This document shows, in pieces, positions 1 to 64,000 of a DNA stretch of 64,000 nt (its first letter is position 1; every line of letters begins with the position of its first letter). Location of the stretch: assembly GCF_010614725.1 (NCBI RefSeq), contig NZ_JAAEHL010000001.1, positions 496,001 to 560,000 on the forward strand, given 5' to 3'. The notes beneath the pieces are model-generated. The model was not told the origin of the DNA and searched no databases. It saw only the letters and a list, made by a program, of their open reading frames with translations. The DNA comes from Flavobacterium ajazii. Its GTDB lineage: Bacteria > Bacteroidota > Bacteroidia > Flavobacteriales > Flavobacteriaceae. A program made the position numbers and the translations under genes.

Positions 1-1140
1 TTTGTCCTTCGTTTCTCCACTAACATAAACTCCATTCTCACCAAAACACTGAATGTTCGTAAAATAAATATTACTGATTGCCCCTACTTTTCCTTCTGTA
101 GCACCTTTTGGAAAACGCCAGTTAGCATCTTTGTGGTTTCCGTTTGCGCGACTGTAAGCTGTTACATAAATAGGTTCTGCTTTTCCCCACCAGGTATCAG
201 TCGTTAGCTGACCTTCGATAATCATATTCGAGAAAATAACATCGCTCACAGTCCCTTCATCCCTATTCTGAATTCCAACGCCTCTATTACTTTTTTTGAT
301 GATGCAATTATTGAAAACCACTTGTCTGATAGCATCCATATTTTCTGAACCGATTTTGATTGCGCAACTGCTGCTGGTCATAGTACAATTTGTAACCGTA
401 ATATTTTCGCAGGCACCAAATTCTTCAAATTCTCTTCTGTTTTTCAGGCAAATGCAGTCATCACCACTTTCGATATAACAATCACTGATGCGAACATTTT
501 TAGAATGATCCAAATCGATACCATCGCTATTTCGAACTTTTAAACTGTTCAATAAGGTAATTCCACTAATAACTACATCATTGCAGCCTACCAGATGAAC
601 CGTCCAATAAGCTGAATTTCCGATATGAACATCTTTTATTCTAATATTTTTTCCTCCAATAATTGTCAAAACATGAGGACGCGGATCTAATACATTAAAA
701 GGTTTCAATATATAAGCATCATCTTCTTCAGCTCCCATAAAAGAGATTCCGTTTCCATCGATTTTACCGCTTCCGCTAATGCTAAAATTTTCTATATTCT
801 TCCCTCCAATCCAGATGGTACCTTCTCCTTTATTTTCACGAAAAGCACTTTCTGTGTATAATTTTTCATCAGGACTTGCCAAAATTTTAGCTCCTGCCTC
901 AATATGCAAATCTACATTCGATTTTACATTAAAAGGTCCTGTCAAAAATGTAAAAGGTGCCGGAATTAATACCTGACCTCCCGTTTTGCTACAGGCATCA
1001 ATAGCTTTTTGGATTGCAACGGCATCATTCGTCTTGCCATCTCCTTTGGCTCCATATTTTTTCACATCATACACTTTTTGCGCTACGGCAGTCAATGAAA
1101 TACAAAAAATGATTGCGGTAATTATAGATTTCTTTATCAT
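1..1140 (-). CDS. GH28 family glycosidase (polygalacturonase-like), 3' end outside window
   Basis: An open frame runs from an ATG at 1140 to the window edge (380 codons, no stop), so the C-terminus is missing. It opens with a signal peptide (MIKKSIITAIIFCISLTAVAQ), followed by the typical GH28 start (YGAKGDGKTNDAVAIQKAID). The right-handed beta-helix motifs are present: NSDGIDLD, SGDDCICLK and CAIKIGSE, which correspond to the NTD, DD and RIK-like catalytic/substrate positions. The family hydrolyses alpha-1,4-galacturonosyl or rhamnogalacturonan bonds; the exact substrate cannot be read. It is the last visible gene of the uronate gene run that starts with the inositol oxygenase, and lies 193 bp downstream of uxuA. 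Confidence 0.9.
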   Translation of the reverse strand, partial: MIKKSIITAIIFCISLTAVAQKVYDVKKYGAKGDGKTNDAVAIQKAIDACSKTGGQVLIPAPFTFLTGPFNVKSNVDLHIEAGAKILASPDEKLYTESAFRENKGEGTIWIGGKNIENFSISGSGKIDGNGISFMGAEEDDAYILKPFNVLDPRPHVLTIIGGKNIRIKDVHIGNSAYWTVHLVGCNDVVISGITLLNSLKVRNSDGIDLDHSKNVRISDCYIESGDDCICLKNRREFEEFGACENITVTNCTMTSSSCAIKIGSENMDAIRQVVFNNCIIKKSNRGVGIQNRDEGTVSDVIFSNMIIEGQLTTDTWWGKAEPIYVTAYSRANGNHKDANWRFPKGATEGKVGAISNIYFTNIQCFGENGVYVSGETKDK

Positions 1141-1333
1141 CTGTTTTTATTTTTAAAGCTTAAATAGAATCCATTCAAAATATAATTTTAAACACATAGG
1201 AACAAACTATCCGAAATACTTAAAAGTCGTTTCACTCATTTTAAATACACATGAGCTATGTGTCCGATTGGTCATTAAATCTTTCTTTTTAAAAGGAGAA
1301 AGACTATGCTTCTATGTGTTTAAAATTTATTTT
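1141..1333. repeat. Intergenic degenerate palindromes (ACACAT/ATGTGT)
   Basis: The 193-bp gap between uxuA and the first GH28 gene holds an inverted pair (TTTTAAACACATAG near 1187-1200 and CTATGTGTTTAAAA near 1312-1325) and, between them, a short palindrome around 1247-1263 (ACACAT...ATGTGT). A related string (GTTTCACTxATTTTAAAxACACAT) occurs again at about 22533-22556. I read this as a dispersed, decayed palindromic repeat and not as a regulatory site. No gene is visible here. Confidence 0.4.
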
Positions 1334-2518
1334 TTAATTCATCGAACGAATTATCCCTTCTTCCAACCCCCGTAATTCAGCCAGTCCTCTTAATCTTCCG
1401 ATTGCAGAATAGCCCGGATTTGTTTTTTTATGTAAATCATCCAGCATCTGATGTCCGTGATCGGGTCTCATCGGAATTCTGGAATCAGTTCTTCCTTCTG
1501 CAGATCTTCGTTTTTGCTCAGTCAATATTTCTTTAACAACGGCAAACATATCTACATTTCCTTCTAAATGATTGGCTTCGTAAAAATTTCCCGATTCATC
1601 TCTTTGCGTACTTCTTAAATGAATAAAATGCACTCTGTCAGCAAATTTCCTGAACATTTGTTCTAAATTGTTTTTCTGAATTACACCAAGTGAACCGGTA
1701 CAAAATGTGATTCCGTTATTTCTGCTTGGGACTTCTTTTGATAAATAATCAAAGTCTGCTTCTGTACTTACCACTCTGGGTAATCCTAATATCTGGTAAG
1801 GCGGATCATCCGGATGAATACACATTAAAACCTTATTTTCCTCAGCAACAGGAATAATCTGTTTTAAGAAAGAAACCAAATGTTCTTTTAACTTTACAGC
1901 ATCAATACCTGCATAAGTGTCTAAAGTTTTTTGAAACTGCTCCAACGTATAACCTTCTTCTGCACCCGGCAGACCGGCAATTATATTTTTGATCAGTTTT
2001 GTTTTGTCATCATCAGACAGTTTATCTAAATATTCTTTGGCTTTATTTTTCTGTAATTCAGAATAATCATTTTCTGCATTTGGTCTTTTTAGCAGATAAA
2101 GATCAAATGCAGCGAAAGCGGCCGTATCAAAACGCAGTGCTTTGGAGCCATCTTCTACTTCAAAAGCCAGATCAGTTCTTGTCCAGTCCAAAACCGGCAT
2201 AAAATTATAACACACAATCGAGATACCACAGCTTGCCAGATTTCGAATGCTCTGTTTGTAATTTTCGATATAAACTTTATAATTACCTATTTGCGTTTTG
2301 ATGCTTTCATGAACCGGAACTGACTCTACCACAGACCAGATTAATCCACTGTTTTCAATTTCGTTTTTTCTTTTAACGATTTCATCAACAGTCCAGACTT
2401 CTCCATTCGGAATATGATGCAGTGCCGTCACAATCCCGACAGCGCCTGTTTGTTTTATATCTTGCAATGTAACCGGATCATTCGGTCCGAACCATCTCCA
2501 GGTTTGTGTCATTTTCAT
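1334..2518 (-). CDS. uxuA: Mannonate dehydratase
   Basis: A 394-residue protein with the characteristic UxuA N-terminus ([19 protein letters not shown]) and the conserved [15 protein letters not shown] segment. It matches the usual length of the family (about 390-400). UxuA dehydrates D-mannonate to 2-keto-3-deoxy-D-gluconate in the cytoplasm, the step that commits glucuronate (via fructuronate) to the Entner-Doudoroff-like branch. Metal-binding residues are expected in CIHPDDPPY and in the histidines of VHFIHLRS and PDHGHQ. It is preceded by the SDR gene that probably makes its substrate and followed by a GH28 gene. Isomerase and KDG kinase genes are not in the window. Confidence 0.95.
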
Positions 2519-2577
2519 ATAGCAATATTTTTTTAAAATTTATTCTGAGTTGAATTAAAGCCTTTTTGATAAACAAG

Positions 2578-2604
2578 GACTTCGACTCCGCTCAGTCTGA
2601 CAAT
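2578..2604. repeat. Half copy of the GAGCGGAGTCGAAG palindrome family
   Basis: The string ACTTCGACTCCGCTCAGTCTGACA in the uxuA/SDR gap is one arm of the dispersed palindrome seen in full at 22578-22644 and inside the 180-bp elements at 12450 and 62805. The other arm is not present here. Confidence 0.6.
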
Positions 2605-2621
2605 CTGTATGTGATTATGTT

Positions 2622-3437
2622 TTAAACTCCGCTAAAAGCAGAAAATCCTCCGTCTAAAGTTACTTTTGATCCTGTAACAAATTTAGAAGCATCACTTAAC
2701 AGCCAAATTAAAGCTCCGATCAGTTCATCCGGATTTCCAAAACGGCTAAAAGGCGTATTTTGGATAATTAGATTTCCTCTTTCGGTAAGGCTTCCGTCTT
2801 CGTTTGTTAAAAGTTTTCTGTTTTGTTCTGTCAGGAAAAAACCAGGAACAATAGAATTCATTCGTATTTTGTCACCAAATCTATTGGCAAGTTCAACCGA
2901 AAACCATCTTGTGTATGAATCAATAGCCGATTTTGCCAGACTATAGCCTAATACTCTTGTCAAAGCATGTTCTGATGAAACGGATGAAATGTTTACTACA
3001 CTGCCGCTTCCGGTATTTTTGATGGCTTCACCAAAAACCTGTGTTGGTAATATGGTTCCGAACAGATTTAGATTCATGACTTGCTGCAATGCCTCAATAT
3101 TTAATTGAAAAACATCTTGTCCCGGCTGCACAACAGCATCAGGCATGTTTCCGCCGGCTGCATTTACCAATCCGTCTATTTTTCCGTATTTCGAAAGTAA
3201 TGTTTCACGGGCTTTTATAAGATCCTGTTCATTGGTAACATCCGCAATTAAGGCAATTGCTTGTCCTCCATTCTTTATAATCACATCAGCTCTTTCATTT
3301 GCTACTTTCTCATTTCGGCCTAATACACCTACGATTCCACCTGCCTGGGCAATTCCGTTGATAAAAGCTTCACCTAATATTCCGGTGGCCCCGGTTACTA
3401 CTATTACTTTTCTTTGTAATGAAAAAACGTTATTCAT
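2622..3437 (-). CDS. SDR oxidoreductase, probable D-mannonate/fructuronate oxidoreductase
   Basis: A 271-residue classical short-chain dehydrogenase. The nucleotide-binding TGATGILG motif sits near residues 16-23, an NAAGG motif follows at about 92-96, the catalytic serine is in NISSVSS and the YSLAK motif supplies Tyr and Lys. It lacks the long UxuB fold, but an SDR placed directly before uxuA is the usual substitute that interconverts D-fructuronate and D-mannonate with NAD(P)H. That role is inferred from position; the SDR fold itself is clear. It lies 31 bp downstream of the GH28 gene and 103 bp upstream of uxuA, so all three are probably co-transcribed. Confidence 0.85.
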   Translation of the reverse strand: MNNVFSLQRKVIVVTGATGILGEAFINGIAQAGGIVGVLGRNEKVANERADVIIKNGGQAIALIADVTNEQDLIKARETLLSKYGKIDGLVNAAGGNMPDAVVQPGQDVFQLNIEALQQVMNLNLFGTILPTQVFGEAIKNTGSGSVVNISSVSSEHALTRVLGYSLAKSAIDSYTRWFSVELANRFGDKIRMNSIVPGFFLTEQNRKLLTNEDGSLTERGNLIIQNTPFSRFGNPDELIGALIWLLSDASKFVTGSKVTLDGGFSAFSGV

Positions 3438-3468
3438 TTCTATAATTTATAAGTCAGTTTTTAAATAA

Positions 3469-5028
3469 TTAATGAGCCGGTAATACAAATGTATTTTGTT
3501 TTGGTTCGCTCTTTCTTTTCAAAGTTTCTGCATCAAGGTTAGCTGAGGAAACATCTTTAAAAATAACCTGATTTGTTTTATCTGATGGAACATCAATATT
3601 TTCCATATATAATTCTTTTACATCATCAAAAACAAAAGCCGGACGAAAATCTTCTTTTTCAAGAGCCAGCCTGATGTTCTTCATTTGAATTCCGTTTGCA
3701 TGTCGAACATAAAAGCCCCATGAAGGTAATTCGCCAAACATTGTAAATTCAGGATATCCTTTTATATTTTCTAAAACATCTTTTAATCGGGTCAAAGGCA
3801 GATAAGCCATTCCTTTGGAAGCCCTTCCAGGATAAGTAATTTCAATGTTTTCCAAAGTCACGTTTTCAATAGAATATCCGGGAATTCCGACAATAGAAGC
3901 TGGGAAAGGATTATGAAAATAATCTACTTCCGGTCCTCTTAAATCATAATCAATATCCGGACGTCCGAAAGGAATTTGAGCTTTTACGTTTTTAATAGAA
4001 ACATTTTTGATGTAACCCGGTTTCTCTCCATTTCTGTGCCCTAACCTAATTAAGATTGCATTTCCTGTATTGACAGCCGTTATATTCGATACTTTAATAT
4101 TTTCTATTTCTGCACCATCGACAGATTCAATCGCAATAGCCGACCTGAAAGTATCAAAAACTTCAATATTTTCTATGGTAACATTTTTAAAACTTCCATA
4201 GGAACCTGTACCAAACTTAACTGCACTGGCACTTGATCTGATGATACAATTGGCGATATAAATGTTATTATTTTGTAATCCTGGAGAATCTGATTTTAAA
4301 CAAATACCATCATCAGCTGAGTTTACATTACAATTGGTCACACTAACATTTTCACATCCATTAATATCTATTCCGTCATTGTTCCAATAAGCTCTGCTTT
4401 CTACATTTATATGATCAACAACAATATTAGAGCATTTTTCAAAGCACTGAACCCAGCCAGAACTGTTTTTCAGCGTAATATCTGTGATTTTAATCGAATC
4501 GCATTTTACAAAAGAAACTAATTTTCCTCTTCCATCTCCTGGACGCAGCCTTCTGTAATTATATTCTGAATCAATTCGTACTCCGGTATGGTGCAGACTA
4601 TCAACGGCCAAAGCTAATTCTCTTCCTCGTCCATCGATAATTCCTTTTCCGGTAATCGAAATATTTTTCGAAGCATAAGCCAAAACTAACGCTCTTATTC
4701 CTTCATATTTTGGATAATCGTTAACATCTGTACTTCCCAACAAAACAGCTCCTTCTTCAAAAAATAGTTCTACTCCGCTTTTTAAAATAATACTTCCGGA
4801 TAGAAATTTTCCCTTAGAAAAAACAACTCTTCCTCCTTTATTTTTATTAGCTGCATCAATTGCTTTTTGAATCGCTTTTGTATTTACTGTTTTACCATCT
4901 GCAACAGCGCCAAAAGAAGTAATCAAATAATCTTTCTTTTTACCAGCATAACTTTCTGTATTAAAACTAAACAGGAAAAGAAAAAGTAAAATGACAAAAC
5001 TGCTTTTTAGAATTCTTTTATTATTCAT
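3469..5028 (-). CDS. GH28 family glycosidase (exo-polygalacturonase-like), secreted
   Basis: I start this gene at 5028 and not at the upstream ATG at 5067, because the signal peptide (MNNKRILKSSFVILLFLFLF) begins there. The mature part carries the pectin-lyase-fold opening (SFGAVADGKTVNTKAIQKAID) and the GH28 motifs NNDGIDINGC, SADDGICLKSD and AVKFGTGSYG. The C-terminal part (PGRASKGMAYLPL, AFVFDDVKELYMENI) is shared closely with the GH28 at 22661-24238, so the two are paralogues. It follows the symporter gene by 32 bp from the chosen start; the upstream frame would overlap it. Periplasmic or surface removal of galacturonic acid is the expected role. Confidence 0.9.
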   Translation of the reverse strand: MNNKRILKSSFVILLFLFLFSFNTESYAGKKKDYLITSFGAVADGKTVNTKAIQKAIDAANKNKGGRVVFSKGKFLSGSIILKSGVELFFEEGAVLLGSTDVNDYPKYEGIRALVLAYASKNISITGKGIIDGRGRELALAVDSLHHTGVRIDSEYNYRRLRPGDGRGKLVSFVKCDSIKITDITLKNSSGWVQCFEKCSNIVVDHINVESRAYWNNDGIDINGCENVSVTNCNVNSADDGICLKSDSPGLQNNNIYIANCIIRSSASAVKFGTGSYGSFKNVTIENIEVFDTFRSAIAIESVDGAEIENIKVSNITAVNTGNAILIRLGHRNGEKPGYIKNVSIKNVKAQIPFGRPDIDYDLRGPEVDYFHNPFPASIVGIPGYSIENVTLENIEITYPGRASKGMAYLPLTRLKDVLENIKGYPEFTMFGELPSWGFYVRHANGIQMKNIRLALEKEDFRPAFVFDDVKELYMENIDVPSDKTNQVIFKDVSSANLDAETLKRKSEPKQNTFVLPAH

Positions 5029-5060
5029 TATATTTTCATTTATATTACCCTCAATTATGT

Positions 5061-6698
5061 TTACCAAAACACAGTATATAATGCTACTAATATTCCACTA
5101 ATAATAAAGGAACCAATAATAAACTCTGAAGAAACTTTAAACATTGATGTATCTACCTCTATACTATGAGTTTGCTGCTGTTGTTCTGATGAAGGTTTCA
5201 AAAGACTAATCACTATCATTAAAATTACGATTATAAAGAAAGAAATCGTCATTCGGTCTAAAAACGGATAATCAGGAAAGGCTCCGTTGGTCCACATTGG
5301 CAGAAATTTTAATACAGCAGCAACAGGTACTGTAAATAATGCTCCGGCAAGTCCGGCTGCCGGTGTAGTTCTTTTCCAAAACATTCCCAATAAAAAGATA
5401 GCCAAAACTCCCGGTGAAAAGAAACCAACATATTCCTGTATAAATTGATAAGCCTGATCTAAAGATTTTAATTGAGGTGCCACAACAGCCGCAATTATCA
5501 TACAAACTATTACACAGCCTCTTCCGGTAAGTACCAGTTTTCTTTCTGTTGCTTCTCTGTTGAAATACTTTTTATAAATATCTAAAGAAAAAATAGTCGA
5601 AATACTATTGGCTTTACCAGCCAAAGATGCTACAATTGCCGCTGTTAAAGCTGCCAGTGCTACTCCTTTTAATCCGGCCGGCAATAAATTCATTAATGTT
5701 GGGTAAGCGTGATCCGGTTTTAAAACCCCTGCTGCATCTACCATTTCCTGCTGAAACATTCCGTTTTGGTGCATTACATACATGGCAATCCCCGGTAAAA
5801 CGGCAATAATTGGAACTAATAGTTTTAAAAATGCTGCAAATAAAATTCCTTTTCGGGCTGTTTTTAAATCGGCTCCCAAGGCTCTCTGAACAATGTACTG
5901 ATTACATCCCCAATAGGCCAGATTATTGATTAACATCCCTCCTACCAATACCGACATTCCCGGTAGTTCAGCGTAATGCGGATTCGATTTCTCTAAAATC
6001 ATGTGCAAATGACCAGGTGCTTCGTCAGCAATAACCGCAAGTCCTTTTAAAATGTCTTTTCCAAAACCAAACTGCTCTGATAACAAGGTTAATGCTAAAT
6101 ACGTCGTTACCAAACCTCCCAAAATTAGTACTATCACCTGAAACATATCGGTATAGCCAATTACTTTCATTCCGCCTAAAGTCACAATGATCGAGAACAA
6201 ACTCAGTCCAATCACACAAAACTGAAAACTGACAGGTGCTATCGATGAAATGGCTAAAGCACCTAAATAAATAATAGACGTAAGGTTTACAAATACATAT
6301 ATTAATAACCAGATTATGGCCATTATCGTACTTACTGTTCCGTTATATCTTTTAGCCAAAAACTGTGGCATGGTAAAGATTTTGTTTTTAAGATAGACAG
6401 GAAGAATAAACATAGCTACGATAATCAACGTTGCTGCCGACATCCATTCGTAAGAAGCAATCGCCAGTCCGATGGCAAAACCGGAACCGCTCATGCCTAT
6501 AAAATGTTCTGCTGAAATATTAGAGGCAATTAAGGAAGCTCCAATGGCCCACCAGGTAAGTGAGCCTTCTGCCAAAAAATAGTCATTGGAACTGGTCATT
6601 GCATTTTTCTTACTTCTGTAAATGTACATTCCGTAGGAAACAACAATCACAAAATAGATAAGAAAAACAATGTAATCTGCACTTTGTAAAGTATTCAT
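5061..6698 (-). CDS. SSS-family sodium:sugar/solute symporter
   Basis: A 545-residue inner-membrane protein with about 13-14 hydrophobic helices and the SSS/SLC5 start (DYFLAEGSLTWWAIGASLIASNISAEHFIGMSG, shown here only as a landmark region near residues 40-70). Further family marks are the WGCNQYIVQRAL segment near 265 and the LAALTAAIVASLAGKANS segment near 350. It imports a substrate with Na+. Because it sits between GH28 and uronate catabolic genes, a galacturonate or glucuronate oligomer or monomer is the likely cargo, by inference from context only. It is likely co-transcribed with the GH28 gene downstream. Confidence 0.9.
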   Translation of the reverse strand: MNTLQSADYIVFLIYFVIVVSYGMYIYRSKKNAMTSSNDYFLAEGSLTWWAIGASLIASNISAEHFIGMSGSGFAIGLAIASYEWMSAATLIIVAMFILPVYLKNKIFTMPQFLAKRYNGTVSTIMAIIWLLIYVFVNLTSIIYLGALAISSIAPVSFQFCVIGLSLFSIIVTLGGMKVIGYTDMFQVIVLILGGLVTTYLALTLLSEQFGFGKDILKGLAVIADEAPGHLHMILEKSNPHYAELPGMSVLVGGMLINNLAYWGCNQYIVQRALGADLKTARKGILFAAFLKLLVPIIAVLPGIAMYVMHQNGMFQQEMVDAAGVLKPDHAYPTLMNLLPAGLKGVALAALTAAIVASLAGKANSISTIFSLDIYKKYFNREATERKLVLTGRGCVIVCMIIAAVVAPQLKSLDQAYQFIQEYVGFFSPGVLAIFLLGMFWKRTTPAAGLAGALFTVPVAAVLKFLPMWTNGAFPDYPFLDRMTISFFIIVILMIVISLLKPSSEQQQQTHSIEVDTSMFKVSSEFIIGSFIISGILVALYTVFW

Positions 6699-6775
6699 AA
6701 TGAGGTTGGTTTATTAGATAATTAGTAGTGGTGGTTTAGTTGTTTTTAGTTAGTTTAAGGTATAATTTTATAGAA

Positions 6776-7924
6776 TCAGACTTTTAAGAACCATTTTTTC
6801 TTATATAAAAAGTAAAGCAAAACAAGCTGTACAAATGTTACCGATATAGTTGCAAATACAGGCTGCCAGCCAGGAGGAGAAAATTTAATTAATCCACCAA
6901 AGACAAAATCGGCAGTGTGTTTAAAATTGACTATACCTTCAGACGCCATATAGATCAAAATTGAATTTGAACCGATTAATACTAAAGGGAAAGCCCACTT
7001 GTGAAAGCCCATCACATCAATAATCAGGTAAAAAAATGTAAAAAACAGGATGCTGAATCCACCAACAAAACAAACAAAGGAGCTAGTCCATAAATGTTTG
7101 TTGATAGGAAAATCATAATCCCAAAGAAGCCCTGTACCTATTAAAACAATAGCCGAGGTAACCAGTATCAATATAATTTTATTTATCGAAAGAAAGTCTG
7201 CTTTGGTTTTTAAAAAAGTCCCCAAAAACATTCCCAACAAAGCTGTAGAAACGGCTGGGATGGTCGAAAATATACCTTCAGGATCATATACTTTGCTGTG
7301 TAGTCTTCCCGGAAGCAAGAGACGGTCAATGTAGCCTTCCAGTGATCCTTCTGCTGTTAGATCGCCTGCTCCAAATCCGGGAACAGGTATTAATTTCATC
7401 GCCAGATAATAACCTATCAAAATACCTGCAAACCAGATTATCTGCTTTTTTAAATCAAAATTCAAATAAATCAGTCCTGCAAAAAACCAGGCAATTCCGA
7501 TTCGTCCTAGTACACTGGCAAAACGGGTTTGGTCATATCCGTCAAAACGCAATAAACCGTTGACAACAAATCCAAGGAATACCAGAATGCAAGTCCTTTT
7601 TAGCATAGACAGGTATATTTTTTTCTTTTCCTGCGAAGGAAGTTCACTTGGTGCTATTACTCCTGCCAGTTTCATTTTTTTATCGAAAGAAAACGGCATT
7701 GAAACCCCTGCAACGAATAAAAACACCGGAAAAATCATATCATAAAACGTGATTCCATCCCAGTCAGTATGATGCAATTGCGAAGACATCCAGACAAAAA
7801 CCGGAATTGGGGCTGCTTTGGCCAATGCGTGAATGATATGTTCGCCGCTCATAATCCAAAACATAACAAATCCTCTCAGAACGTCTAAAGAAACTAATCT
7901 GTTATTTGTAATAATTTTGTTCAT
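6776..7924 (-). CDS. DUF5009 / heparan-alpha-glucosaminide N-acetyltransferase-like membrane protein
   Basis: A 382-residue protein with about ten membrane helices. It starts with NRLVSLDVLRGFVMFWIM, the mark of the NagX/HGSNAT-like acyltransferase group, followed by a periplasmic histidine-containing loop (MSGEHIIHAL) and FYDMIFPVFLFVAGVSMPFSF. Relatives move an acetyl group from cytoplasmic acetyl-CoA across the membrane to a sugar; the acceptor here is unknown. It is common in Bacteroidota PULs next to transporters. The 249-bp gap before it contains two short palindromes (about 8028-8043 and 8078-8104). Confidence 0.75.
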   Translation of the reverse strand: MNKIITNNRLVSLDVLRGFVMFWIMSGEHIIHALAKAAPIPVFVWMSSQLHHTDWDGITFYDMIFPVFLFVAGVSMPFSFDKKMKLAGVIAPSELPSQEKKKIYLSMLKRTCILVFLGFVVNGLLRFDGYDQTRFASVLGRIGIAWFFAGLIYLNFDLKKQIIWFAGILIGYYLAMKLIPVPGFGAGDLTAEGSLEGYIDRLLLPGRLHSKVYDPEGIFSTIPAVSTALLGMFLGTFLKTKADFLSINKIILILVTSAIVLIGTGLLWDYDFPINKHLWTSSFVCFVGGFSILFFTFFYLIIDVMGFHKWAFPLVLIGSNSILIYMASEGIVNFKHTADFVFGGLIKFSPPGWQPVFATISVTFVQLVLLYFLYKKKWFLKV

Positions 7925-8077
7925 ACCGGATTTATTTTAAAGCATATTTTACCTGTTGATTCCTGCATTGAGTATCAACTTATTGTTCTGTTTATATGAG
8001 TATTTATTGATTTACAAAATTATTTCGCCAAAAGTATGGCGGTTACTCTTTTTTAAATGACTTGAAAATTTACAGCA

Positions 8078-8104
8078 ATCACGTTCATTTTATCTGAACG
8101 TGAT
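8078..8104. promoter_or_regulatory. 10-bp perfect inverted repeat upstream of the DUF5009 gene
   Basis: ATCACGTTCA and TGAACGTGAT are separated by 7 bases in the GH2/DUF5009 gap. No T-run follows on either strand, so an operator fits better than a terminator. A second small palindrome (CGCC...GGCG) lies 35-50 bp closer to the gene. The bound protein is unknown. Confidence 0.4.
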
Positions 8105-8173
8105 CGGATGTAAAAGTGAAATACCTAAGTGCTAAACGGGGCAAGATTTAGCATGCTTAAATTACTTCGGTTA

Positions 8174-11314
<3,141 letters not shown>

Positions 11315-11378
11315 TTAATTCTATTTTGAAATATTCCAACCCAAAGAATTATAAAATTCTAACCAATATAAATTATAC

Positions 11379-12251
11379 TTAGAAATTCAGTTTTTCCGGC
11401 AAATATTTAGCTACTAATTCTTTATAGTATGGCAATAATGCTTTAACATCCGGTTTAACAGGCGCTTTTGTATATAAGTCGTAGGGATTAAACTTTCTTA
11501 CCCAATCAAACATTTCGATATCTTTTTCATTCATCAAATGTGAATAAGCGTTTTCTTTGTGCTGAGAGTAAAACGAATGATAGCGAATCATATACAAAGC
11601 CGGATCCGGTAAATAGTCTTTCATGATCTGATATAGGTATTCATCATGTCCCCAGCTCATTTTTACATTTTCAAGACCACAATTTTCGGTATAAACTCCA
11701 AATTTAGTATTGAATCTCTCATCAGTATAATCCGGATTATCTTTGAAAAACTCAGGATAAACAATTTTATCAGAATAGGCACATCCTACAGGGAAAGTAT
11801 CTCCTACAACTGCCCATTGAGGTTCTCCGAACAAACATAAAATTTTACCTAAATCATGGATAAAGCCGGTAAGTACAAACCAGTCAGGGTGACCATCTGC
11901 CCTAATCGCTTCTGAAGTCTGCAAAAGGTGTTGTGTCTGATCTAAATCAATGTCCGGGTCACTGTCGTCAACAAGTGTATTCAGGAAATCAACTGCTTCC
12001 CAAATTGACATTTGTTTTTTATTAAACTGTAAAAATTCCTGCTCTTTGCTGCATACGAAATCATAAGTCTGATACGTATGGTTTATTCTGTAAAATTCTC
12101 TAACCGTTTCTACTCTTTCTGAATCTACATAATTTCTAAACTCTTCTTTTTCTTTTACAGGTTCAGAAGGATCCGGATAACGTATTAACAAATCATCTTC
12201 CCACTCATCTAAATTATGCAACGGATTATCTGTGTCTATATTCTTTTTCAT
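11379..12251 (-). CDS. myo-Inositol oxygenase (MIOX)
   Basis: A 290-residue cytoplasmic HD-domain di-iron enzyme that cleaves myo-inositol with O2 to D-glucuronate. All six expected iron ligands can be placed: H108 (TQHLLQTSE), H132 and D133 (FIHDLGK), H202 (WGHDEYL), H225 (RYHSFYS) and D258 (NPYDLYTK). The length equals that of animal MIOX. It is the first gene of the run ending in uxuA, so its product glucuronate could feed the same mannonate route. Its promoter (12278-12333) carries the operator shared with susC and GH89. MIOX is mostly known from eukaryotes, with scattered bacterial members. Confidence 0.93.
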
Positions 12252-12277
12252 AAGATTTTAAATTAAAAGTTATAAGA

Positions 12278-12333
12278 CAAAAATAGATTTAGTAACAGGA
12301 AACAAAATGGACTAATACATCAAAAACATGGAT
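12278..12333 (-). promoter_or_regulatory. Predicted HTCS-controlled promoter of the MIOX operon
   Basis: On the minus strand a TATTTTTG -7 box (12278-12285) lies 17 bases after a TTTG -33 box (12303-12306). Directly upstream are two ATGGA(C/T) repeats at 12307-12312 and 12328-12333, spaced exactly 21 bp. The layout is the same, base for base in spacing, at 37477-37532 (susC) and 41932-41987 (GH89). Direct repeats two helical turns apart suit an AraC-type DNA-binding domain such as that of the HTCS at 16571-20605. That link is inferred. Confidence 0.7.
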
Positions 12334-12449
12334 AGAATTTAAAATTATATGAATTTTTCAATAAAAAATAGTTATTAAAGTTATTGTGAATCAATGCCGA
12401 AGCCTTTATTTATCCATTGTACAAATTAATTTATTAAATCTAAAAGGAA

Positions 12450-12632
12450 AACCCGTCGGGTGAAATTGATTAAAAAAATTGATTTGATTATAAAAAGTAT
12501 AAAATCAGTAGTGAACCATCATTTATAACTCAAGGAATTGATGTTATCCTGAGCGGAGTCGAAGACTTTTGAACACGAAAGAGCTTCGACTACGCTCAGC
12601 CTGACACTTATTTTTAATTTCACCCAACGGGT
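12450..12632 (+). mobile_element. MITE-like 183-bp element, copy A
   Basis: The element is bounded by terminal inverted repeats (AACCCGTCGGGTGAAATT at the left, AATTTCACCCAACGGGTT at the right). It carries an internal palindrome (CCTGAGCGGAGTCGAAG ... CTTCGACTACGCTCAG). A copy close to identical over its whole length lies in the opposite orientation at 62805-62984. It has no coding capacity, so it looks like a non-autonomous element moved in trans. It sits 117 bp beyond the MIOX promoter repeats, between the MIOX promoter and the DUF2339 gene end. Confidence 0.75.
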
Positions 12633-12664
12633 TACAAGGAAAAATATTTAAGATCCAAATATTT

Positions 12665-12735
12665 GTAGAGACGCACAACCGTGCGTCTCATTTTCTGGTT
12701 TATCAATGTGTAGATGCACTACTGTGCATCTCTAC
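12665..12735. repeat. Cloverleaf-like REP palindrome
   Basis: An outer stem (GTAGAGACGCAC at 12665 with GTGCATCTCTAC ending at 12735) encloses two hairpins, GAGACGCAC/GTGCGTCTC (12668-12689) and GATGCAC/GTGCATC (12713-12730). It starts 12 bp after the stop of the DUF2339 gene and may also stop its transcript. GTAGAGACGCAC-type palindromes are dispersed repeats in many genomes. Confidence 0.65.
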
Positions 12736-12746
12736 GTTTGCAATTT

Positions 12747-15700
12747 TTAATCAAAACGTTCTTTGTACTTTTTAAACAAAGTATTCATTACTAAAAGTAC
12801 TACTCCAACGCCTAATAAAACTAAAGCCCTGATAAGGAAATCTGCATTTGATAAATCGAAAAACATAAGTCGGATTACACAAACACCGACTAACGAAAGT
12901 GAAACGTAACGGAAATATTTTTCTTTAAGGATAATTCCAAGTACTAGTAATCCTAAAGATTCTAAAATCCAAAAGAAAGTTAAGATTCCTTTGTCGAACG
13001 TGAGATACAAAAATAACCCGATGCTAAAAGTCGCCGGATAAATAATGATATTGTTCTTAAACTTGAAATCTTCGATATATTTATAAGTAATAAAAATATA
13101 CAATGCTAACAGTGCAAATATGATGAGATAAACATATTCAAATTTAGATTCGTAATAAGTGAAACTAATAAAAGCTAGATGAAAATTTGCTAATAAATAA
13201 TATACAACACTGATTTCTTTTTTGCTTCCTATTTTTTTATAATAAAGCCCCATGTTTATTATGGCTGTTGCCGCCCAAAATACAGGAAGCCATTTGTGTT
13301 CTAATTGTGTGAACATAATGATAGAGAGCCAAATGTTTATGACAATCTGATAATCTATCTTTAGTGATTTTATAAACTCTTTTTTGTTTATCAAAAGTGC
13401 TAAAACAATCAATAAAACGATACTTGAAAGCTGTAAGCCCCATGCAAGCAAGGTAAAATCATTAAGTTCTCTGATACTATAAAAAATAGAAGTCATAATA
13501 GATAAAACTGCAATGCCTAAAACGGCTTCCGGAGCCAGTTCTATTTTTCTGTATAGTATCAAACCAAAATTCAGGATTGCCAAAAGCATTAATAAAGGCG
13601 GTAAATAAACCACTTCAACCTGAATAAACCATAAAGCGATTACCCATATATTCTGAATAACAGGTAAAAATGCAATAAACATTTTCCCTCCTTCTTTTGG
13701 GCTTTTCATTTGAAGATAATTATAGCCTACAGATAATAAAACAAGTACTCCCTGCGTAATGTAAAGCATATTTTTACTAACTGTATTTGAATCAAAAGCA
13801 GCTAAATAAAGGCTTAAAAATATAGCCACGTTTAAAAAGACAAAAGAGTAAATATTATAACGTTTAAGTCTGTCAATTTTTTGAAAAACCCAAAAAGTAA
13901 CCAATGCTAAAACTCCTAAATAAACAGGAATGTAGTCCATTTGAATACAGGAAAATCCAAAGACCAGAGCGTTAAAAAGAATGAATTCAGAATTTAATCT
14001 GTTTAACTTCCCCCAACCTGAAATCACAGCATTCGATTTGTTTCTGATTTTGTCCGCAAATAGAATATAGATTTCAATTATAGAAAGTCCAACAGCAGTT
14101 AATCCAATTTCGGTATGAGTTAAAAATCGGGTATTATAGGCAAACAAAGCGCTTCCAAAGATCGAAAATACCAAACAAAAGCCATAAAGCACTATTTGGT
14201 TATCCGTTCTAAGTGTTTTTCGTTTAAACTGAATCCATAAAAATTCGTGATTTAGCAAGGCAATACCAAACCATCCTAAAATCTGAATAATAGTATAAGA
14301 CGCTAAATATTTGTATAAAAGCGAAACCAATAAACCATTTACGCCAATAATTCCAATGGTTTTGATGATTGAATCATCATTATAAAATAATTTCACAAAC
14401 CAGTTACCTGTTATTACTGCAATAATCCCTAAAAAGAAGGCAATATCCAAATTAGATTTTGGTTCTGTGAGAACTAATAGGGTTCCTGTGAAAATAGTAA
14501 TGATTAAAAAGATAAATCTACCTAGATCAAAAGTATTCGTTCTGAATCTGAATCGTAAACCACACCACATTAAAGCAATAAATAAAAGTGGATAAAAAAA
14601 CGAGAACTCAATCGTATGATACCAACTTATAAAAAACAATATGGAAAAAAGAACAGAGAATATTCCGTTTAAGCTTAAATCTTTTTTAATGATAAAAGGA
14701 TCTATTTCGAAAAACTCTTTTTTTGCAGCAGAAACAACAGAGACCAGTAATGTCATAGAAAACATTGCAATCACAGTGGCAAAAGAATTTGTAATGTGAC
14801 TTTGTTCAAATGACGGATTGATGTACGTCACAAAAAAGACAAAAGCAATTAAACAGAAAATATGATTAAGTCCTAAAAATATTTTATGCAGTAAAATTTC
14901 TTTGCTTTTGTAAACTACGAATAAACAAGAAATGATTAAGAGGTATAACCCACAAGCTATAACATCAAAACCTACTTTCCAGTCGTTCAGCATTATAATA
15001 ATTAAAGCAAATAGAATAAATGAAACCATTCCGTCTAAATGGTATAGCCAAAAAATCTTTTTCTTTCTGGCAAAAAGAGTTGCAAAAATACAAATGATGG
15101 CTGCAGCAAATAAAACGAAAATCTTGATTTTGCTTCCTGTGGAATGTAAAATTAAACCTGTAGCAAATAAAATCCAGTTGGTCAAATGTGTTATAAAAGC
15201 AATTCGGTCAAAACGTGTATCTGCATAAATATTACGGTATTGCATGTACATGCAACTTACAGAAACCAATATAATACCAATTATAGCAAAAATGTTTTGA
15301 GAAGGACTTAAAGAATGTGTACCCTGAGTAAACCAAATGTCAAATATGATAAAAGCAGAAATAACAATCAATAAGTGATATTCCCATTTTTCTTTATACG
15401 ATAAAATTATTCCGGCAGTAGCAGTTCCTGCCGCTAATAAAAATGTAATTAAAAGTTTTTCAGGAATTACACATAAAACCAGGACACTCAGAATCACGTG
15501 AAGCGATAAGAAAGTCTGCTGTTTTATAATATAACCAACATATAAATTGATTGCAATTCCAACTCCAATGAGCGAATATGCGAGCGGAATACTATGCACA
15601 AACGTGAGTGCCGGAATTTGCGAAGCACCAAAACAGCCAAACAAAAATAAACTTGCGCCTGCACTACGAAGCCAAAGTCCTGTTTTAAACCATTTTTCTT

Positions 15701-16391
15701 TTTTCTGTAAAAAGAAATACGAGCCAACCAAAATTCCTGCATAAAGCCAAAGAATCAAAATTCGAAGCATTGGTGAAACTTTCAGAGCTGTATAAATGCT
15801 CAGATAACCAATTCCTAAAACCATAATAGCCGTTCCTAAAATTCCGGTCCAGTTTTCGGCAAATTGCTTTTCCAGCTTTTTTATTAGAATCGAAAATGCA
15901 CTTTCTACATAAATTTCTTCTTCCTGCTTTTGAAATTCCGGTTGTGATTTTGGTTCATGTGTTTCATGAATTTCAATATTTTCTACAGCTTCCGGAGTTT
16001 CTATTGCGGAAACATTTTCTTTTTTATCTTCTGAGTAAACCGTTTGCTTTTCGTAGCTCAAAGTAAGTATTTCAAGAGCTTCATCGACAGCAGTATCTGT
16101 TTCCGTCTGAATAGTATCTCCAACAATCTCGAGTGGCACGGGAACAACCGGAGAAACAATATCTTGTACCTGTTCAGGAATTATTTCTTTTTCATGTGCT
16201 TGTTTAGCAACAAAATCAGATTGTTCAAGTTGCTTTTTGATTTCAATAATTTCCTTTTTCAAGGCATTAAAATCCTCTTTATTTTTTTTATAAAGAGAAT
16301 CTAAATGTTCATTTTCTATTTTTAGTTTCGAAAGATTATTAAATAAAACAACAACGCATACAATTAATGCAAAAAGAATAAAATTCTCCAT
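12747..16391 (-). CDS. DUF2339 family giant polytopic membrane protein
   Basis: A 1214-residue protein. One N-terminal helix (residues 3-18) is followed by a charged coiled coil (about 20-60), a Glu/Pro/Val-rich linker to about 180, then roughly 30 closely packed hydrophobic helices to the end. This is the layout of DUF2339 proteins, whose function is not known. No enzyme motif was seen. It lies between the HTCS gene and the MIOX promoter but is separated from both by over 170 bp, so it may be unrelated to the PUL. Confidence 0.8.
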   Translation of the reverse strand: MENFILFALIVCVVVLFNNLSKLKIENEHLDSLYKKNKEDFNALKKEIIEIKKQLEQSDFVAKQAHEKEIIPEQVQDIVSPVVPVPLEIVGDTIQTETDTAVDEALEILTLSYEKQTVYSEDKKENVSAIETPEAVENIEIHETHEPKSQPEFQKQEEEIYVESAFSILIKKLEKQFAENWTGILGTAIMVLGIGYLSIYTALKVSPMLRILILWLYAGILVGSYFFLQKKEKWFKTGLWLRSAGASLFLFGCFGASQIPALTFVHSIPLAYSLIGVGIAINLYVGYIIKQQTFLSLHVILSVLVLCVIPEKLLITFLLAAGTATAGIILSYKEKWEYHLLIVISAFIIFDIWFTQGTHSLSPSQNIFAIIGIILVSVSCMYMQYRNIYADTRFDRIAFITHLTNWILFATGLILHSTGSKIKIFVLFAAAIICIFATLFARKKKIFWLYHLDGMVSFILFALIIIMLNDWKVGFDVIACGLYLLIISCLFVVYKSKEILLHKIFLGLNHIFCLIAFVFFVTYINPSFEQSHITNSFATVIAMFSMTLLVSVVSAAKKEFFEIDPFIIKKDLSLNGIFSVLFSILFFISWYHTIEFSFFYPLLFIALMWCGLRFRFRTNTFDLGRFIFLIITIFTGTLLVLTEPKSNLDIAFFLGIIAVITGNWFVKLFYNDDSIIKTIGIIGVNGLLVSLLYKYLASYTIIQILGWFGIALLNHEFLWIQFKRKTLRTDNQIVLYGFCLVFSIFGSALFAYNTRFLTHTEIGLTAVGLSIIEIYILFADKIRNKSNAVISGWGKLNRLNSEFILFNALVFGFSCIQMDYIPVYLGVLALVTFWVFQKIDRLKRYNIYSFVFLNVAIFLSLYLAAFDSNTVSKNMLYITQGVLVLLSVGYNYLQMKSPKEGGKMFIAFLPVIQNIWVIALWFIQVEVVYLPPLLMLLAILNFGLILYRKIELAPEAVLGIAVLSIMTSIFYSIRELNDFTLLAWGLQLSSIVLLIVLALLINKKEFIKSLKIDYQIVINIWLSIIMFTQLEHKWLPVFWAATAIINMGLYYKKIGSKKEISVVYYLLANFHLAFISFTYYESKFEYVYLIIFALLALYIFITYKYIEDFKFKNNIIIYPATFSIGLFLYLTFDKGILTFFWILESLGLLVLGIILKEKYFRYVSLSLVGVCVIRLMFFDLSNADFLIRALVLLGVGVVLLVMNTLFKKYKERFD

Positions 16392-16570
16392 AGTTCAGAT
16401 TTAGAACCGGCTAATGTAAGAATTATACTTTTAATTCAATTTTCAAAAAACACTTTCTTTTTATAAAATTGACTTTTTACATTTAGTGTACAATATGGAC
16501 TATTTAACAACTCTTTTTACAGATTTTGCCTAAATATTTTTGCTTTTTTATATAATAAATTTTGGTCCCT

Positions 16571-19500
16571 CTAATTGATAAGCTTACTCGGAGGAAAACC
16601 AAACTGTTTTTTAAAACATCTGCTGAAATATAACGGATCATTAAACCCGACCATATTCGTTACTTCAGAAACGTTGTATTTTTTTGTTTTTAAAAGTTCT
16701 GCCGATTTTTTTAAACGGATGGTTCGGATGAATTCGTTTGGAGCCAGATCTGTCAATTCTTTTATCTTTCGGTATAGTTTTGACGAACTTACTCCCAGTT
16801 TATCACACAAAAATTCTGTTGACAAATCCAGTTCGCTCAGGTTATCATTGATTAAAGCGGTAATTTTTTCCATAAACTCTTCGTCTATTGGAGAATGGGT
16901 CAGTAAACTTACTTTGCTCTCTACTTCTCCTGAAAATTTTACTTTCAGATCTAATCGTGATTTGATAACATTCTCGATAACTGATTTTAATAATGTTGGT
17001 TCAAAAGGTTTCACCAGGTAACCATCGGCACCTGTTTCGTATCCTTTAACTTTGTCAACATTTTCCCCTAATGCCGTTAGGAGTACAACCGGAATATGGC
17101 TGATAAATTCATCGTTTTTTAGTTCTTTGCAAAATTCTAGCCCATCCATTACAGGCATCATTACATCGGCAACACATAAAATTGGCTTTATTTGTCGGCA
17201 AATTTTAAGACCTTCTTCCCCATTCTCTGCATCATACACTTTATAATAATCAGAGAGAAAATCTACCAGATATTTTCTAAGCTCACTGTTATCCTCAATA
17301 ACCAGTATTTTTTGTTTCAATTCGGTATTCTGAATCGTTTTTTTAACTGATTTTTCAGGAATCAGCATGCTCAGATTATCATTTTTCAAAGCATACTCAA
17401 AAACTTCTTTGCTTTCATAAGAAACACGATCTATCGGAATTTCAACCCTGAATGTACTTCCTTTACCTAAAGAACTTTCTACAGCGATTGATCCTTTGTG
17501 AATCGCTACTAATGATTTTACCAAAGACAAACCAATACCTGAACCCGTATTATGAGCTTTACTGTTGGTTGCCTGATAAAATCGTTTGAAGATTTTTTCC
17601 TGACTTTTCAGCGGAATTCCGATACCATCATCAATTACTTCAATAACTAGAATTTCATCTGTATTGTTTTTTAGTCGGATGAATAAATCTACATTTCCGT
17701 ATTTATTAGTAAACTTCAAAGCATTGGATAACAGGTTGTAAAGAATTTTATCATACTTATCATTATCTACCCATCCCTCAATAGATTCGTCCTCAGTAAT
17801 AAAATTCAATTTGATTTTTTTGTTGAAAGCCATTTCTTTGAAAGAATCAAAAATGTTTTTCGAATAGCTCAGAATATCAGTTTTTGTGACCTTAAGTTTC
17901 AATTCACCTGATTGTGCTTTTCTAAAATCAAGTACCTGATTTACCAGATTCAATAGCCTGCTGGCATTTTGATAAATAAGATTGTACCTGCTTTTTTCAT
18001 AATCTGTAGCATTACTGTTTTCGTCCAGTAATTGCTTTGCAGGACCTAAAATAAGTGTTAACGGTGTTCTTAACTCATGAGAAATATTGGTAAAAAATCG
18101 AAGCTTTTCGTTATTCAGTTTTACATCATGCTCCCTGTTTACTTTTTCGGTAAGCAATTCCTGTTTCAAGCGAATACGGTTTTTAATTTCTCTTCTGATA
18201 AAATAAAAAATAAGGGTCAGAAGCAGGAAAAACAATAAAAATGAGATTGGAGTAAGCCAAAATGGTGGAAGTACTTTGATTTTATAAGAAACAACCTTAC
18301 TCCAATTGCCGTCGCTATTAGCCGATTTTATTTTAAACACATAACTTCCAGGATAAAGGTTGGTGTACTGAACGGTTCTTGAATTGCTGTTTGCTGATAT
18401 CCAGTCCTTATCAAAACCTTCAAGCATGTATTGAAATTTATTCAGCTTTTCATTTGCAAATGAAGGAGTTGAAAACTGAAGAGAAAAGTTTCGGTTCTTG
18501 TAATTGAGTTCTACTTCTTTACCGTAATTCAGCTCTTTTGAAAGCGGAACATCACCGTTGATCTCCATTTCCGGAAACACCTCTTCATTCTGGATTTTAA
18601 ATTCGGTAATTACCGGTAAAGGTGACCATTTATTTCTTTTCATCGATTGCGGTGAAAAAGAAATAATACCGTTTTTACCGCCTAAATAAATATTAGAATT
18701 AAAGTTAAAAAAACCTCCTGAACTAAATACATCCAATCTGTTTCCGCTGTTTACATGGTAAATATTAATGTCTTTCAGATCAGATTTAACCCATGCAATA
18801 CTGTTATTGTTGATATTTAACCACAAATCCCCTTTTGCATCTGATAACATATCCGTAACCCATTTACCCGAAAGTTCCTTAAATTTGGTTATCGTAACAA
18901 ATTTGTTTTTTGAAGTATCATAACGACATAATCCAAAACGTGTCGAAGCCCAAATCCTCCCGGCTTTGTCAATCATAATATCGCTTACATTATCTTCATG
19001 CGGAGCACTGTTTTCTCTTTTGGAAAGTGTTTTATAGGTTTCAATTTTGCCCGAAATAGTATTGTATTTTACAACACCGGTTTCTGTCGCAAACCAGATA
19101 TTATTTTGACCGTCTTTTTCTATGGCATTAATTTGAAAACCGGGTAATAATTTACCTTTTGAAGTCTGAACTGATAATGTTCTGGTGTCCAGAATAACCG
19201 CTCCTTCTCCAAATGAACCTACCATCATCGACTGATTGTCTATTTTATTAAAAGCAAATACAGGAGACGTTTCAAAGCCTGCAGAAATTTCTCTGGCACT
19301 ATTTGAAGCATAATTATAGACTAAAATATTTCCGTTCCAGAGTCCGCAATAAAAAATCTTTCCATCATCAGAATAAATACTGGCTATGTCTTTTCCTGTA
19401 TTATATAAGGGAGCAAATCCATTGGAACCTGAAATAAAAAGGCCATTATGATTGGTTACGACAATTACTTTTCCGTCATACGTTTTAGAAAAACCTCTTA

Positions 19501-20605
19501 TACGCGGTGCCTGATTGCCTATGTAACGCGAAATATCTTTATTAAAGTTAAATTGATTTTCGTAAGGATCATACTTATCCAGTCCGTCTTCTGTTCCGAT
19601 CCATAATACGCCTGAGGCATCAAAATAAAGTGCCGAAATCAAATTGTCAACGATAGAAGTGTTGTCTGACAATATGGAATAATACCATTTGTAATTCCCT
19701 TTCTGTATATCTTCTAATTGTTTGCAAACCAATAACCCTCCGAGAGTTCCTACCCAGTATTTACCATCAGGTGCCTGAGCAACTGATAAAAAATAAGGCC
19801 CTAAGCTTCCTCTGATTTCTTTGTTTTCAATATATAAGTTGGTAAAAGAATCTTTCTTTTGATCCAGTTTATAAAGCCCTTCACGGGTTCCTACGAAAAT
19901 ATCGGATTTTGCATCTTCATAAATAAAGTTGACATATGGGTTTTTGATATTAGAATTTGGAACTGTAAGTGTGTAATTATTAATTCTTACTATGGCACCT
20001 TTTGAATCCAGCGTTATTTTAGCCACAGATCCTTTTTCGTAACTCCCAACCCAAATATTTCCTTTTTTATCTTCAAAAATTTCTTTTACATAATCAAAAC
20101 CTTTAATCGGAATCTTTTCAAATCTGTTTTCTTCAAGTAAAAACATATATGCCCCTTTGGTTTTAGTCCCAACCCAAACTCTTTTAAATTTGCCTACATG
20201 TACAGAACGAATTTCTTCTTCAGGTAAGCTGTTTGCGTTGTTTTTATTAGGCAAAAAAGTTACAAAAGCCTGAGTATCCATTTTAAAAAGCGTCAGACCT
20301 TTTCGGGTACCAATCCATAAGTGGTTTGATGCTTCATCGAGTTCTAATGCTGTAATGTCGTCATTGTATAATTTATTATTGCCAAGTGAAGAACTTAGAT
20401 AATTCTTGAACTGATAGCCATCAAAACGATTCAGTCCGGAGAAAGTTCCAAACCATAAAAAACCTTTTTTATCCTGAACAATATGTCTAACAGAGTTGTG
20501 CGACAACCCATTATTATCGTTGTAATGTGTAAATTTTATATTCTGCGAATATGAATTATAAAAAATGAATACGATCAGAAATAATATGAAAGGATTTTTT
20601 CTCAT
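16571..20605 (-). CDS. Hybrid two-component system regulator (HTCS)
   Basis: A 1344-residue one-protein signalling chain. A signal peptide precedes a periplasmic two-fold beta-propeller (repeats such as KGFLWFGTFSGLNRF and NIWVGSYEKG, to about 740) and a Y_Y_Y domain. One membrane helix follows (near 800), then HisKA with phospho-acceptor H843 (SHELRTP), the ATPase (NALKF, DDGIGIP, GSGIGLS), a receiver with D1147 (ADVMMPVMDG) and a C-terminal AraC-type helix-turn-helix (about 1240-1344). Such proteins sense a released oligosaccharide and switch on PUL transcription. Its best target candidates are the three promoters with the 21-bp ATGGAC repeats. Confidence 0.95.
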   Translation of the reverse strand: MRKNPFILFLIVFIFYNSYSQNIKFTHYNDNNGLSHNSVRHIVQDKKGFLWFGTFSGLNRFDGYQFKNYLSSSLGNNKLYNDDITALELDEASNHLWIGTRKGLTLFKMDTQAFVTFLPNKNNANSLPEEEIRSVHVGKFKRVWVGTKTKGAYMFLLEENRFEKIPIKGFDYVKEIFEDKKGNIWVGSYEKGSVAKITLDSKGAIVRINNYTLTVPNSNIKNPYVNFIYEDAKSDIFVGTREGLYKLDQKKDSFTNLYIENKEIRGSLGPYFLSVAQAPDGKYWVGTLGGLLVCKQLEDIQKGNYKWYYSILSDNTSIVDNLISALYFDASGVLWIGTEDGLDKYDPYENQFNFNKDISRYIGNQAPRIRGFSKTYDGKVIVVTNHNGLFISGSNGFAPLYNTGKDIASIYSDDGKIFYCGLWNGNILVYNYASNSAREISAGFETSPVFAFNKIDNQSMMVGSFGEGAVILDTRTLSVQTSKGKLLPGFQINAIEKDGQNNIWFATETGVVKYNTISGKIETYKTLSKRENSAPHEDNVSDIMIDKAGRIWASTRFGLCRYDTSKNKFVTITKFKELSGKWVTDMLSDAKGDLWLNINNNSIAWVKSDLKDINIYHVNSGNRLDVFSSGGFFNFNSNIYLGGKNGIISFSPQSMKRNKWSPLPVITEFKIQNEEVFPEMEINGDVPLSKELNYGKEVELNYKNRNFSLQFSTPSFANEKLNKFQYMLEGFDKDWISANSNSRTVQYTNLYPGSYVFKIKSANSDGNWSKVVSYKIKVLPPFWLTPISFLLFFLLLTLIFYFIRREIKNRIRLKQELLTEKVNREHDVKLNNEKLRFFTNISHELRTPLTLILGPAKQLLDENSNATDYEKSRYNLIYQNASRLLNLVNQVLDFRKAQSGELKLKVTKTDILSYSKNIFDSFKEMAFNKKIKLNFITEDESIEGWVDNDKYDKILYNLLSNALKFTNKYGNVDLFIRLKNNTDEILVIEVIDDGIGIPLKSQEKIFKRFYQATNSKAHNTGSGIGLSLVKSLVAIHKGSIAVESSLGKGSTFRVEIPIDRVSYESKEVFEYALKNDNLSMLIPEKSVKKTIQNTELKQKILVIEDNSELRKYLVDFLSDYYKVYDAENGEEGLKICRQIKPILCVADVMMPVMDGLEFCKELKNDEFISHIPVVLLTALGENVDKVKGYETGADGYLVKPFEPTLLKSVIENVIKSRLDLKVKFSGEVESKVSLLTHSPIDEEFMEKITALINDNLSELDLSTEFLCDKLGVSSSKLYRKIKELTDLAPNEFIRTIRLKKSAELLKTKKYNVSEVTNMVGFNDPLYFSRCFKKQFGFPPSKLIN

Positions 20606-20658
20606 AAAATAAATTATAAATAGAATTGAGGTTTTTGGTTAAATAAAGTTAGCTAATT

Positions 20659-22488
20659 TTAAGGATTTATGCGCATGATCTGATTCGTTTTTAAGTCAAT
20701 CTTAAAATGATTCGAAGGTTTGCTGTTCATTGTTTTCAGAAATATTTTTCCCCATAAAACCAGTTTCTCATTACTTGATTTTTCTAATTGTCCACAAACT
20801 ATTTGGTATTGTTTTAATCTATTTGTTCCTATTTCAGGAATGGCCAATTCATCAGCGTTTTTCAATCTGTAAAAATCGAAAATCATGTCAAAACCTGTCC
20901 AGGATTCAAAATCTTTTATGGTCAGAGAATTATTTTTAAACGCTGCATCAACTTCTGCATTATTTTTATTTATATACGCTAAATCTGCTCCTGAAAGTTT
21001 TAAAAGAGAGACTGAAATATCTAAAGGAAAATCTTCCGGTAAAAACCGAAGCCTCACTAATTCCTTTAGATGCCATTTTGTAAAGTCTTTATAATCTTTA
21101 GTATTAAGAATTTCCCTATTCCAAATTGAAGGGCTTTTTATCTGCTGTAAATGAGTATATTCTTCATTATAAAAAGGAAACAAACTATTAAAATTTAAAA
21201 CCTTGTCCATCACCACAGTTTCTACTTCAAGAACTGTATTTGGATGTATGGTTAGAATTTTATAAGCAGGCATATAAGCAGCCAGAGAAGGAGTCTGAAT
21301 ATTAAATAGCGTATTTCCTTTTGCAGTTGTTCGCACTCCCGTATCGTTGATGTGCATATGTCCGCCAAAATGAATCTGAATTCCTGCATCGGCAAAAATT
21401 TGGGCTACTTCTTCATTTGGAACTCTTGATAATTGCATTTTGTTTGACCCAAAAAGCAATTTTAATTCAGGAGAAGCATCATCGTTAAAATCCACCATCG
21501 GATAATGACTGAAGGCAATCAAAGTTTTTCCTTTTTGTTTTGCTTCTGTCGAAACCTTTTTTACCCAGTCTATTAAATGTTTTTTATAAATGAGTACATT
21601 GTTGTAACCAATACTGGCACCGGAAAAATCATGAGGATCATTAGGTAGACCTGATAATTTTTCATTCGGAACATAAGCATTCGCATCTATTGCAAGGAGC
21701 CACACTCCTTTTACAGGTTCAACGAGATAACTCGCATCAGGAAGAAATAAATTCGTGTTTTTTACAGAATAAGTTCTTTTTTCTAAATCCGATTCAGCTA
21801 AAGCTTTTTCGAAATTATAACTTTCATAATTATAATCTGAAAATGGAGTTTCCCAATACAAATAGTTTTTTTGCGGAAAAAATCCGAAAGCCTGCATTTC
21901 ATTTAGCGTTTCTTTGTAGCCCCAGTTTTTGATATCGGCTGTAATAACAGGTTCTAACTGATTTTCATGTTTAGGAAGATTGTTTTTGGAGCTGCTTATA
22001 ATTTGTTCTTTACCGTCTTTCCCTAAAAAATCGGTTTTTAGGGCTTCCTGAGCAAAGGGTTTTACCACATCGTGATTTCCGGTAGTTACAAAAAATGACA
22101 TGCCGTATTTTTTAGAATACTCGTCAAGTATTTTCCTCAAACCTCTCACATGAACGGGCTGTCCATCATCACTAAAATCACCCGGAAGTACAACCTGTTT
22201 GATTCCTCTTTTTGAAATATCATTTAAAGCTTCTAAAAAAGCAAAATAGTTTTCATTAAAAATTCGGGTCGAATGCAATTGGGCATTCATTGTCCTGATG
22301 TTAGCGTATTCTCCGGTTACGGGATTTTGGATTCCCTTGTAATTATTGTCTTCGAATTTTGCAAAAATATCCTGTAAATGAGCATCGGCAATAAAAGCGA
22401 TTTTCAAAGATGCTTTTCTTTCTGCCTTATTGGATTTACAGGCAAATGAAGAAAGTGTTAGCAGTATGCAAATTGATATTCTTAACAT
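20659..22488 (-). CDS. Calcineurin-like metallophosphoesterase, lipoprotein
   Basis: A 609-residue protein with a lipoprotein signal (lipobox around SSFAC, Cys17). The metallophosphoesterase ligands are visible: FIADAHLQD, LPGDFSDDG, TGNHDV, FSHYPM and GGHMHIND, all within residues 30-380. The remaining 230 residues are a C-terminal extension without a motif I recognise. The substrate is unknown. It sits 53 bp upstream of the HTCS gene, on the same strand, in a position where carbohydrate esterases often stand, but no sugar role can be shown. Confidence 0.8.
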   Translation of the reverse strand: MLRISICILLTLSSFACKSNKAERKASLKIAFIADAHLQDIFAKFEDNNYKGIQNPVTGEYANIRTMNAQLHSTRIFNENYFAFLEALNDISKRGIKQVVLPGDFSDDGQPVHVRGLRKILDEYSKKYGMSFFVTTGNHDVVKPFAQEALKTDFLGKDGKEQIISSSKNNLPKHENQLEPVITADIKNWGYKETLNEMQAFGFFPQKNYLYWETPFSDYNYESYNFEKALAESDLEKRTYSVKNTNLFLPDASYLVEPVKGVWLLAIDANAYVPNEKLSGLPNDPHDFSGASIGYNNVLIYKKHLIDWVKKVSTEAKQKGKTLIAFSHYPMVDFNDDASPELKLLFGSNKMQLSRVPNEEVAQIFADAGIQIHFGGHMHINDTGVRTTAKGNTLFNIQTPSLAAYMPAYKILTIHPNTVLEVETVVMDKVLNFNSLFPFYNEEYTHLQQIKSPSIWNREILNTKDYKDFTKWHLKELVRLRFLPEDFPLDISVSLLKLSGADLAYINKNNAEVDAAFKNNSLTIKDFESWTGFDMIFDFYRLKNADELAIPEIGTNRLKQYQIVCGQLEKSSNEKLVLWGKIFLKTMNSKPSNHFKIDLKTNQIMRINP

Positions 22489-22577
22489 ATAACTTTTTTA
22501 TTTAAAACATAGATTTTGTAAACTAAAAAAAGGCGTTTCACTAATTTTAAAACACATACTTTAATTAATATATTAGG

Positions 22578-22644
22578 TGTCATCCTGAGCGGAGTCGAAG
22601 GCTTTTAAACCATAAGGGACTTCGACTCCGCTCAGCCTGACACA
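22578..22644. repeat. Complete GAGCGGAGTCGAAG palindrome
   Basis: TGTCATCCTGAGCGGAGTCG and its near-perfect inverted partner ending in CTCAGCCTGACA enclose a loop of about 20 bases. It lies between the GH28 stop and the phosphoesterase start. It equals the inner part of the 180-bp elements but lacks their ends. No T-run follows, so it is a dispersed repeat that could still fold in the GH28 transcript. Confidence 0.7.
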
Positions 22645-22660
22645 TCTTTAATTCAAAATC

Positions 22661-24238
22661 TTACTGTTTATCTATCATTAGTTTTTGTTCTGACAACTCA
22701 TTTTCTAACATTGCTGAAACTACATTTTTGAAAATTATTTGTTTGTGTTTTGTTTCAGGAAGATTTATTTTCTCCATATTTATATTTTGGACATCATCAA
22801 ATATAAAAGCAGGCCTGAAATCAGCATCATCTAATATGAATTTGATATTTTTCATAGTTATTCCGTTGGCATGTCTCACATACAAACCATAAGCAGGCAA
22901 TTCTCCAAACATAGAAAATTCAGGATAATCCTGTGCTGCTTCCGGAACCTGATGTAATCGGTTTAACGGAATATAAGCCATTCCCTTTGTAGCTCTTCCG
23001 GGGTAATTGATTTCGATGTTTTCTAAAACTACATTTTCGATATTATGCCCTTTCAAGCCTACAATCGATGACGGAAAAGGATTGTGAAAGAAATCGACTT
23101 CTGGTCCTCTTAAATCATAATGAATGTCGGGACGTCCGAACGGTACTTGTACTTTTATATTTTTCAAGTGTACGTTTTTTATACTTCCGGGTTTATCACC
23201 TGTTCGCTGTCCCAAACGTATAAAAACAGCATTGCCTGTATTCACGGCATCTATATTTGAAACCTCTATATTTTCTATAAAAGCACCATCAACAGATTCT
23301 ATTGCAATGGCTGAACGAAATGTATCATAAACCTTAATATCCCTGATGATAACATTCTTGAATCCGCCAAAAGAGGCAGTTCCAAACTTTATGGCACTTG
23401 CGCTGGATCTTATGGTACAATTAGAAATACAAACCGAATCATTATAAAATCCCGGGTAATAGGATTTTAAACAAATTCCGTCATCGGCAGCGTTGATATC
23501 GCAGTTGGTTACTTTTACGTTTTTACAATCTGTGATATCTATTCCGTCATTGTTCCAGTAAGAACGGTTTACTATTTTGAGATTATCCAAAACTAAGTTG
23601 TTACATAATTCGAAGGACAAACCCCAGCAGGAAGCTTCTCCTGCTTTCAGTCCTTCGATTACAATAGATTGACATTGTGAAAAACGAAATAATTTTGGCC
23701 TCATGGTTTCATTTGGTCTGTTTCTGCGAAGACTGTATTTTGGATCTACAGCAATACCTGCATGATGAAGACTGTCAATATTTAAAGCCAGTTGTAAACC
23801 CTGACCGTCAATAGTTCCTTGGCCTTTTAACGAAATGTTTTTGGCTTTATGAGCAATAATCAAAGCCATTTGGGAGTTGTCGTCTTTCTTAGGAGAATCA
23901 GGTCTTCCTTCAAAAGTCATATTTGGGTAGTCTTTCGGATTTGTACTTCCAAGTAATACCGATCCTTCTTCAAAATATAAAGTTACATTGCTTTTTAGTA
24001 AGATACTCCCTGACAAAAAGGTTCCTTTGGGAAAAACTACACGGCCTCCTTTATTTTTGAAAGCGGCATCAATTGCTTTTTGGATTGCAATAGTGTTAAT
24101 CGTTTTTCCATCTGCTTTTGAACCATATTGGGTAATTAGAAAATCCTTTTGAGATTTCTGCGCATTCGATTCAAAACCAAACGTAAAAAGACTGATTAAT
24201 GAGGTAATAAAAAACAGTTTTAGTTTAATTTTTGACAT
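22661..24238 (-). CDS. GH28 family glycosidase (exo-polygalacturonase-like), secreted
   Basis: I start it at 24238, where the signal peptide begins (MSKIKLKLFFITSLISLFTF), and not at 24265. It shows the opening YGSKADGKTINTIAIQKAID and the motifs NNDGIDITDC, AADDGICLKSY and AIKFGTASFG. It is a clear paralogue of the GH28 at 3469-5028, sharing long blocks such as VPFGRPD and GPEVDFFHNPFPSSIVG. Two near-copies at both ends of the regulator point to duplication with possible split substrate range. It follows the DUF4861-like gene by 82 bp and is probably co-transcribed with it. Confidence 0.9.
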   Translation of the reverse strand: MSKIKLKLFFITSLISLFTFGFESNAQKSQKDFLITQYGSKADGKTINTIAIQKAIDAAFKNKGGRVVFPKGTFLSGSILLKSNVTLYFEEGSVLLGSTNPKDYPNMTFEGRPDSPKKDDNSQMALIIAHKAKNISLKGQGTIDGQGLQLALNIDSLHHAGIAVDPKYSLRRNRPNETMRPKLFRFSQCQSIVIEGLKAGEASCWGLSFELCNNLVLDNLKIVNRSYWNNDGIDITDCKNVKVTNCDINAADDGICLKSYYPGFYNDSVCISNCTIRSSASAIKFGTASFGGFKNVIIRDIKVYDTFRSAIAIESVDGAFIENIEVSNIDAVNTGNAVFIRLGQRTGDKPGSIKNVHLKNIKVQVPFGRPDIHYDLRGPEVDFFHNPFPSSIVGLKGHNIENVVLENIEINYPGRATKGMAYIPLNRLHQVPEAAQDYPEFSMFGELPAYGLYVRHANGITMKNIKFILDDADFRPAFIFDDVQNINMEKINLPETKHKQIIFKNVVSAMLENELSEQKLMIDKQ

Positions 24239-24320
24239 TTTTATTCTTTTAGTAAATACCGTCAAACAAAAAAAATTAAACTAAAACTGTCTGTAATAAA
24301 ATATAAATCAGATAATCTTA

Positions 24321-25169
24321 CTATTTAATGTAAGCTTCTAATTTATCTAAAGTGTTTAGTTCTGTTTCTCTTGCGCAAGAAGATATAATTTTTGTTTCTA
24401 AATGTTTTGTTGGTTTAGAGATTAACAAATATTGCGTTCCATCATCATTAGTTTTTACATAATCTTTAGGATTGTACATAATGGCAGCCCCAACTTCAAT
24501 AATTTCTGCTGCTACGTCTTCAGGGTGTTTTCCCCATACCGCAATATAATTTGCACCTTTTTTAATTCCGAAATCTTTAAAATAATTGATTCCTGTAACA
24601 AATTGTACTTTTTCACCGGTTAAACTGAAAGCCTCTACTTTAGCATCTCTTTTTCCTGAAAATACAGTTACACGAACCATGATATCTACTTTTTTCCCTT
24701 TGTAAGGAACACCTTTTGAAATCATTTCCATCCATGAAGTAGTATCTGTTTTTCCAACACGGGCCAAACGGTTTGTAACAGGGTTCAACGGAACTACTTT
24801 TTCACCGTCCCAAAGTTTTACACCTCCTAAACCACTGGTTGCTGCTACTTTATAATAATCAGCTCCCCAGCCTTCTTTTTGCTGTTCCGGAGTTGGGTAC
24901 CACTGTGCTTTTTTAAGTTCTAATCCTGCTTTAGCTTTATTATATACATCAATAGCTACTTTATCGCTAAAATAAATTCTCAATGCCATCCACTCGTTTT
25001 CAATTGCCGGTCCGTGATGCCCGATTGTTTTGTACAAATCTCCCGACTCTGAACCAATATCTGTTAAATACGTTATTTTATCGGACTTCATATACAAACT
25101 GGTGTCTGTATTATTTTGTGCAAAACCAATACAGCAAAACAGTAAAGCAGCTAAAAATGATAATTTCAT
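24321..25169 (-). CDS. DUF4861-like secreted protein
   Basis: A 282-residue protein with a signal peptide (MKLSFLAALLFCCIGFAQ). The sequence (DIGSESGDLYKTIGHHGPAI, YPTPEQQKEGWGADYYKV, GVKLWDG) resembles the DUF4861 proteins found in pectin-related PULs; the family assignment is from memory of such sequences and is moderately sure. The many His, Asp and Trp residues near the N-terminus could form a carbohydrate site, but no catalytic residue can be named. It heads the short unit followed by the GH28 gene. Confidence 0.6.
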   Translation of the reverse strand: MKLSFLAALLFCCIGFAQNNTDTSLYMKSDKITYLTDIGSESGDLYKTIGHHGPAIENEWMALRIYFSDKVAIDVYNKAKAGLELKKAQWYPTPEQQKEGWGADYYKVAATSGLGGVKLWDGEKVVPLNPVTNRLARVGKTDTTSWMEMISKGVPYKGKKVDIMVRVTVFSGKRDAKVEAFSLTGEKVQFVTGINYFKDFGIKKGANYIAVWGKHPEDVAAEIIEVGAAIMYNPKDYVKTNDDGTQYLLISKPTKHLETKIISSCARETELNTLDKLEAYIK

Positions 25170-25416
25170 AATTTCAATTATTTATAAGATTAATTTAATT
25201 TCCGTAAAAATAAAACAACCTTTCAATAATACCACAACATTTTTTATAATATTAAGAAATTAATCGTTTAAAAAAGTTAAATATAAATTTCACAGATTCA
25301 CACAAATTCAAATCTGTTTTTAATTGAAACTAATTCTTAAATTAAATTATTAATTCATTAAATTAAATTTTAAAACTGACTAAGACTTATTGAAAATTCA
25401 TGTAAGTAGTGTTTAA
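25170..25416. other. AT-rich intergenic stretch, nothing identified
   Basis: The 247-bp gap is extremely AT-rich with runs such as AAATTAAATT. It should hold the promoter of the DUF4861-like gene, but no ATGGAC repeat pair and no clear -33/-7 boxes were found. Confidence 0.3.
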
Positions 25417-27213
25417 TTAAGAAATAACCATTTTGTGATGAAATGGCGTAAATCCGGTAATGTATACATGTTCACCATTTGTGCGCAGACTTCCCTGATG
25501 ATAGGTATATTCCTCACTATCCAGATTTTCTATATTTAAATGCTCACATTTCCCCGGGCCGAATTGTATGGTATCTCCTCCTGCTGAAAGTGTTCCTTGT
25601 CCTGATTTCAGGAAAAAATTCTTTTTTTCATCCATTATCGCACCGGTTACATTGCTTCCTTCTTTAAAGCACATTTCGATAGTTACTTCCACATTTGGAG
25701 GCCCGTCCACTTTAAAATCAAGACTTAACGCACCGTTATTTTCTGTAATTTCAATAACAGTTGTCTGCGTTTTTACGTTGCTTTTTATACGGGAATCAAA
25801 ATCCATTTTATTCCAAAAACGTCCATCAGGAGATTCGGATAGTTTGTAATCACCATCTGCTTTGCGAAATTCTTCGGTAAGTGGCTGATAGTAATCGGCT
25901 TCTTTAGTTTCTTTCAGAATGTATTTATTTCCCTCTTTTATGATTCCGTCACTGCTGAAATATCCCATCCTGAAAAACGAAGTAGAAAGGCGCATGTATT
26001 TTAGTATTGCTTCTCCTTTTCGATACATTAAAAAATTCGGATTCGAGGATCTTCCTGAAACAATCATTACCGGCTTGTCATTCCCTCCAAATAATGTTAC
26101 CGAAGTTTTACCGCGTCTAATCCTTGCCAGATTTGAAATGGCAAAAAACTTCTCAAAATCATTTTCAACCGTTCCTTTTACAGAAATTTGTTTTCTGAGT
26201 TCTTCATTTTCCATAAAAAAGGCCAAAGAATCGGGCAAAATTTCGTTGGCAAAATCCGGAAGTTTTTCAATAACATTAATCATATAAGCAAATACCGGAT
26301 TATGGTTTCGGATTGCCATATATCGGTACTGCAGATAAAACTTGGAAACCTTTAAATTCATAAACTGATCCTGTCTTTTTGAATCAACTGTAACCAGATC
26401 ACCATTTGGTTCAGTGTAATAAAAATAAGTGATCAGATTCTTATTTACTATTTCCAGCAGCTGCGGTCTGTTTAATAATCGGGACATAGTAATCAAAGCC
26501 TTGTCTATCACAGCTGAATAAATTCCGCTTCGTTCAGCATAATGCCCGTCTTCATTCATATAAATCCCCTCAGCCAGCCATTCGTCAATTCTTCGCACGT
26601 ATCTGGCATCAGGATATAAAAAATTAATATTAGCCAAAGCAGCACAAATCACCCATCTGTGGTTGGGTGTATGAACACCTCCGGTAACCATAGCCTCTCC
26701 TGCATTCAGAATAAACTTTTTCAGTTTTTCCCGTAATCCTTCTAAATCTTTTTGTTTGTTGTTTTTTAAAATGATTGCAGCAGGACAAATATATTCTAAA
26801 ATAAAAGCCGTGTCTGGCGGAGACTGCCTGTTTCCTCCTGCATCCAGTGTACCATCGCTGTATTGTTCCTTTAACAAAACATCAATAGCTTCATTCAGTT
26901 TCTCAGTCAAAATTTTTGACTTATAAAATTCTGATTGCTGATTAGATATGGAAGCTGTCATTGTGGTTATAGCAGCTGCAATTCCGCGAAAATTATTGAG
27001 TTTCACAGCCGGATCAACCGGAGCTTTGTTTAATATGCTTCTAACCTTCGCATCATTGCTCAAAATGAGCTTTTTCATTAATTCAGTATCTTCTTTCGCA
27101 GTAATGTTGTCTGAAAAAAAATCATTTGCAAAAACAACATTACTCACTAAAGCTCCTGCAAGCGAAAGGCCTCCCAGCCTTATAAACTCTCCTCGGCTCA
27201 TTTGATGTTTCAT
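25417..27213 (-). CDS. Probable secreted polysaccharide lyase-like protein (alpha-toroid plus beta-sandwich)
   Basis: A 598-residue protein beginning with a Tat-like or lipoprotein-free leader (MSRGEFIRLGGLSLAGALVS, start possibly at 27201). The first half is helical with conserved-looking GGVHTPNHRWV and NEDGHYAERSGIYS, which place His, Asn, Arg and Tyr as in (alpha/alpha)-toroid lyases. The second half is beta-rich, like the heparinase II/III C-terminal sheet. I cannot name the family. In this context it may act on a glycosaminoglycan- or uronate-containing glycan. It lies 56 bp after the small secreted protein and is part of the GH92 run. Confidence 0.5.
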   Translation of the reverse strand: MKHQMSRGEFIRLGGLSLAGALVSNVVFANDFFSDNITAKEDTELMKKLILSNDAKVRSILNKAPVDPAVKLNNFRGIAAAITTMTASISNQQSEFYKSKILTEKLNEAIDVLLKEQYSDGTLDAGGNRQSPPDTAFILEYICPAAIILKNNKQKDLEGLREKLKKFILNAGEAMVTGGVHTPNHRWVICAALANINFLYPDARYVRRIDEWLAEGIYMNEDGHYAERSGIYSAVIDKALITMSRLLNRPQLLEIVNKNLITYFYYTEPNGDLVTVDSKRQDQFMNLKVSKFYLQYRYMAIRNHNPVFAYMINVIEKLPDFANEILPDSLAFFMENEELRKQISVKGTVENDFEKFFAISNLARIRRGKTSVTLFGGNDKPVMIVSGRSSNPNFLMYRKGEAILKYMRLSTSFFRMGYFSSDGIIKEGNKYILKETKEADYYQPLTEEFRKADGDYKLSESPDGRFWNKMDFDSRIKSNVKTQTTVIEITENNGALSLDFKVDGPPNVEVTIEMCFKEGSNVTGAIMDEKKNFFLKSGQGTLSAGGDTIQFGPGKCEHLNIENLDSEEYTYHQGSLRTNGEHVYITGFTPFHHKMVIS

Positions 27214-27269
27214 ATTGTTATTTATTACTGATTTAACTTTTTGATTTGGTTTATTAAAAATATCCCTAA

Positions 27270-27839
27270 TTACTTATCTACAATTTTTACTAATGTCCAG
27301 TTGATTCCCAACGGGTTTTTAGTTATTTTACAGATTAAAGGATACTCAGGATTTTTTACAATCCACATTTCGGTTTCATCAATCTGTGCGATTATATGCA
27401 GAGCATCTACAGATTTTCCTTCAATGGTTATACTGTTTTTATCTGTGTCTTGATCTAAAACATAAGTTGTATTATTGTAAACGAATTTGTTGTTTTTCAC
27501 TAAATCCTGATAAGCTGACTGTGAAATCATAAAGAAAGTTTCGTTTGATTTCAGATTTAAAATCGGTGCATCTTCGCCTTGATTATAACTTAAAGCATTA
27601 CCGTTTTTCAGAGCTTCAGTAGTAGTAACAATATTGCTATTGACATCTCTTGTGTCGAGCTTCAAAACAAGTGCATCTGCCGTTATTTTAGACGTCAGTG
27701 TTAAAGTTCGGGTTTGACCGTGGAGTTTGCAGATGTAATGCAATTCGGTATTGTTTTTTATTGTTGGAACAAAACCCTGTGCTGAAACTAACTGAATTAT
27801 TCCACAAAAAAGGACGGTAAAAATTGTATTTTTCATCAT
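27270..27839 (-). CDS. Small secreted protein of unknown function
   Basis: A 189-residue protein with a signal peptide (MMKNTIFTVLFCGIIQLVSAQ) and a predicted all-beta mature part. It contains no motif I recognise. Its start follows the GH92 stop by only 3 bases, so it is surely translated from the same message. A role as a glycan-binding or accessory protein is a guess from position. Confidence 0.65.
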   Translation of the reverse strand: MMKNTIFTVLFCGIIQLVSAQGFVPTIKNNTELHYICKLHGQTRTLTLTSKITADALVLKLDTRDVNSNIVTTTEALKNGNALSYNQGEDAPILNLKSNETFFMISQSAYQDLVKNNKFVYNNTTYVLDQDTDKNSITIEGKSVDALHIIAQIDETEMWIVKNPEYPLICKITKNPLGINWTLVKIVDK

Positions 27840-27842
27840 TGC

Positions 27843-30119
27843 TTATTTTTTTGGTGGTAAAATAGTTGTTCCCCAAACAGAAGGTTTTGAATCCATTTCG
27901 AAAATCAATTCACCTCCTTTAACAATATCTTCATGCGAAATCCAGGCTTTGTTGTAAGGCTGTCCGTTTAAAAGAGCAGTTTTGATGTATTTATTTTTTT
28001 CGCTCATTTTTTTGGTCATAATCTTAAAGTTTTTGCCTTCTCCTACTTGTAAAGTAATTTCTTTAATCAAGGGTGTATTCAGTAAATAATAAGGCTGACC
28101 GGCGTTTGGATACAATCCCATCATATGAAAAGCCAGCCAGGACGACATAGCACCTGAATCATCATTACCAGGCAACCCTTCGTGTGACGTATTGAAATTA
28201 TCTTTTATAATGGCTCTGATTCGGTCACTGCTCAAATACGGTTTACCTATCCAGTGATACATTGTAGGCGCCAAAAAGGAAGGTTCATTCGAAACGTCAT
28301 ACAATTTAGAATCAAAAAAAGTATCCAGTCTGTTTTTGAAAGCAACGTCACCACCTGATCTGCGAATAACCTCGGGAAGATCATGCGGAACACTTAACGA
28401 ATATTCCCATGAAGTTCCTTCATAAAAGAATACGCACCAGTGGCAAACGTACCATGGGGATTCTGTAATGACTGGGGTATATTTATAAGTCGGTTTCTGA
28501 ATTTTTGATTCGCCAAAAACAACATCATCCAGCCAGTTACCAGAAGCGTCTTTTGGCATAATGAATCCTGTGGCACCATTATTCACGTAATCTGAACGCC
28601 ATAAATTTTGCCAGTTATCAGCCTGTTTGATATACTGATTGTAAATTTCAGTATGATTTAAACCTTTGGCAACCGTGGCAATATTATAATCGTTGTAAGC
28701 ATAATCCATGGTACGGTTTCCGGCACGATCTGTACCAAACGGAACATAACCTAAACGTAAATAATCCAATAAACCGCCTCTTCCTTCTCTCTCTTCATTT
28801 CCACCAGGCGGTATTGTCGCATCTTTAAGCATTGCTTTTAATGCCAGTTCATAATCTATTCCTTTTAAGTTTTTTACAAATGCATCAGCAAGAACTGTCT
28901 CTGCATTTGAGCCACCCTGAGTTCTACCGTTATCATTACCGCTTCTGCCTTCCGGTAAATAACCTTCTCGTTTGTAAATGTTCAGCATTGCATTGACAAT
29001 TTCTACCTGACGTTTAGAATCGATAAGCGTAATCAATGGACTCGAACTTCTAAAAGTATCCCAGATACAATAAAAATCATCGTAATAGGGTTCGTCATTC
29101 GTCCATAAAGGATTTTCTCCGGTTCTGTCAACAGGCATAATCATGGTGTGATATAAACCAGTGTAAAACATCTTTTTATAATCTGCAGAAGTATCGGGAG
29201 AAAGCTGAATACGGCTTAGTAACTGTTCCCATTTGTTTTCTAAGGATGACAAAACCGTATTGAAATTCCAATGTGGAATTTCGACTTCAATATTGTTTTT
29301 TGCTTTTAATTCGCTTAAAAAAGAAATACCAATTTTCACATTGAGTTCCTGTTTTCCGTCTTTCCCAAAAGAAACCAAAGCAGCTGTTTTTTTTCCTGAA
29401 TCAAATTGAGCCGATTGATTATTATAAAATTTGCCGTCTTTCCATGTAACGTATTTTGCAATTGGCTGATCAAATGTTGCCCAAAAGTAAACAGTATAAG
29501 CACGTCCGTTATTCCATCCGCCTCTGATTCTGCTGTAACCACGAACTTCGGTATCTGAAACAATTTCAATCTGAGAACCCACAAACTGCTGAGCTTCCCT
29601 TCCTTCAGGTTCATGAGATTCTCCCAGAAAAAATCCCGGGTCAATTTTTAAATCTTTTGTTGCATTTTTTGGATACGTAATTCTGTAAAATGAAACTTTC
29701 TCGGCGGTTGTAATTTCAGTTTTAATGTGATTTTCTTTAAAAACCGTTTCATAATAACCCAGTTTTACATTTTCTTCAGTCCTGTGAGAAGCCTGATCAA
29801 GCTTATCCAAAACGCCAGAAAAAGGCATAATCTGAATATTTCCGTATTTAGGTCCACCACCAGTTCCGCTCACATGAACCTGACTAAATCCGGTTACTTC
29901 TTTAGGCAATGGCAACCAGCCACTGTTGGGGCTTACCGTACAATCGGGACTAGGTTTAACCATTCCGTATGGACATGACGGACCAATAAAAACACGGCCT
30001 ACTCCTTCAGAACCAATCATAGGATCTACATAATTGTGAACCGTTGTCTGGGCATAATTTGCTGACGTACAGCATAATGATATTCCTAAAAAAATGATCG
30101 TTTTAGTAGATATTTTCAT
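27843..30119 (-). CDS. GH92 alpha-mannosidase, secreted
   Basis: A 758-residue GH92 enzyme with a signal peptide. Family marks are VDPMIGSEGVGRVFIGPSCP at the mature N-terminus, FSQVHVSGTGGG, IWDTFRSSSPL, the GGNAET/NDNGRTQ region and the C-terminal GNDDSGAMSSW that holds the acidic catalytic pair. GH92 enzymes are Ca2+-dependent, inverting exo-alpha-mannosidases that trim alpha-1,2/1,3/1,6 mannose from N-glycans or yeast mannan. The intact IWDTFR start and the WYVCHWC insertion suggest it is active. The linkage cannot be read. Confidence 0.92.
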   Translation of the reverse strand: MKISTKTIIFLGISLCCTSANYAQTTVHNYVDPMIGSEGVGRVFIGPSCPYGMVKPSPDCTVSPNSGWLPLPKEVTGFSQVHVSGTGGGPKYGNIQIMPFSGVLDKLDQASHRTEENVKLGYYETVFKENHIKTEITTAEKVSFYRITYPKNATKDLKIDPGFFLGESHEPEGREAQQFVGSQIEIVSDTEVRGYSRIRGGWNNGRAYTVYFWATFDQPIAKYVTWKDGKFYNNQSAQFDSGKKTAALVSFGKDGKQELNVKIGISFLSELKAKNNIEVEIPHWNFNTVLSSLENKWEQLLSRIQLSPDTSADYKKMFYTGLYHTMIMPVDRTGENPLWTNDEPYYDDFYCIWDTFRSSSPLITLIDSKRQVEIVNAMLNIYKREGYLPEGRSGNDNGRTQGGSNAETVLADAFVKNLKGIDYELALKAMLKDATIPPGGNEEREGRGGLLDYLRLGYVPFGTDRAGNRTMDYAYNDYNIATVAKGLNHTEIYNQYIKQADNWQNLWRSDYVNNGATGFIMPKDASGNWLDDVVFGESKIQKPTYKYTPVITESPWYVCHWCVFFYEGTSWEYSLSVPHDLPEVIRRSGGDVAFKNRLDTFFDSKLYDVSNEPSFLAPTMYHWIGKPYLSSDRIRAIIKDNFNTSHEGLPGNDDSGAMSSWLAFHMMGLYPNAGQPYYLLNTPLIKEITLQVGEGKNFKIMTKKMSEKNKYIKTALLNGQPYNKAWISHEDIVKGGELIFEMDSKPSVWGTTILPPKK

Positions 30120-30180
30120 TGCTCATTTTATTTTTTCGGTAATTTATAATTAGCCTCTACTGTTAAAAGCCTTCCACGGA

Positions 30181-30218
30181 GTTTATCCTGAGCGAAGCCG
30201 AATGGACTCAGGATGACA
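30181..30218. repeat. Degenerate TCCTGAG palindrome
   Basis: ATCCTGAG and CTCAGGAT enclose a short loop in the 125-bp gap between the two GH92 genes. It is a decayed relative of the palindrome at 22578-22644. It may slow or end transcription between the two genes. Confidence 0.5.
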
Positions 30219-30244
30219 TTCAAATCCAATGGATAAAAAAAATA

Positions 30245-32557
30245 TTATTGCTTAGAATTATTAGACATTTCTAAAATCAATTTTCCTCCGTTTGTAACTG
30301 CACTGTGCGAAATAGTCTGTTTTTCTACAGCTGTATTATTATAATTTATTCTGTTGATATAAATGTTTTCAGGACTGTTTTTTGGAGCTTCAATAACAAA
30401 GTTTTTGCCTTTGTAATAGTTTGGATTTAGTTGAATGGATACTTTAGTAAAAAGAGGACTTCCTATTTGATATTCAGCTTCTTTGTCAGTTCCTCCATTC
30501 ATTTGAAACAAACCAATTTTAAGTAAGACATTCAGACTTCCCATTAATCCCTGATCTTCATCTCCGTTGTACCCTGTAGCCGGAGATAATCCGCTAAAAG
30601 TTTCTTTTATTACGTTTCTGGTCCAGTATTGTGTGAGATCAGGTCTTCTTAATAAATTAAAAATAAAGGATGTCTGAATAGAAGGCTGGTTTCCGAAATT
30701 GATTGGAATACGGCTGAACTCAGGGTGTAATTCCGCATCATGAGATGTTCCTGATGTAAATTTTAAATCCTTTGCCGTTTCAAATTGCTTATTCAGTTTT
30801 TCAACTGCTTTTTCCTTTCCTCCCATCAATTCTGCCAAACCATCAATATCGTGCGGTACAAACCAGGTTGACTGAGCTCCGTTTGATTCTATAAAACCGT
30901 TTTCATATTTATACGGATCAAAATTTTCAAGCCATTTTCCTTCTACATTTTTAGGACGCATCCAGTCTACATTTTTGTCAAACACATTTTGATAGTTTTT
31001 AGATCTGGTCATGAAATAATCATAATCTTCCTGATGATTTAATTTCTTGGCTAATTGAGCCAGCGTCCAGTCCTGATAAGCATATTCCAATGTCTGGCTG
31101 GCTCCGTCCTGATGGCTTCCAAAATCGCCTTCCGGAATTGGATAAGGGACAAAACCTTTTTCGATATAATATTTTAATCCGCCACCCAGATTTGTATTAT
31201 GTTCGTATCCAGCTTTTCCCATGATACCATTTAGCATATGGTTTTTCTTCAGCGCAACATAAATAGCCTCTAAATCGTCTTTTACGATCCCTTTTTGAAT
31301 GGCTGTCACTATAAAAGGAGTCGTTGAAGCTCCTGTCATCACATACGTATCATTACCTCCTGATGGACCACGCGGAATCATACCGCCATCTTTATAATAT
31401 TGCATTAAAGAATGCACAAATTCATCCATAATTTCGGGATAAACCAGTCCCCATAACGTATTAATTGTCCATTGAGCGCCCCAGAATGCATCTGAATTAT
31501 AGTGATTGAATTTTGGTTTTCCATTTTCATCAAGCGGTAATTGTCCGATTCTGAACTTTTCTCCTGTATTGTCAGGATACGCACCGTTGGCATCGCTAAT
31601 TATTTTTCTTCCCTGCAAAGCATGCCAGAGATCAGTATAAAATCTTCGTTGATCGGTTTCGGTACCGCCTTCAACTTTAATTCTGCCCAATAAGTTATTC
31701 CATTCATTTTTTGAATCAGCAACTGCTTTATCAAAATCCCAGTGAGTCAATTCTTGCTGTATGTTGTTTGCTGCATTTTCAACCGAAGTGTATGAAATAC
31801 CTGCTTTCATCAATATTTTGTCTTTGGTCTTGCCAAAATATACCAAATAATTTCCTGTCACTGCATTTCGTTCAATTGAAGTAATCGGTTCATTAAATTT
31901 AATTTTAAAATATACTGTTAAAGGCTTTGGGCGTCTGAAATTGGTACTTAAAACCAACGATCCTGAAAGTTCATAATCATTGTTTTTTTCAAGTGTTCCA
32001 TTAGTGTTTTCGCAAGGTCCTAAAATGGTGTTTAGATTGAAAAGAATTGCTTTTTGGGCGTTCGTTGGAAATGTATATTTATGAAAGCCAACTCTTTTTG
32101 TACTGGTTAGTTCTGCTTTTATTTGATACCTGTCGAGTACTACGGAATGATAACCTGGAAATATTTTTTCAGATTCATGACTAAATTTAGAATAAAAATC
32201 TGAAAAGATATTTGCACTATTTTCCGTTGTGATCGTTACAGGCATTACTGAAAGTGCAGACATTTGCCATTCATGAACATGGCTGAAACCTTTAATTGTA
32301 TCAGTAGTGTATTTGTATCCGCCTCCCCAGTCTCCTTTGATTTCAGTATCAGGGTTTAGATTGACCATACCAAACGGACGGTTTGCAGACGAAAAGTAAA
32401 ACCATCTTGAATTTTCGGTATCAAGCAAAGGATACACCATGTTTACTGGCTCTTCCTTTGGTAAGGAAACACTCTTTTCTGCTTTGCATGACACTAAAAG
32501 AATAAGAACTAAACTTATTCCAATGCATCCGGTTTTATAAATTTTATTGAGTCTCAT
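30245..32557 (-). CDS. GH92 alpha-mannosidase, lipoprotein
   Basis: A 770-residue GH92 protein with a lipoprotein signal (VLILLVSCKAEKS, Cys24), so probably anchored on the outer membrane. Visible landmarks are YPLLDTENSRWFYFSSANRPFG, GFSHVHEW, IPRGPSGGNDTYVMTG and GDEDQGLMGSLNV near the end. The last motif has S in place of the more usual S-A-W after Met, so its substrate range may differ from the other GH92. It is only distantly similar to the GH92 downstream. It is the first gene after susD, behind a strong hairpin that may lower its expression. Confidence 0.9.
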   Translation of the reverse strand: MRLNKIYKTGCIGISLVLILLVSCKAEKSVSLPKEEPVNMVYPLLDTENSRWFYFSSANRPFGMVNLNPDTEIKGDWGGGYKYTTDTIKGFSHVHEWQMSALSVMPVTITTENSANIFSDFYSKFSHESEKIFPGYHSVVLDRYQIKAELTSTKRVGFHKYTFPTNAQKAILFNLNTILGPCENTNGTLEKNNDYELSGSLVLSTNFRRPKPLTVYFKIKFNEPITSIERNAVTGNYLVYFGKTKDKILMKAGISYTSVENAANNIQQELTHWDFDKAVADSKNEWNNLLGRIKVEGGTETDQRRFYTDLWHALQGRKIISDANGAYPDNTGEKFRIGQLPLDENGKPKFNHYNSDAFWGAQWTINTLWGLVYPEIMDEFVHSLMQYYKDGGMIPRGPSGGNDTYVMTGASTTPFIVTAIQKGIVKDDLEAIYVALKKNHMLNGIMGKAGYEHNTNLGGGLKYYIEKGFVPYPIPEGDFGSHQDGASQTLEYAYQDWTLAQLAKKLNHQEDYDYFMTRSKNYQNVFDKNVDWMRPKNVEGKWLENFDPYKYENGFIESNGAQSTWFVPHDIDGLAELMGGKEKAVEKLNKQFETAKDLKFTSGTSHDAELHPEFSRIPINFGNQPSIQTSFIFNLLRRPDLTQYWTRNVIKETFSGLSPATGYNGDEDQGLMGSLNVLLKIGLFQMNGGTDKEAEYQIGSPLFTKVSIQLNPNYYKGKNFVIEAPKNSPENIYINRINYNNTAVEKQTISHSAVTNGGKLILEMSNNSKQ

Positions 32558-32734
32558 CTATTATAAAGGTATTGGCAGATCTTATTAATTTGTATATTGA
32601 ATAAGCTTTTTGATGATTTTGCATTCAATTGAAAATCATCAAAATTTAACAAGTAAAATATTATATTTATTTAAAAATGAATAGATATATCAAAAGCAAA
32701 CTATATTCAAAAAAAGGACAAGCAGGTTTTTAAT

Positions 32735-32766
32735 AAAAAGGAGAAGAATATTATCTTCTCCTTTTT
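32735..32766 (-). terminator. Perfect hairpin with T-run after susD
   Basis: A 13-bp perfect stem (AAAAAGGAGAAGA / TCTTCTCCTTTTT) with a 6-base loop lies 33 bp after the susD stop. The T-run is on the 3' side. It can act as a (partial) terminator in both directions, which would keep susCD message higher than that of the GH92 genes. The effect is inferred. Confidence 0.75.
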
Positions 32767-32798
32767 ATGAGTTAATCTATTTACAATCCATAATATTT

Positions 32799-34412
32799 CT
32801 AATTCCAGTCATTCTGGATTAATGCAGGATTTAAAACCAAAGCATTAGTTGGGATTGGAAAAATACGACGATTAGTTGTTGCATCAGTTTTAAAGCCCCA
32901 TTGTCCTTCATATTTTCCAAAACGAATCATATCGTTTCTATGCCATGCTTCATGAGTAAATTCACGACATCTTTCTTTGTAAAGATCTTCTAAAGTTACA
33001 CTTGTCCATGCTGCAGATGTACTGCGGTTAGAACGAACCATATTAACTAATGAAAGTGCTGTCTGACCTAAAGTCTCACTTCCTCCGCGAAGAATCGCTT
33101 CAGCTTTCATAAGGATTACATCAGAATAGCGTAAAAATGGTACATCATTATTCTGGTTACGGCTTGTAGAAGTAGCGTCAGGATAAAATTTAATATTTCT
33201 GTATCCCATATTCCATGCAATTTCATCATTTCCGCAGTCGAACAAAGTAGGATTCTGACGCAGTACAATATCCGGAGTTAAATTTACCTGATATGTATAA
33301 GCAGCGCTACCATCTGAACCTGTATAAAACTGATCATAACCTTTTTTAGTTGTAGTAACAGTTACCGGAGTAACTCCATCATTCATATACTGTAAACCGG
33401 TCAGCCATTGTTTGTTACGAATATCATTAGCATCATCAAAATAAGCATAAAAAGATGGCAGGGTACTTCTTGGTGCACTAGGCGTAAAAGGTAATCCAAA
33501 TTTTGCTCTTTCAGAACGAGGCACATCATAACGCGCATGATACATCTGACCGTTATAGCCTACAGCAGTAGCAGCCGGATCGTAAGGAACTGCAAAAATG
33601 AATTCTTTCATCAATGGTCCGTTTGTTGGATAAAACATCTGAAGATAAGATGCTCTTGGTTCAATAGCATATAATCCTGAATTGATTACAGCATCACAAG
33701 CAGCAATACAATCGTTATAACGCTGAGTCCCTGTATAAACCTGTGCATTCAGATACATTTTTGCTAATAATGCGTTTGCAGTTTGTTTATTTGGTCTTCC
33801 ATAAGTAGTAATGCCTGATGCAGCATTTAAATTTGGCAACGCTTTTTTCAATTCTTTTTCAATGAATTCAAAAACTACTTTTCTGTCAACTTTAGCATGA
33901 GCTGTAAAATCTCCATAAACAGTGTCTAAAGGAATGTTACCATAACTATCCATCTTCATAAAATAAGAAATGGCGCGCATTGTTTTTAATTCTGCAATCA
34001 TAGTCGATTTACTTGCTCCTTCCGGCATTGCCTGATTCAGTATTGAAATCGCCTGATTACTTGTTCCAATAACTTTTGAAGACCAATCCCAAAGACTTGA
34101 TACCCATCCATTATCCGGTGTCCAGTCGTGGTAATGCAGCATTCTGTAGTTTTGGTTATCATACCAGTTTCCTCCACGGGCAGGCATAATAGACTCATCT
34201 GTACTTAATGTTTGTGTAAACCACCATGCAAATGAATATTCTCCTCGGAAAGCAACATATACCGGACCTGCTGTCTGAATATACTGTGCTTCATTTTGCG
34301 GAAATACATCCGGGGTAAGCTGTGTTTCAATTGGAACATCCAAATCACTGCAGGAAGATAATAAGCCAGCTACAAGTAATGGAAGTCCTAAATATTTTAA
34401 TATCTTTTTCAT
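32799..34412 (-). CDS. SusD/RagB-type glycan-binding lipoprotein
   Basis: A 537-residue surface lipoprotein (lipobox LLSSCSDLDVP, Cys21). It has the SusD-type TPR helices and the conserved closing block (LRYSDVILMKAEAILRGG, then REFTHEAWHRNDMIRFGKY, RRIFPIPTNALVLNP). It binds the glycan and closes like a lid on the SusC pore. It follows susC by 18 bp and is surely co-transcribed with it. Because of the GH92/GH89 neighbours, an N-glycan or mannose/GlcNAc-containing oligosaccharide is the likely ligand. Confidence 0.95.
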   Translation of the reverse strand: MKKILKYLGLPLLVAGLLSSCSDLDVPIETQLTPDVFPQNEAQYIQTAGPVYVAFRGEYSFAWWFTQTLSTDESIMPARGGNWYDNQNYRMLHYHDWTPDNGWVSSLWDWSSKVIGTSNQAISILNQAMPEGASKSTMIAELKTMRAISYFMKMDSYGNIPLDTVYGDFTAHAKVDRKVVFEFIEKELKKALPNLNAASGITTYGRPNKQTANALLAKMYLNAQVYTGTQRYNDCIAACDAVINSGLYAIEPRASYLQMFYPTNGPLMKEFIFAVPYDPAATAVGYNGQMYHARYDVPRSERAKFGLPFTPSAPRSTLPSFYAYFDDANDIRNKQWLTGLQYMNDGVTPVTVTTTKKGYDQFYTGSDGSAAYTYQVNLTPDIVLRQNPTLFDCGNDEIAWNMGYRNIKFYPDATSTSRNQNNDVPFLRYSDVILMKAEAILRGGSETLGQTALSLVNMVRSNRSTSAAWTSVTLEDLYKERCREFTHEAWHRNDMIRFGKYEGQWGFKTDATTNRRIFPIPTNALVLNPALIQNDWN

Positions 34413-34430
34413 AATTTTTACAATTTAATT

Positions 34431-37400
34431 TTAGAATACCACATTTAAACCAAACAAAAAGGTTCTGGTTTTTGGATAGAAGTTATTTGAATCTACACCA
34501 GGAGCAGTTCCTCCCTGTTCTACTTCCGGATCAATTCCTGAATATTTAGTAATAACAAAAAGATTGTTTACTGTTTCGTAAATACGGATTTTTTTGATGT
34601 ACTTACCTACTTTACCAAAATCATATCCTAAAGTCAAATTATCTAATCTTATATAACTACCGTCTTCTATAAAACGAGATGAATATTTATAAGCATTCAA
34701 ATCATTTGGAGATTCATTTGCTGCATCTGCCAGAATATTAGTTGTCATTGCCGTAGTAGGTCTGAACAAATCTGCACGGGTCGCGTTGAAAATTTTGTTA
34801 CCAAATACTCCTCTGAAGAAAATGTTCAAATCAAATTTTTTGTATGTGAAATTATTATCCCATCCCAGTAAAAATTTAGGCTGTGCACTTCCTGCATAGT
34901 GGTAATCTGTACCAATTGCAGGTGTAGTTGTTAAACTTCCGTCTTTTGCAACATACTGAGAAACACCATCTGCATTTTTCCCTGCATATTTAAGTGTAAA
35001 GAACTGACCAAGAGGTTTTCCTTCTTTAAAAATCTGTAAAGTACTTCCTGTTTGTCCAGCACCTTCCGGCTGAACTCTACGAATAGAATCTCCTCCAATG
35101 AAATATGGATTTGTTAATTTAGTAATCTCATTTTTATTATGAGAACCATTCAAATTGGTTGTCCAGCTAAAGTTTTTAGTTTTAATTGCATTGATGTTCA
35201 AACCAACCTCAATACCTTTATTAGACATATTACCTCCATTGGCAACAATTGTTCCTACTGGTACCAATACCGGGTTTACAGAATAGTTAAAGATCATATC
35301 TGTAGTTTTCTTGTCGTATAAATCGACAGAACCGGATACTCTTCCTTTTAAGATTGTAAAATCAAGACCAATGTTTGCTGTCGCTGTTTTTTCCCATTTC
35401 AAATCCGGGTTAGCTGCCTGATTTGGACCGTAAGCTCCTATCTGCTGTCCATTGTAATAGAATGTTCCAAGGCTTCCTGAAATAAACTGTGCTGTGTAAG
35501 CATTAAATCCTGAAGAGTTCCCCGTTTCACCATAACTTGCACGAAGTTTTAAATCGGTAAAAATTCCCTGGTTTTTCATGAAACCTTCTTTATCGATTCT
35601 CCAGGCACCCCCTACAGAAGGAAAATAACCCCAACGATTATTTGCTCCAAACACAGAACCACCATCTCTTCTTAGTGTTCCCTGAATAAGGTATTTGTCT
35701 TTATAATTGTAATTTAGACGTCCGAAGTAAGAAATTAAACGTTTTTTCTGATACGCTTTGCTGTCACCAAAATTTACTATGTAACCGGCAACTGAATTAT
35801 AGTTACTTAAAGCAAGGTTATTATAACTTACAGCATCTACAGGAAAATTAGTTGTTGTAGACTGAAATCCATCTCCTAAAACATCTTCCTGCCATGAATA
35901 TCCAAGAACTGCCTTAATTTTATGATCACCAAAATCTCTGTCCCAGTTTAAGAAGCTTTCAATAATTGTATTAGTGTTCTGATATGAACTTCTCAATGCT
36001 GATCCGTTTACTCCAAAATTCATTAATGTATGTACAAGTGGTGCATCAGGATTATTGTAGAAATTAGCACTATTGTATTTTTGATAATAACTGTCATAAA
36101 ACTCACCATGTAACGAATTTAATTGCTGGTAAGACAGATTTAAGTTATAAGAGAATCCAAAAGGAAGTTTTACCTCTGTAGTGAAACTACCAACAAAATT
36201 ATTTGTTTTTGTATCATCATCTCCATGATTGATCATGGCAACAGGGTTAAAATAACTTGTCTGAATGAAATTCTCAAAATATGATCCATCCTCGTTTTTA
36301 ACCGGAGAAACCGGAAGGTGATTTACTGCCTGTAAAAGCACTGTGTTACGCTGAGGAACATTAGTATATTTACTGTTTGAGTTCGTTACATTCAATCCAA
36401 ATTTAACCTTATCATCAAATGCAAATTGTTCAACAGCTAAGTGGGCAATCAATCTTGAAAAATTACTGCTCAAAAGAACTCCTTCTTTATTGATGGTAGA
36501 GATACTTGCAAAGTAATTTCCATGTTCACCTCCACCGCTCATCGAAAGGTTGTGGCTGCTTGACAAAGCACCGTTCTCTCTCAAAATTGCTTTTTGCCAG
36601 TCTGTATCTGCACCTTTGTCATTTTCAGGAGTAAAATTCAGATTGTTTTTAGTTGTAAATGCTCTAAGCTGTTTAGCGTTCATCATGTCTAGCTGGTTAG
36701 AAACATTTTCTTTACCAAAATAATTGCTGTAACTAATTTGAGTTTTATCCTTTCCTCCTCTTTTTGTTGTTACCATGATAACCCCATTTGCAGCACGGTT
36801 ACCATAGATAGCAGTTGCAGCAGCATCCTTAAGTACGTCGATAGTAACAATATCCTCTGGCGCGATGATAGAAATATCAACACCCGGAATTCCGTCTACT
36901 ACATAAAAAGGTCCCTGAGAACTGTTTAAGGTAGAAGCTCCACGCAATACTACTGATGACTGTTTAGTAGGATCTCCACTGGTAGAAACATTCAAACCTG
37001 CCACTTTACCCTGAAGTAACTGACCAACGTCACTGATTACTCCATTATTTAATTGATCTGCTTTTACAGAAGTTACGGAAGTTGTCAAATTTTTACGGGA
37101 TCCTTTACCATAACCAACAACAACAACCTGCTCCAAAGCAGTAGTAGCAGAAGCCAGTTTAATTGTAAAATTTGTTTTTGATCCGTCTAATTTGATTGTC
37201 TGATCTGTAAATCCGATAAAAGAAACCACTAAGGTTGCATTAGGATTTGAAACAGACATTTTGAATTTACCGTCAAAATCTGTTACTACACTATGGGTAG
37301 TACCTTTTTCAAGAATATTAGCCGCGGGCAAGGGTAAATTCTTTTCATCTAAAATTACACCGGACACTTCTGTTTTCTGTGCCCATGAATTAATTGAAAG

Positions 37401-37442
37401 ACCTAAAAAGAAGGCTAACAATAAAAGTTTTAATTTTTCCAT
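34431..37442 (-). CDS. SusC/RagA-type TonB-dependent outer-membrane transporter
   Basis: A 1003-residue protein: signal peptide (MEKLKLLLLAFFLGLS), a carboxypeptidase-regulatory-like domain (about 25-105), the plug with GSRKNLTTSVTSV and VDGIPGVDISIIAPEDI (about 110-230), then a beta-barrel that ends in aromatic F (LFGLNVVF). No N-terminal STN domain is present, so signalling goes through the HTCS and not through a sigma/anti-sigma pair. It imports oligosaccharides with energy from TonB. The promoter (37477-37532) has the shared ATGGAC repeats and leaves a short leader of about 30 bases. Confidence 0.95.
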   Translation of the reverse strand: MEKLKLLLLAFFLGLSINSWAQKTEVSGVILDEKNLPLPAANILEKGTTHSVVTDFDGKFKMSVSNPNATLVVSFIGFTDQTIKLDGSKTNFTIKLASATTALEQVVVVGYGKGSRKNLTTSVTSVKADQLNNGVISDVGQLLQGKVAGLNVSTSGDPTKQSSVVLRGASTLNSSQGPFYVVDGIPGVDISIIAPEDIVTIDVLKDAAATAIYGNRAANGVIMVTTKRGGKDKTQISYSNYFGKENVSNQLDMMNAKQLRAFTTKNNLNFTPENDKGADTDWQKAILRENGALSSSHNLSMSGGGEHGNYFASISTINKEGVLLSSNFSRLIAHLAVEQFAFDDKVKFGLNVTNSNSKYTNVPQRNTVLLQAVNHLPVSPVKNEDGSYFENFIQTSYFNPVAMINHGDDDTKTNNFVGSFTTEVKLPFGFSYNLNLSYQQLNSLHGEFYDSYYQKYNSANFYNNPDAPLVHTLMNFGVNGSALRSSYQNTNTIIESFLNWDRDFGDHKIKAVLGYSWQEDVLGDGFQSTTTNFPVDAVSYNNLALSNYNSVAGYIVNFGDSKAYQKKRLISYFGRLNYNYKDKYLIQGTLRRDGGSVFGANNRWGYFPSVGGAWRIDKEGFMKNQGIFTDLKLRASYGETGNSSGFNAYTAQFISGSLGTFYYNGQQIGAYGPNQAANPDLKWEKTATANIGLDFTILKGRVSGSVDLYDKKTTDMIFNYSVNPVLVPVGTIVANGGNMSNKGIEVGLNINAIKTKNFSWTTNLNGSHNKNEITKLTNPYFIGGDSIRRVQPEGAGQTGSTLQIFKEGKPLGQFFTLKYAGKNADGVSQYVAKDGSLTTTPAIGTDYHYAGSAQPKFLLGWDNNFTYKKFDLNIFFRGVFGNKIFNATRADLFRPTTAMTTNILADAANESPNDLNAYKYSSRFIEDGSYIRLDNLTLGYDFGKVGKYIKKIRIYETVNNLFVITKYSGIDPEVEQGGTAPGVDSNNFYPKTRTFLFGLNVVF

Positions 37443-37476
37443 ACTCAGTATTAGTTAATTGGTTAAATAGTTTAGA

Positions 37477-37532
37477 CGAAATTAGTTTTAAAGAATTATT
37501 AAGAAATGGACATGTTATTCATAAACATGGAT
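37477..37532 (-). promoter_or_regulatory. Predicted HTCS-controlled promoter of susCD
   Basis: TAATTTCG (37477-37484) is the -7 box. Two repeats ATGGAC (37506-37511) and ATGGAT (37527-37532), read on the plus strand, are spaced 21 bp. The near repeat stands 22 bases from the -7 box, the same as at MIOX and GH89. An AAAGAATNNTTAAGAAATGGAC block is shared with the GH89 promoter. Confidence 0.72.
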
Positions 37533-37603
37533 TTTTTTGTTAACCCCAGTAAATTAAAGGGCTACAGAAGGTCGTCTTGTTAAAATCTATAACAAAAGTC
37601 TTA

Positions 37604-39532
37604 TTAATATATCCATCTCACGAAAGCTTCCATCGCTGCATAATGAGATAATCCAAGCTGATGATATAAATGTGCAGTCTCTCTGTTCCTGTCTTCGGCA
37701 CGCTGCCAAAATTCCCTGCTGTCAGAACCCTGAAAAACCACTCCGTCTTTTTGTGACTGGTGTTTAAAAATGGCTTTTCTCTTTTCAAGTACCTGATCCG
37801 GTCCCATTGGTACAGCCATTTCTATTTCATCAATTCCCCATTCCTGCCATGCACCTCTGTACAGCCAAACCCAACAGTCTTTCATAAAATCTTTTGACTT
37901 TAATCTTTTTACAGCTTCAAAAACAGCGTCCAGACATACTTTATGAGTTCCGTGCGGATCTGCCAAATCTCCGGCAGCATATATCTGATGTGGTTTTATT
38001 TTCTCAATCAAATCCATTGTAATCTGAATATCCTCTTCACCTAATGGTTTTTTCTCAATAGTACCGGTTTCATAAAAAGGAAGTTCCATAAAATGAATCT
38101 GGCTATCTGGCAATCCAACAAAGTAACACGTAGCCTGTGCTTCTCCTTTTCGGATTAATCCTTTAATGTTTCGTACTTCGGGAATATCAATTTCACTGTT
38201 CTTTTTATTTTGAAGAAATCGAAGTGATTCTTTGTAAATGTTATCGGCTTCAGCACTTTTGATTCCGAATTTATCATTGTAGTCACAGACAAAACTCGCA
38301 AATCGCAAAGCTTCATCATCGGCTACAGCAATATTCCCGGAAGTCTGATACCCTATATGTACTTCGTGTCCCTGCTCGTGTAAGCGCTTGAAAGTTCCTC
38401 CCATACTTATAATATCATCATCAGGATGCGGACTAAATATAAGGACACGTTTTTTTGCAGGTTCTGCCCTTTCAGGTCTTTTGCTGTCGTCTGCATTTGG
38501 TTTTCCGCCCGGCCATCCGGTAATGGTATTTTGAAGTTTATTAAAAATCTGAATATTGATATCGTACGCCGGACCTAAATCTGCAAGTAAATCACTCATC
38601 CCGTTCTCAATATAATCGGCATCCGTTAGCATCAGTATTGGTTTTTTCAAATGCATTGCAAGACCTAAAACTGCTTTTCTAATCAATGTATCTGTCCAGT
38701 TTACTTTTTCAACCAGCCAAGGTGTATTGATGCGGGTTAATTTTGAAGCAGCAGCTTTATCCAAAATAAAAGTGGTATTGCTATGTTCCTGTAAAAAAGA
38801 AGCCGGTACCAAATTGGTTACCGACCCTTCAACCGAAGCTTTAATAATATTTGACTTTCCTTCACCCCAGGCTAACAGTATTACTCTTTTGGCTTCCATA
38901 ATTTTTTTAACCCCCAAAGTAATTGCAGTTCTTGGAGTATTATTCAGACCCGAAAAATCGTTGCTTGCCGCTACACGTGTAATATGATCCAGAGCCACCA
39001 AACGGGTTTTTGAATTTTGAAGTGATCCTGATTCATTAAATCCGATGTGACCATTACCTCCAATTCCTAAAACCTGTAAATCGATACCGCCCAATGCTTC
39101 AATCTTCGTTTCGTAATCAGCACAATAATCCCCAATTGCTTCTTTGGATAAAGTACCATCCGGAATATGAATGTTCTCTGGTAAAATATCCACATGATTG
39201 AATAATAATTCGTTCATAAAACGTACGTAACTGTTTATAGAATCCGGTTCCATTGGGTAATATTCATCCAGGTTGAATGACACTACATTTTTAAAACTCA
39301 GTCTTTCTTCTTTGTGAAGCCTCACGAGTTCTGCATATAAGCTTTTAGGACTTGATCCTGTTGCTAACCCCAATATACATAACTGATTTTGGGCTTGTTT
39401 TTCTCTGATCAGATTCGCTATTTCATTGGCTACTGATTTAGAAGCTATCACTGAATTTTCATAAACCACAGTACCAATATTCTCAAATCGCTTTTCAAAG
39501 CTTGTTGCTTTGTCTATACTGCTTTTTAACAT
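37604..39532 (-). CDS. nagB: Glucosamine-6-phosphate deaminase fused to a PIG-L deacetylase-like domain
   Basis: A 642-residue cytoplasmic fusion. The first 290 residues are NagB (ATGSSPKSLYAEL, FNLDEYYPM, GIGGNGHIGFNESGS), which turns glucosamine-6-phosphate into fructose-6-phosphate and ammonia. From about residue 364 comes a PIG-L/LmbE domain with the zinc motif SPHPDDD and a later DPHGTHK, typical of N-acetyl-sugar deacetylases. This long form is known in Bacteroidota; what the second domain acts on is not shown, but GlcNAc-6-P deacetylation would complete the path. It follows the GH89 gene by 29 bp, so it processes the GlcNAc that GH89 releases. Confidence 0.9.
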   Translation of the reverse strand: MLKSSIDKATSFEKRFENIGTVVYENSVIASKSVANEIANLIREKQAQNQLCILGLATGSSPKSLYAELVRLHKEERLSFKNVVSFNLDEYYPMEPDSINSYVRFMNELLFNHVDILPENIHIPDGTLSKEAIGDYCADYETKIEALGGIDLQVLGIGGNGHIGFNESGSLQNSKTRLVALDHITRVAASNDFSGLNNTPRTAITLGVKKIMEAKRVILLAWGEGKSNIIKASVEGSVTNLVPASFLQEHSNTTFILDKAAASKLTRINTPWLVEKVNWTDTLIRKAVLGLAMHLKKPILMLTDADYIENGMSDLLADLGPAYDINIQIFNKLQNTITGWPGGKPNADDSKRPERAEPAKKRVLIFSPHPDDDIISMGGTFKRLHEQGHEVHIGYQTSGNIAVADDEALRFASFVCDYNDKFGIKSAEADNIYKESLRFLQNKKNSEIDIPEVRNIKGLIRKGEAQATCYFVGLPDSQIHFMELPFYETGTIEKKPLGEEDIQITMDLIEKIKPHQIYAAGDLADPHGTHKVCLDAVFEAVKRLKSKDFMKDCWVWLYRGAWQEWGIDEIEMAVPMGPDQVLEKRKAIFKHQSQKDGVVFQGSDSREFWQRAEDRNRETAHLYHQLGLSHYAAMEAFVRWIY

Positions 39533-39561
39533 TGCTTTTATTTTTTAGTTAGTATAATTTT

Positions 39562-41736
39562 CTAATGCATTTCTTTGCTTTCGCACCATTTTTCTTCCCA
39601 TTGTTTTATTGATGCTCTTACTTTCGCTTCATCAAATGGCGTGTTGTTAATAGCTGACTCTCTTTGCGCCTGTAAAAACATTTTCCATCTTGGCCAGTAA
39701 AAATCTTTGTACATACCTTTCCAGGCTCTTGAGGCATAATCATTTAAATGTCCTTCTCCGCCCCATAATGTTATTAAAGCTTTGGCATTTTTTATATACA
39801 ATCTGGATACTTCAGAAGTTGTTCCGTAATCTGATGCAGATTTCAGCCAGTAATTCAGATTATTCAAAGGCTGACCTGACATCATAGTATCAATATCCAA
39901 AGCCTGTTTTTCAATCTGTCTGAATAAATCGTCTCCTTTTTTAATGTCTTTTGATTCATAGGCGGCAACACATTCCATTAGCAAATCATCAATACATAGT
40001 GAATAATAGTGTCTGGAAACATCTATTACATCATAATTATAAAGATTCTTTTTATCGAAATTTTTAGCTTCTTTTTTCAAAAGAGCAATAGCCTGTTTTA
40101 GCTTTTCCTTGTCTCCCGGATTTCCTTTAAATTCGGTTACTTTTAATGTAGGTCTTTTAAAAAACAAATAAGCTCCTGCCCAGTCATTCCACCAGCGGGT
40201 TTCCCAGTATTTTGTACTATATACAGATTCTGTCAGTAATTGCCAGGCTTCAATAACGGTCTCTGAAGTTTTTCCGTATCGGGCATTCAAATGTTTCTTT
40301 AACCATTCATTGACAGGTTCTTTCCCTTGTGTCCATGGAAGATCATAAATATATTCGTAAACTATCGAATTGTTATTTAAACCTTCAGGCATTACACCAT
40401 AACCTACGATATTTCCTTTGTTAGGGTTTTGTAATAAGCCGGTAAGTTCTTTTTTGTAAAAATTTAAATCTCCGTAAACCGGATTTGATCCTCCGTAATT
40501 ATGAACATAACCATAAGACCATTGCTTGCTGTAAAAAGCTTCCTGATTTTCCCAAACCTTGTATCTATCATTTGCATAATCCTGAACAATCATTCGGTCG
40601 TTTGGTACTTTACTCAAAAAAGCTTTAGTAGCCTCTTTAGTCCAAAATTCTTTGTTATCTCCAAAAAGCCAGCCTTGCATTACCCAGGTCGCTCCGGGCG
40701 ATGCTTCATTAATAGTTTCAAAAATAGTACTGCCATAATCTGACAACTCCTCGTATTTATGTTCTTCAGAAACCGGTGGTGTTATTTCGTTAAAAGAATC
40801 AGCCAGATAAAAATCAGACTGTCCGTATGTTTTTGTGTAGATTTCTATAAAGCGTTTTCCAATTTCTTTAAATAAAGGATCATTAGGATCTAACAGATAA
40901 GTGCTTTCAAACCCTCCTCCTGACCATGATTTTAATTCACTTATTTTTGAATTAGGATGCTGTTCTGCAAATGCTTTTGGCACATATCCGCTAAAAGCAG
41001 GCACAACGGGATGCATGCCTAAAGCTCTCATTTTTTGCAAAATTTTCTTCTGAACTTCTTTCTTTTTATTGATCCATTCCTGAGGTAAAGGCCCGTCAAG
41101 GCTGTTTATGTTGCCCATTCGCTGCCATGGTAAAAATGCAGGCCCTGCAAAATGTGCCTGTAATTGACTATCTGTAAGTCCATATCCTTTCCATAACTCC
41201 TGCCAAACAGCTTCCTGTCCTTCCAGAGCTGTTGGCAGATTGATTCCGTGAAGTGCCATCCAGTCAATTTCCTGTTCCCAGCGTTTCCAGTCCCACCATG
41301 GAGTTGTATACCCAAAAGTACAGGCATTCAGATATTTTCTATATTTAAAAGGAGTAGATTCCTTTTTTGAATATTCAGGCCATGTTTTAGGAAGATTGAT
41401 TCTGTTGCCTTCCCAACTTACCGAAGCTGCTCCAATATCATTAAGAAAAGTATAAGCCGCATAACAAACAGCAGTATTAGATGTGCCGCTAATTTTTACT
41501 TTATTTCCTGTCGTTTCGACTTCAAAAGAATCTGAATTTTGATTTTCAATAATATGTAAATCAAACTCTTTTGCCCGGTTACCAATTAGCCTTTCAATTA
41601 CGGTCCGGGCACTTTTTGTATTATCTTCATTTTGACAATACGCTTTTGAACCAAAAAGAAATAACATTACAAAAACCAGTATAACATCATTTATTAAGGA
41701 ATAATCGTTTTTAATTTCCAAACACTCACTTTTCAT
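39562..41736 (-). CDS. GH89 alpha-N-acetylglucosaminidase (NAGLU-like)
   Basis: A 724-residue enzyme with a signal sequence after a short polar stretch (about residues 18-35), and an N-terminal domain, TIM barrel and helical C-terminal domain as in NAGLU. The two catalytic glutamates can be placed: E317 (DSFNEITPP) and E451 (VMPEGLNNN). It removes terminal alpha-linked GlcNAc, as found on mucin O-glycans and heparan. The first residues (MKSECLEIKNDYSL) are unusual before a signal peptide, and a later start is possible. The message has a leader of about 190 bases with a terminator-like hairpin. Confidence 0.92.
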   Translation of the reverse strand: MKSECLEIKNDYSLINDVILVFVMLFLFGSKAYCQNEDNTKSARTVIERLIGNRAKEFDLHIIENQNSDSFEVETTGNKVKISGTSNTAVCYAAYTFLNDIGAASVSWEGNRINLPKTWPEYSKKESTPFKYRKYLNACTFGYTTPWWDWKRWEQEIDWMALHGINLPTALEGQEAVWQELWKGYGLTDSQLQAHFAGPAFLPWQRMGNINSLDGPLPQEWINKKKEVQKKILQKMRALGMHPVVPAFSGYVPKAFAEQHPNSKISELKSWSGGGFESTYLLDPNDPLFKEIGKRFIEIYTKTYGQSDFYLADSFNEITPPVSEEHKYEELSDYGSTIFETINEASPGATWVMQGWLFGDNKEFWTKEATKAFLSKVPNDRMIVQDYANDRYKVWENQEAFYSKQWSYGYVHNYGGSNPVYGDLNFYKKELTGLLQNPNKGNIVGYGVMPEGLNNNSIVYEYIYDLPWTQGKEPVNEWLKKHLNARYGKTSETVIEAWQLLTESVYSTKYWETRWWNDWAGAYLFFKRPTLKVTEFKGNPGDKEKLKQAIALLKKEAKNFDKKNLYNYDVIDVSRHYYSLCIDDLLMECVAAYESKDIKKGDDLFRQIEKQALDIDTMMSGQPLNNLNYWLKSASDYGTTSEVSRLYIKNAKALITLWGGEGHLNDYASRAWKGMYKDFYWPRWKMFLQAQRESAINNTPFDEAKVRASIKQWEEKWCESKEMH

Positions 41737-41790
41737 ACAAATACCTATTTATAGATTAACACAATTTTATTTTCTTAAAAACACTGACGT

Positions 41791-41823
41791 AAAAAAATAG
41801 GGAGATTAATCAATTAATCTCCC
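41791..41823 (-). terminator. Hairpin plus T-run in the GH89 leader
   Basis: A perfect 10-bp stem (GGGAGATTAA / TTAATCTCCC, 41800-41823) is followed on the minus strand by TATTTTTTT. It lies downstream of the predicted GH89 promoter (41932-41987) and 55 bp before the GH89 start, so it is inside the leader and looks like an attenuator. Confidence 0.65.
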
Positions 41824-41834
41824 TTCAAATCAAC

Positions 41835-41888
41835 TTAAAAACTAACACAAAATTTAAGCTCAATATTCTTTATGAAAAATACTGACAT
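41835..41888 (-). CDS. Possible 17-codon leader ORF before GH89
   Basis: An ATG at 41888 opens a short frame (MSVFFIKNIELKFCVSF) that stops at 41835, 12 bases before the attenuator-like hairpin. Position between promoter and hairpin is that of a leader peptide, but no ribosome-binding site or codon run supports it. It may be chance. Confidence 0.2.
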   Translation of the reverse strand: MSVFFIKNIELKFCVSF

Positions 41889-41931
41889 CAAACACTTAAT
41901 CTTTCTAACAACTTTAATGATTAATTAATGA

Positions 41932-41987
41932 TAAAATTACTGCTAAAGAATCTTTAAGAAATGGACGAATTGTTCAAAACTATGGAC
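41932..41987 (-). promoter_or_regulatory. Predicted HTCS-controlled promoter of GH89-nagB
   Basis: TAATTTTA (41932-41939) is the -7 box; ATGGAC repeats stand at 41961-41966 and 41982-41987, spaced 21 bp and 22 bases from the -7 box. The arrangement is the same as at susC and MIOX. The expected start of transcription (about 41925) is some 190 bases before the GH89 start codon. Confidence 0.7.
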
Positions 41988-42009
41988 GTATTATCCATTG
42001 TTTAAAATT

Positions 42010-42048
42010 GAAAAATCACCCCTAAGGATGAAGAAGCCACTAGGGTGA
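42010..42048 (-). terminator. Terminator of the RiPP export operon
   Basis: On the minus strand TCACCCTA and TAGGGGTGA (one bulged base) form a stem closed by a 16-base loop and followed by TTTTTC. It lies 100 bp after the stop of the HEFTH protein gene and just before the GH89 operator, so it separates the RiPP operon from the PUL. Confidence 0.6.
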
Positions 42049-42148
42049 ATCAATAATTTTGTTTGGAAATGTTATTAAGATTATTAAACCCTTTGAGTAG
42101 TTATTTTAAAGAGTAGTTATTCTTAATATAAAATGCTGAAGAATTTTT

Positions 42149-43270
42149 TCAGCTATTGAAGTTTTCATAGTACTTTTCCAAAAGTGAAGCATTACCGTCT
42201 TGAGAAGCTAATTCCATGAGACCCGTTTCACACAAGGCATCCATTCTGCAAATCTGATCTTTATCTGAATTTAATTTCCCTAAGTTTTTGTCAAAGGCGT
42301 TAATCGTTTCAATAGCATTTTTGACAATCGTTGTTAGTTGCTTAAAATCATCTTCAGAAAGCTTACTCTCTTTTACATAATTTTCCAGCCTTGCTCCTTT
42401 TCTATACTTTGGGTATTTTTCAAGTCCCATGAAATTAAGCATCCACGTCTTATCATAATATCCTATAGTTTTAATGATCCCGATATAATCTGCAATTAAC
42501 TCATCATGCAGGTTGTTTGAAGCAAGTCCATGTTTTTTTAATGTATATAAATGGGTAAATTCATGTTCTCTTCTAATTGAGACAGAGTGTGAAATCCATA
42601 AATCATAAGGCAGACCTAGTTGATTTGCAGGAACGTTACTATAAGGCTTTGTACTTAAAACAATTAATTGATCTTTATATAAAGAGGTATTTCGTATAAC
42701 ATTCGAAAATTCGGCATTCCAGTTCCCTAAAGGATTATTTCCCATCCAGTTTTCTTTTAAAACATTAAGTTTTTCCCAGTTATTGATACCATTTATTAAT
42801 ACAGCTCCCATTGAGAGCGGAATTTCAACCGGATTATTTTTGTGCAGTAAAGACTGGATTATTTTTATAAAATCTTCTTCATTAGAAATTGTCAAAAGGG
42901 GTACTTTGCCAGCAATAGAATCATTTATTTCAAATTTTATATTTTTTGGATCAATCAGTTCAAGCGAAGTTTTCAAATTTGAACAATCAATTTTACCTCT
43001 TAGTACAAAGTCTTTGTATATTTCTGATTTTTCTATTCCGGTTTCAATTGGAAAGTTTAATTGAGGATAACATCTTTTTAATGTATCAAAAGTGTTTTCT
43101 GAATTGTCCTTTTTAAAACAGTTCTCCCAAAATTCAACATCAAATTCTTTCGAAAAAGAATTCTTTTTAGATGAATCAAATTTATTGAAAAGATATTCTT
43201 TAAGATTTCCTGACACTTCCAAAGAAACTTTCTGATTAACTTTTATGGGAGTTGAATAATTCATTATCAT
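42149..43270 (-). CDS. Unknown protein with HEFTH zinc-peptidase motif, last gene of the NHLM export operon
   Basis: A 373-residue protein without signal peptide or membrane helix. Residues 236-240 read HEFTH, an HExxH zinc site, and D256-E257-x-x-A-D lies about 17 residues later, which suits the third (glutamate) ligand of a gluzincin peptidase. The N-terminal 230 residues match nothing I know. Its start overlaps the ABC gene by 4 bases (ATGA), so translation is coupled to the exporter. It could trim leaders, degrade immature peptide or protect the cell. It may belong to a DUF7005-like family, but that is from memory. The start may be the second Met at 43264. Confidence 0.65.
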   Translation of the reverse strand: MIMNYSTPIKVNQKVSLEVSGNLKEYLFNKFDSSKKNSFSKEFDVEFWENCFKKDNSENTFDTLKRCYPQLNFPIETGIEKSEIYKDFVLRGKIDCSNLKTSLELIDPKNIKFEINDSIAGKVPLLTISNEEDFIKIIQSLLHKNNPVEIPLSMGAVLINGINNWEKLNVLKENWMGNNPLGNWNAEFSNVIRNTSLYKDQLIVLSTKPYSNVPANQLGLPYDLWISHSVSIRREHEFTHLYTLKKHGLASNNLHDELIADYIGIIKTIGYYDKTWMLNFMGLEKYPKYRKGARLENYVKESKLSEDDFKQLTTIVKNAIETINAFDKNLGKLNSDKDQICRMDALCETGLMELASQDGNASLLEKYYENFNS

Positions 43271-46179
43271 GCAATTTGACGTTTAGCAAGCTGGGTAAAC
43301 AAACCATCCAGCTGCATTAATTCGTCATAAGTACCCGATTCAGTGATTTCTCCTTTATCCAGAACAAAAATTCGGTCTGCATTTTTTATGGTACTCAATC
43401 TGTGCGCAATCACAATTCGGGTTGCCTGTAGTTTGTCTAAACTTTCTGCCACAATATTTTGTGTTCTGTTATCAAGTGCGCTTGTTGCTTCGTCCATATA
43501 AAGTAACCTTGGTTTATGTACAATCGCCCTTGCAATCATAAGTCTTTGTCTTTGTCCACCGGAAAATGTTCCAGCTCCTTCGCTTATAAAAGTATGCAGT
43601 TCCATTGGCATGGTTTTGATATCCTCTTCCATTCCGGCCATACGTGCAGCCTCCCAGGCATCATCCAAAGTTAACTCTGAATTTCCAACAATATTCTGAT
43701 AAATACTTCCTGACATCAATGAACCGTTTTGCAAAACTACCCCAATTTGCCGTCTTACCAACTCTTTGTTCATGGAATCAAAAGTATTTCCATCATAAAA
43801 AATAGATCCCATTTCGGGATGTTCGAATCCCAGCAGCAGCCTCATGATGGTAGATTTTCCGGAACCCGAAGCACCAACAAAAGCCACCATTTCGCCTGGC
43901 TTAATTTTGAAGGTAATATTTTTTAAAATCAAAGGCTGATTTTCGTTATATCTAAATGAAACTGAATTCATTTCAATTTCACCTGCCAATTCCCCCGGGT
44001 CAACACTTTGTTCAACAGATTCTGTTTCTTCTTCTAAAATTGGTTTTACCCTTTCGTACAACGGAATAACATTGAGCGAAGTTATAAAAGCCATACTTAA
44101 CCTTAAACTATCACTTAAAAACTTATTAAATGCTGTTATAAAAGCCATAAAAGCACCTACGGTTATCATACTGGTTGCTTTATCCGCATTCAAAACTGTG
44201 TAATAGATAAATGAAAAAAAGAAAATACTCGTAAAGAGCGGATACGAACTATTAAAAACTTCTACGAAATTCTGATAACTGCCGGAACTAAAACCTAAGG
44301 TTTTTAGTTTTGAAAATTTATCTGCCCAAAGAGCAAAAACCCTTTTTTCTCCTCCCGTTATTCTTATTTTACTGATTCCGGATAAAAATTCAAAAAGAAA
44401 ACCCTGAATTTCCCCCTGATATTTAGAAACTTCCCTGTCATATTTTAATTTAAAACAGCCCATAACAATCATAAATACCACGGCAACTAAGGCCAATCCT
44501 ACCCCAACCCAGGCTAAACCCGAGTCATAATAAAAAAGAAGTATCAAATTAACGAACGAAAAAGCCCCGCTCAATACAGCTGTCATCAGAGTAGTAGAAA
44601 GAATTTGCCTTATTGAATTAATACTCAGAACTCTGTTAGTAAGATCACCCGCTGTATATTTTTTATAAAAAGTTACCGGTAATCTTAGTATATAATCCAT
44701 AACACCGGCCTGAAGGTTAATACTTGATTTTGATTCCACACGCATTTGCAAAACTCCCTGAACAAGCTGTAAACCAGCAGTAACCAGAGCTATTATGATC
44801 ATAATACTTAATACCTCAAAATGAATTGACCTGTCTGCTGTCGGAATAACATCATCAAATATGATCCCTGACAATATAGGAACCAGTAAACCAATTAAAC
44901 TGCCTGCAAAAGATGCTAAAATTAATAGTTTAGCATCCCTTTGAACTCCATTCATGGCAAAACCCAGTACTTTTTTCATGGAATCCATTTTTACATTAAA
45001 TCCTGAAAAAAACATATAACCAATCGGTTCTAAAGATTCTGCTATCTGCTGATTAACCACAGATTCCGTTCCTGTTCCCAAATTTTTTATTAAATAAGAA
45101 TCTGACGTTTTTTGCATTAACGCAACAGGTTCGTTATTAGATTTCAAAAAAGCGAGTAAATGGCCGTTTTCTTCTTTCCACCAGGTATCTCTTAAAATAA
45201 TTTTGCGTACTCTTATTTTAGAGCTTTTTGCGATGGCATACAGTAAATTATTTGCACTGTTCTGAGTTGTTTCGATATGTTTGGGTTCTTCAAATTTAAA
45301 TCCGCTATAATCTCCAATCAGTTGGCATGTCGAATAAAGTATGCTTTGCTTATTTGCATTTTTGAGCGTTATCTGCGGAACATTTTTTTTGCTGCCTGAT
45401 ACTATTGATTTTATCTTCTCTAACGTATTTTTTAGTTCATCTTCCTCGTTGGCAATTTTATCAATAAAATGTATGTTTTCTAATAAGCTGTTGCTTTCTA
45501 TGTCTTTACTAAGCTGATTATAAAAATAGGATTGCATTTTTTCTAAAGAAATTAAAAAATGGATTTCTTCTTCTATAACTTCTCTGGTACTTAAGACTTT
45601 TATCTCGGAATCATCTGACAAGGATTTTATCCATAATTTATTGGATACCGGTATTGGAAAACCCAGTTCATCAACAGCGGTACTGATCTTAATTTCATCT
45701 GAAAATACTGAAATATTTCCTTTAATTAAACTAATCCAATTTATTCCATTTGAAGGATATGCAATATTTTTTTCTCTTAAAAAAACATAACCATAATCGT
45801 TTAGTACAGTATAAACTCTTGGAGTTTTGTTGAAACTTAATTCTGTGGATGTTTTTAAAATCCATTTATTGATCATGTTTTTTAAAAAGAAATGATCAAC
45901 ATTCAGGAGTTCTCTTTTCGGAATTGATAACAGTTTCGCTTCATTCGAAAAAACAATCAGCCTGATGTTATTGTTACATTCCTTAGGCAATAAACTAAAC
46001 AATAATTCTCCTTGTTTTGCAGAATAAAGATATTTTAAGGCACATAAATATTCTCCCCGTTCATCAATTTTGGTATAAAATACATTTACCTCGCCCGAAA
46101 TAATCATCCAAAAATGGTCTGTACTATCAAGAATTAATGGTTTTTCAACACCGATATGTATTTTCTCTTTCGCTGACAT
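43267..46179 (-). CDS. NHLM-type export ABC transporter, peptidase-less subunit (ABC2)
   Basis: A 970-residue protein: an N-terminal cyclic-nucleotide-binding-like/cupin half (about 1-390), a six-helix exporter domain (about 410-710) and an ATPase with Walker A GASGSGKST, signature FSGGQRQRL and Walker B LLYMDEATSAL. There is no C39 peptidase, in line with the NHLM_micro_ABC2 type that pairs with a peptidase-bearing partner. The partner lies 12 bp upstream. The pair is the known sign of nitrile-hydratase-leader microcin export. It is likely to send the cleaved peptides to HlyD and TolC. Confidence 0.93.
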   Translation of the reverse strand: MSAKEKIHIGVEKPLILDSTDHFWMIISGEVNVFYTKIDERGEYLCALKYLYSAKQGELLFSLLPKECNNNIRLIVFSNEAKLLSIPKRELLNVDHFFLKNMINKWILKTSTELSFNKTPRVYTVLNDYGYVFLREKNIAYPSNGINWISLIKGNISVFSDEIKISTAVDELGFPIPVSNKLWIKSLSDDSEIKVLSTREVIEEEIHFLISLEKMQSYFYNQLSKDIESNSLLENIHFIDKIANEEDELKNTLEKIKSIVSGSKKNVPQITLKNANKQSILYSTCQLIGDYSGFKFEEPKHIETTQNSANNLLYAIAKSSKIRVRKIILRDTWWKEENGHLLAFLKSNNEPVALMQKTSDSYLIKNLGTGTESVVNQQIAESLEPIGYMFFSGFNVKMDSMKKVLGFAMNGVQRDAKLLILASFAGSLIGLLVPILSGIIFDDVIPTADRSIHFEVLSIMIIIALVTAGLQLVQGVLQMRVESKSSINLQAGVMDYILRLPVTFYKKYTAGDLTNRVLSINSIRQILSTTLMTAVLSGAFSFVNLILLFYYDSGLAWVGVGLALVAVVFMIVMGCFKLKYDREVSKYQGEIQGFLFEFLSGISKIRITGGEKRVFALWADKFSKLKTLGFSSGSYQNFVEVFNSSYPLFTSIFFFSFIYYTVLNADKATSMITVGAFMAFITAFNKFLSDSLRLSMAFITSLNVIPLYERVKPILEEETESVEQSVDPGELAGEIEMNSVSFRYNENQPLILKNITFKIKPGEMVAFVGASGSGKSTIMRLLLGFEHPEMGSIFYDGNTFDSMNKELVRRQIGVVLQNGSLMSGSIYQNIVGNSELTLDDAWEAARMAGMEEDIKTMPMELHTFISEGAGTFSGGQRQRLMIARAIVHKPRLLYMDEATSALDNRTQNIVAESLDKLQATRIVIAHRLSTIKNADRIFVLDKGEITESGTYDELMQLDGLFTQLAKRQIA

Positions 46180-46191
46180 ATTCTTTTAGAT

Positions 46192-48396
46192 TTATTTAGT
46201 TTCTATCAAATGAGAATAAGTACCATTCAATTTTAATAGTTCCTCATGAGATCCCCGTTCTACTATCTTACCGTATTCCATAACAATAATTTCATCACAG
46301 TCCATTATAGTACTTAATCTGTGAGCTACAATGAGGCAGGTGCATCCTCTTTTTTTGATATTATCCATCACCGTTTTTTCAGTTGTAGGATCTAAGGCAC
46401 TGGTTGCTTCATCCATTACCAAAATAGTCGGATTTCCAGCTAACGCTCTTGCTATTTCAATACGCTGGCGCTGTCCTCCACTAAAATTGGTTCCGCCTTC
46501 CATTACGGCACTGTCGTATCCATCATTTCTGGCAGCAATCACATCATGAATAACAGCATCGCGGGCAGAATTGATAATATGTTTCTCAGGAATCATTGTA
46601 TCCCAAAAAGAGATGTTTTGCCTAATTGTACCGTTAAAAACAATTACATCCTGATCTACTACTGCCAACGAACTAGTTATAATGTGTCTTGGAATATCTT
46701 TTCTGTTTTTTCCATCCAGCAAAATTTCTCCTTTCCACGGATCATAAAGTCCCGAAGCAATTTTTGCTACTGTCGATTTCCCACTTCCGGAACCGCCTAC
46801 CAGCGCAACCCTGCTTCCGGGTCTTAGTTTTAAATTGAAATTTTCAATTAATGCCGGCATTGTTGTGTTGTACCCAAATGTGACATCTTTCATTTCAAAA
46901 TAGCCTATCAGTTTGTTTTTAGGTAATTCATTATTTGCATCTGAACGGGCTTTATTTTGCTCCTTTTCCCTAATAAACTGATTATCGATTTCATAATTTA
47001 GTACATCGTCAATCCGGCCCATATCGCTTTCGGTTTCATGAAGCATGGTTCCTACACTTACGAGCTGATTAACAGGATTAATGAAATTGGACATTAAATA
47101 CGTAAAAGCAACTAAGGCTCCCAAAGTCATTTCTCCGTTCATAATCTGAATAGCTCCAATCCCCAGGATCAAAGAATTTGTCAATGAGGTAATGAGGTTA
47201 GGCATAATATTTAGCCTTATAGTCAGCCATCCTAATTCCTGCTGCGCGTTCATCACTTTGGCAAGATATCCTATCCAGTTCGTAAAAAAATCATTTTCTC
47301 TTCCTGAGGCTTTTAGGGTTTCAATCATACTAATTCCCGAAGTTGTGGTTCCCAATAACTTTCCTGTTTCATTGCTTAATCTGCGGCTTCCATCCTTTCG
47401 TGCAGTCGAAACATATCTGAGAATTAATATATTTAACCCTGCCATGAAAACTCCAATTAAGGTCAGGATAACATCATATGAAAACATTAAGGCTGCATAA
47501 AACAGTACCGCGATAACATTTAGTGCTGCATTTGCTAAATCTCCACTTAATAATTTAGCAACTTTATCATTCAGTGAAACCCTGTTACCCACTTCACCGC
47601 TGTATCGCTGAGTAAAGAAAGCTATTGGAAGATGAAAAACATGCCATAGAAATTTACTGGAAGTCACTAATGCGAGTTTAGTTTCTAATTTGAGTAAAAA
47701 GTATTGCTGAAGATAAACCAGGACTGAATTGATAATCAATATTCCTCCCATTATCAACAATAATGGCATTACAAATCCTGAAAAACTGTTTATCAGATAT
47801 TTATCTATAAACACTTTTAGAAATGACGGAATTACTAAACCGGGAATTACTAAAAACAAACTTGCTAAAATGATATAAGAAATACTTAATTTAGAATTAG
47901 CTACTCTTGAAAGCAATGAAGCTATTAAACCTCTTTTTTCGTTGCCTTTTTCAAAAGCTTCATTCGTTTCAAAAGTTAAGACAACTCCTGTATACGAATC
48001 ATCAAATTCCTGGTGGCTTACATGGTATCTTCCCTGAGCAGGATCACTTAAATATACTCTCTTTTTAGTAAAACCTTCTAAAACCAGAAAATGGTTAAAA
48101 TTCCAAAAAATAATGGCAGGTGTTTTAATCTGCATCAGTTTTTCGATAGACTTTGCATAGCCTTTGCCTTCCAATCCGAATTCTTTTGCCGCTTTTAAAA
48201 TATTGGTTGCTTTTAAACCGTCTCTCGAAACCCCGCAGGCAATTCTTAATTTTTCAAGAGGAACAAACTTACCAAAATGACCTAAAATAATACTTAGAGC
48301 CGCTGCACCGCATTCGACACTTTCCATCTGTAAAACAGTTGGAACCTTAACGGGTCTGGCTTGTTTTTCGATAACAAAGTTTGCGCTAATTTCCAT
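46192..48396 (-). CDS. NHLM-type peptidase/ABC exporter (C39 domain, ABC1)
   Basis: A 734-residue transporter with an N-terminal C39 peptidase (1-140): oxyanion Q23, nucleophile C29 (VECGAAA), H102 (NHFLVLEG) and D118 (SDPAQG), all intact. Six membrane helices (about 165-450) and an ATPase follow (GGSGSGKST, FSGGQRQRIE, LVMDEATSAL). C39 domains cut after a double glycine, and all six precursors in this window end their leaders in GG. It therefore cuts and exports the peptides at the same step. Confidence 0.95.
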   Translation of the reverse strand: MEISANFVIEKQARPVKVPTVLQMESVECGAAALSIILGHFGKFVPLEKLRIACGVSRDGLKATNILKAAKEFGLEGKGYAKSIEKLMQIKTPAIIFWNFNHFLVLEGFTKKRVYLSDPAQGRYHVSHQEFDDSYTGVVLTFETNEAFEKGNEKRGLIASLLSRVANSKLSISYIILASLFLVIPGLVIPSFLKVFIDKYLINSFSGFVMPLLLIMGGILIINSVLVYLQQYFLLKLETKLALVTSSKFLWHVFHLPIAFFTQRYSGEVGNRVSLNDKVAKLLSGDLANAALNVIAVLFYAALMFSYDVILTLIGVFMAGLNILILRYVSTARKDGSRRLSNETGKLLGTTTSGISMIETLKASGRENDFFTNWIGYLAKVMNAQQELGWLTIRLNIMPNLITSLTNSLILGIGAIQIMNGEMTLGALVAFTYLMSNFINPVNQLVSVGTMLHETESDMGRIDDVLNYEIDNQFIREKEQNKARSDANNELPKNKLIGYFEMKDVTFGYNTTMPALIENFNLKLRPGSRVALVGGSGSGKSTVAKIASGLYDPWKGEILLDGKNRKDIPRHIITSSLAVVDQDVIVFNGTIRQNISFWDTMIPEKHIINSARDAVIHDVIAARNDGYDSAVMEGGTNFSGGQRQRIEIARALAGNPTILVMDEATSALDPTTEKTVMDNIKKRGCTCLIVAHRLSTIMDCDEIIVMEYGKIVERGSHEELLKLNGTYSHLIETK

Positions 48397-48405
48397 CTGT
48401 ATTCA

Positions 48406-49668
48406 TTAATATAAGTCAAAAAATTTCTTGAATGCCGGAACCACAATCGTTACAGGAGGTTCTTCTTTGATAGTAACTTTTCCCATACATGAAGTACCTT
48501 CTTTAATAAAAACATCAGGTCCTTTTGCCGAAGTCCATTTAAAGCCACTGTAAGATTCAGGATCACTTTCAAAATCCACATGAACTTCAAATAATGTTCC
48601 TGAAGCCAAAAGACTTTTTGCAAGCTGATCATTTTTGACCGATATAAGCATCCCTTGCTGTGTCACAGGAAAATCAGAAACATACGTTACTTTTCCTTTT
48701 ATAAATCCATATTCCTGTGGCTGAACGGTTGATGGAACAACTAAAGCTTCCATCCCTTTTTTAATTTTTTTACCGTCTTTTGAAGGAATGTAAAGCACAC
48801 CTTTTAATTGGGACAATTTATTTTTAGTTTTATTTTTAACCTTAAATAAAGGAGTTCCTGCACCAACCACCACCCCGGCATCGGTTAAAACTTCTACCAC
48901 TTCTCCATCGTACGGGCTTTTTATATTTCTTTGATTATCATATCGTTCTGTTAAAAATTGCAGATTTCTTTCAGCCTCAGCTATTCTTTGATTTTGCAGT
49001 GTAACTTTTTGCTGCAGATCAAATCCCAGATTATGCTGTTGATTAGAAGTTTCTACTTTTTGACCTTTCAGTCTCTGAATAGTATTTTTTGAATTTTCAA
49101 TTTGCTGTTTGGTATTGGCTACTTCAGATTTTGTTATCAGTCCTTTACTTAAAAGACCATTCTCAGATTCCAGCTGAGTATTTAAAAATAATAGTTTCTT
49201 TTTTTCTGTTTCAATTTCCCCCTGAATACTTGTCTGTGTCTGTCTAATCATTTCTCCCTGTAACTGTGTACCCTGGCTTCCATAAGTTGATAATTTTCCC
49301 ATTTCAAACTTCCTGTCAGAGACAACGGCTTTAGCATCTTCTATTTGCTGAAAAAGCTCAGGCTGCTTGATGGCTGCAATAATATCTCCTTTTTTTACCT
49401 TATCACCTATCGCAACTTTTAATTCTACCAATTGCCCTTCTGAAGTAGCAACAACTTCATGAACCTCTCCGCCCAATACTACTCCAATTACATCCAGTTT
49501 TGTTTTTACGGTACCCGCAAATGCCCAAATTACACCTGTAAACAATGCCAGTGCAACTGTAATTAGGGCAATCCATGCTTTTGGACCTGTAACTTTAATT
49601 AGCTGATCTAATTTTTCCGGAGTAGAAAGTTTTTCTAACGCCGATTTTCTGAAAAAACTTGCTGACAT
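48406..49668 (-). CDS. NHLM-type HlyD membrane-fusion protein
   Basis: A 420-residue adaptor with one N-terminal helix (about 34-52), a lipoyl half-motif (VVATSEGQLVELKVAIGDKVKKGD), a long coiled-coil hairpin (about 110-240) and the second lipoyl half plus beta-barrel (IKSPYDGEVVEVLTDAGVVV). It bridges the inner-membrane ABC pair and TolC in the periplasm. The gaps to its neighbours are 9 and 14 bp. The length and the absence of a peptidase fit the NHLM HlyD type. Confidence 0.93.
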   Translation of the reverse strand: MSASFFRKSALEKLSTPEKLDQLIKVTGPKAWIALITVALALFTGVIWAFAGTVKTKLDVIGVVLGGEVHEVVATSEGQLVELKVAIGDKVKKGDIIAAIKQPELFQQIEDAKAVVSDRKFEMGKLSTYGSQGTQLQGEMIRQTQTSIQGEIETEKKKLLFLNTQLESENGLLSKGLITKSEVANTKQQIENSKNTIQRLKGQKVETSNQQHNLGFDLQQKVTLQNQRIAEAERNLQFLTERYDNQRNIKSPYDGEVVEVLTDAGVVVGAGTPLFKVKNKTKNKLSQLKGVLYIPSKDGKKIKKGMEALVVPSTVQPQEYGFIKGKVTYVSDFPVTQQGMLISVKNDQLAKSLLASGTLFEVHVDFESDPESYSGFKWTSAKGPDVFIKEGTSCMGKVTIKEEPPVTIVVPAFKKFFDLY

Positions 49669-49682
49669 GATTTCCTGTTTTT

Positions 49683-51254
49683 TTATTGATTTTCTATTGT
49701 AGGAACAGTATAAAATGCGTTTTGAATAACATTAAAATCAAGTTTATCCTTAGATATAAGAGTTCCTGTTTCGTGTCTGATGCTTATAATTGCATTTGAA
49801 AACTGTTGTTCTGCATTGAGGTATTCGAGTTCTGAATAAGTATATCTTTCCTGAAACTGCATCAAATTGAAAAGAGTTGTCAAACCCATCTGAAACTTTG
49901 TTTGTTCATTATTAAAAGCTTCCTGATAGAATGCCATAGATTCTTTTGCTTTTTCCAGAATAAAAACACTATTAGTTAAATTATTAAATGCGATATTAAC
50001 ATTTAACTCAATGTTTCTCTGTGCATTATCACTTATAACTAACTGATCTTTTACAGCAATTTTACTGATTGAATAATTTCCTTTTGCAACATTATTATTT
50101 AATGGAAATAAAAACGTCAGTTTTGCTCCTCCCCCAACATCCTGCCCCTGATTGTTTACAAATGAGGATAAGGTTTTATCAACTCCATTTCCATTACTAG
50201 TACTTCCGTAATAAACAAATCCGGTCAAATCCAGTTGAGGTTTTAAATTATTTTCAGCCAATTGATATTGAAGTTCTACAGCTTCAGAAATCTTTTTTAT
50301 AGCTTTTAAATCGCCTCTGTTCTCCTGAGCTGCTTTAATAAATTGATTTTTATTGATATTTTCCCTGTAACCGCTTTGTGAAACTTCCGGAAAATCATTT
50401 ACAGGAACATCCAATTGCTGGCTTTCTTCATCAGATAATCCGATAGCTCTTCCCAGGGTTAACCTTGCATTGTATAGATTTTGTCTGGCCACAAAGGTTA
50501 GCCTTTCCTGATTAGTCAAATCTGCATTAATTTGAGCCAGATCTCCCTGAGGTTTTTTATCTGCCTTGATTAATTCTTTTGTCATTTCCAGCAGGTTTCG
50601 TACTCTGGTTTCATTTTGGATATAAACATCTAAACTTTTAAATGCCGTGTAATAACTCCAGTATGCAGTCCCTATTTGTAAAATTTCATATGAATTGGTA
50701 AACTCATAATCATATTTATTTTTATCAGTATAAAGATTTGAAATTCTCTCTCCTGTGGTTGCAATTCTTCTTCCTCGCCCCCTTAAAAGTGGCTGAGTCA
50801 GTGAAAAATTAGCGACTCCGGTATGGTTGCCATAAAAAGGTCCCACATATTCATTAAAGTTATTGAATGGAAAATTGCTGTCTTTATAAAGATATCTTAG
50901 GCTTACTTCTGCAATTTGTGATGTCCTGAATTTTTTTTGCAGGTTAGCCGAAAATTCAACTGAATTGGATTTTAAAGGACTATCAACATATTCGTTTCTG
51001 GGATCAGCATCGTATAAATTATAATTACTCCGCTGGTAAGAAAGTCCTGAATTTAAATTATAATCAAATGTACCTGACTGTACCTGTACACTGGCTTCTG
51101 CATTTTGTATTGTATAATAAGTGCTTATAATATTTGGATTTTTATTAAATGCTATACCCGAAATTTCGATCAAATCACATTTAATTTTAGATTGACCATA
51201 TAGACTGTTAACGGTAACGATCAATCCCATAAAAAAGAAATAGTAAGCCCTCAT
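49683..51254 (-). CDS. TolC-type outer-membrane efflux protein
   Basis: A 523-residue protein with a signal peptide (MRAYYFFFMGLIVTVNSLYG) and the two helical repeats of the OEP family (about 140-310 and 325-500), including the FSLTQPLLRGRG stretch typical of TolC homologues of Bacteroidota. It forms the outer channel for the HlyD/ABC line. It has only 31 bp to the cNMP-binding protein gene upstream and is in the same operon. A dedicated TolC is in line with a self-contained type I secretion line. Confidence 0.9.
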   Translation of the reverse strand: MRAYYFFFMGLIVTVNSLYGQSKIKCDLIEISGIAFNKNPNIISTYYTIQNAEASVQVQSGTFDYNLNSGLSYQRSNYNLYDADPRNEYVDSPLKSNSVEFSANLQKKFRTSQIAEVSLRYLYKDSNFPFNNFNEYVGPFYGNHTGVANFSLTQPLLRGRGRRIATTGERISNLYTDKNKYDYEFTNSYEILQIGTAYWSYYTAFKSLDVYIQNETRVRNLLEMTKELIKADKKPQGDLAQINADLTNQERLTFVARQNLYNARLTLGRAIGLSDEESQQLDVPVNDFPEVSQSGYRENINKNQFIKAAQENRGDLKAIKKISEAVELQYQLAENNLKPQLDLTGFVYYGSTSNGNGVDKTLSSFVNNQGQDVGGGAKLTFLFPLNNNVAKGNYSISKIAVKDQLVISDNAQRNIELNVNIAFNNLTNSVFILEKAKESMAFYQEAFNNEQTKFQMGLTTLFNLMQFQERYTYSELEYLNAEQQFSNAIISIRHETGTLISKDKLDFNVIQNAFYTVPTIENQ

Positions 51255-51285
51255 ACAAATGCTGATCTTTATGATTTATACTTTA

Positions 51286-51807
51286 TTATGCCTGAGAAAA
51301 TCTATTCAAAATTTGCCCGAAGCGAGAACCTGCCTGAGCGACGCCATCTAATATTTTTGTATCAATTAAATCTTCTTCTTCAGCCGTACCGTATCCTAAC
51401 TGATCTGTGGTTTTTCTTAATCTGTTGGAAAGAAATAATGCCAGTGCATAATAAAAATTGGCTTTAAAATCTGGGTTAGTAGAAAGTCTTAATTCTACAG
51501 CCTGCCGGGAAATTTTATACACTGTTGATGCTTTTTTTGCAATTACAGAAACTGAAGGAGGTCTCGTTTCCAAAAAAGACATTTCTCCTACAACCTCTCC
51601 TGATCCTAGAGTTGCAATATCCTCTTTATCTCCATTTTCTGCACATACAGATAACTGACCAGATAATATTATAAACAAACTGTCAATAAAATTGCCTTTC
51701 TGAATTAGTTTTTCTCCAATTCCTAATTCTATTTTTTGACCATTTTGCATCATCCATTCTACATCTCTGCTATCTAACTGGCCTAAGAAAAAAAGTGCTC
51801 GTTTCAT
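51286..51807 (-). CDS. Cyclic-nucleotide-binding domain protein
   Basis: A 173-residue single-domain protein of the Crp/cNMP-binding beta-roll. The phosphate-binding cassette reads GEVVGEMSFLETRPPSVSVIA (about 70-90), keeping the Glu and the Arg that bind the cyclic phosphate. No DNA-binding domain follows; the tail (about 115-173) is helical and charged. It could bind cAMP from the adenylate cyclase encoded at 59343-61346 and act on the exporter by contact, because the ABC2 subunit also has a cNMP-like domain. That contact is inferred. It lies between precursor P1 and tolC. Confidence 0.85.
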   Translation of the reverse strand: MKRALFFLGQLDSRDVEWMMQNGQKIELGIGEKLIQKGNFIDSLFIILSGQLSVCAENGDKEDIATLGSGEVVGEMSFLETRPPSVSVIAKKASTVYKISRQAVELRLSTNPDFKANFYYALALFLSNRLRKTTDQLGYGTAEEEDLIDTKILDGVAQAGSRFGQILNRFSQA

Positions 51808-51891
51808 AATGTTTTTTTTAAGGTTATACTAATTTATTTGAATCCATACTGTTGATTAAGACAAAAAAACTGATATATCTGACACTAAAAT

Positions 51892-52230
51892 TTATTTATG
51901 CATTCTCCTTAAAGAATCATATAAACTTTCATAATCAGTAATTACAGAACCTTTTGAGATGCCTCCGTTTACCGTATCCAGCTTTTCTTCATCTAATTCA
52001 ACATCTTTAATATTTGGTCTTACAGGAATATTAATGTATATATACTCTGGATTAGACTGATCAACTACCATTATTTTTTTTCCTGTTGGGAGACTTCTTC
52101 CAAAAAACGTTTCCAATGTTTTTTCAGGATTTGCAATTAGTGATTCTTTAAAATCATTATTTTCCCAGGCTTCTGTGATAATTCTGAAAAAAACATCCTG
52201 TCCCTTTTTTTGTTCTTCTGTTAATATCAT
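51892..52230 (-). CDS. NHLP-leader RiPP precursor P1
   Basis: A 112-residue precursor. The leader (1-90) is of the nitrile-hydratase-alpha type (residues 20-30 ITEAWENNDFK, then ANPEKTLETFFG, IMVVDQSNPEYIYINIPV) and ends in VNGG. The 22-residue core (91-112) starts ISKGSVITDY and ends SLRRMHK. It has Ser and Thr but no Cys, unlike P2-P4, so a lanthionine cannot form in it. It lies between the AraC-like regulator and the cNMP protein in the export operon. Confidence 0.9.
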   Translation of the reverse strand: MILTEEQKKGQDVFFRIITEAWENNDFKESLIANPEKTLETFFGRSLPTGKKIMVVDQSNPEYIYINIPVRPNIKDVELDEEKLDTVNGGISKGSVITDYESLYDSLRRMHK

Positions 52231-52282
52231 TTTTCTCTTATTTAAATTTTATTTATGCTGATAGTTTATGTCTTTTATATTT

Positions 52283-52933
52283 TCATCTCAAAGAATTTAT
52301 TAACTCTTTAGGTGAAATATCATATTGACTTGAAAATAGTTTTGAAAAATAATGCACATCATTGTATCCTACAGAATAAGCAACTTGCGATATTGAATTT
52401 TGAATATAATTATCAATCAGATGCTTTGCTTTGTGCAATCGCAGGATGCGTATATACTTATTGGGTGTCAAATGAACCAAATTGGCTATTTTTCTATGCA
52501 ATTGTCTTTCACTAACTGCCATTTTATATGATAGTTCATACAAGTTCATATCATTTTGATTGATTGAACTGTAAATTTCTTTTTCTAAATTTATAAGCCA
52601 GTCCTGATCTAATTTTGTGACTTTCTGTGGATTTATTTTATTCAGGCACAAACTCTGAACATTTTTATTGGATTCATATATTTCAAAAATATCAGGACGA
52701 CCCTGGATTGTCAGGCTTACAGATTTTGATTTGATTTCTTTTAAAATTTCCTCAATCAGATCATTTATTTGTTTGCTGCTGGAAAATATAATTTCATTTT
52801 GAGTTTTATTATCCACAGTATCAGTACTTGCTGTAATAATTGTATCTAAAGGGCTTTTAATATTTTGAACAATCTGAATCAAAATATCCGGAGATGACCA
52901 ATCTATCGTATTTTTTGTTATTTGGTTAATCAT
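52283..52933 (-). CDS. AraC-type regulator with a degenerate kinase-dimerisation domain
   Basis: A 216-residue protein. The C-terminal 105 residues form a full AraC helix-turn-helix (LYELSYKMAVSERQLHRKIA and QVAYSVGYNDVHYFSKLFS). The N-terminal half has VQNIKSPLDTII in place of a HisKA H-box (the His is replaced) followed by a second helix (QINDLIEEILKEI). It therefore looks like the C-terminal remains of an HTCS-like kinase that keeps only dimer and DNA parts. It probably controls the operon it sits in. The target site is unknown, with the palindrome at 53752-53807 as a candidate. Confidence 0.85.
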   Translation of the reverse strand: MINQITKNTIDWSSPDILIQIVQNIKSPLDTIITASTDTVDNKTQNEIIFSSSKQINDLIEEILKEIKSKSVSLTIQGRPDIFEIYESNKNVQSLCLNKINPQKVTKLDQDWLINLEKEIYSSINQNDMNLYELSYKMAVSERQLHRKIANLVHLTPNKYIRILRLHKAKHLIDNYIQNSISQVAYSVGYNDVHYFSKLFSSQYDISPKELINSLR

Positions 52934-53037
52934 TTTACAGTTTAATTAATTGGTTAATCAATAATTCTAAATGATAGTTGAAGGTTCTTTAAGTGTAAAT
53001 CTATTTTATAATTAAAAAAAAGATTTCTATTGAGATT

Positions 53038-53697
53038 TTAAGCCTGAAGTTTATATTCAGCATTTTCAAAGCTGGATATTTTATCAATATATTGAGATGT
53101 TACCAAATCCTTGTTATTAGAATAGAACTCTTTTAATCCGTCATAACTCATTGCTATTGGAATGGTTTCAGAGCCTAAATAATTGACTGAATTTCCTATA
53201 ACATCTGTTTTTATTCCGAGCAGGTTCATGATTCTTAATAACTTGCTGTCACATTCTGCAAAAGCAACGCCACTTTTTTGTTCACATATAGGAGCGATTG
53301 CACATACCATTAATCTTCTGAACAAAGTTCTGTCCTTAATATTCTTTCTGGTTGCAAATCTTCCTATATGCCATACTGAGGATAAATTTTCGGGGTAATT
53401 CAAAACACTTAATGGATTTATATCAAAAATTTTCTGGATGGGAAGCCTAACTTTATAATCCCACTTAATCACCCGTATTGAGCCCTGAATATTTCCAGAA
53501 ACATCTTTGGCCACAAAAATTTCAGAATCCTTAAAGTAATTTAATTCTTCATCGTACACTTCCTGAGTGTCGTTTACAAGTTCCGTTGTAGTTACATCTT
53601 CGCAATGATGACTAAAATTTTCTTCAACTACGAATTTGGCTAATTCTGTGAGCTGATTTAATTCTAATCTTTCCAGGTAATTTTGAGTTATAGTCAT
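53038..53697 (-). CDS. GNAT acyltransferase of the LuxI/FeeM-like kind
   Basis: A 219-residue soluble protein. The central block GSIRVIKWDYKVRLPIQKIF and the HIGRFATRK strand, followed by a helix and a closing LGSETIPIAMSYDGL, match the layout of LuxI/FeeM-like acyltransferases, in which (E)xxRF lies at the acyl site. There is no full set of LuxI invariants that I can confirm. Two roles fit: making an acyl signal, or lipidating Lys in the RiPP cores as in selidamide maturases. It is the first gene of the export operon and faces a LuxR-type gene across a 337-bp gap. The residue-level match is moderate. Confidence 0.65.
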   Translation of the reverse strand: MTITQNYLERLELNQLTELAKFVVEENFSHHCEDVTTTELVNDTQEVYDEELNYFKDSEIFVAKDVSGNIQGSIRVIKWDYKVRLPIQKIFDINPLSVLNYPENLSSVWHIGRFATRKNIKDRTLFRRLMVCAIAPICEQKSGVAFAECDSKLLRIMNLLGIKTDVIGNSVNYLGSETIPIAMSYDGLKEFYSNNKDLVTSQYIDKISSFENAEYKLQA

Positions 53698-53722
53698 GAT
53701 GCTTATTTCTTTTGGTTAGTAA

Positions 53723-53807
53723 CAAATCTAATTTTCATATGGCGTTATATCACTACACTAAATAATAGTAGTTTACTGATTACCAACAAACTACCTTTTA
53801 GTGTAGT
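53723..53807 (-). promoter_or_regulatory. Promoter of the export operon with long palindromic operator
   Basis: A TAGATTTG -7 box (53723-53730) lies 22 bp from an imperfect 56-bp palindrome (53752-53807): outer arms ACTACACTAAA and TTTAGTGTAGT, inner arms GTAGTTT and AAACTAC. The spacing equals that of the HTCS operators, so an activator site is plausible. The remaining gap to 54034 is AT-rich, with runs of A before the LuxR gene. Confidence 0.55.
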
Positions 53808-54034
53808 TGTTAATTTTAGACCATATAAAAAAATTATATTGTGAGAAAAAAGCTGTTTTGCAATACGAATGCAGTTTTACAGGATTAAAGGAAATCCTAG
53901 ATCAATTTTAAACCTAAAAAACATTTACAAAATTTTCAAGACTGATAAAGTGTTATTATTCTTATTTACACAAGAATAATGTAATTTTTTTCATACATAA
54001 TAAAAAAAAAGTAACTTTGATAAAAATTAGGTAA

Positions 54035-54799
54035 ATGAAAGACCCAAATTTAAATTCGTTTTTTGATTCCAGAAATATAATTGAAGGATTAACAAACGAA
54101 GAGAAGGCACAAAAAAATGATTATTTAGAGCCTATAAAAGCATTTGCAAGAGCTACATATACAAGCATTTACGTTATAGATTATTTAGAACAAGGATTTG
54201 AGTTTGTTTCAGATAATCCACTATTTTTATGTGGAAATACGCCACAAGAAGTTCTGGAAATGGGATATGCTTTTTATTTTAAACATGTTCCTCCGGTAGA
54301 CCTGGAGTTGTTATTGAAAGTCAATTCTGTTGGATTTGATTTTTATGAAAAAATACCACACGAAGAGAGGATTCTCTATACGATCTCTTATGATTTTCAT
54401 TTAAAAAACCAAGAAGGGAAATTGATTTTGATCAACCAAAAACTTACTCCGGTTTTTTTAACCAATACCGGAAAAATATGGAAAGCTATTTGTGTTATTT
54501 CGTTATCGTCTGAACGTAAGGCGGGAAATATTAAAATTCATAAAAACGGCGAGAATAAAGTTCACAATTATAATCTGGCTAAAGATCATTGGGAAGAGTC
54601 TAAAAAAGTTTCTTTATCTAAAAGAGAAACAGAAATTTTGCAGCTTTCCAGCCGTGGTTTTACTATAAATGAAATTGCAGATGTTTTATTTATTTCGCCT
54701 GATACCGTAAAATTTCATCGACGAAAACTTTTTGAAAAATTAGAAGTCACTAATATTTCAGAAGCAATTGCATTTGTAACCGGCAATAAATTAATATAA
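54035..54799 (+). CDS. LuxR-family transcription factor with PAS-like sensor half
   Basis: A 254-residue regulator and the only gene on the plus strand. The N-terminal 170 residues (FDSRNIIEGLTNEEK, then ARATYTSIYVIDYLEQGFEFVSDN) look like a PAS domain, as in many Flavobacterium LuxR proteins. The C-terminal LuxR helix-turn-helix is clear (LSKRETEILQLSSRGFTINE and DTVKFHRRKLFEKL). It is divergent from the GNAT gene and convergent with the DoxX-like gene, 18 bp away. It is a natural candidate for the regulator of both halves of the RiPP cluster. The ligand is unknown. Confidence 0.88.
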   Translation: MKDPNLNSFFDSRNIIEGLTNEEKAQKNDYLEPIKAFARATYTSIYVIDYLEQGFEFVSDNPLFLCGNTPQEVLEMGYAFYFKHVPPVDLELLLKVNSVGFDFYEKIPHEERILYTISYDFHLKNQEGKLILINQKLTPVFLTNTGKIWKAICVISLSSERKAGNIKIHKNGENKVHNYNLAKDHWEESKKVSLSKRETEILQLSSRGFTINEIADVLFISPDTVKFHRRKLFEKLEVTNISEAIAFVTGNKLI

Positions 54800-54817
54800 A
54801 AACTTCGTAACTTTTAT

Positions 54818-55705
54818 TTAACGAACTCTTTTAAAATTTAATTTTTTGTTTCCGTTAGTGACAATCGTTAAATACTTATCATTAATCTGATATTTTCCTT
54901 TAAGCAAAATTACCTTTGCAGCATTTTGATTTACAATCGAATTTCCTTCATCGTAATTCAATTTCTTGTTATGATCTTTTACTAAATTCTTAAAAAATAT
55001 GGAATCTTTGGTAAAAGAGTACACTCCTTCATTTACTTTGATATTATTGCATTTTTGATTGATAGAGAAAGTAGTAAGAGCTTCAAAGTTTAATCGCTCA
55101 AATTCAGATGATGCATCTGTATTCTTCCATGTGCCATAAAACTGATTTTGCCCCATAAATTTATTTTTCAAATAACTTAATCCACAAAATAATCCTATAA
55201 CAACTACTATAATATAAAACCATTTTATTTTTTTTAATCGATTAACCCAATTTGGTCTTTCCTGATTAGAAAACAATGGAGGTTCTATAAAAAAACATTT
55301 ATAAAAAAGCGGAAATTCTGAAAAGAAAACAAAAAGCCCCATTATAGTCAATAAAACTGCCATGCCTTGCGCACCGCTAATGCTGTAGGCAAAATCAACC
55401 AAAAGAATATTGACCATAAAAGATAAAAACAACACAACACCTATTCTTGTTGTTTTTCTAAAAAATAACAGAAAGGCACTTACTATTTGCAATACCGCGA
55501 TAAGTATGCCGTACCAATGAGAAAAGCTATAATAATACCAGGTTAATTCAAACCCGTTTAATGATCCTATAGGTTTATCATACGTGCTGGGCTGGGCTAC
55601 AAATTGTGTTCCTAAAATTTTAGCAAAAGCATAAGATAAAATCATTGTTGCCATAAAATAGCGACAAAATGTATACAAAAAGTAATGTGTTTTATTCAAC
55701 TTCAT
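54818..55705 (-). CDS. DoxX-like membrane protein with extra C-terminal domain
   Basis: A 295-residue protein. Four to five helices in the first 175 residues (TFCRYFMATMILSYAFAKIL, then VLQIVSAFLLFFRKTTRIG) resemble DoxX/MauE-type proteins. A 110-residue soluble tail (FYGTWKNTDASSEFERLNFEAL) has a lipocalin-like beta pattern and would face the periplasm. It starts 26 bp after the dehydratase gene and is probably translated from the same message. It may act in redox or immunity, but neither can be shown. Confidence 0.6.
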   Translation of the reverse strand: MKLNKTHYFLYTFCRYFMATMILSYAFAKILGTQFVAQPSTYDKPIGSLNGFELTWYYYSFSHWYGILIAVLQIVSAFLLFFRKTTRIGVVLFLSFMVNILLVDFAYSISGAQGMAVLLTIMGLFVFFSEFPLFYKCFFIEPPLFSNQERPNWVNRLKKIKWFYIIVVVIGLFCGLSYLKNKFMGQNQFYGTWKNTDASSEFERLNFEALTTFSINQKCNNIKVNEGVYSFTKDSIFFKNLVKDHNKKLNYDEGNSIVNQNAAKVILLKGKYQINDKYLTIVTNGNKKLNFKRVR

Positions 55706-55731
55706 AAATTTGTTTTTTATTCAATTTCTGA

Positions 55732-57708
55732 TTAAAGTTTAATAGAATCATCAATTAGTATCATTTGATTCTTAAAATCTTCAATGCTTGCGTTTCTTAA
55801 TTTGTCATATATATTTTCGATAGCATTACGTTTGATTAAATTGACACTTTTTTTGTGGGGTACATTAATCTTATTGTCCAGGACATCGATATAAAATACA
55901 GGAATATCATCTTGCAACATTTGCTCTCGTTCAAAATCTAATAGAGAAGACCAATTATTTGATACCAGATATGCTTTGGCCAGAATCTCGAGTTTTATAC
56001 CATACTTAATAGCATCAGACAGATACTCTGGCTTGTTTAGAAATTTTAAAATTTTAGAATAAACCTTAGTTTGCCTATTGATAAAACGAATTTTAAAATT
56101 ATAGAAATTAATAATCGGAGAATTTTCAGATTGAAGGTATTTTTTATTTTCTAAAATTAAATGATACAACTTTTCAAATCCTGTTTTAAATTCTTCTTCA
56201 TAATCGGCAAGATTTTCGATTGAATTATTAAAAAGAGGCTTATTTGATTTGTATAATTTTTTGTCTTCTATCTCAGATATTACAACCATCTTATCCTTAT
56301 TATAATCTTTAATTTTCAGCATCTGAATTTTACCTTCTAATGAGGTCGAAGACCCAAAACCGTACATATAATAAGGTAATTCTAATTTTTTTATTGGTAA
56401 AAGCGAAGACTCTAAAACTGTTCCTGAAATAGTATCATCATAAGTTTCATCACTCTGTAAAGCTATTAAAGGATTAAGTATAGTTTCGTGGTCTATTAAA
56501 ACAGGACTGTTTCCGGATGCTATAATGTTTTCAAAATGAAAATCTCTGGAATTCAAAAAATAAGCAATTCCTAATAAAATACCCGCTCTTTCATAATAAA
56601 GTTTAACATCGTCAATCGTTTTACACTGAGAATTTTCGACAAATTCTATCCAGCCATACGTTTCTTTATCAAGTATTTTAAACGTTTTCAGGTCTTGTTT
56701 TAAACTTATATTAATCCAGTTCAAAAATTGATTGTAAGCTTTTGTAATACCAATATTACTGGGTTTATAAACTATTTTATTTGCGTTTTTAAATTCAATA
56801 ATTACTGTAGATTCACCATTATGCAAATCTCCAGAATTAAAGTATATTTTAAAAATCGAATCCAGTTTTTTATTAAATAAAACCTCCAGATCTCTTTTAT
56901 CTGCTTCAAACCTTGTAAATATATTGGTTATAAAATGAATATATTTATCTGTTCTTGTCACCAGTTTTTTTGCCAATACCGGATATTTAAAAAATAAATA
57001 TTGATATTTATTAGATAAATTTTCTGAGACAAATTTTTTATAATTGTAATCGTCGCCAGAATCTTTACTTAAATTCTCTTTTTTAAACTGATCGAATTCG
57101 TCAAATAAAATTAAATACGCAACATTTAATAAATCTTTATGTAAAGCTATTTTTACCTGATCGATAAGATCATGCATTAATACTACATTTGATTTAGTTA
57201 AATTTTGATTTAATTTTTTTAAAAAATAATCTATAAAGGGAATAAATAGATGATAGAATGCATCTGTAGCGTTTTTCAATTCTGCAATTGATTGTATGCA
57301 TTTTGCATCTATTAAACTTAAAATTTCTTCTAAAGAAAGAATCCAGGCAGGAAAATTGATTTTTTGATCGTTTTCGTTTATGTTAGACAGCATTATAGAA
57401 ATGTCTAAATGATCCAGATTATTTACTGTACAATATTTTTGAAAAGCCAGATCTGAATCCTCTGTAGATATTGTTTTTTTCCAATAATCCAGATAATCGA
57501 AACTTTCGTTTTTATTAAAATCATATTTATTTTTTTTACTAACTGCCAATATTTCAAAAGGAGTTAGAGATTTAAAATATAATTCTTTCAAAAATCTATA
57601 ATGTACCATAGATTTTAAGATTAAAGGGTTATAAAATATCTTGTTAAAAAGAATTGCTAATCTATGTGAATAAACCACATAAATTAACAATGCTTTTTTG
57701 ATTACCAA
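55732..57708 (-). CDS. LanM-type dehydratase without cyclase domain (class II lanthipeptide dehydratase)
   Basis: A 658-residue protein that equals the N-terminal DUF4135 half of LanM. Kinase residues are present: D294/H296 (GDLHNGE), K315 (IVYKP), D389/H391/N394 (RDFHFEN) and D406/E408 (IDHET). Elimination residues are likely S435/S436 in LESSLLP (Thr is usual) and R541/R545 in RFINRQTKVY, and the domain end DIPVFY is there. LanM proteins are about 1000 residues with a C-terminal LanC; here the stop comes 57 residues after DIPVFY, with no LanC motif in any frame to the next gene. The known parallel is PoyF of polytheonamide. It should dehydrate Ser/Thr in the P2-P5 cores. Confidence 0.88.
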   Translation of the reverse strand: MVIKKALLIYVVYSHRLAILFNKIFYNPLILKSMVHYRFLKELYFKSLTPFEILAVSKKNKYDFNKNESFDYLDYWKKTISTEDSDLAFQKYCTVNNLDHLDISIMLSNINENDQKINFPAWILSLEEILSLIDAKCIQSIAELKNATDAFYHLFIPFIDYFLKKLNQNLTKSNVVLMHDLIDQVKIALHKDLLNVAYLILFDEFDQFKKENLSKDSGDDYNYKKFVSENLSNKYQYLFFKYPVLAKKLVTRTDKYIHFITNIFTRFEADKRDLEVLFNKKLDSIFKIYFNSGDLHNGESTVIIEFKNANKIVYKPSNIGITKAYNQFLNWINISLKQDLKTFKILDKETYGWIEFVENSQCKTIDDVKLYYERAGILLGIAYFLNSRDFHFENIIASGNSPVLIDHETILNPLIALQSDETYDDTISGTVLESSLLPIKKLELPYYMYGFGSSTSLEGKIQMLKIKDYNKDKMVVISEIEDKKLYKSNKPLFNNSIENLADYEEEFKTGFEKLYHLILENKKYLQSENSPIINFYNFKIRFINRQTKVYSKILKFLNKPEYLSDAIKYGIKLEILAKAYLVSNNWSSLLDFEREQMLQDDIPVFYIDVLDNKINVPHKKSVNLIKRNAIENIYDKLRNASIEDFKNQMILIDDSIKL

Positions 57709-57794
57709 TTGTTTAGCGTGGTATATTTAAGCAAATTTGATTTTTAATAACCTGAATTATAGCTTTCTATATAACACACAAAGGGAATTTTTTA

Positions 57795-58118
57795 TTAGAA
57801 ATCTGATGATGTATCAAGACATAATAAAGTCCATCCCAATTGAAATTTAAAACCTCCGGCAACAGCCTCTAATTCAGCCTCTGTTAACTCTACGCTGTCC
57901 GGGTTCGCAGGAACATTGATATAGAAAGTAGATGGATCTGTCTGATCAACAGCAACTATTTTTTTCCCTTTTAAATCTAATGGCTGACCAAATAATTTTT
58001 CGATGGCCTTCGCAGGATTGCTTACCAGTTCTTGTTTAAAAGCTTCATCTTCCCAGGCTCTGGTAATGATTTTTTTTAAGTTTGCTTCTGTATTCGATTG
58101 TGCTTGATTTACGTCCAT
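57795..58118 (-). CDS. NHLP-leader RiPP precursor P2
   Basis: A 107-residue precursor. The leader (1-89) has AWEDEAFKQELVSNPAKAIE and the VDQTDPSTFYINVP block and ends in AVAGG. The 18-residue core is FKFQLGWTLLCLDTSSDF. It differs from P3 by a single residue (Ser for Asn in the leader at PDSVEL), so the pair is a very recent tandem copy. One Cys and two Thr plus two Ser allow one lanthionine ring at most. It lies 86 bp before the dehydratase gene. Confidence 0.93.
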   Translation of the reverse strand: MDVNQAQSNTEANLKKIITRAWEDEAFKQELVSNPAKAIEKLFGQPLDLKGKKIVAVDQTDPSTFYINVPANPDSVELTEAELEAVAGGFKFQLGWTLLCLDTSSDF

Positions 58119-58170
58119 GATGTTAAATTTTAAAAATTAATATTTTATTGATTTATTTTGATGATGCTGA

Positions 58171-58494
58171 TTAGAAATCTGATGATGTATCAAGACAAAG
58201 TAATGTCCATCCCAATTGAAATTTAAAGCCTCCGGCAACAGCTTCTAATTCAGCTTCTGTTAGCTCTACATTGTCCGGGTTAGCAGGAACATTGATGTAG
58301 AAAGTAGATGGATCTGTCTGATCAACAGCAACTATTTTTTTTCCTTTTAAATCTAATGGCTGACCAAATAATTTTTCGATAGCCTTAGCAGGATTGCTTA
58401 CTAGTTCTTGTTTAAAAGCTTCATCTTCCCAGGCTCTGGTAATGATTTTTTTTAAGTTTGCTTCTGTATTCGATTGTGCTTGATTTACGTCCAT
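58171..58494 (-). CDS. NHLP-leader RiPP precursor P3
   Basis: A 107-residue precursor with the same core as P2 (FKFQLGWTLLCLDTSSDF) and the same GG cut site; only leader residue PDNVEL differs. The repeat unit of P2 and P3 is 376 bp, and the flanking AT-rich spacers are copied too. The identical core shows that dose and not variety was selected here. Confidence 0.93.
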   Translation of the reverse strand: MDVNQAQSNTEANLKKIITRAWEDEAFKQELVSNPAKAIEKLFGQPLDLKGKKIVAVDQTDPSTFYINVPANPDNVELTEAELEAVAGGFKFQLGWTLLCLDTSSDF

Positions 58495-58547
58495 GATGTT
58501 AAATTTTATAATATTAATATTTTATTGGTTTATTTTGATGTTATTGA

Positions 58548-58865
58548 TTAGAAACTTGATGATGTGTCAAGACAAAGTAATGTCCATCCCAATTCAAATT
58601 TAAAACCACCTGCAATAGCTTCTAATTCTGCCTCAGTTAACTCCATGCTTTCGTGATTTACAGGAATATTAATGTAGAAAGTAGATGGATCTGTTTGATC
58701 GACAGCTACTATTTTTTTTCCTTTTAAATCAATTGGCTGACCAAATAATTTTTCGATAGCCTGAACCGGATTACTTACTAATTCTTGTTTGAAAGACTCA
58801 TCTTCCCAAGATTTGCTAATGATTTTTTTGAAGTTTGCTTCTGAATTTGCTTGATTTGTGTTCAT
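58548..58865 (-). CDS. NHLP-leader RiPP precursor P4
   Basis: A 105-residue precursor, the older copy in the tandem set (371-bp offset from P3). The core is FKFELGWTLLCLDTSSSF, so it differs from P2/P3 at two places (Gln to Glu, Asp to Ser), while GWTLLCLDTSS is unchanged. That unchanged block is likely the part that is modified or active. Confidence 0.93.
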   Translation of the reverse strand: MNTNQANSEANFKKIISKSWEDESFKQELVSNPVQAIEKLFGQPIDLKGKKIVAVDQTDPSTFYINIPVNHESMELTEAELEAIAGGFKFELGWTLLCLDTSSSF

Positions 58866-58932
58866 AATTTTAAAATTTTAATGGTTTTTAATTAATAGTT
58901 ATAAATAAAAATGAATGATCGCATTATTTAAT

Positions 58933-59265
58933 CTAGACTATGATATAATCTTTTAATGTTGGAAAAAGACTATTTACCAAATCTCTCCAAATGGCCTGTC
59001 CTCCTCCTGCAATTATTTCTAATTGATCTTCTGTAAGTTCTATATCATCGATATTTGGTTCACTCGGAATATTCACGTAAACCTTAGATTTATCTGTCTG
59101 GTCATTAATTACCAGTGTTTTTCCTTCTGGTAAAACAATCTTGGCTCCTGTCAGATTTTCTATTGCTTTTATAGGATCTGAAACCAGGCTTTTTCTAAAA
59201 TTAATATCTTCCCAGGCTTTGGAGATTATTAATCGTAAAACTTCTTCTTCTTTTTTCTGTTCCAT
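58933..59265 (-). CDS. NHLP-leader RiPP precursor P5
   Basis: A 110-residue precursor whose leader (KAWEDINFRKSLVSDPIKAI, VNIPSEPNIDDIEL) ends in IIAGG. The 22-residue core starts GQAIWRDLVNSLF and ends LKDYIIV. It has no Cys, one Ser and one Thr, so dehydration would give only linear Dha/Dhb. It is the first of the four precursors in the row and has its own promoter (59288-59337). Confidence 0.92.
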   Translation of the reverse strand: MEQKKEEEVLRLIISKAWEDINFRKSLVSDPIKAIENLTGAKIVLPEGKTLVINDQTDKSKVYVNIPSEPNIDDIELTEDQLEIIAGGGQAIWRDLVNSLFPTLKDYIIV

Positions 59266-59287
59266 CGTTTATTCCTTTTGTACAATG

Positions 59288-59337
59288 TAAAATTAGAATT
59301 GTCTTACATTATAAAAATGCCAAATAAACTGACAAAA
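59288..59337 (-). promoter_or_regulatory. Promoter of the P5-P2 precursor run
   Basis: A TAATTTTA -7 box (59288-59295) stands 22 bases from the motif TGCCAAATAAACTGACAAAA (59318-59337). The same motif, with one mismatch and the same spacing, lies before P6 (61787-61836). Read on the coding strand it is TGTCAGTTTATTTGGCA, a weak palindrome of the TGYCAR-N5-YTGRCA kind. Confidence 0.6.
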
Positions 59338-59342
59338 AATAC

Positions 59343-61346
59343 TTAATTATGTATTTTGTCGACTAAAAATGTATTTTTATCGATATAAAAATTATTCCTT
59401 TCAACAAAATACATTTTAATTTCTCCCTTCCCTTTAGCATAAATATGACCACGGTATTGAAACAGGAAGCATTTTTCGTCTTTGATCAAATTATAAAGGG
59501 ATTCACTTATATTCACCTTGCCTTCCATTCCGTTACTTTCTACCCTGCTGGCAGTGTTTACTGTATCTCCCCAAACATCGTATTGAAACTTTTTAACCCC
59601 TACAATTCCGGCAACAATAGGTCCGGCATGTATACCGAGACGCATTTCAAAAGCTGGTTTGTTTATAACTGAATTTTGAATTTTTCTTTGTATCATAAAT
59701 TCCTGCATTTCCAATCCTGCAGATACAATATTTTTTAATGAATCTTTGTTTGGATTAGGTATACCACCTGCTGCCATATAAGAGTCCCCAATGGTTTTGA
59801 TTTTTTCTATGTTGTATTTTTCAGAGATTAAATCAAATGCTTTAAAACAAACATTGATTTCTTCAACAAGATCCTGTGGAGACATTTTTTCGGCTGTCTG
59901 AGTGAAGGATTTAAAATCGGTAAAAAGAATAGAAACCAAATTAAAATCCCGGGCATCAACAAACCCTTTTTCTTTTAATTCTTCGGCTATATCTTCAGGA
60001 AGGATATTCAGTAACAATTTTTCTGAACGGTCTTTTTCGATTTTTAATGCTTCTCTGGATTTTCTCACATAGTTTAATCTGTTCCATAAAGCAATAGCAA
60101 TTAAGAGTAAAAAGCCCAAAGAAATAATAATGATATTCCTTTGTTTTTCTTTTTTCTGGACTTCTTCTTTATGTTTAAGCTGAATTTTATGCTCTTTGGT
60201 AACATAAGCAATACTATCCATTAATAGTGCTTTTTGAAATTCCATATTAAGAATTTTATTGGAAGTTTCTTCAGACTGCAAGCTGTCGTTATATGCATTG
60301 GATTTTTCGTAATACTCTAAGGCTAATGTAGTTTTTCCAGAAGATTTATATGCTTCATAAAGACACTTACAAGCCTCTTTTTTAACAGATAATGCTCCCA
60401 AATTTTCTGCAATTTTGAGTCCTGTTTTGCATTTTTTTATTGCCAAATTACTTTTTCCATCCTTATTTAATATGGTACCAATGGCTACTTCGGAGATACT
60501 CGTATATTGTAAACTGTTGATTTTTTGCGATGATTTTAAACAGTGGTTATAATAAGAAAGAGATTTTGTAAAATCATCCTGAAAATTAAATAGTTCTCCT
60601 AAATTATACAGAACTTCTATTTTTTTTTGTTCATCCTTTATTTTTTCTGCAATCGCTAAAGCCTGACTGAAGTATTCATAAGCTCTGGCATAATGTTTTT
60701 GCATCATGTAAATTTTACCTGCACCGTTTAAATTATGAGAAATTCCTGCAGAATCTTTTAACTCCCTATAAAAGGCATTAGCTTTTTTAGAATAAATCAT
60801 GGCATTGGAATAATCTTTTATATCGATATATATTCCACCAATATTTTGCGTTGTTGCAGCAATAATTTTCTTATCGCCTATTTTTTTCTGAATTTTAATT
60901 GCCTGATTGTAGAATTCTAGGGCTTTAGGATAATTACCTAAATAATAATAAACAGCCCCCATGTTGTTTAATGCAGAAGAAACTCCTTTTTTGTAATCAA
61001 TCTTCTCATAAGTTTCTTTACATTTCGTATAAAAAGAAAGGGCTTTTAAATAATCGCCCTGATAATAATATGTTATTGCAATTTTATTGTAACTGTTTCC
61101 AATACCTTTTTGATTGCCTGACTTTAGGTAAATTTTAAAACTCTTTTGAAAAAGCATCATCGCATCTGAAAATTTCCCTGCGTTTTGTTGCTTTTCCCCT
61201 ATACTCAACAAACTATCTGCAATTCTTATATTTTCAAGGTTGAGATTTGCACTTCTTTTGCCTTGATTTGTTTGTGCATGTAATTTTATACTTGTTCCGA
61301 ATATCAGAAAAAGAAATAAAATTGAATATGTATGCAAAACTTTCAC
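59343..61346 (-). CDS. TPR-containing class III adenylate cyclase
   Basis: A 667-residue protein with a signal-like helix (1-25), eight or so TPR repeats (about 40-370, for example AITYYYQGDYLKALSFYTKC), a membrane helix (about 403-425), a coiled coil and a C-terminal cyclase domain (about 470-650). Metal residues are in SILFTDFKSFT and IGDSYMA; Lys of KIKTIGDS and Asp of YDVWGDTVN point to ATP, and VNTASRVES gives the transition-state Asn and Arg. It is thus an adenylate cyclase with a periplasmic TPR sensor. It stands between two precursor genes. The start of 61346 lies 22 bp from a strong hairpin. Confidence 0.9.
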   Translation of the reverse strand: MKVLHTYSILFLFLIFGTSIKLHAQTNQGKRSANLNLENIRIADSLLSIGEKQQNAGKFSDAMMLFQKSFKIYLKSGNQKGIGNSYNKIAITYYYQGDYLKALSFYTKCKETYEKIDYKKGVSSALNNMGAVYYYLGNYPKALEFYNQAIKIQKKIGDKKIIAATTQNIGGIYIDIKDYSNAMIYSKKANAFYRELKDSAGISHNLNGAGKIYMMQKHYARAYEYFSQALAIAEKIKDEQKKIEVLYNLGELFNFQDDFTKSLSYYNHCLKSSQKINSLQYTSISEVAIGTILNKDGKSNLAIKKCKTGLKIAENLGALSVKKEACKCLYEAYKSSGKTTLALEYYEKSNAYNDSLQSEETSNKILNMEFQKALLMDSIAYVTKEHKIQLKHKEEVQKKEKQRNIIIISLGFLLLIAIALWNRLNYVRKSREALKIEKDRSEKLLLNILPEDIAEELKEKGFVDARDFNLVSILFTDFKSFTQTAEKMSPQDLVEEINVCFKAFDLISEKYNIEKIKTIGDSYMAAGGIPNPNKDSLKNIVSAGLEMQEFMIQRKIQNSVINKPAFEMRLGIHAGPIVAGIVGVKKFQYDVWGDTVNTASRVESNGMEGKVNISESLYNLIKDEKCFLFQYRGHIYAKGKGEIKMYFVERNNFYIDKNTFLVDKIHN

Positions 61347-61367
61347 TATTCATTTATGTTTAATTTT

Positions 61368-61401
61368 AAAACGTATATGTTCAAAAGGAGCATATACGTT
61401 T
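61368..61401 (-). terminator. Hairpin between P6 and the cyclase gene
   Basis: An 11-bp perfect stem (AAACGTATATG / CATATACGTTT) with a 12-base loop. It lies 36 bp after the P6 stop and 22 bp before the cyclase start. Only TTTTAAAATT follows, so it may be a partial terminator or an mRNA stabiliser that gives more precursor than cyclase. Confidence 0.5.
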
Positions 61402-61436
61402 CACAATGAGTTTTCTGTTTATCCGGCAAAAAGTGA

Positions 61437-61748
61437 CTATTTAACAATAATTGGAGGTGTTTGTCCATCACCACCGCCTCCGGAAATGATGTCTAATTGT
61501 TCTTCCGATAATTCTGTATCATCTTCAACTTCAACTAAATTAGGATTAGGCGAAATATTAATAAATATTACAGATGTATTCGACTGGTCTACAACACTAA
61601 TTGTTTTTCCTTCAGGCAAATGGATTGGCTGTCCTAAAAAGTTTTCTAATGTTGCAACCGGGCTGGTTATTAAATTGTTCTTAAACACAGGATCTGTCCA
61701 TGCTTTTTTAACAATAGATTCTAAAATTCTTTCATCAGTTAATTCCAT
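61437..61748 (-). CDS. NHLP-leader RiPP precursor P6
   Basis: A 103-residue precursor with an NHLP leader (KAWTDPVFKNNLITSPVATL, VVDQSNTSVIFINISP) ending in IISGG. The core is short and unlike the others (GGDGQTPPIIVK): no Cys, one Thr, two Pro and a C-terminal Lys. The true cut may be one or two Gly later. It has its own copy of the shared promoter motif, so it is produced under the same control as P5-P2. Confidence 0.88.
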   Translation of the reverse strand: MELTDERILESIVKKAWTDPVFKNNLITSPVATLENFLGQPIHLPEGKTISVVDQSNTSVIFINISPNPNLVEVEDDTELSEEQLDIISGGGGDGQTPPIIVK

Positions 61749-61786
61749 TTTTCTATATTTATGATTAAAGTTATTTTTTGTTATTG

Positions 61787-61836
61787 TAAAATTATCAGCA
61801 TAAAATAATATAGAATTGCCAAATAGACTGACAAAA
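61787..61836 (-). promoter_or_regulatory. Promoter of P6
   Basis: TAATTTTA (61787-61794) and the motif TGCCAAATAGACTGACAAAA (61817-61836) have the same spacing as before P5. One base differs in the 20-bp motif. Confidence 0.6.
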
Positions 61837-61914
61837 GATCAAACAGCTTATTTTTTACCTTTTTTTGTAGTATTACATAATTTCTTTTTTCATATACTAT
61901 AGACCTTTCTTACC

Positions 61915-61951
61915 ACAAAAAAACTGCATTAAAATTTTCATTCTAATACAG
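61915..61951 (-). terminator. Rho-independent terminator after the ThiF-like gene
   Basis: On the minus strand CTGTATTA and TAATGCAG (one G-T pair) form an 8-bp stem followed by a T-rich run. It stands 24 bp after the ThiF-like stop, so that gene is probably a unit of its own. Confidence 0.6.
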
Positions 61952-61974
61952 CTTTTAAATTAATTTTTGAAATT

Positions 61975-62721
61975 CTATTTGATTGTTGTAAGGTAAAATT
62001 CCGGGAATTTTTTTACAGGTTTGTTGGTACTGATATCAAACGCAATTTTAGTACAGACAGCAGCTACAAGCCAGGATGCTATTGACAGCTGAGGAGGAGG
62101 AAGTTTTTTATTTTCTTTTTTATATTTATCGATTATTTCCTCCAGCCATTCCTGAGGATTTCCGGAATATCTCATATAGTTTGAAACATAATCTACTACA
62201 TTAACTTCGTTGAATTTTTCATCAGGTTTTTCTAAAGTATCTAACCCCTGATTTTCCGGGATTATTAATACCAGAGCTCCCCATCCCAAATTATAAGGAT
62301 GTAGAACCGGAATTTTTTTCTTTTGACATATAGCATCAAATAACAATGGAACTTCAGAGGTAAAATCTAAAGCATTAATAGCAATTTTATGATCCTTAAT
62401 ATATTTATCAACATTCTCAGGTGTTAAAAAACAATTATGTACCGTAATCTTAGCTTCTTTGTTAATTGAAAGTAATCTTTCTTTAATAGCTTCTACTTTA
62501 GCTGTTGAGATATTATTTTCAACATAATTTTGTCTGTTTAAATTAGACAATTCTACAACATCGCCATCAATTATTGTAATTTTTTCAAAACCTAATCTTA
62601 GCAAACACTCTGCAATAACGCTACCAATACCCGCTCCACCCAAAAGGATAGAAGTTCTTTTTAGCTTTTTTTGTTCTTCCTGAGATATATAAAGTCTATT
62701 TCTGCTGTAGTTATTTTTCAT
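61975..62721 (-). CDS. ThiF/MoeB/MccB-like adenylyltransferase
   Basis: A 248-residue E1-like protein. It has the ATP-binding GGAGIGSV (about 28-35), the acidic DGDVVELSNLNRQNYV with the Arg-finger-like RQ, and a helix with STAKVEAIKERL. No CxxC zinc pairs and no catalytic Cys loop were seen, so it resembles the adenylate-forming core without sulfur or ubiquitin transfer. MccB of microcin C7 uses this fold to adenylate a peptide C-terminus. A C-terminal activation of a core is thus plausible, but a housekeeping sulfur-carrier role is possible too. The upstream TATTTTTG (62733-62740) is a likely -7 box. Confidence 0.85.
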   Translation of the reverse strand: MKNNYSRNRLYISQEEQKKLKRTSILLGGAGIGSVIAECLLRLGFEKITIIDGDVVELSNLNRQNYVENNISTAKVEAIKERLLSINKEAKITVHNCFLTPENVDKYIKDHKIAINALDFTSEVPLLFDAICQKKKIPVLHPYNLGWGALVLIIPENQGLDTLEKPDEKFNEVNVVDYVSNYMRYSGNPQEWLEEIIDKYKKENKKLPPPQLSIASWLVAAVCTKIAFDISTNKPVKKFPEFYLTTIK

Positions 62722-62804
62722 ATATTTTCTTACAAAAATAAATAAAAAAGCAGTTTTAGCTCAATAAACAATAGTTAAAAATTTACATATCAGCAAGTTA
62801 AAGT

Positions 62805-62984
62805 AACCCGTTGAATGAAACTAAAAATAAGTGTCAGGCTGAGGCGAAGCCTTTTCGTGTTCAAAAGCCTTCGACTCCGTCTCAGGATGACATCAATTCC
62901 TTGAGTTATAAATGATGTTTGACTACCGATTTTTATACTTTTTATAACCAAATCAATTTTTTAATCAATTTCACCCAACGGGTT
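62805..62984 (-). mobile_element. MITE-like 180-bp element, copy B
   Basis: The reverse complement of this stretch matches copy A (12450-12632) along its whole length, including the terminal repeats AACCCGTTGGGTGAAATT and the inner GAGCGGAGTCGAAG-like palindrome (here GAGACGGAGTCGAAGG). Both ends are intact. It sits between the RiPP cluster and the esterase gene and so marks a likely border of the cluster. Confidence 0.75.
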
Positions 62985-63005
62985 AAAGTAAATTATTTTT
63001 AAATA

Positions 63006-64000
63006 TTAAAAAAGAGTACTTTCAAAAGGAGAAGCAGGTAAATTTTCTTTATTATATAAATTGGCTTCCACAGGATTATCAGCCCAGGCATACCTAACTT
63101 TTATCGGATTTGCAACTGAATCGCTCCAGACAATCACTTTGTCATTTTCAATTCTGGCATTTGCCCATATAAATTTTCCATCAGCTCTGGCTATCGCAAA
63201 TCCTTTTAAAACTACATTATTTTTTGCAATTAAACCTGTTCCAATATCCGAAAAGCTTAGTATTAATTTATTTTCTTTTTGCATCATTGATTTAAAAAGT
63301 GGTCCGGATGAAATCAGATTTTTTTCTCCGTAAACCATTTTTCTTGCCTGCAAAGCCAGTCTGTAACCAACATCGTATTTATTTAAAGGATGAATATCAT
63401 TCCACTCCCCTAAATCAATTGTCACTGCCATAGCCGTATTGAGAACTGATAAAGTATTTTTTTGCTGCTGTCTCAATTCAGCCCAATTGCTTTCAACCGG
63501 TTCAGGTTTCGATTCCATATAATTGGCCAACTGAACGTATATAAAAGGAAAATTGCCTTGTTTCCATTCTGCTCTCCAATTGGCAATCAATGTTTCCATT
63601 AAAGCCGAATACTCTGCAGGATTTTTGGTACTTGATTCTCCCTGATACCAAAGAACTCCTTTTATCGCATAATTTTTTAACGGAGCAATCATAGCATTAT
63701 ACAGTCCAACGGGTTTCCATCTGATAAATGTTTGCGATGGCAAAGGCAGCATTTTTGTTCCTAATTTATACTTCCATAAACCACTTAAATTTATGGAATC
63801 ATTACCATTTACCAATTGATATTGTTTATCCATAACAAAACCTCCCCTGCCTGAGTTGTTTATGACACGGATGGTAATTTCATTTTTTCCTTCTTTTAAA
63901 ATGTTTGAATTAAAAGTGTATTTTCTTGGCGGATACAAATACGAAGTTGTTCCCACAAAATGACCGTTTACAAAAACCGAATCAGCATCCACAATTCGTC
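63006..64000 (-). CDS. Sialate O-acetylesterase-like protein, 5' end outside window
   Basis: An open frame runs off the window end; the first visible residues are RIVDADSVFVNG, so the N-terminal part with the catalytic Ser is missing. The SGNH-type block GVLWYQGESSTKNPAEY and the DLGEWNDIHPLNK box (Asp and His of the triad), plus the closing VRYAWADNPVEANLYNKENLP, are typical. It removes acetyl groups from sialic acid or, in pectin loci, from acetylated rhamnogalacturonan. The substrate cannot be chosen here. The GTG at 63992 is not the true start. Confidence 0.88.
   Translation of the reverse strand, partial: RIVDADSVFVNGHFVGTTSYLYPPRKYTFNSNILKEGKNEITIRVINNSGRGGFVMDKQYQLVNGNDSINLSGLWKYKLGTKMLPLPSQTFIRWKPVGLYNAMIAPLKNYAIKGVLWYQGESSTKNPAEYSALMETLIANWRAEWKQGNFPFIYVQLANYMESKPEPVESNWAELRQQQKNTLSVLNTAMAVTIDLGEWNDIHPLNKYDVGYRLALQARKMVYGEKNLISSGPLFKSMMQKENKLILSFSDIGTGLIAKNNVVLKGFAIARADGKFIWANARIENDKVIVWSDSVANPIKVRYAWADNPVEANLYNKENLPASPFESTLF

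Follow-up and report, generated by a model that had tools for sequence, protein, structure and literature searches.

A proposed LuxI/LuxR-like module and a LanC-free NHLP peptide pathway in Flavobacterium ajazii, two systems that are probably wired together

The window, a 64,000-nucleotide stretch of the Flavobacterium ajazii genome in whose coordinates all features are given, most likely carries two systems wired together: a LuxI/LuxR-like signal switch and a separate NHLP peptide pathway under its control. At the level of sequence, this reading draws on the conservation of the module, the geometry of its operators and promoter, the catalytic residues of the dehydratase, and the absence of a LanC match. 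The initial annotation had described an NHLP RiPP cluster whose LanM dehydratase stands alone, without LanC, and in which a GNAT and a ThiF-like enzyme tailor the peptide. Every gene that it named is present in the window, and its view of the cluster and dehydratase stood; the assignment of the GNAT and ThiF to peptide tailoring did not. The features of the signal module are as follows.

61975 to 62721, minus strand: ThiF/E1-like adenylyltransferase of the module, without RRE (ThiF, E = 1e-34)
54035 to 54799, plus strand: LuxR-type regulator belonging to the signal module, with a GerE HTH and a possibly PAS-like N-terminal part
53790 to 53807, minus strand: distal palindromic operator, spaced 38 bp from its proximal partner (matrix score 21.3; exact pattern match)
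53752 to 53769, minus strand: proximal palindromic operator, lux-box-like, with the −7 element 21 nt on (matrix score 16.1; conserved in position and spacing)
53723 to 53730, minus strand: −7 promoter element TAGATTTG of gnat
53038 to 53697, minus strand: FeeM/LuxI-like GNAT, proposed to serve the module as its N-acyl amino acid synthase (FeeM family matches)

Both luxR and gnat accompany thiF in 22 of the 28 thiF loci other than that of the window. For 15 of the 22 complete modules, the stretch that was fetched contains no NHLP gene. Because several of the loci are closely related, these counts are not independent. Across the family sample of 397 genomes (family and phylum names of the compared genomes were inferred from kinship labels), thiF was found in 14 at E = 1e-40 and NHLP leaders in 4 at E = 1e-6. 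All four NHLP genomes also carry thiF, and in 10 of the 14 genomes with thiF that threshold yields no NHLP leader. Neighbors of the module elsewhere include an NRPS (G096 and G452), LanB/LanC of class I lanthipeptide type (G456 and G585), LanB (G575), and grasp-with-spasm (G353; 484 and 537 bits). Distance matrices of ThiF, GNAT, and LuxR from 19 loci correlate at 0.80 to 0.86, a level reached by 0 of 2,000 permutations. The genes thiF, luxR, and gnat are one co-evolving module. We also considered, and rejected, the idea that the module encodes a conserved small peptide as its substrate: in stand-alone modules, thiF and luxR are mostly separated by between a few bases and ~75, and the operators occupy the space between luxR and gnat.

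In all 23 loci, that of the window among them, the luxR-gnat intergenic region contains an 18-bp palindrome (ACTACAC-N4-GTGTAGT), in most cases as two copies spaced 38 bp apart. The matrix was built from 17 luxR-gnat intergenic regions, all with the palindrome, which was then present in 6 of 6 later-fetched loci with both genes. Within the window, the distal box exceeds the best of 20 window shuffles (16.2), and the proximal box falls just under it. The two window sites are the sole places in the 5.75-Mb genome within one mismatch of ACTACNNTWWNGTGTAGT; at two mismatches the box pattern is rarer there than its reversed control (31 versus 128), and thus only near-exact matches count. An element of the Bacteroidota −7 type follows within 14 to 32 nt of 44 of the 91 boxes scoring >12, in all 44 cases at exactly 21 nt. 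Of the 22 module genomes, 19 have a mismatch-free copy of the combined box-plus-promoter pattern, versus 0 of 22 others; with at most one mismatch, the pattern yields 65 matches in 44 genomes versus 9 for the reversed control. At one locus (G273) the luxR-gnat box lacks a −7 element, and the window, unlike 13 relatives, has no box scoring >12 before thiF. Two further candidates were set aside. A box before preF (61854 to 61871; score 10.8) is within the shuffle range and was not counted; its counterparts in G127 and G820 score 13.7, with no −7 element at 21 nt. An own-genome pattern match at position 425550 of contig C28 recurs in genomes without the module and is not a box. The palindrome pair in the window faces gnat, the AraC gene, preA, and the export line. 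The genes beyond gnat on this side are as follows.

52283 to 52933, minus strand: AraC-type regulator, next same-strand gene after gnat (HTH_18, E = 3e-17; order conserved)
51892 to 52230, minus strand: preA, NHLP-leader peptide of the module-side operon (TIGR03793, 61.3 bits)
51286 to 51807, minus strand: cyclic-nucleotide-binding protein (PF00027, E = 8e-17)
49683 to 51254, minus strand: TolC-type outer membrane export protein (OEP, E = 2.8e-30)
48406 to 49668, minus strand: NHLP HlyD-type adaptor (TIGR03794, 300.7 bits)
46192 to 48396, minus strand: NHLP ABC exporter with C39 peptidase (TIGR03796, 1040 bits; Peptidase_C39, E = 2e-37)
43267 to 46179, minus strand: second ABC permease/ATPase, at the position of NHLP ABC2 (ABC_tran, ABC_membrane)
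42149 to 43270, minus strand: DUF7005 protein with HExxH motif (PF22541, E = 1.5e-119), a motif found in 10 of the 10 proteins compared

FeeM enzymes make N-acyl amino acids, and lux boxes occupy the −42 position. We propose that the GNAT would convert an acyl donor into an N-acyl amino acid, whose carboxylate the ThiF enzyme would adenylate; the adenylated small molecule may then close into, or be coupled to, the active signal, which might be a lactam, a lactone, or an amide. This signal would be sensed by the LuxR-type regulator, which would bind the two palindromes in the luxR-gnat gap; the proximal palindrome appears positioned to activate the gnat promoter. Firing of gnat would provide positive feedback, i.e., autoinduction, and by operon read-through the same-strand AraC gene, preA, the cyclic-nucleotide-binding protein gene, and the NHLP export line could be fired as well. 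GerE was found in 12 of 12 LuxR family members scanned, and 3 of the 12 gave a weak match to PAS_3. At E = 0.1 none of these 12 proteins has an autoinducer-binding domain, and hence ligand sensing by LuxR is a guess. A GNAT was indeed found across the luxR gene, as annotated, and 10 of 14 members of its family match FeeM (best E = 2.4e-5); the likeness is faint for the 219-aa window protein itself, which scores below cut-off against both FeeM (E = 0.018) and TIGR03694 (3.8e-5). Autoind_synth is matched by 1 of 14 family members at 0.01, a PDB profile search returned LasI as its sole match (E = 0.26), and the single-sequence AlphaFold model has a pLDDT of 37.7. The assignment as a FeeM/LuxI-like synthase is thus weak.

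The module could instead make a natural product derived from an N-acyl amino acid that is no signal, with LuxR as a pathway regulator answering another cue. FeeM-type enzymes are known for such products, and the missing autoinducer-binding domain fits. So does the repeated presence, in the vicinity of the module, of an outer-membrane or carboxypeptidase-regulatory-like protein, as might be seen for an uptake receptor. All 9 of the proteins chosen for scanning are of this kind, 6 of them with an OMP barrel. Such a protein could point to a common product that the cells import, which counts against a signal switch. Nonetheless, the same operator pair also precedes unlike neighboring operons in many genomes, a pattern that fits a switch better, and we consider the natural-product reading unlikely.

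The ThiF-like enzyme matches PDB 9egb/9egc at nearly full length (E = 5e-109, residues 1 to 247). Its residue 3 aligns to MccB residues 90 to 93 and its residue 17 to PaaA residue 127; the protein starts where the MccB adenylation domain starts, leaving no room for an N-terminal RRE. Our literature search found no publication on the thiF-luxR-gnat module or on PDB 9egb/9egc/9egd. The initial annotation had the GNAT lipidate an NHLP peptide and the ThiF activate its C terminus. The module does lie inside the NHLP cluster in the window and in five other genomes (G127, G404, G820, G785, and G179), and a GNAT that acylates a Lys of the LanM-modified peptide NpuA is described in PMC13060382. Moreover, preA, whose leader is conserved and whose core is variable, tracks the module, which would be in keeping with a direct link of the module enzymes to an NHLP peptide and counts against our reading. 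It lies between the AraC and cyclic-nucleotide-binding protein genes in the six NHLP clusters with the module; in G477 and G411 just its leader is present, following gnat. The two NHLP clusters that have no module next to them (G485 and G320N1) have no preA at that place, and two G320N1 precursors at other positions match preA best (39 to 43%). Against tailoring stand the NHLP-free modules and thiF genomes counted above, as well as the lack of an RRE. Eight NHLP-less genomes that were aligned keep ThiF at 53 to 66% and GNAT at 44 to 55% identity to the window proteins, and conversely G485 carries LanM-N and NHLP precursors with none of the three module genes in the fetched 40 kb. The characterized NpuN is modeled as a tandem GNAT (PMC13060382); the window GNAT has 219 aa. 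Both enzymes travel with luxR as one module; their role in tailoring is unsupported, and we regard it as improbable. The case is a caution that a GNAT or ThiF gene next to precursors does not have to encode a tailoring enzyme.

The peptide pathway under the proposed switch comprises, besides preA and the export line, the following.

54818 to 55705, minus strand: DoxX/MauE-like membrane protein beside the dehydratase (DoxX, 0.008, below cut-off)
55732 to 57708, minus strand: stand-alone LanM dehydratase, LanM-N (DUF4135, E = 5e-93; TIGR03897; catalytic residues)
57795 to 58118, minus strand: preB, NHLP precursor, core FKFQLGWTLLCLDTSSDF (TIGR03793, 62.7 bits)
58171 to 58494, minus strand: preC, NHLP precursor, core identical to that of preB
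58548 to 58865, minus strand: preD, NHLP precursor, core FKFELGWTLLCLDTSSSF
58933 to 59265, minus strand: preE, NHLP precursor kept among relatives
59343 to 61346, minus strand: TPR protein with class III adenylate/guanylate cyclase domain (Guanylate_cyc, E = 5e-54)
61437 to 61748, minus strand: preF, NHLP precursor (49.9 bits; cut-off 50.9)

A profile search at E = 0.01 found six NHLP leaders in the genome, all in this cluster, in agreement with the six precursors annotated earlier; five lie within 55732 to 62721, and the sixth, preA, lies beyond the luxR gene. Five exceed the curated cut-off, with preF at 49.3 to 49.9 bits, and all six have a GG site. The full export line was likewise borne out (NHLM_micro_ABC1, 1040 bits; NHLM_micro_HlyD, 301 bits; OEP; second ABC protein), the dedicated C39 exporter and adaptor both scoring above cut-off. 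All 8 of the NHLP clusters that have an export line also encode the TPR/cyclase protein; the DoxX/MauE-like protein has no match in the G127 and G404 loci.

The dehydratase matches TIGR03897 (LanM) over profile positions 2 to 519 of 932 only, and it probably starts at the Met at ~57609, where its G404 relative starts (~625 aa). LANC_like has no match anywhere in the genome at E = 0.001, upholding the annotated lack of LanC; the product would accordingly be linear or close without a cyclase. In alignment, with CylM numbering counted by hand, all nine CylM catalytic residues for kinase and elimination functions are present, and the equivalents of D252, H254, R506, and T512 are kept in the window enzyme and five relatives (6 of 6 LanM-N). 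Since the phosphorylation and elimination residues are all there, a dehydrated peptide is the likely product, as annotated; acyl or C-terminal changes by the GNAT and ThiF are no part of this prediction. LanM-N would phosphorylate and dehydrate Ser/Thr of preB to preD, yielding a linear product or one with cyclase-free closure at the T-x-x-C motif, and the C39 exporter would cut the leader off at GG. That LanM-N only phosphorylates its peptides, like the also cyclase-free EmbM of phospeptin (Nif11-type leader, core without Cys), is very improbable, given that EmbM is reported (PMC9505594) to lack the phosphate-elimination residues that the window enzyme keeps. LanM-N matches occur in 4 of the 397 family genomes, one of them (G364) a marginal broken fragment. 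A scan of genome contigs with LanM-N gave 14 loci, 13 with gene rows and one (L023) with none; 12 of the 13 have LanM ORFs of at least 933 aa and one (L032) an ORF of 530 aa, and ThiF, GNAT, and LuxR have no match in any of the 13. The window LanM-N is part of a cassette that differs between species inside a fixed export chassis.

At about an even chance, the locus represents a new form of Bacteroidota cell-cell signaling: a GNAT and ThiF two-enzyme autoinducer synthase, a non-homoserine N-acyl signal, a LuxR-HTH sensor without a classical ligand domain, and an operator code of its own, the whole being portable and acting as the master switch of RiPP, NRPS, and other biosynthetic gene clusters. 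If so, it could account for the acyl-homoserine lactone (AHL)-like activity reported in Flavobacteriaceae without a LuxI gene, and a single small molecule might be able to activate silent RiPP and NRPS clusters across many Bacteroidota. For Tenacibaculum maritimum, AHL production was reported with no homologous biosynthesis gene detected in the genome (PMC5561996); a conserved synthase-regulator-operator module from what is probably the same bacterial family offers a concrete gene set for that question.

Compared to known systems, the module resembles LuxI/LuxR in having an acyltransferase with a weak likeness to the LuxI/FeeM branch, divergent from a LuxR-HTH regulator, and a palindromic operator just upstream of the synthase-gene promoter. 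It differs in its second, ThiF-type gene, its LuxR without an autoinducer-binding domain, its own operator sequence, its Bacteroidota host, and the scarcity of Autoind_synth matches. PoyF (polytheonamide) and EmbM share with the window a LanM-type dehydratase without LanC, where a class II lanthipeptide synthetase would have a LanC domain or partner; unlike them, the window LanM-N sits in a species-variable cassette, and unlike EmbM it retains the elimination residues. Selidamides (NpuN and PhaN GNATs) likewise have a GNAT near an NHLP/LanM cluster; NpuN, however, acylates Lys1 of its peptide (PMC13060382), whereas the window GNAT is short and FeeM/LuxI-like, with relatives mostly lacking NHLP genes nearby. 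Related literature includes PMC9576775, PMC12250964, PMC4550811 (eLife 07607), and PMC5589527. The E1-like adenylation fold is common to the window ThiF and to MccB and PaaA (by match) and IndF (PMC12150305). The window protein departs from the MccB/PaaA type in having no N-terminal RRE, and from all three in that its partners are gnat and luxR rather than a precursor peptide. A close relative, matched over residues 1 to 247, is the THIF-type protein of PDB 9egb/9egc/9egd, which belongs to the same family.

The window lies on contig 11 (496001-560000) of a 5.75-Mb genome, and the gene list first drawn up for it was right. From 42149, the genes run in the order DUF7005 protein, two ABC exporters, HlyD adaptor, TolC protein, cNMP-binding protein, the NHLP-leader precursor preA, AraC regulator, GNAT (a FeeM/LuxI-like acyltransferase), luxR, DoxX-like protein, LanM dehydratase, preB to preE, TPR-cyclase protein, preF, and a ThiF-family gene. 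All six NHLP leaders found genome-wide lie inside this cluster, and LanC had no match anywhere in the genome. Here, thiF, luxR, and gnat are called the module, the export line and accessory genes the chassis, stand-alone LanM dehydratases without LanC LanM-N, and the palindrome ACTACAC-N4-GTGTAGT the box; G and L numbers denote genomes (G000, the window's own; suffixes, separate loci) and fetched loci, respectively.

42149-62721, nearly all minus strand, luxR plus: NHLP cluster and module genes
42149-43270: DUF7005 protein, closing the export operon; HExxH then ELIADY in 10/10 compared loci
51286-51807: small cNMP-binding protein, accompanying 8/8 NHLP clusters with an export line
53752-53769 and 53790-53807: box pair, the sole sites within one mismatch in the genome
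54818-55705: DoxX-like protein, adjoining LanM-N
59343-61346: TPR protein with class III cyclase domain, accompanying the same 8/8 clusters

These eight clusters are those of the window, G127, G404, G820, G785, G485, G179, and G320N1, and the TPR-cyclase and cNMP-binding pair hints at cyclic-nucleotide control of RiPP export. DUF7005 is still present in G477 and G411, where the exporter search found none. On contig 2 of G179 (L017+L018), a DoxX-like protein 26% identical to that of the window adjoins a 957-amino-acid LanM.

The initial annotation took GNAT and ThiF for tailoring enzymes, a role that they most likely do not have; on the sequence evidence, which is all there is here, the module is better explained as a portable switch resembling LuxI/LuxR. 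At E 1e-40 or better, ThiF matched in 14/397 family genomes, 7/102 genus genomes, and 12/395 phylum genomes; two of the genomes belong to a different family of the order, and one to a different family of the class. We fetched 28 non-window thiF loci (14 from the family search, 5 new from the genus, and 9 from the phylum), and 22 carried the complete module. The G224 and G724b loci are truncated by contig ends; luxR is missing beside gnat and thiF in G320b and G033, G724a has thiF alone, and G710, from another family of the class, has luxR and thiF, with no match in the gnat search. Divergent gnat-thiF pairs without luxR or typical boxes (L066:7950-9426, L068:9752-11162) may represent another branch of the module.

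An NHLP cluster shares the locus of the complete module in G127, G179, G404, G820, and G785, and only a leader-only preA and DUF7005 are left of the NHLP genes beside the G477 and G411 modules. No NHLP genes occurred in the fetched stretches of the other 15 of the 22 complete modules, those of G259, G273, and G768 being short (7 to 11 kb). Moreover, the NHLP leader, searched genome-wide at 1e-6, was absent from 10 of the 14 thiF genomes of the family search, and all four genomes of the family sample with it (G000, G127, G179, and G320) also carry thiF. The G320 cluster lies away from thiF, with no LanM-N seen in it; around the NHLP cluster of G485, which includes LanM-N, the 40 kb fetched contained no thiF, luxR, or gnat. 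Across 19 loci, ThiF, GNAT, and LuxR distance matrices correlated at 0.80 to 0.86 (0/2000 permutations).

luxR and gnat are divergently oriented. A box matrix was built from 17 luxR-gnat intergenic regions, including that of the window, with a seed consensus picked by eye; all 17 of these training regions have a site scoring >14, and in 12 a pair lies 37 to 39 bp apart. Boxes were also present in 6/6 later-fetched luxR-gnat loci (G820, G575, G785, G768, G789, and G585), of which G575, G789, and G820 resemble near relatives of training loci. In 790,879 scanned bases, 65 sites scored >12, some of them training sites, versus 6 to 25 in each of ten shuffles. Furthermore, the Bacteroidota-type −7 element TANNTTTR, expected in 3% of random 26-nt windows, lay within 14 to 32 nt of 44/91 boxes scoring >12 over all loci compared, at exactly 21 nt in 44/44. 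It accompanies the luxR-gnat box in 22/23 loci (the exception being G273), and boxes without it are mostly distal copies. Extra boxes precede thiF in 13 loci (weakly, at 12 to 13, in G171, G019, G724b, and G785) and stand at the gnat 3′ end, ahead of the next operon, in 13 loci. The latter were not found in NHLP loci; thus, the gnat promoter may there serve the genes that follow, and gaps between the window genes after gnat are short.

The exact box-plus-promoter pattern occurred in 19/22 module genomes versus 0/22 genomes chosen for comparison (21 in which the family or genus search found no thiF, plus G485, module-free at its NHLP locus). When one mismatch was allowed, the 44 genomes gave 65 matches versus 9 for the reversed control; six were in the 22 comparison genomes, three being one shared sequence. 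Among carriers missed by the exact pattern, G000 and G096 match at one mismatch and G585 has no match. At two mismatches, specificity was gone, the box pattern giving 31 matches in the window's genome versus 128 for the reversed control. Boxes with the promoter element also occur away from the module (G259:C1:249147, G320:C5:13658, G248:C1:5547539, and G452:C20:24667 and 25402); these are candidates for a trans regulon or, in G452, for a second module copy. G710 (L148:14153-15913) has a variant box, AATACCCAATTGGGTAAT, at luxR and thiF, as if the operator code may have drifted together with the regulator.

Judging from G127, G404, and G820, the cluster seems to combine a fixed chassis with an exchangeable cassette made up of the dehydratase and its precursors. 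In G127, of the same genus, chassis genes are 68 to 94% identical to those of the window and the dehydratase just 34%, with four different precursors in place of preB to preD; the G404 dehydratase is 50% identical, with three precursors of its own. G820 had no LanM-N match, and its cassette slot (L140:8441-10879) holds two 393- to 394-amino-acid proteins that matched nothing in Pfam at E 0.001. The slot includes one protein of ~393 amino acids adjoining LanM-N in G127 (L013:17096-18274) and a UDP-glycosyltransferase-like protein in G179. The window dehydratase covers positions 2 to 519 of the LanM model's 932 and aligned to CylM (PDB) across residues 67 to 652. Equivalents of D252, H254, K274, D347, H349, N352, D364, R506, and T512, given as CylM active-site residues in eLife 07607, are all present in the alignment and kept in 6/6 aligned LanM-N (window, G404, G127, G179, G485, and G785). 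With these residues present and kept, the window LanM-N would be expected to catalyze dehydration besides phosphorylation. W-[TS]-x-x-C was found in window cores FKFQLGWTLLCLDTSSDF and FKFELGWTLLCLDTSSSF and in G404 core KGVEISWSFICVTW; a ring may close at these cores without a cyclase.

Against the switch reading stands the company of preA, which lies beside AraC or gnat in 8/8 module-bearing loci of NHLP type or remnant and is not in that place in 2/2 NHLP loci without the module. The leader-only preA of G477 and G411 (L104:10016-10276; L106+L107 joined, 28399-28659) has 86 amino acids, no GG, and no core, and the fetched loci of these two species contained no export line or LanM. The two copies differ by one replacement and 12 silent codon changes (dN 0.005, dS 0.31), and the NHLP leader appears conserved there without a core. 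preA cores are variable, that of G785 being almost absent. Because preA tracks the module with its leader kept and its core variable, it may be an NHLP-fold accessory or the sole peptide touched by the module enzymes.

Genes beside the module are diverse: class I lanthipeptide clusters in G456 (LanB, 1.8e-87; LANC_like, 1.8e-25), G585, and G575 (judged from its LanB); a grasp-with-spasm pair in G353 (484 and 537 bits); NRPS genes after gnat in G096 and before thiF in G452; TauD and phosphopantetheinyl transferase genes in G248; a C39 exporter alongside proteins without any known family in G001; and HTTM proteins in G019 and, just below the cutoff, G320a. The neighbor protein tested in G171 matched no family. 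Nine hand-chosen candidates near the module (G353, G456, G273, G585, G001, G019, G320a, G710, and G768) all had a carboxypeptidase-regulatory-like domain, and six had an outer-membrane barrel match; this recurring outer-membrane-like protein would also fit a product taken up, which counts against a switch.

FeeM matched 10/14 GNAT members (best, 2.4e-5), and LasI was the sole, weak match (E 0.26) of GNAT in a PDB profile search. The LuxR protein matched no known ligand domain, a further point against the switch reading. Our literature search, with most subscription journals outside its reach, found no paper on the module; PDB entries 9egb, 9egc, and 9egd are relatives of ThiF over almost its full length, a hint that others may already be studying the module. 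The ThiF alignment begins at MccB residue 90 to 93 and PaaA residue 127; thus, the peptide-binding RRE present in both MccB and PaaA has no counterpart in the window ThiF.
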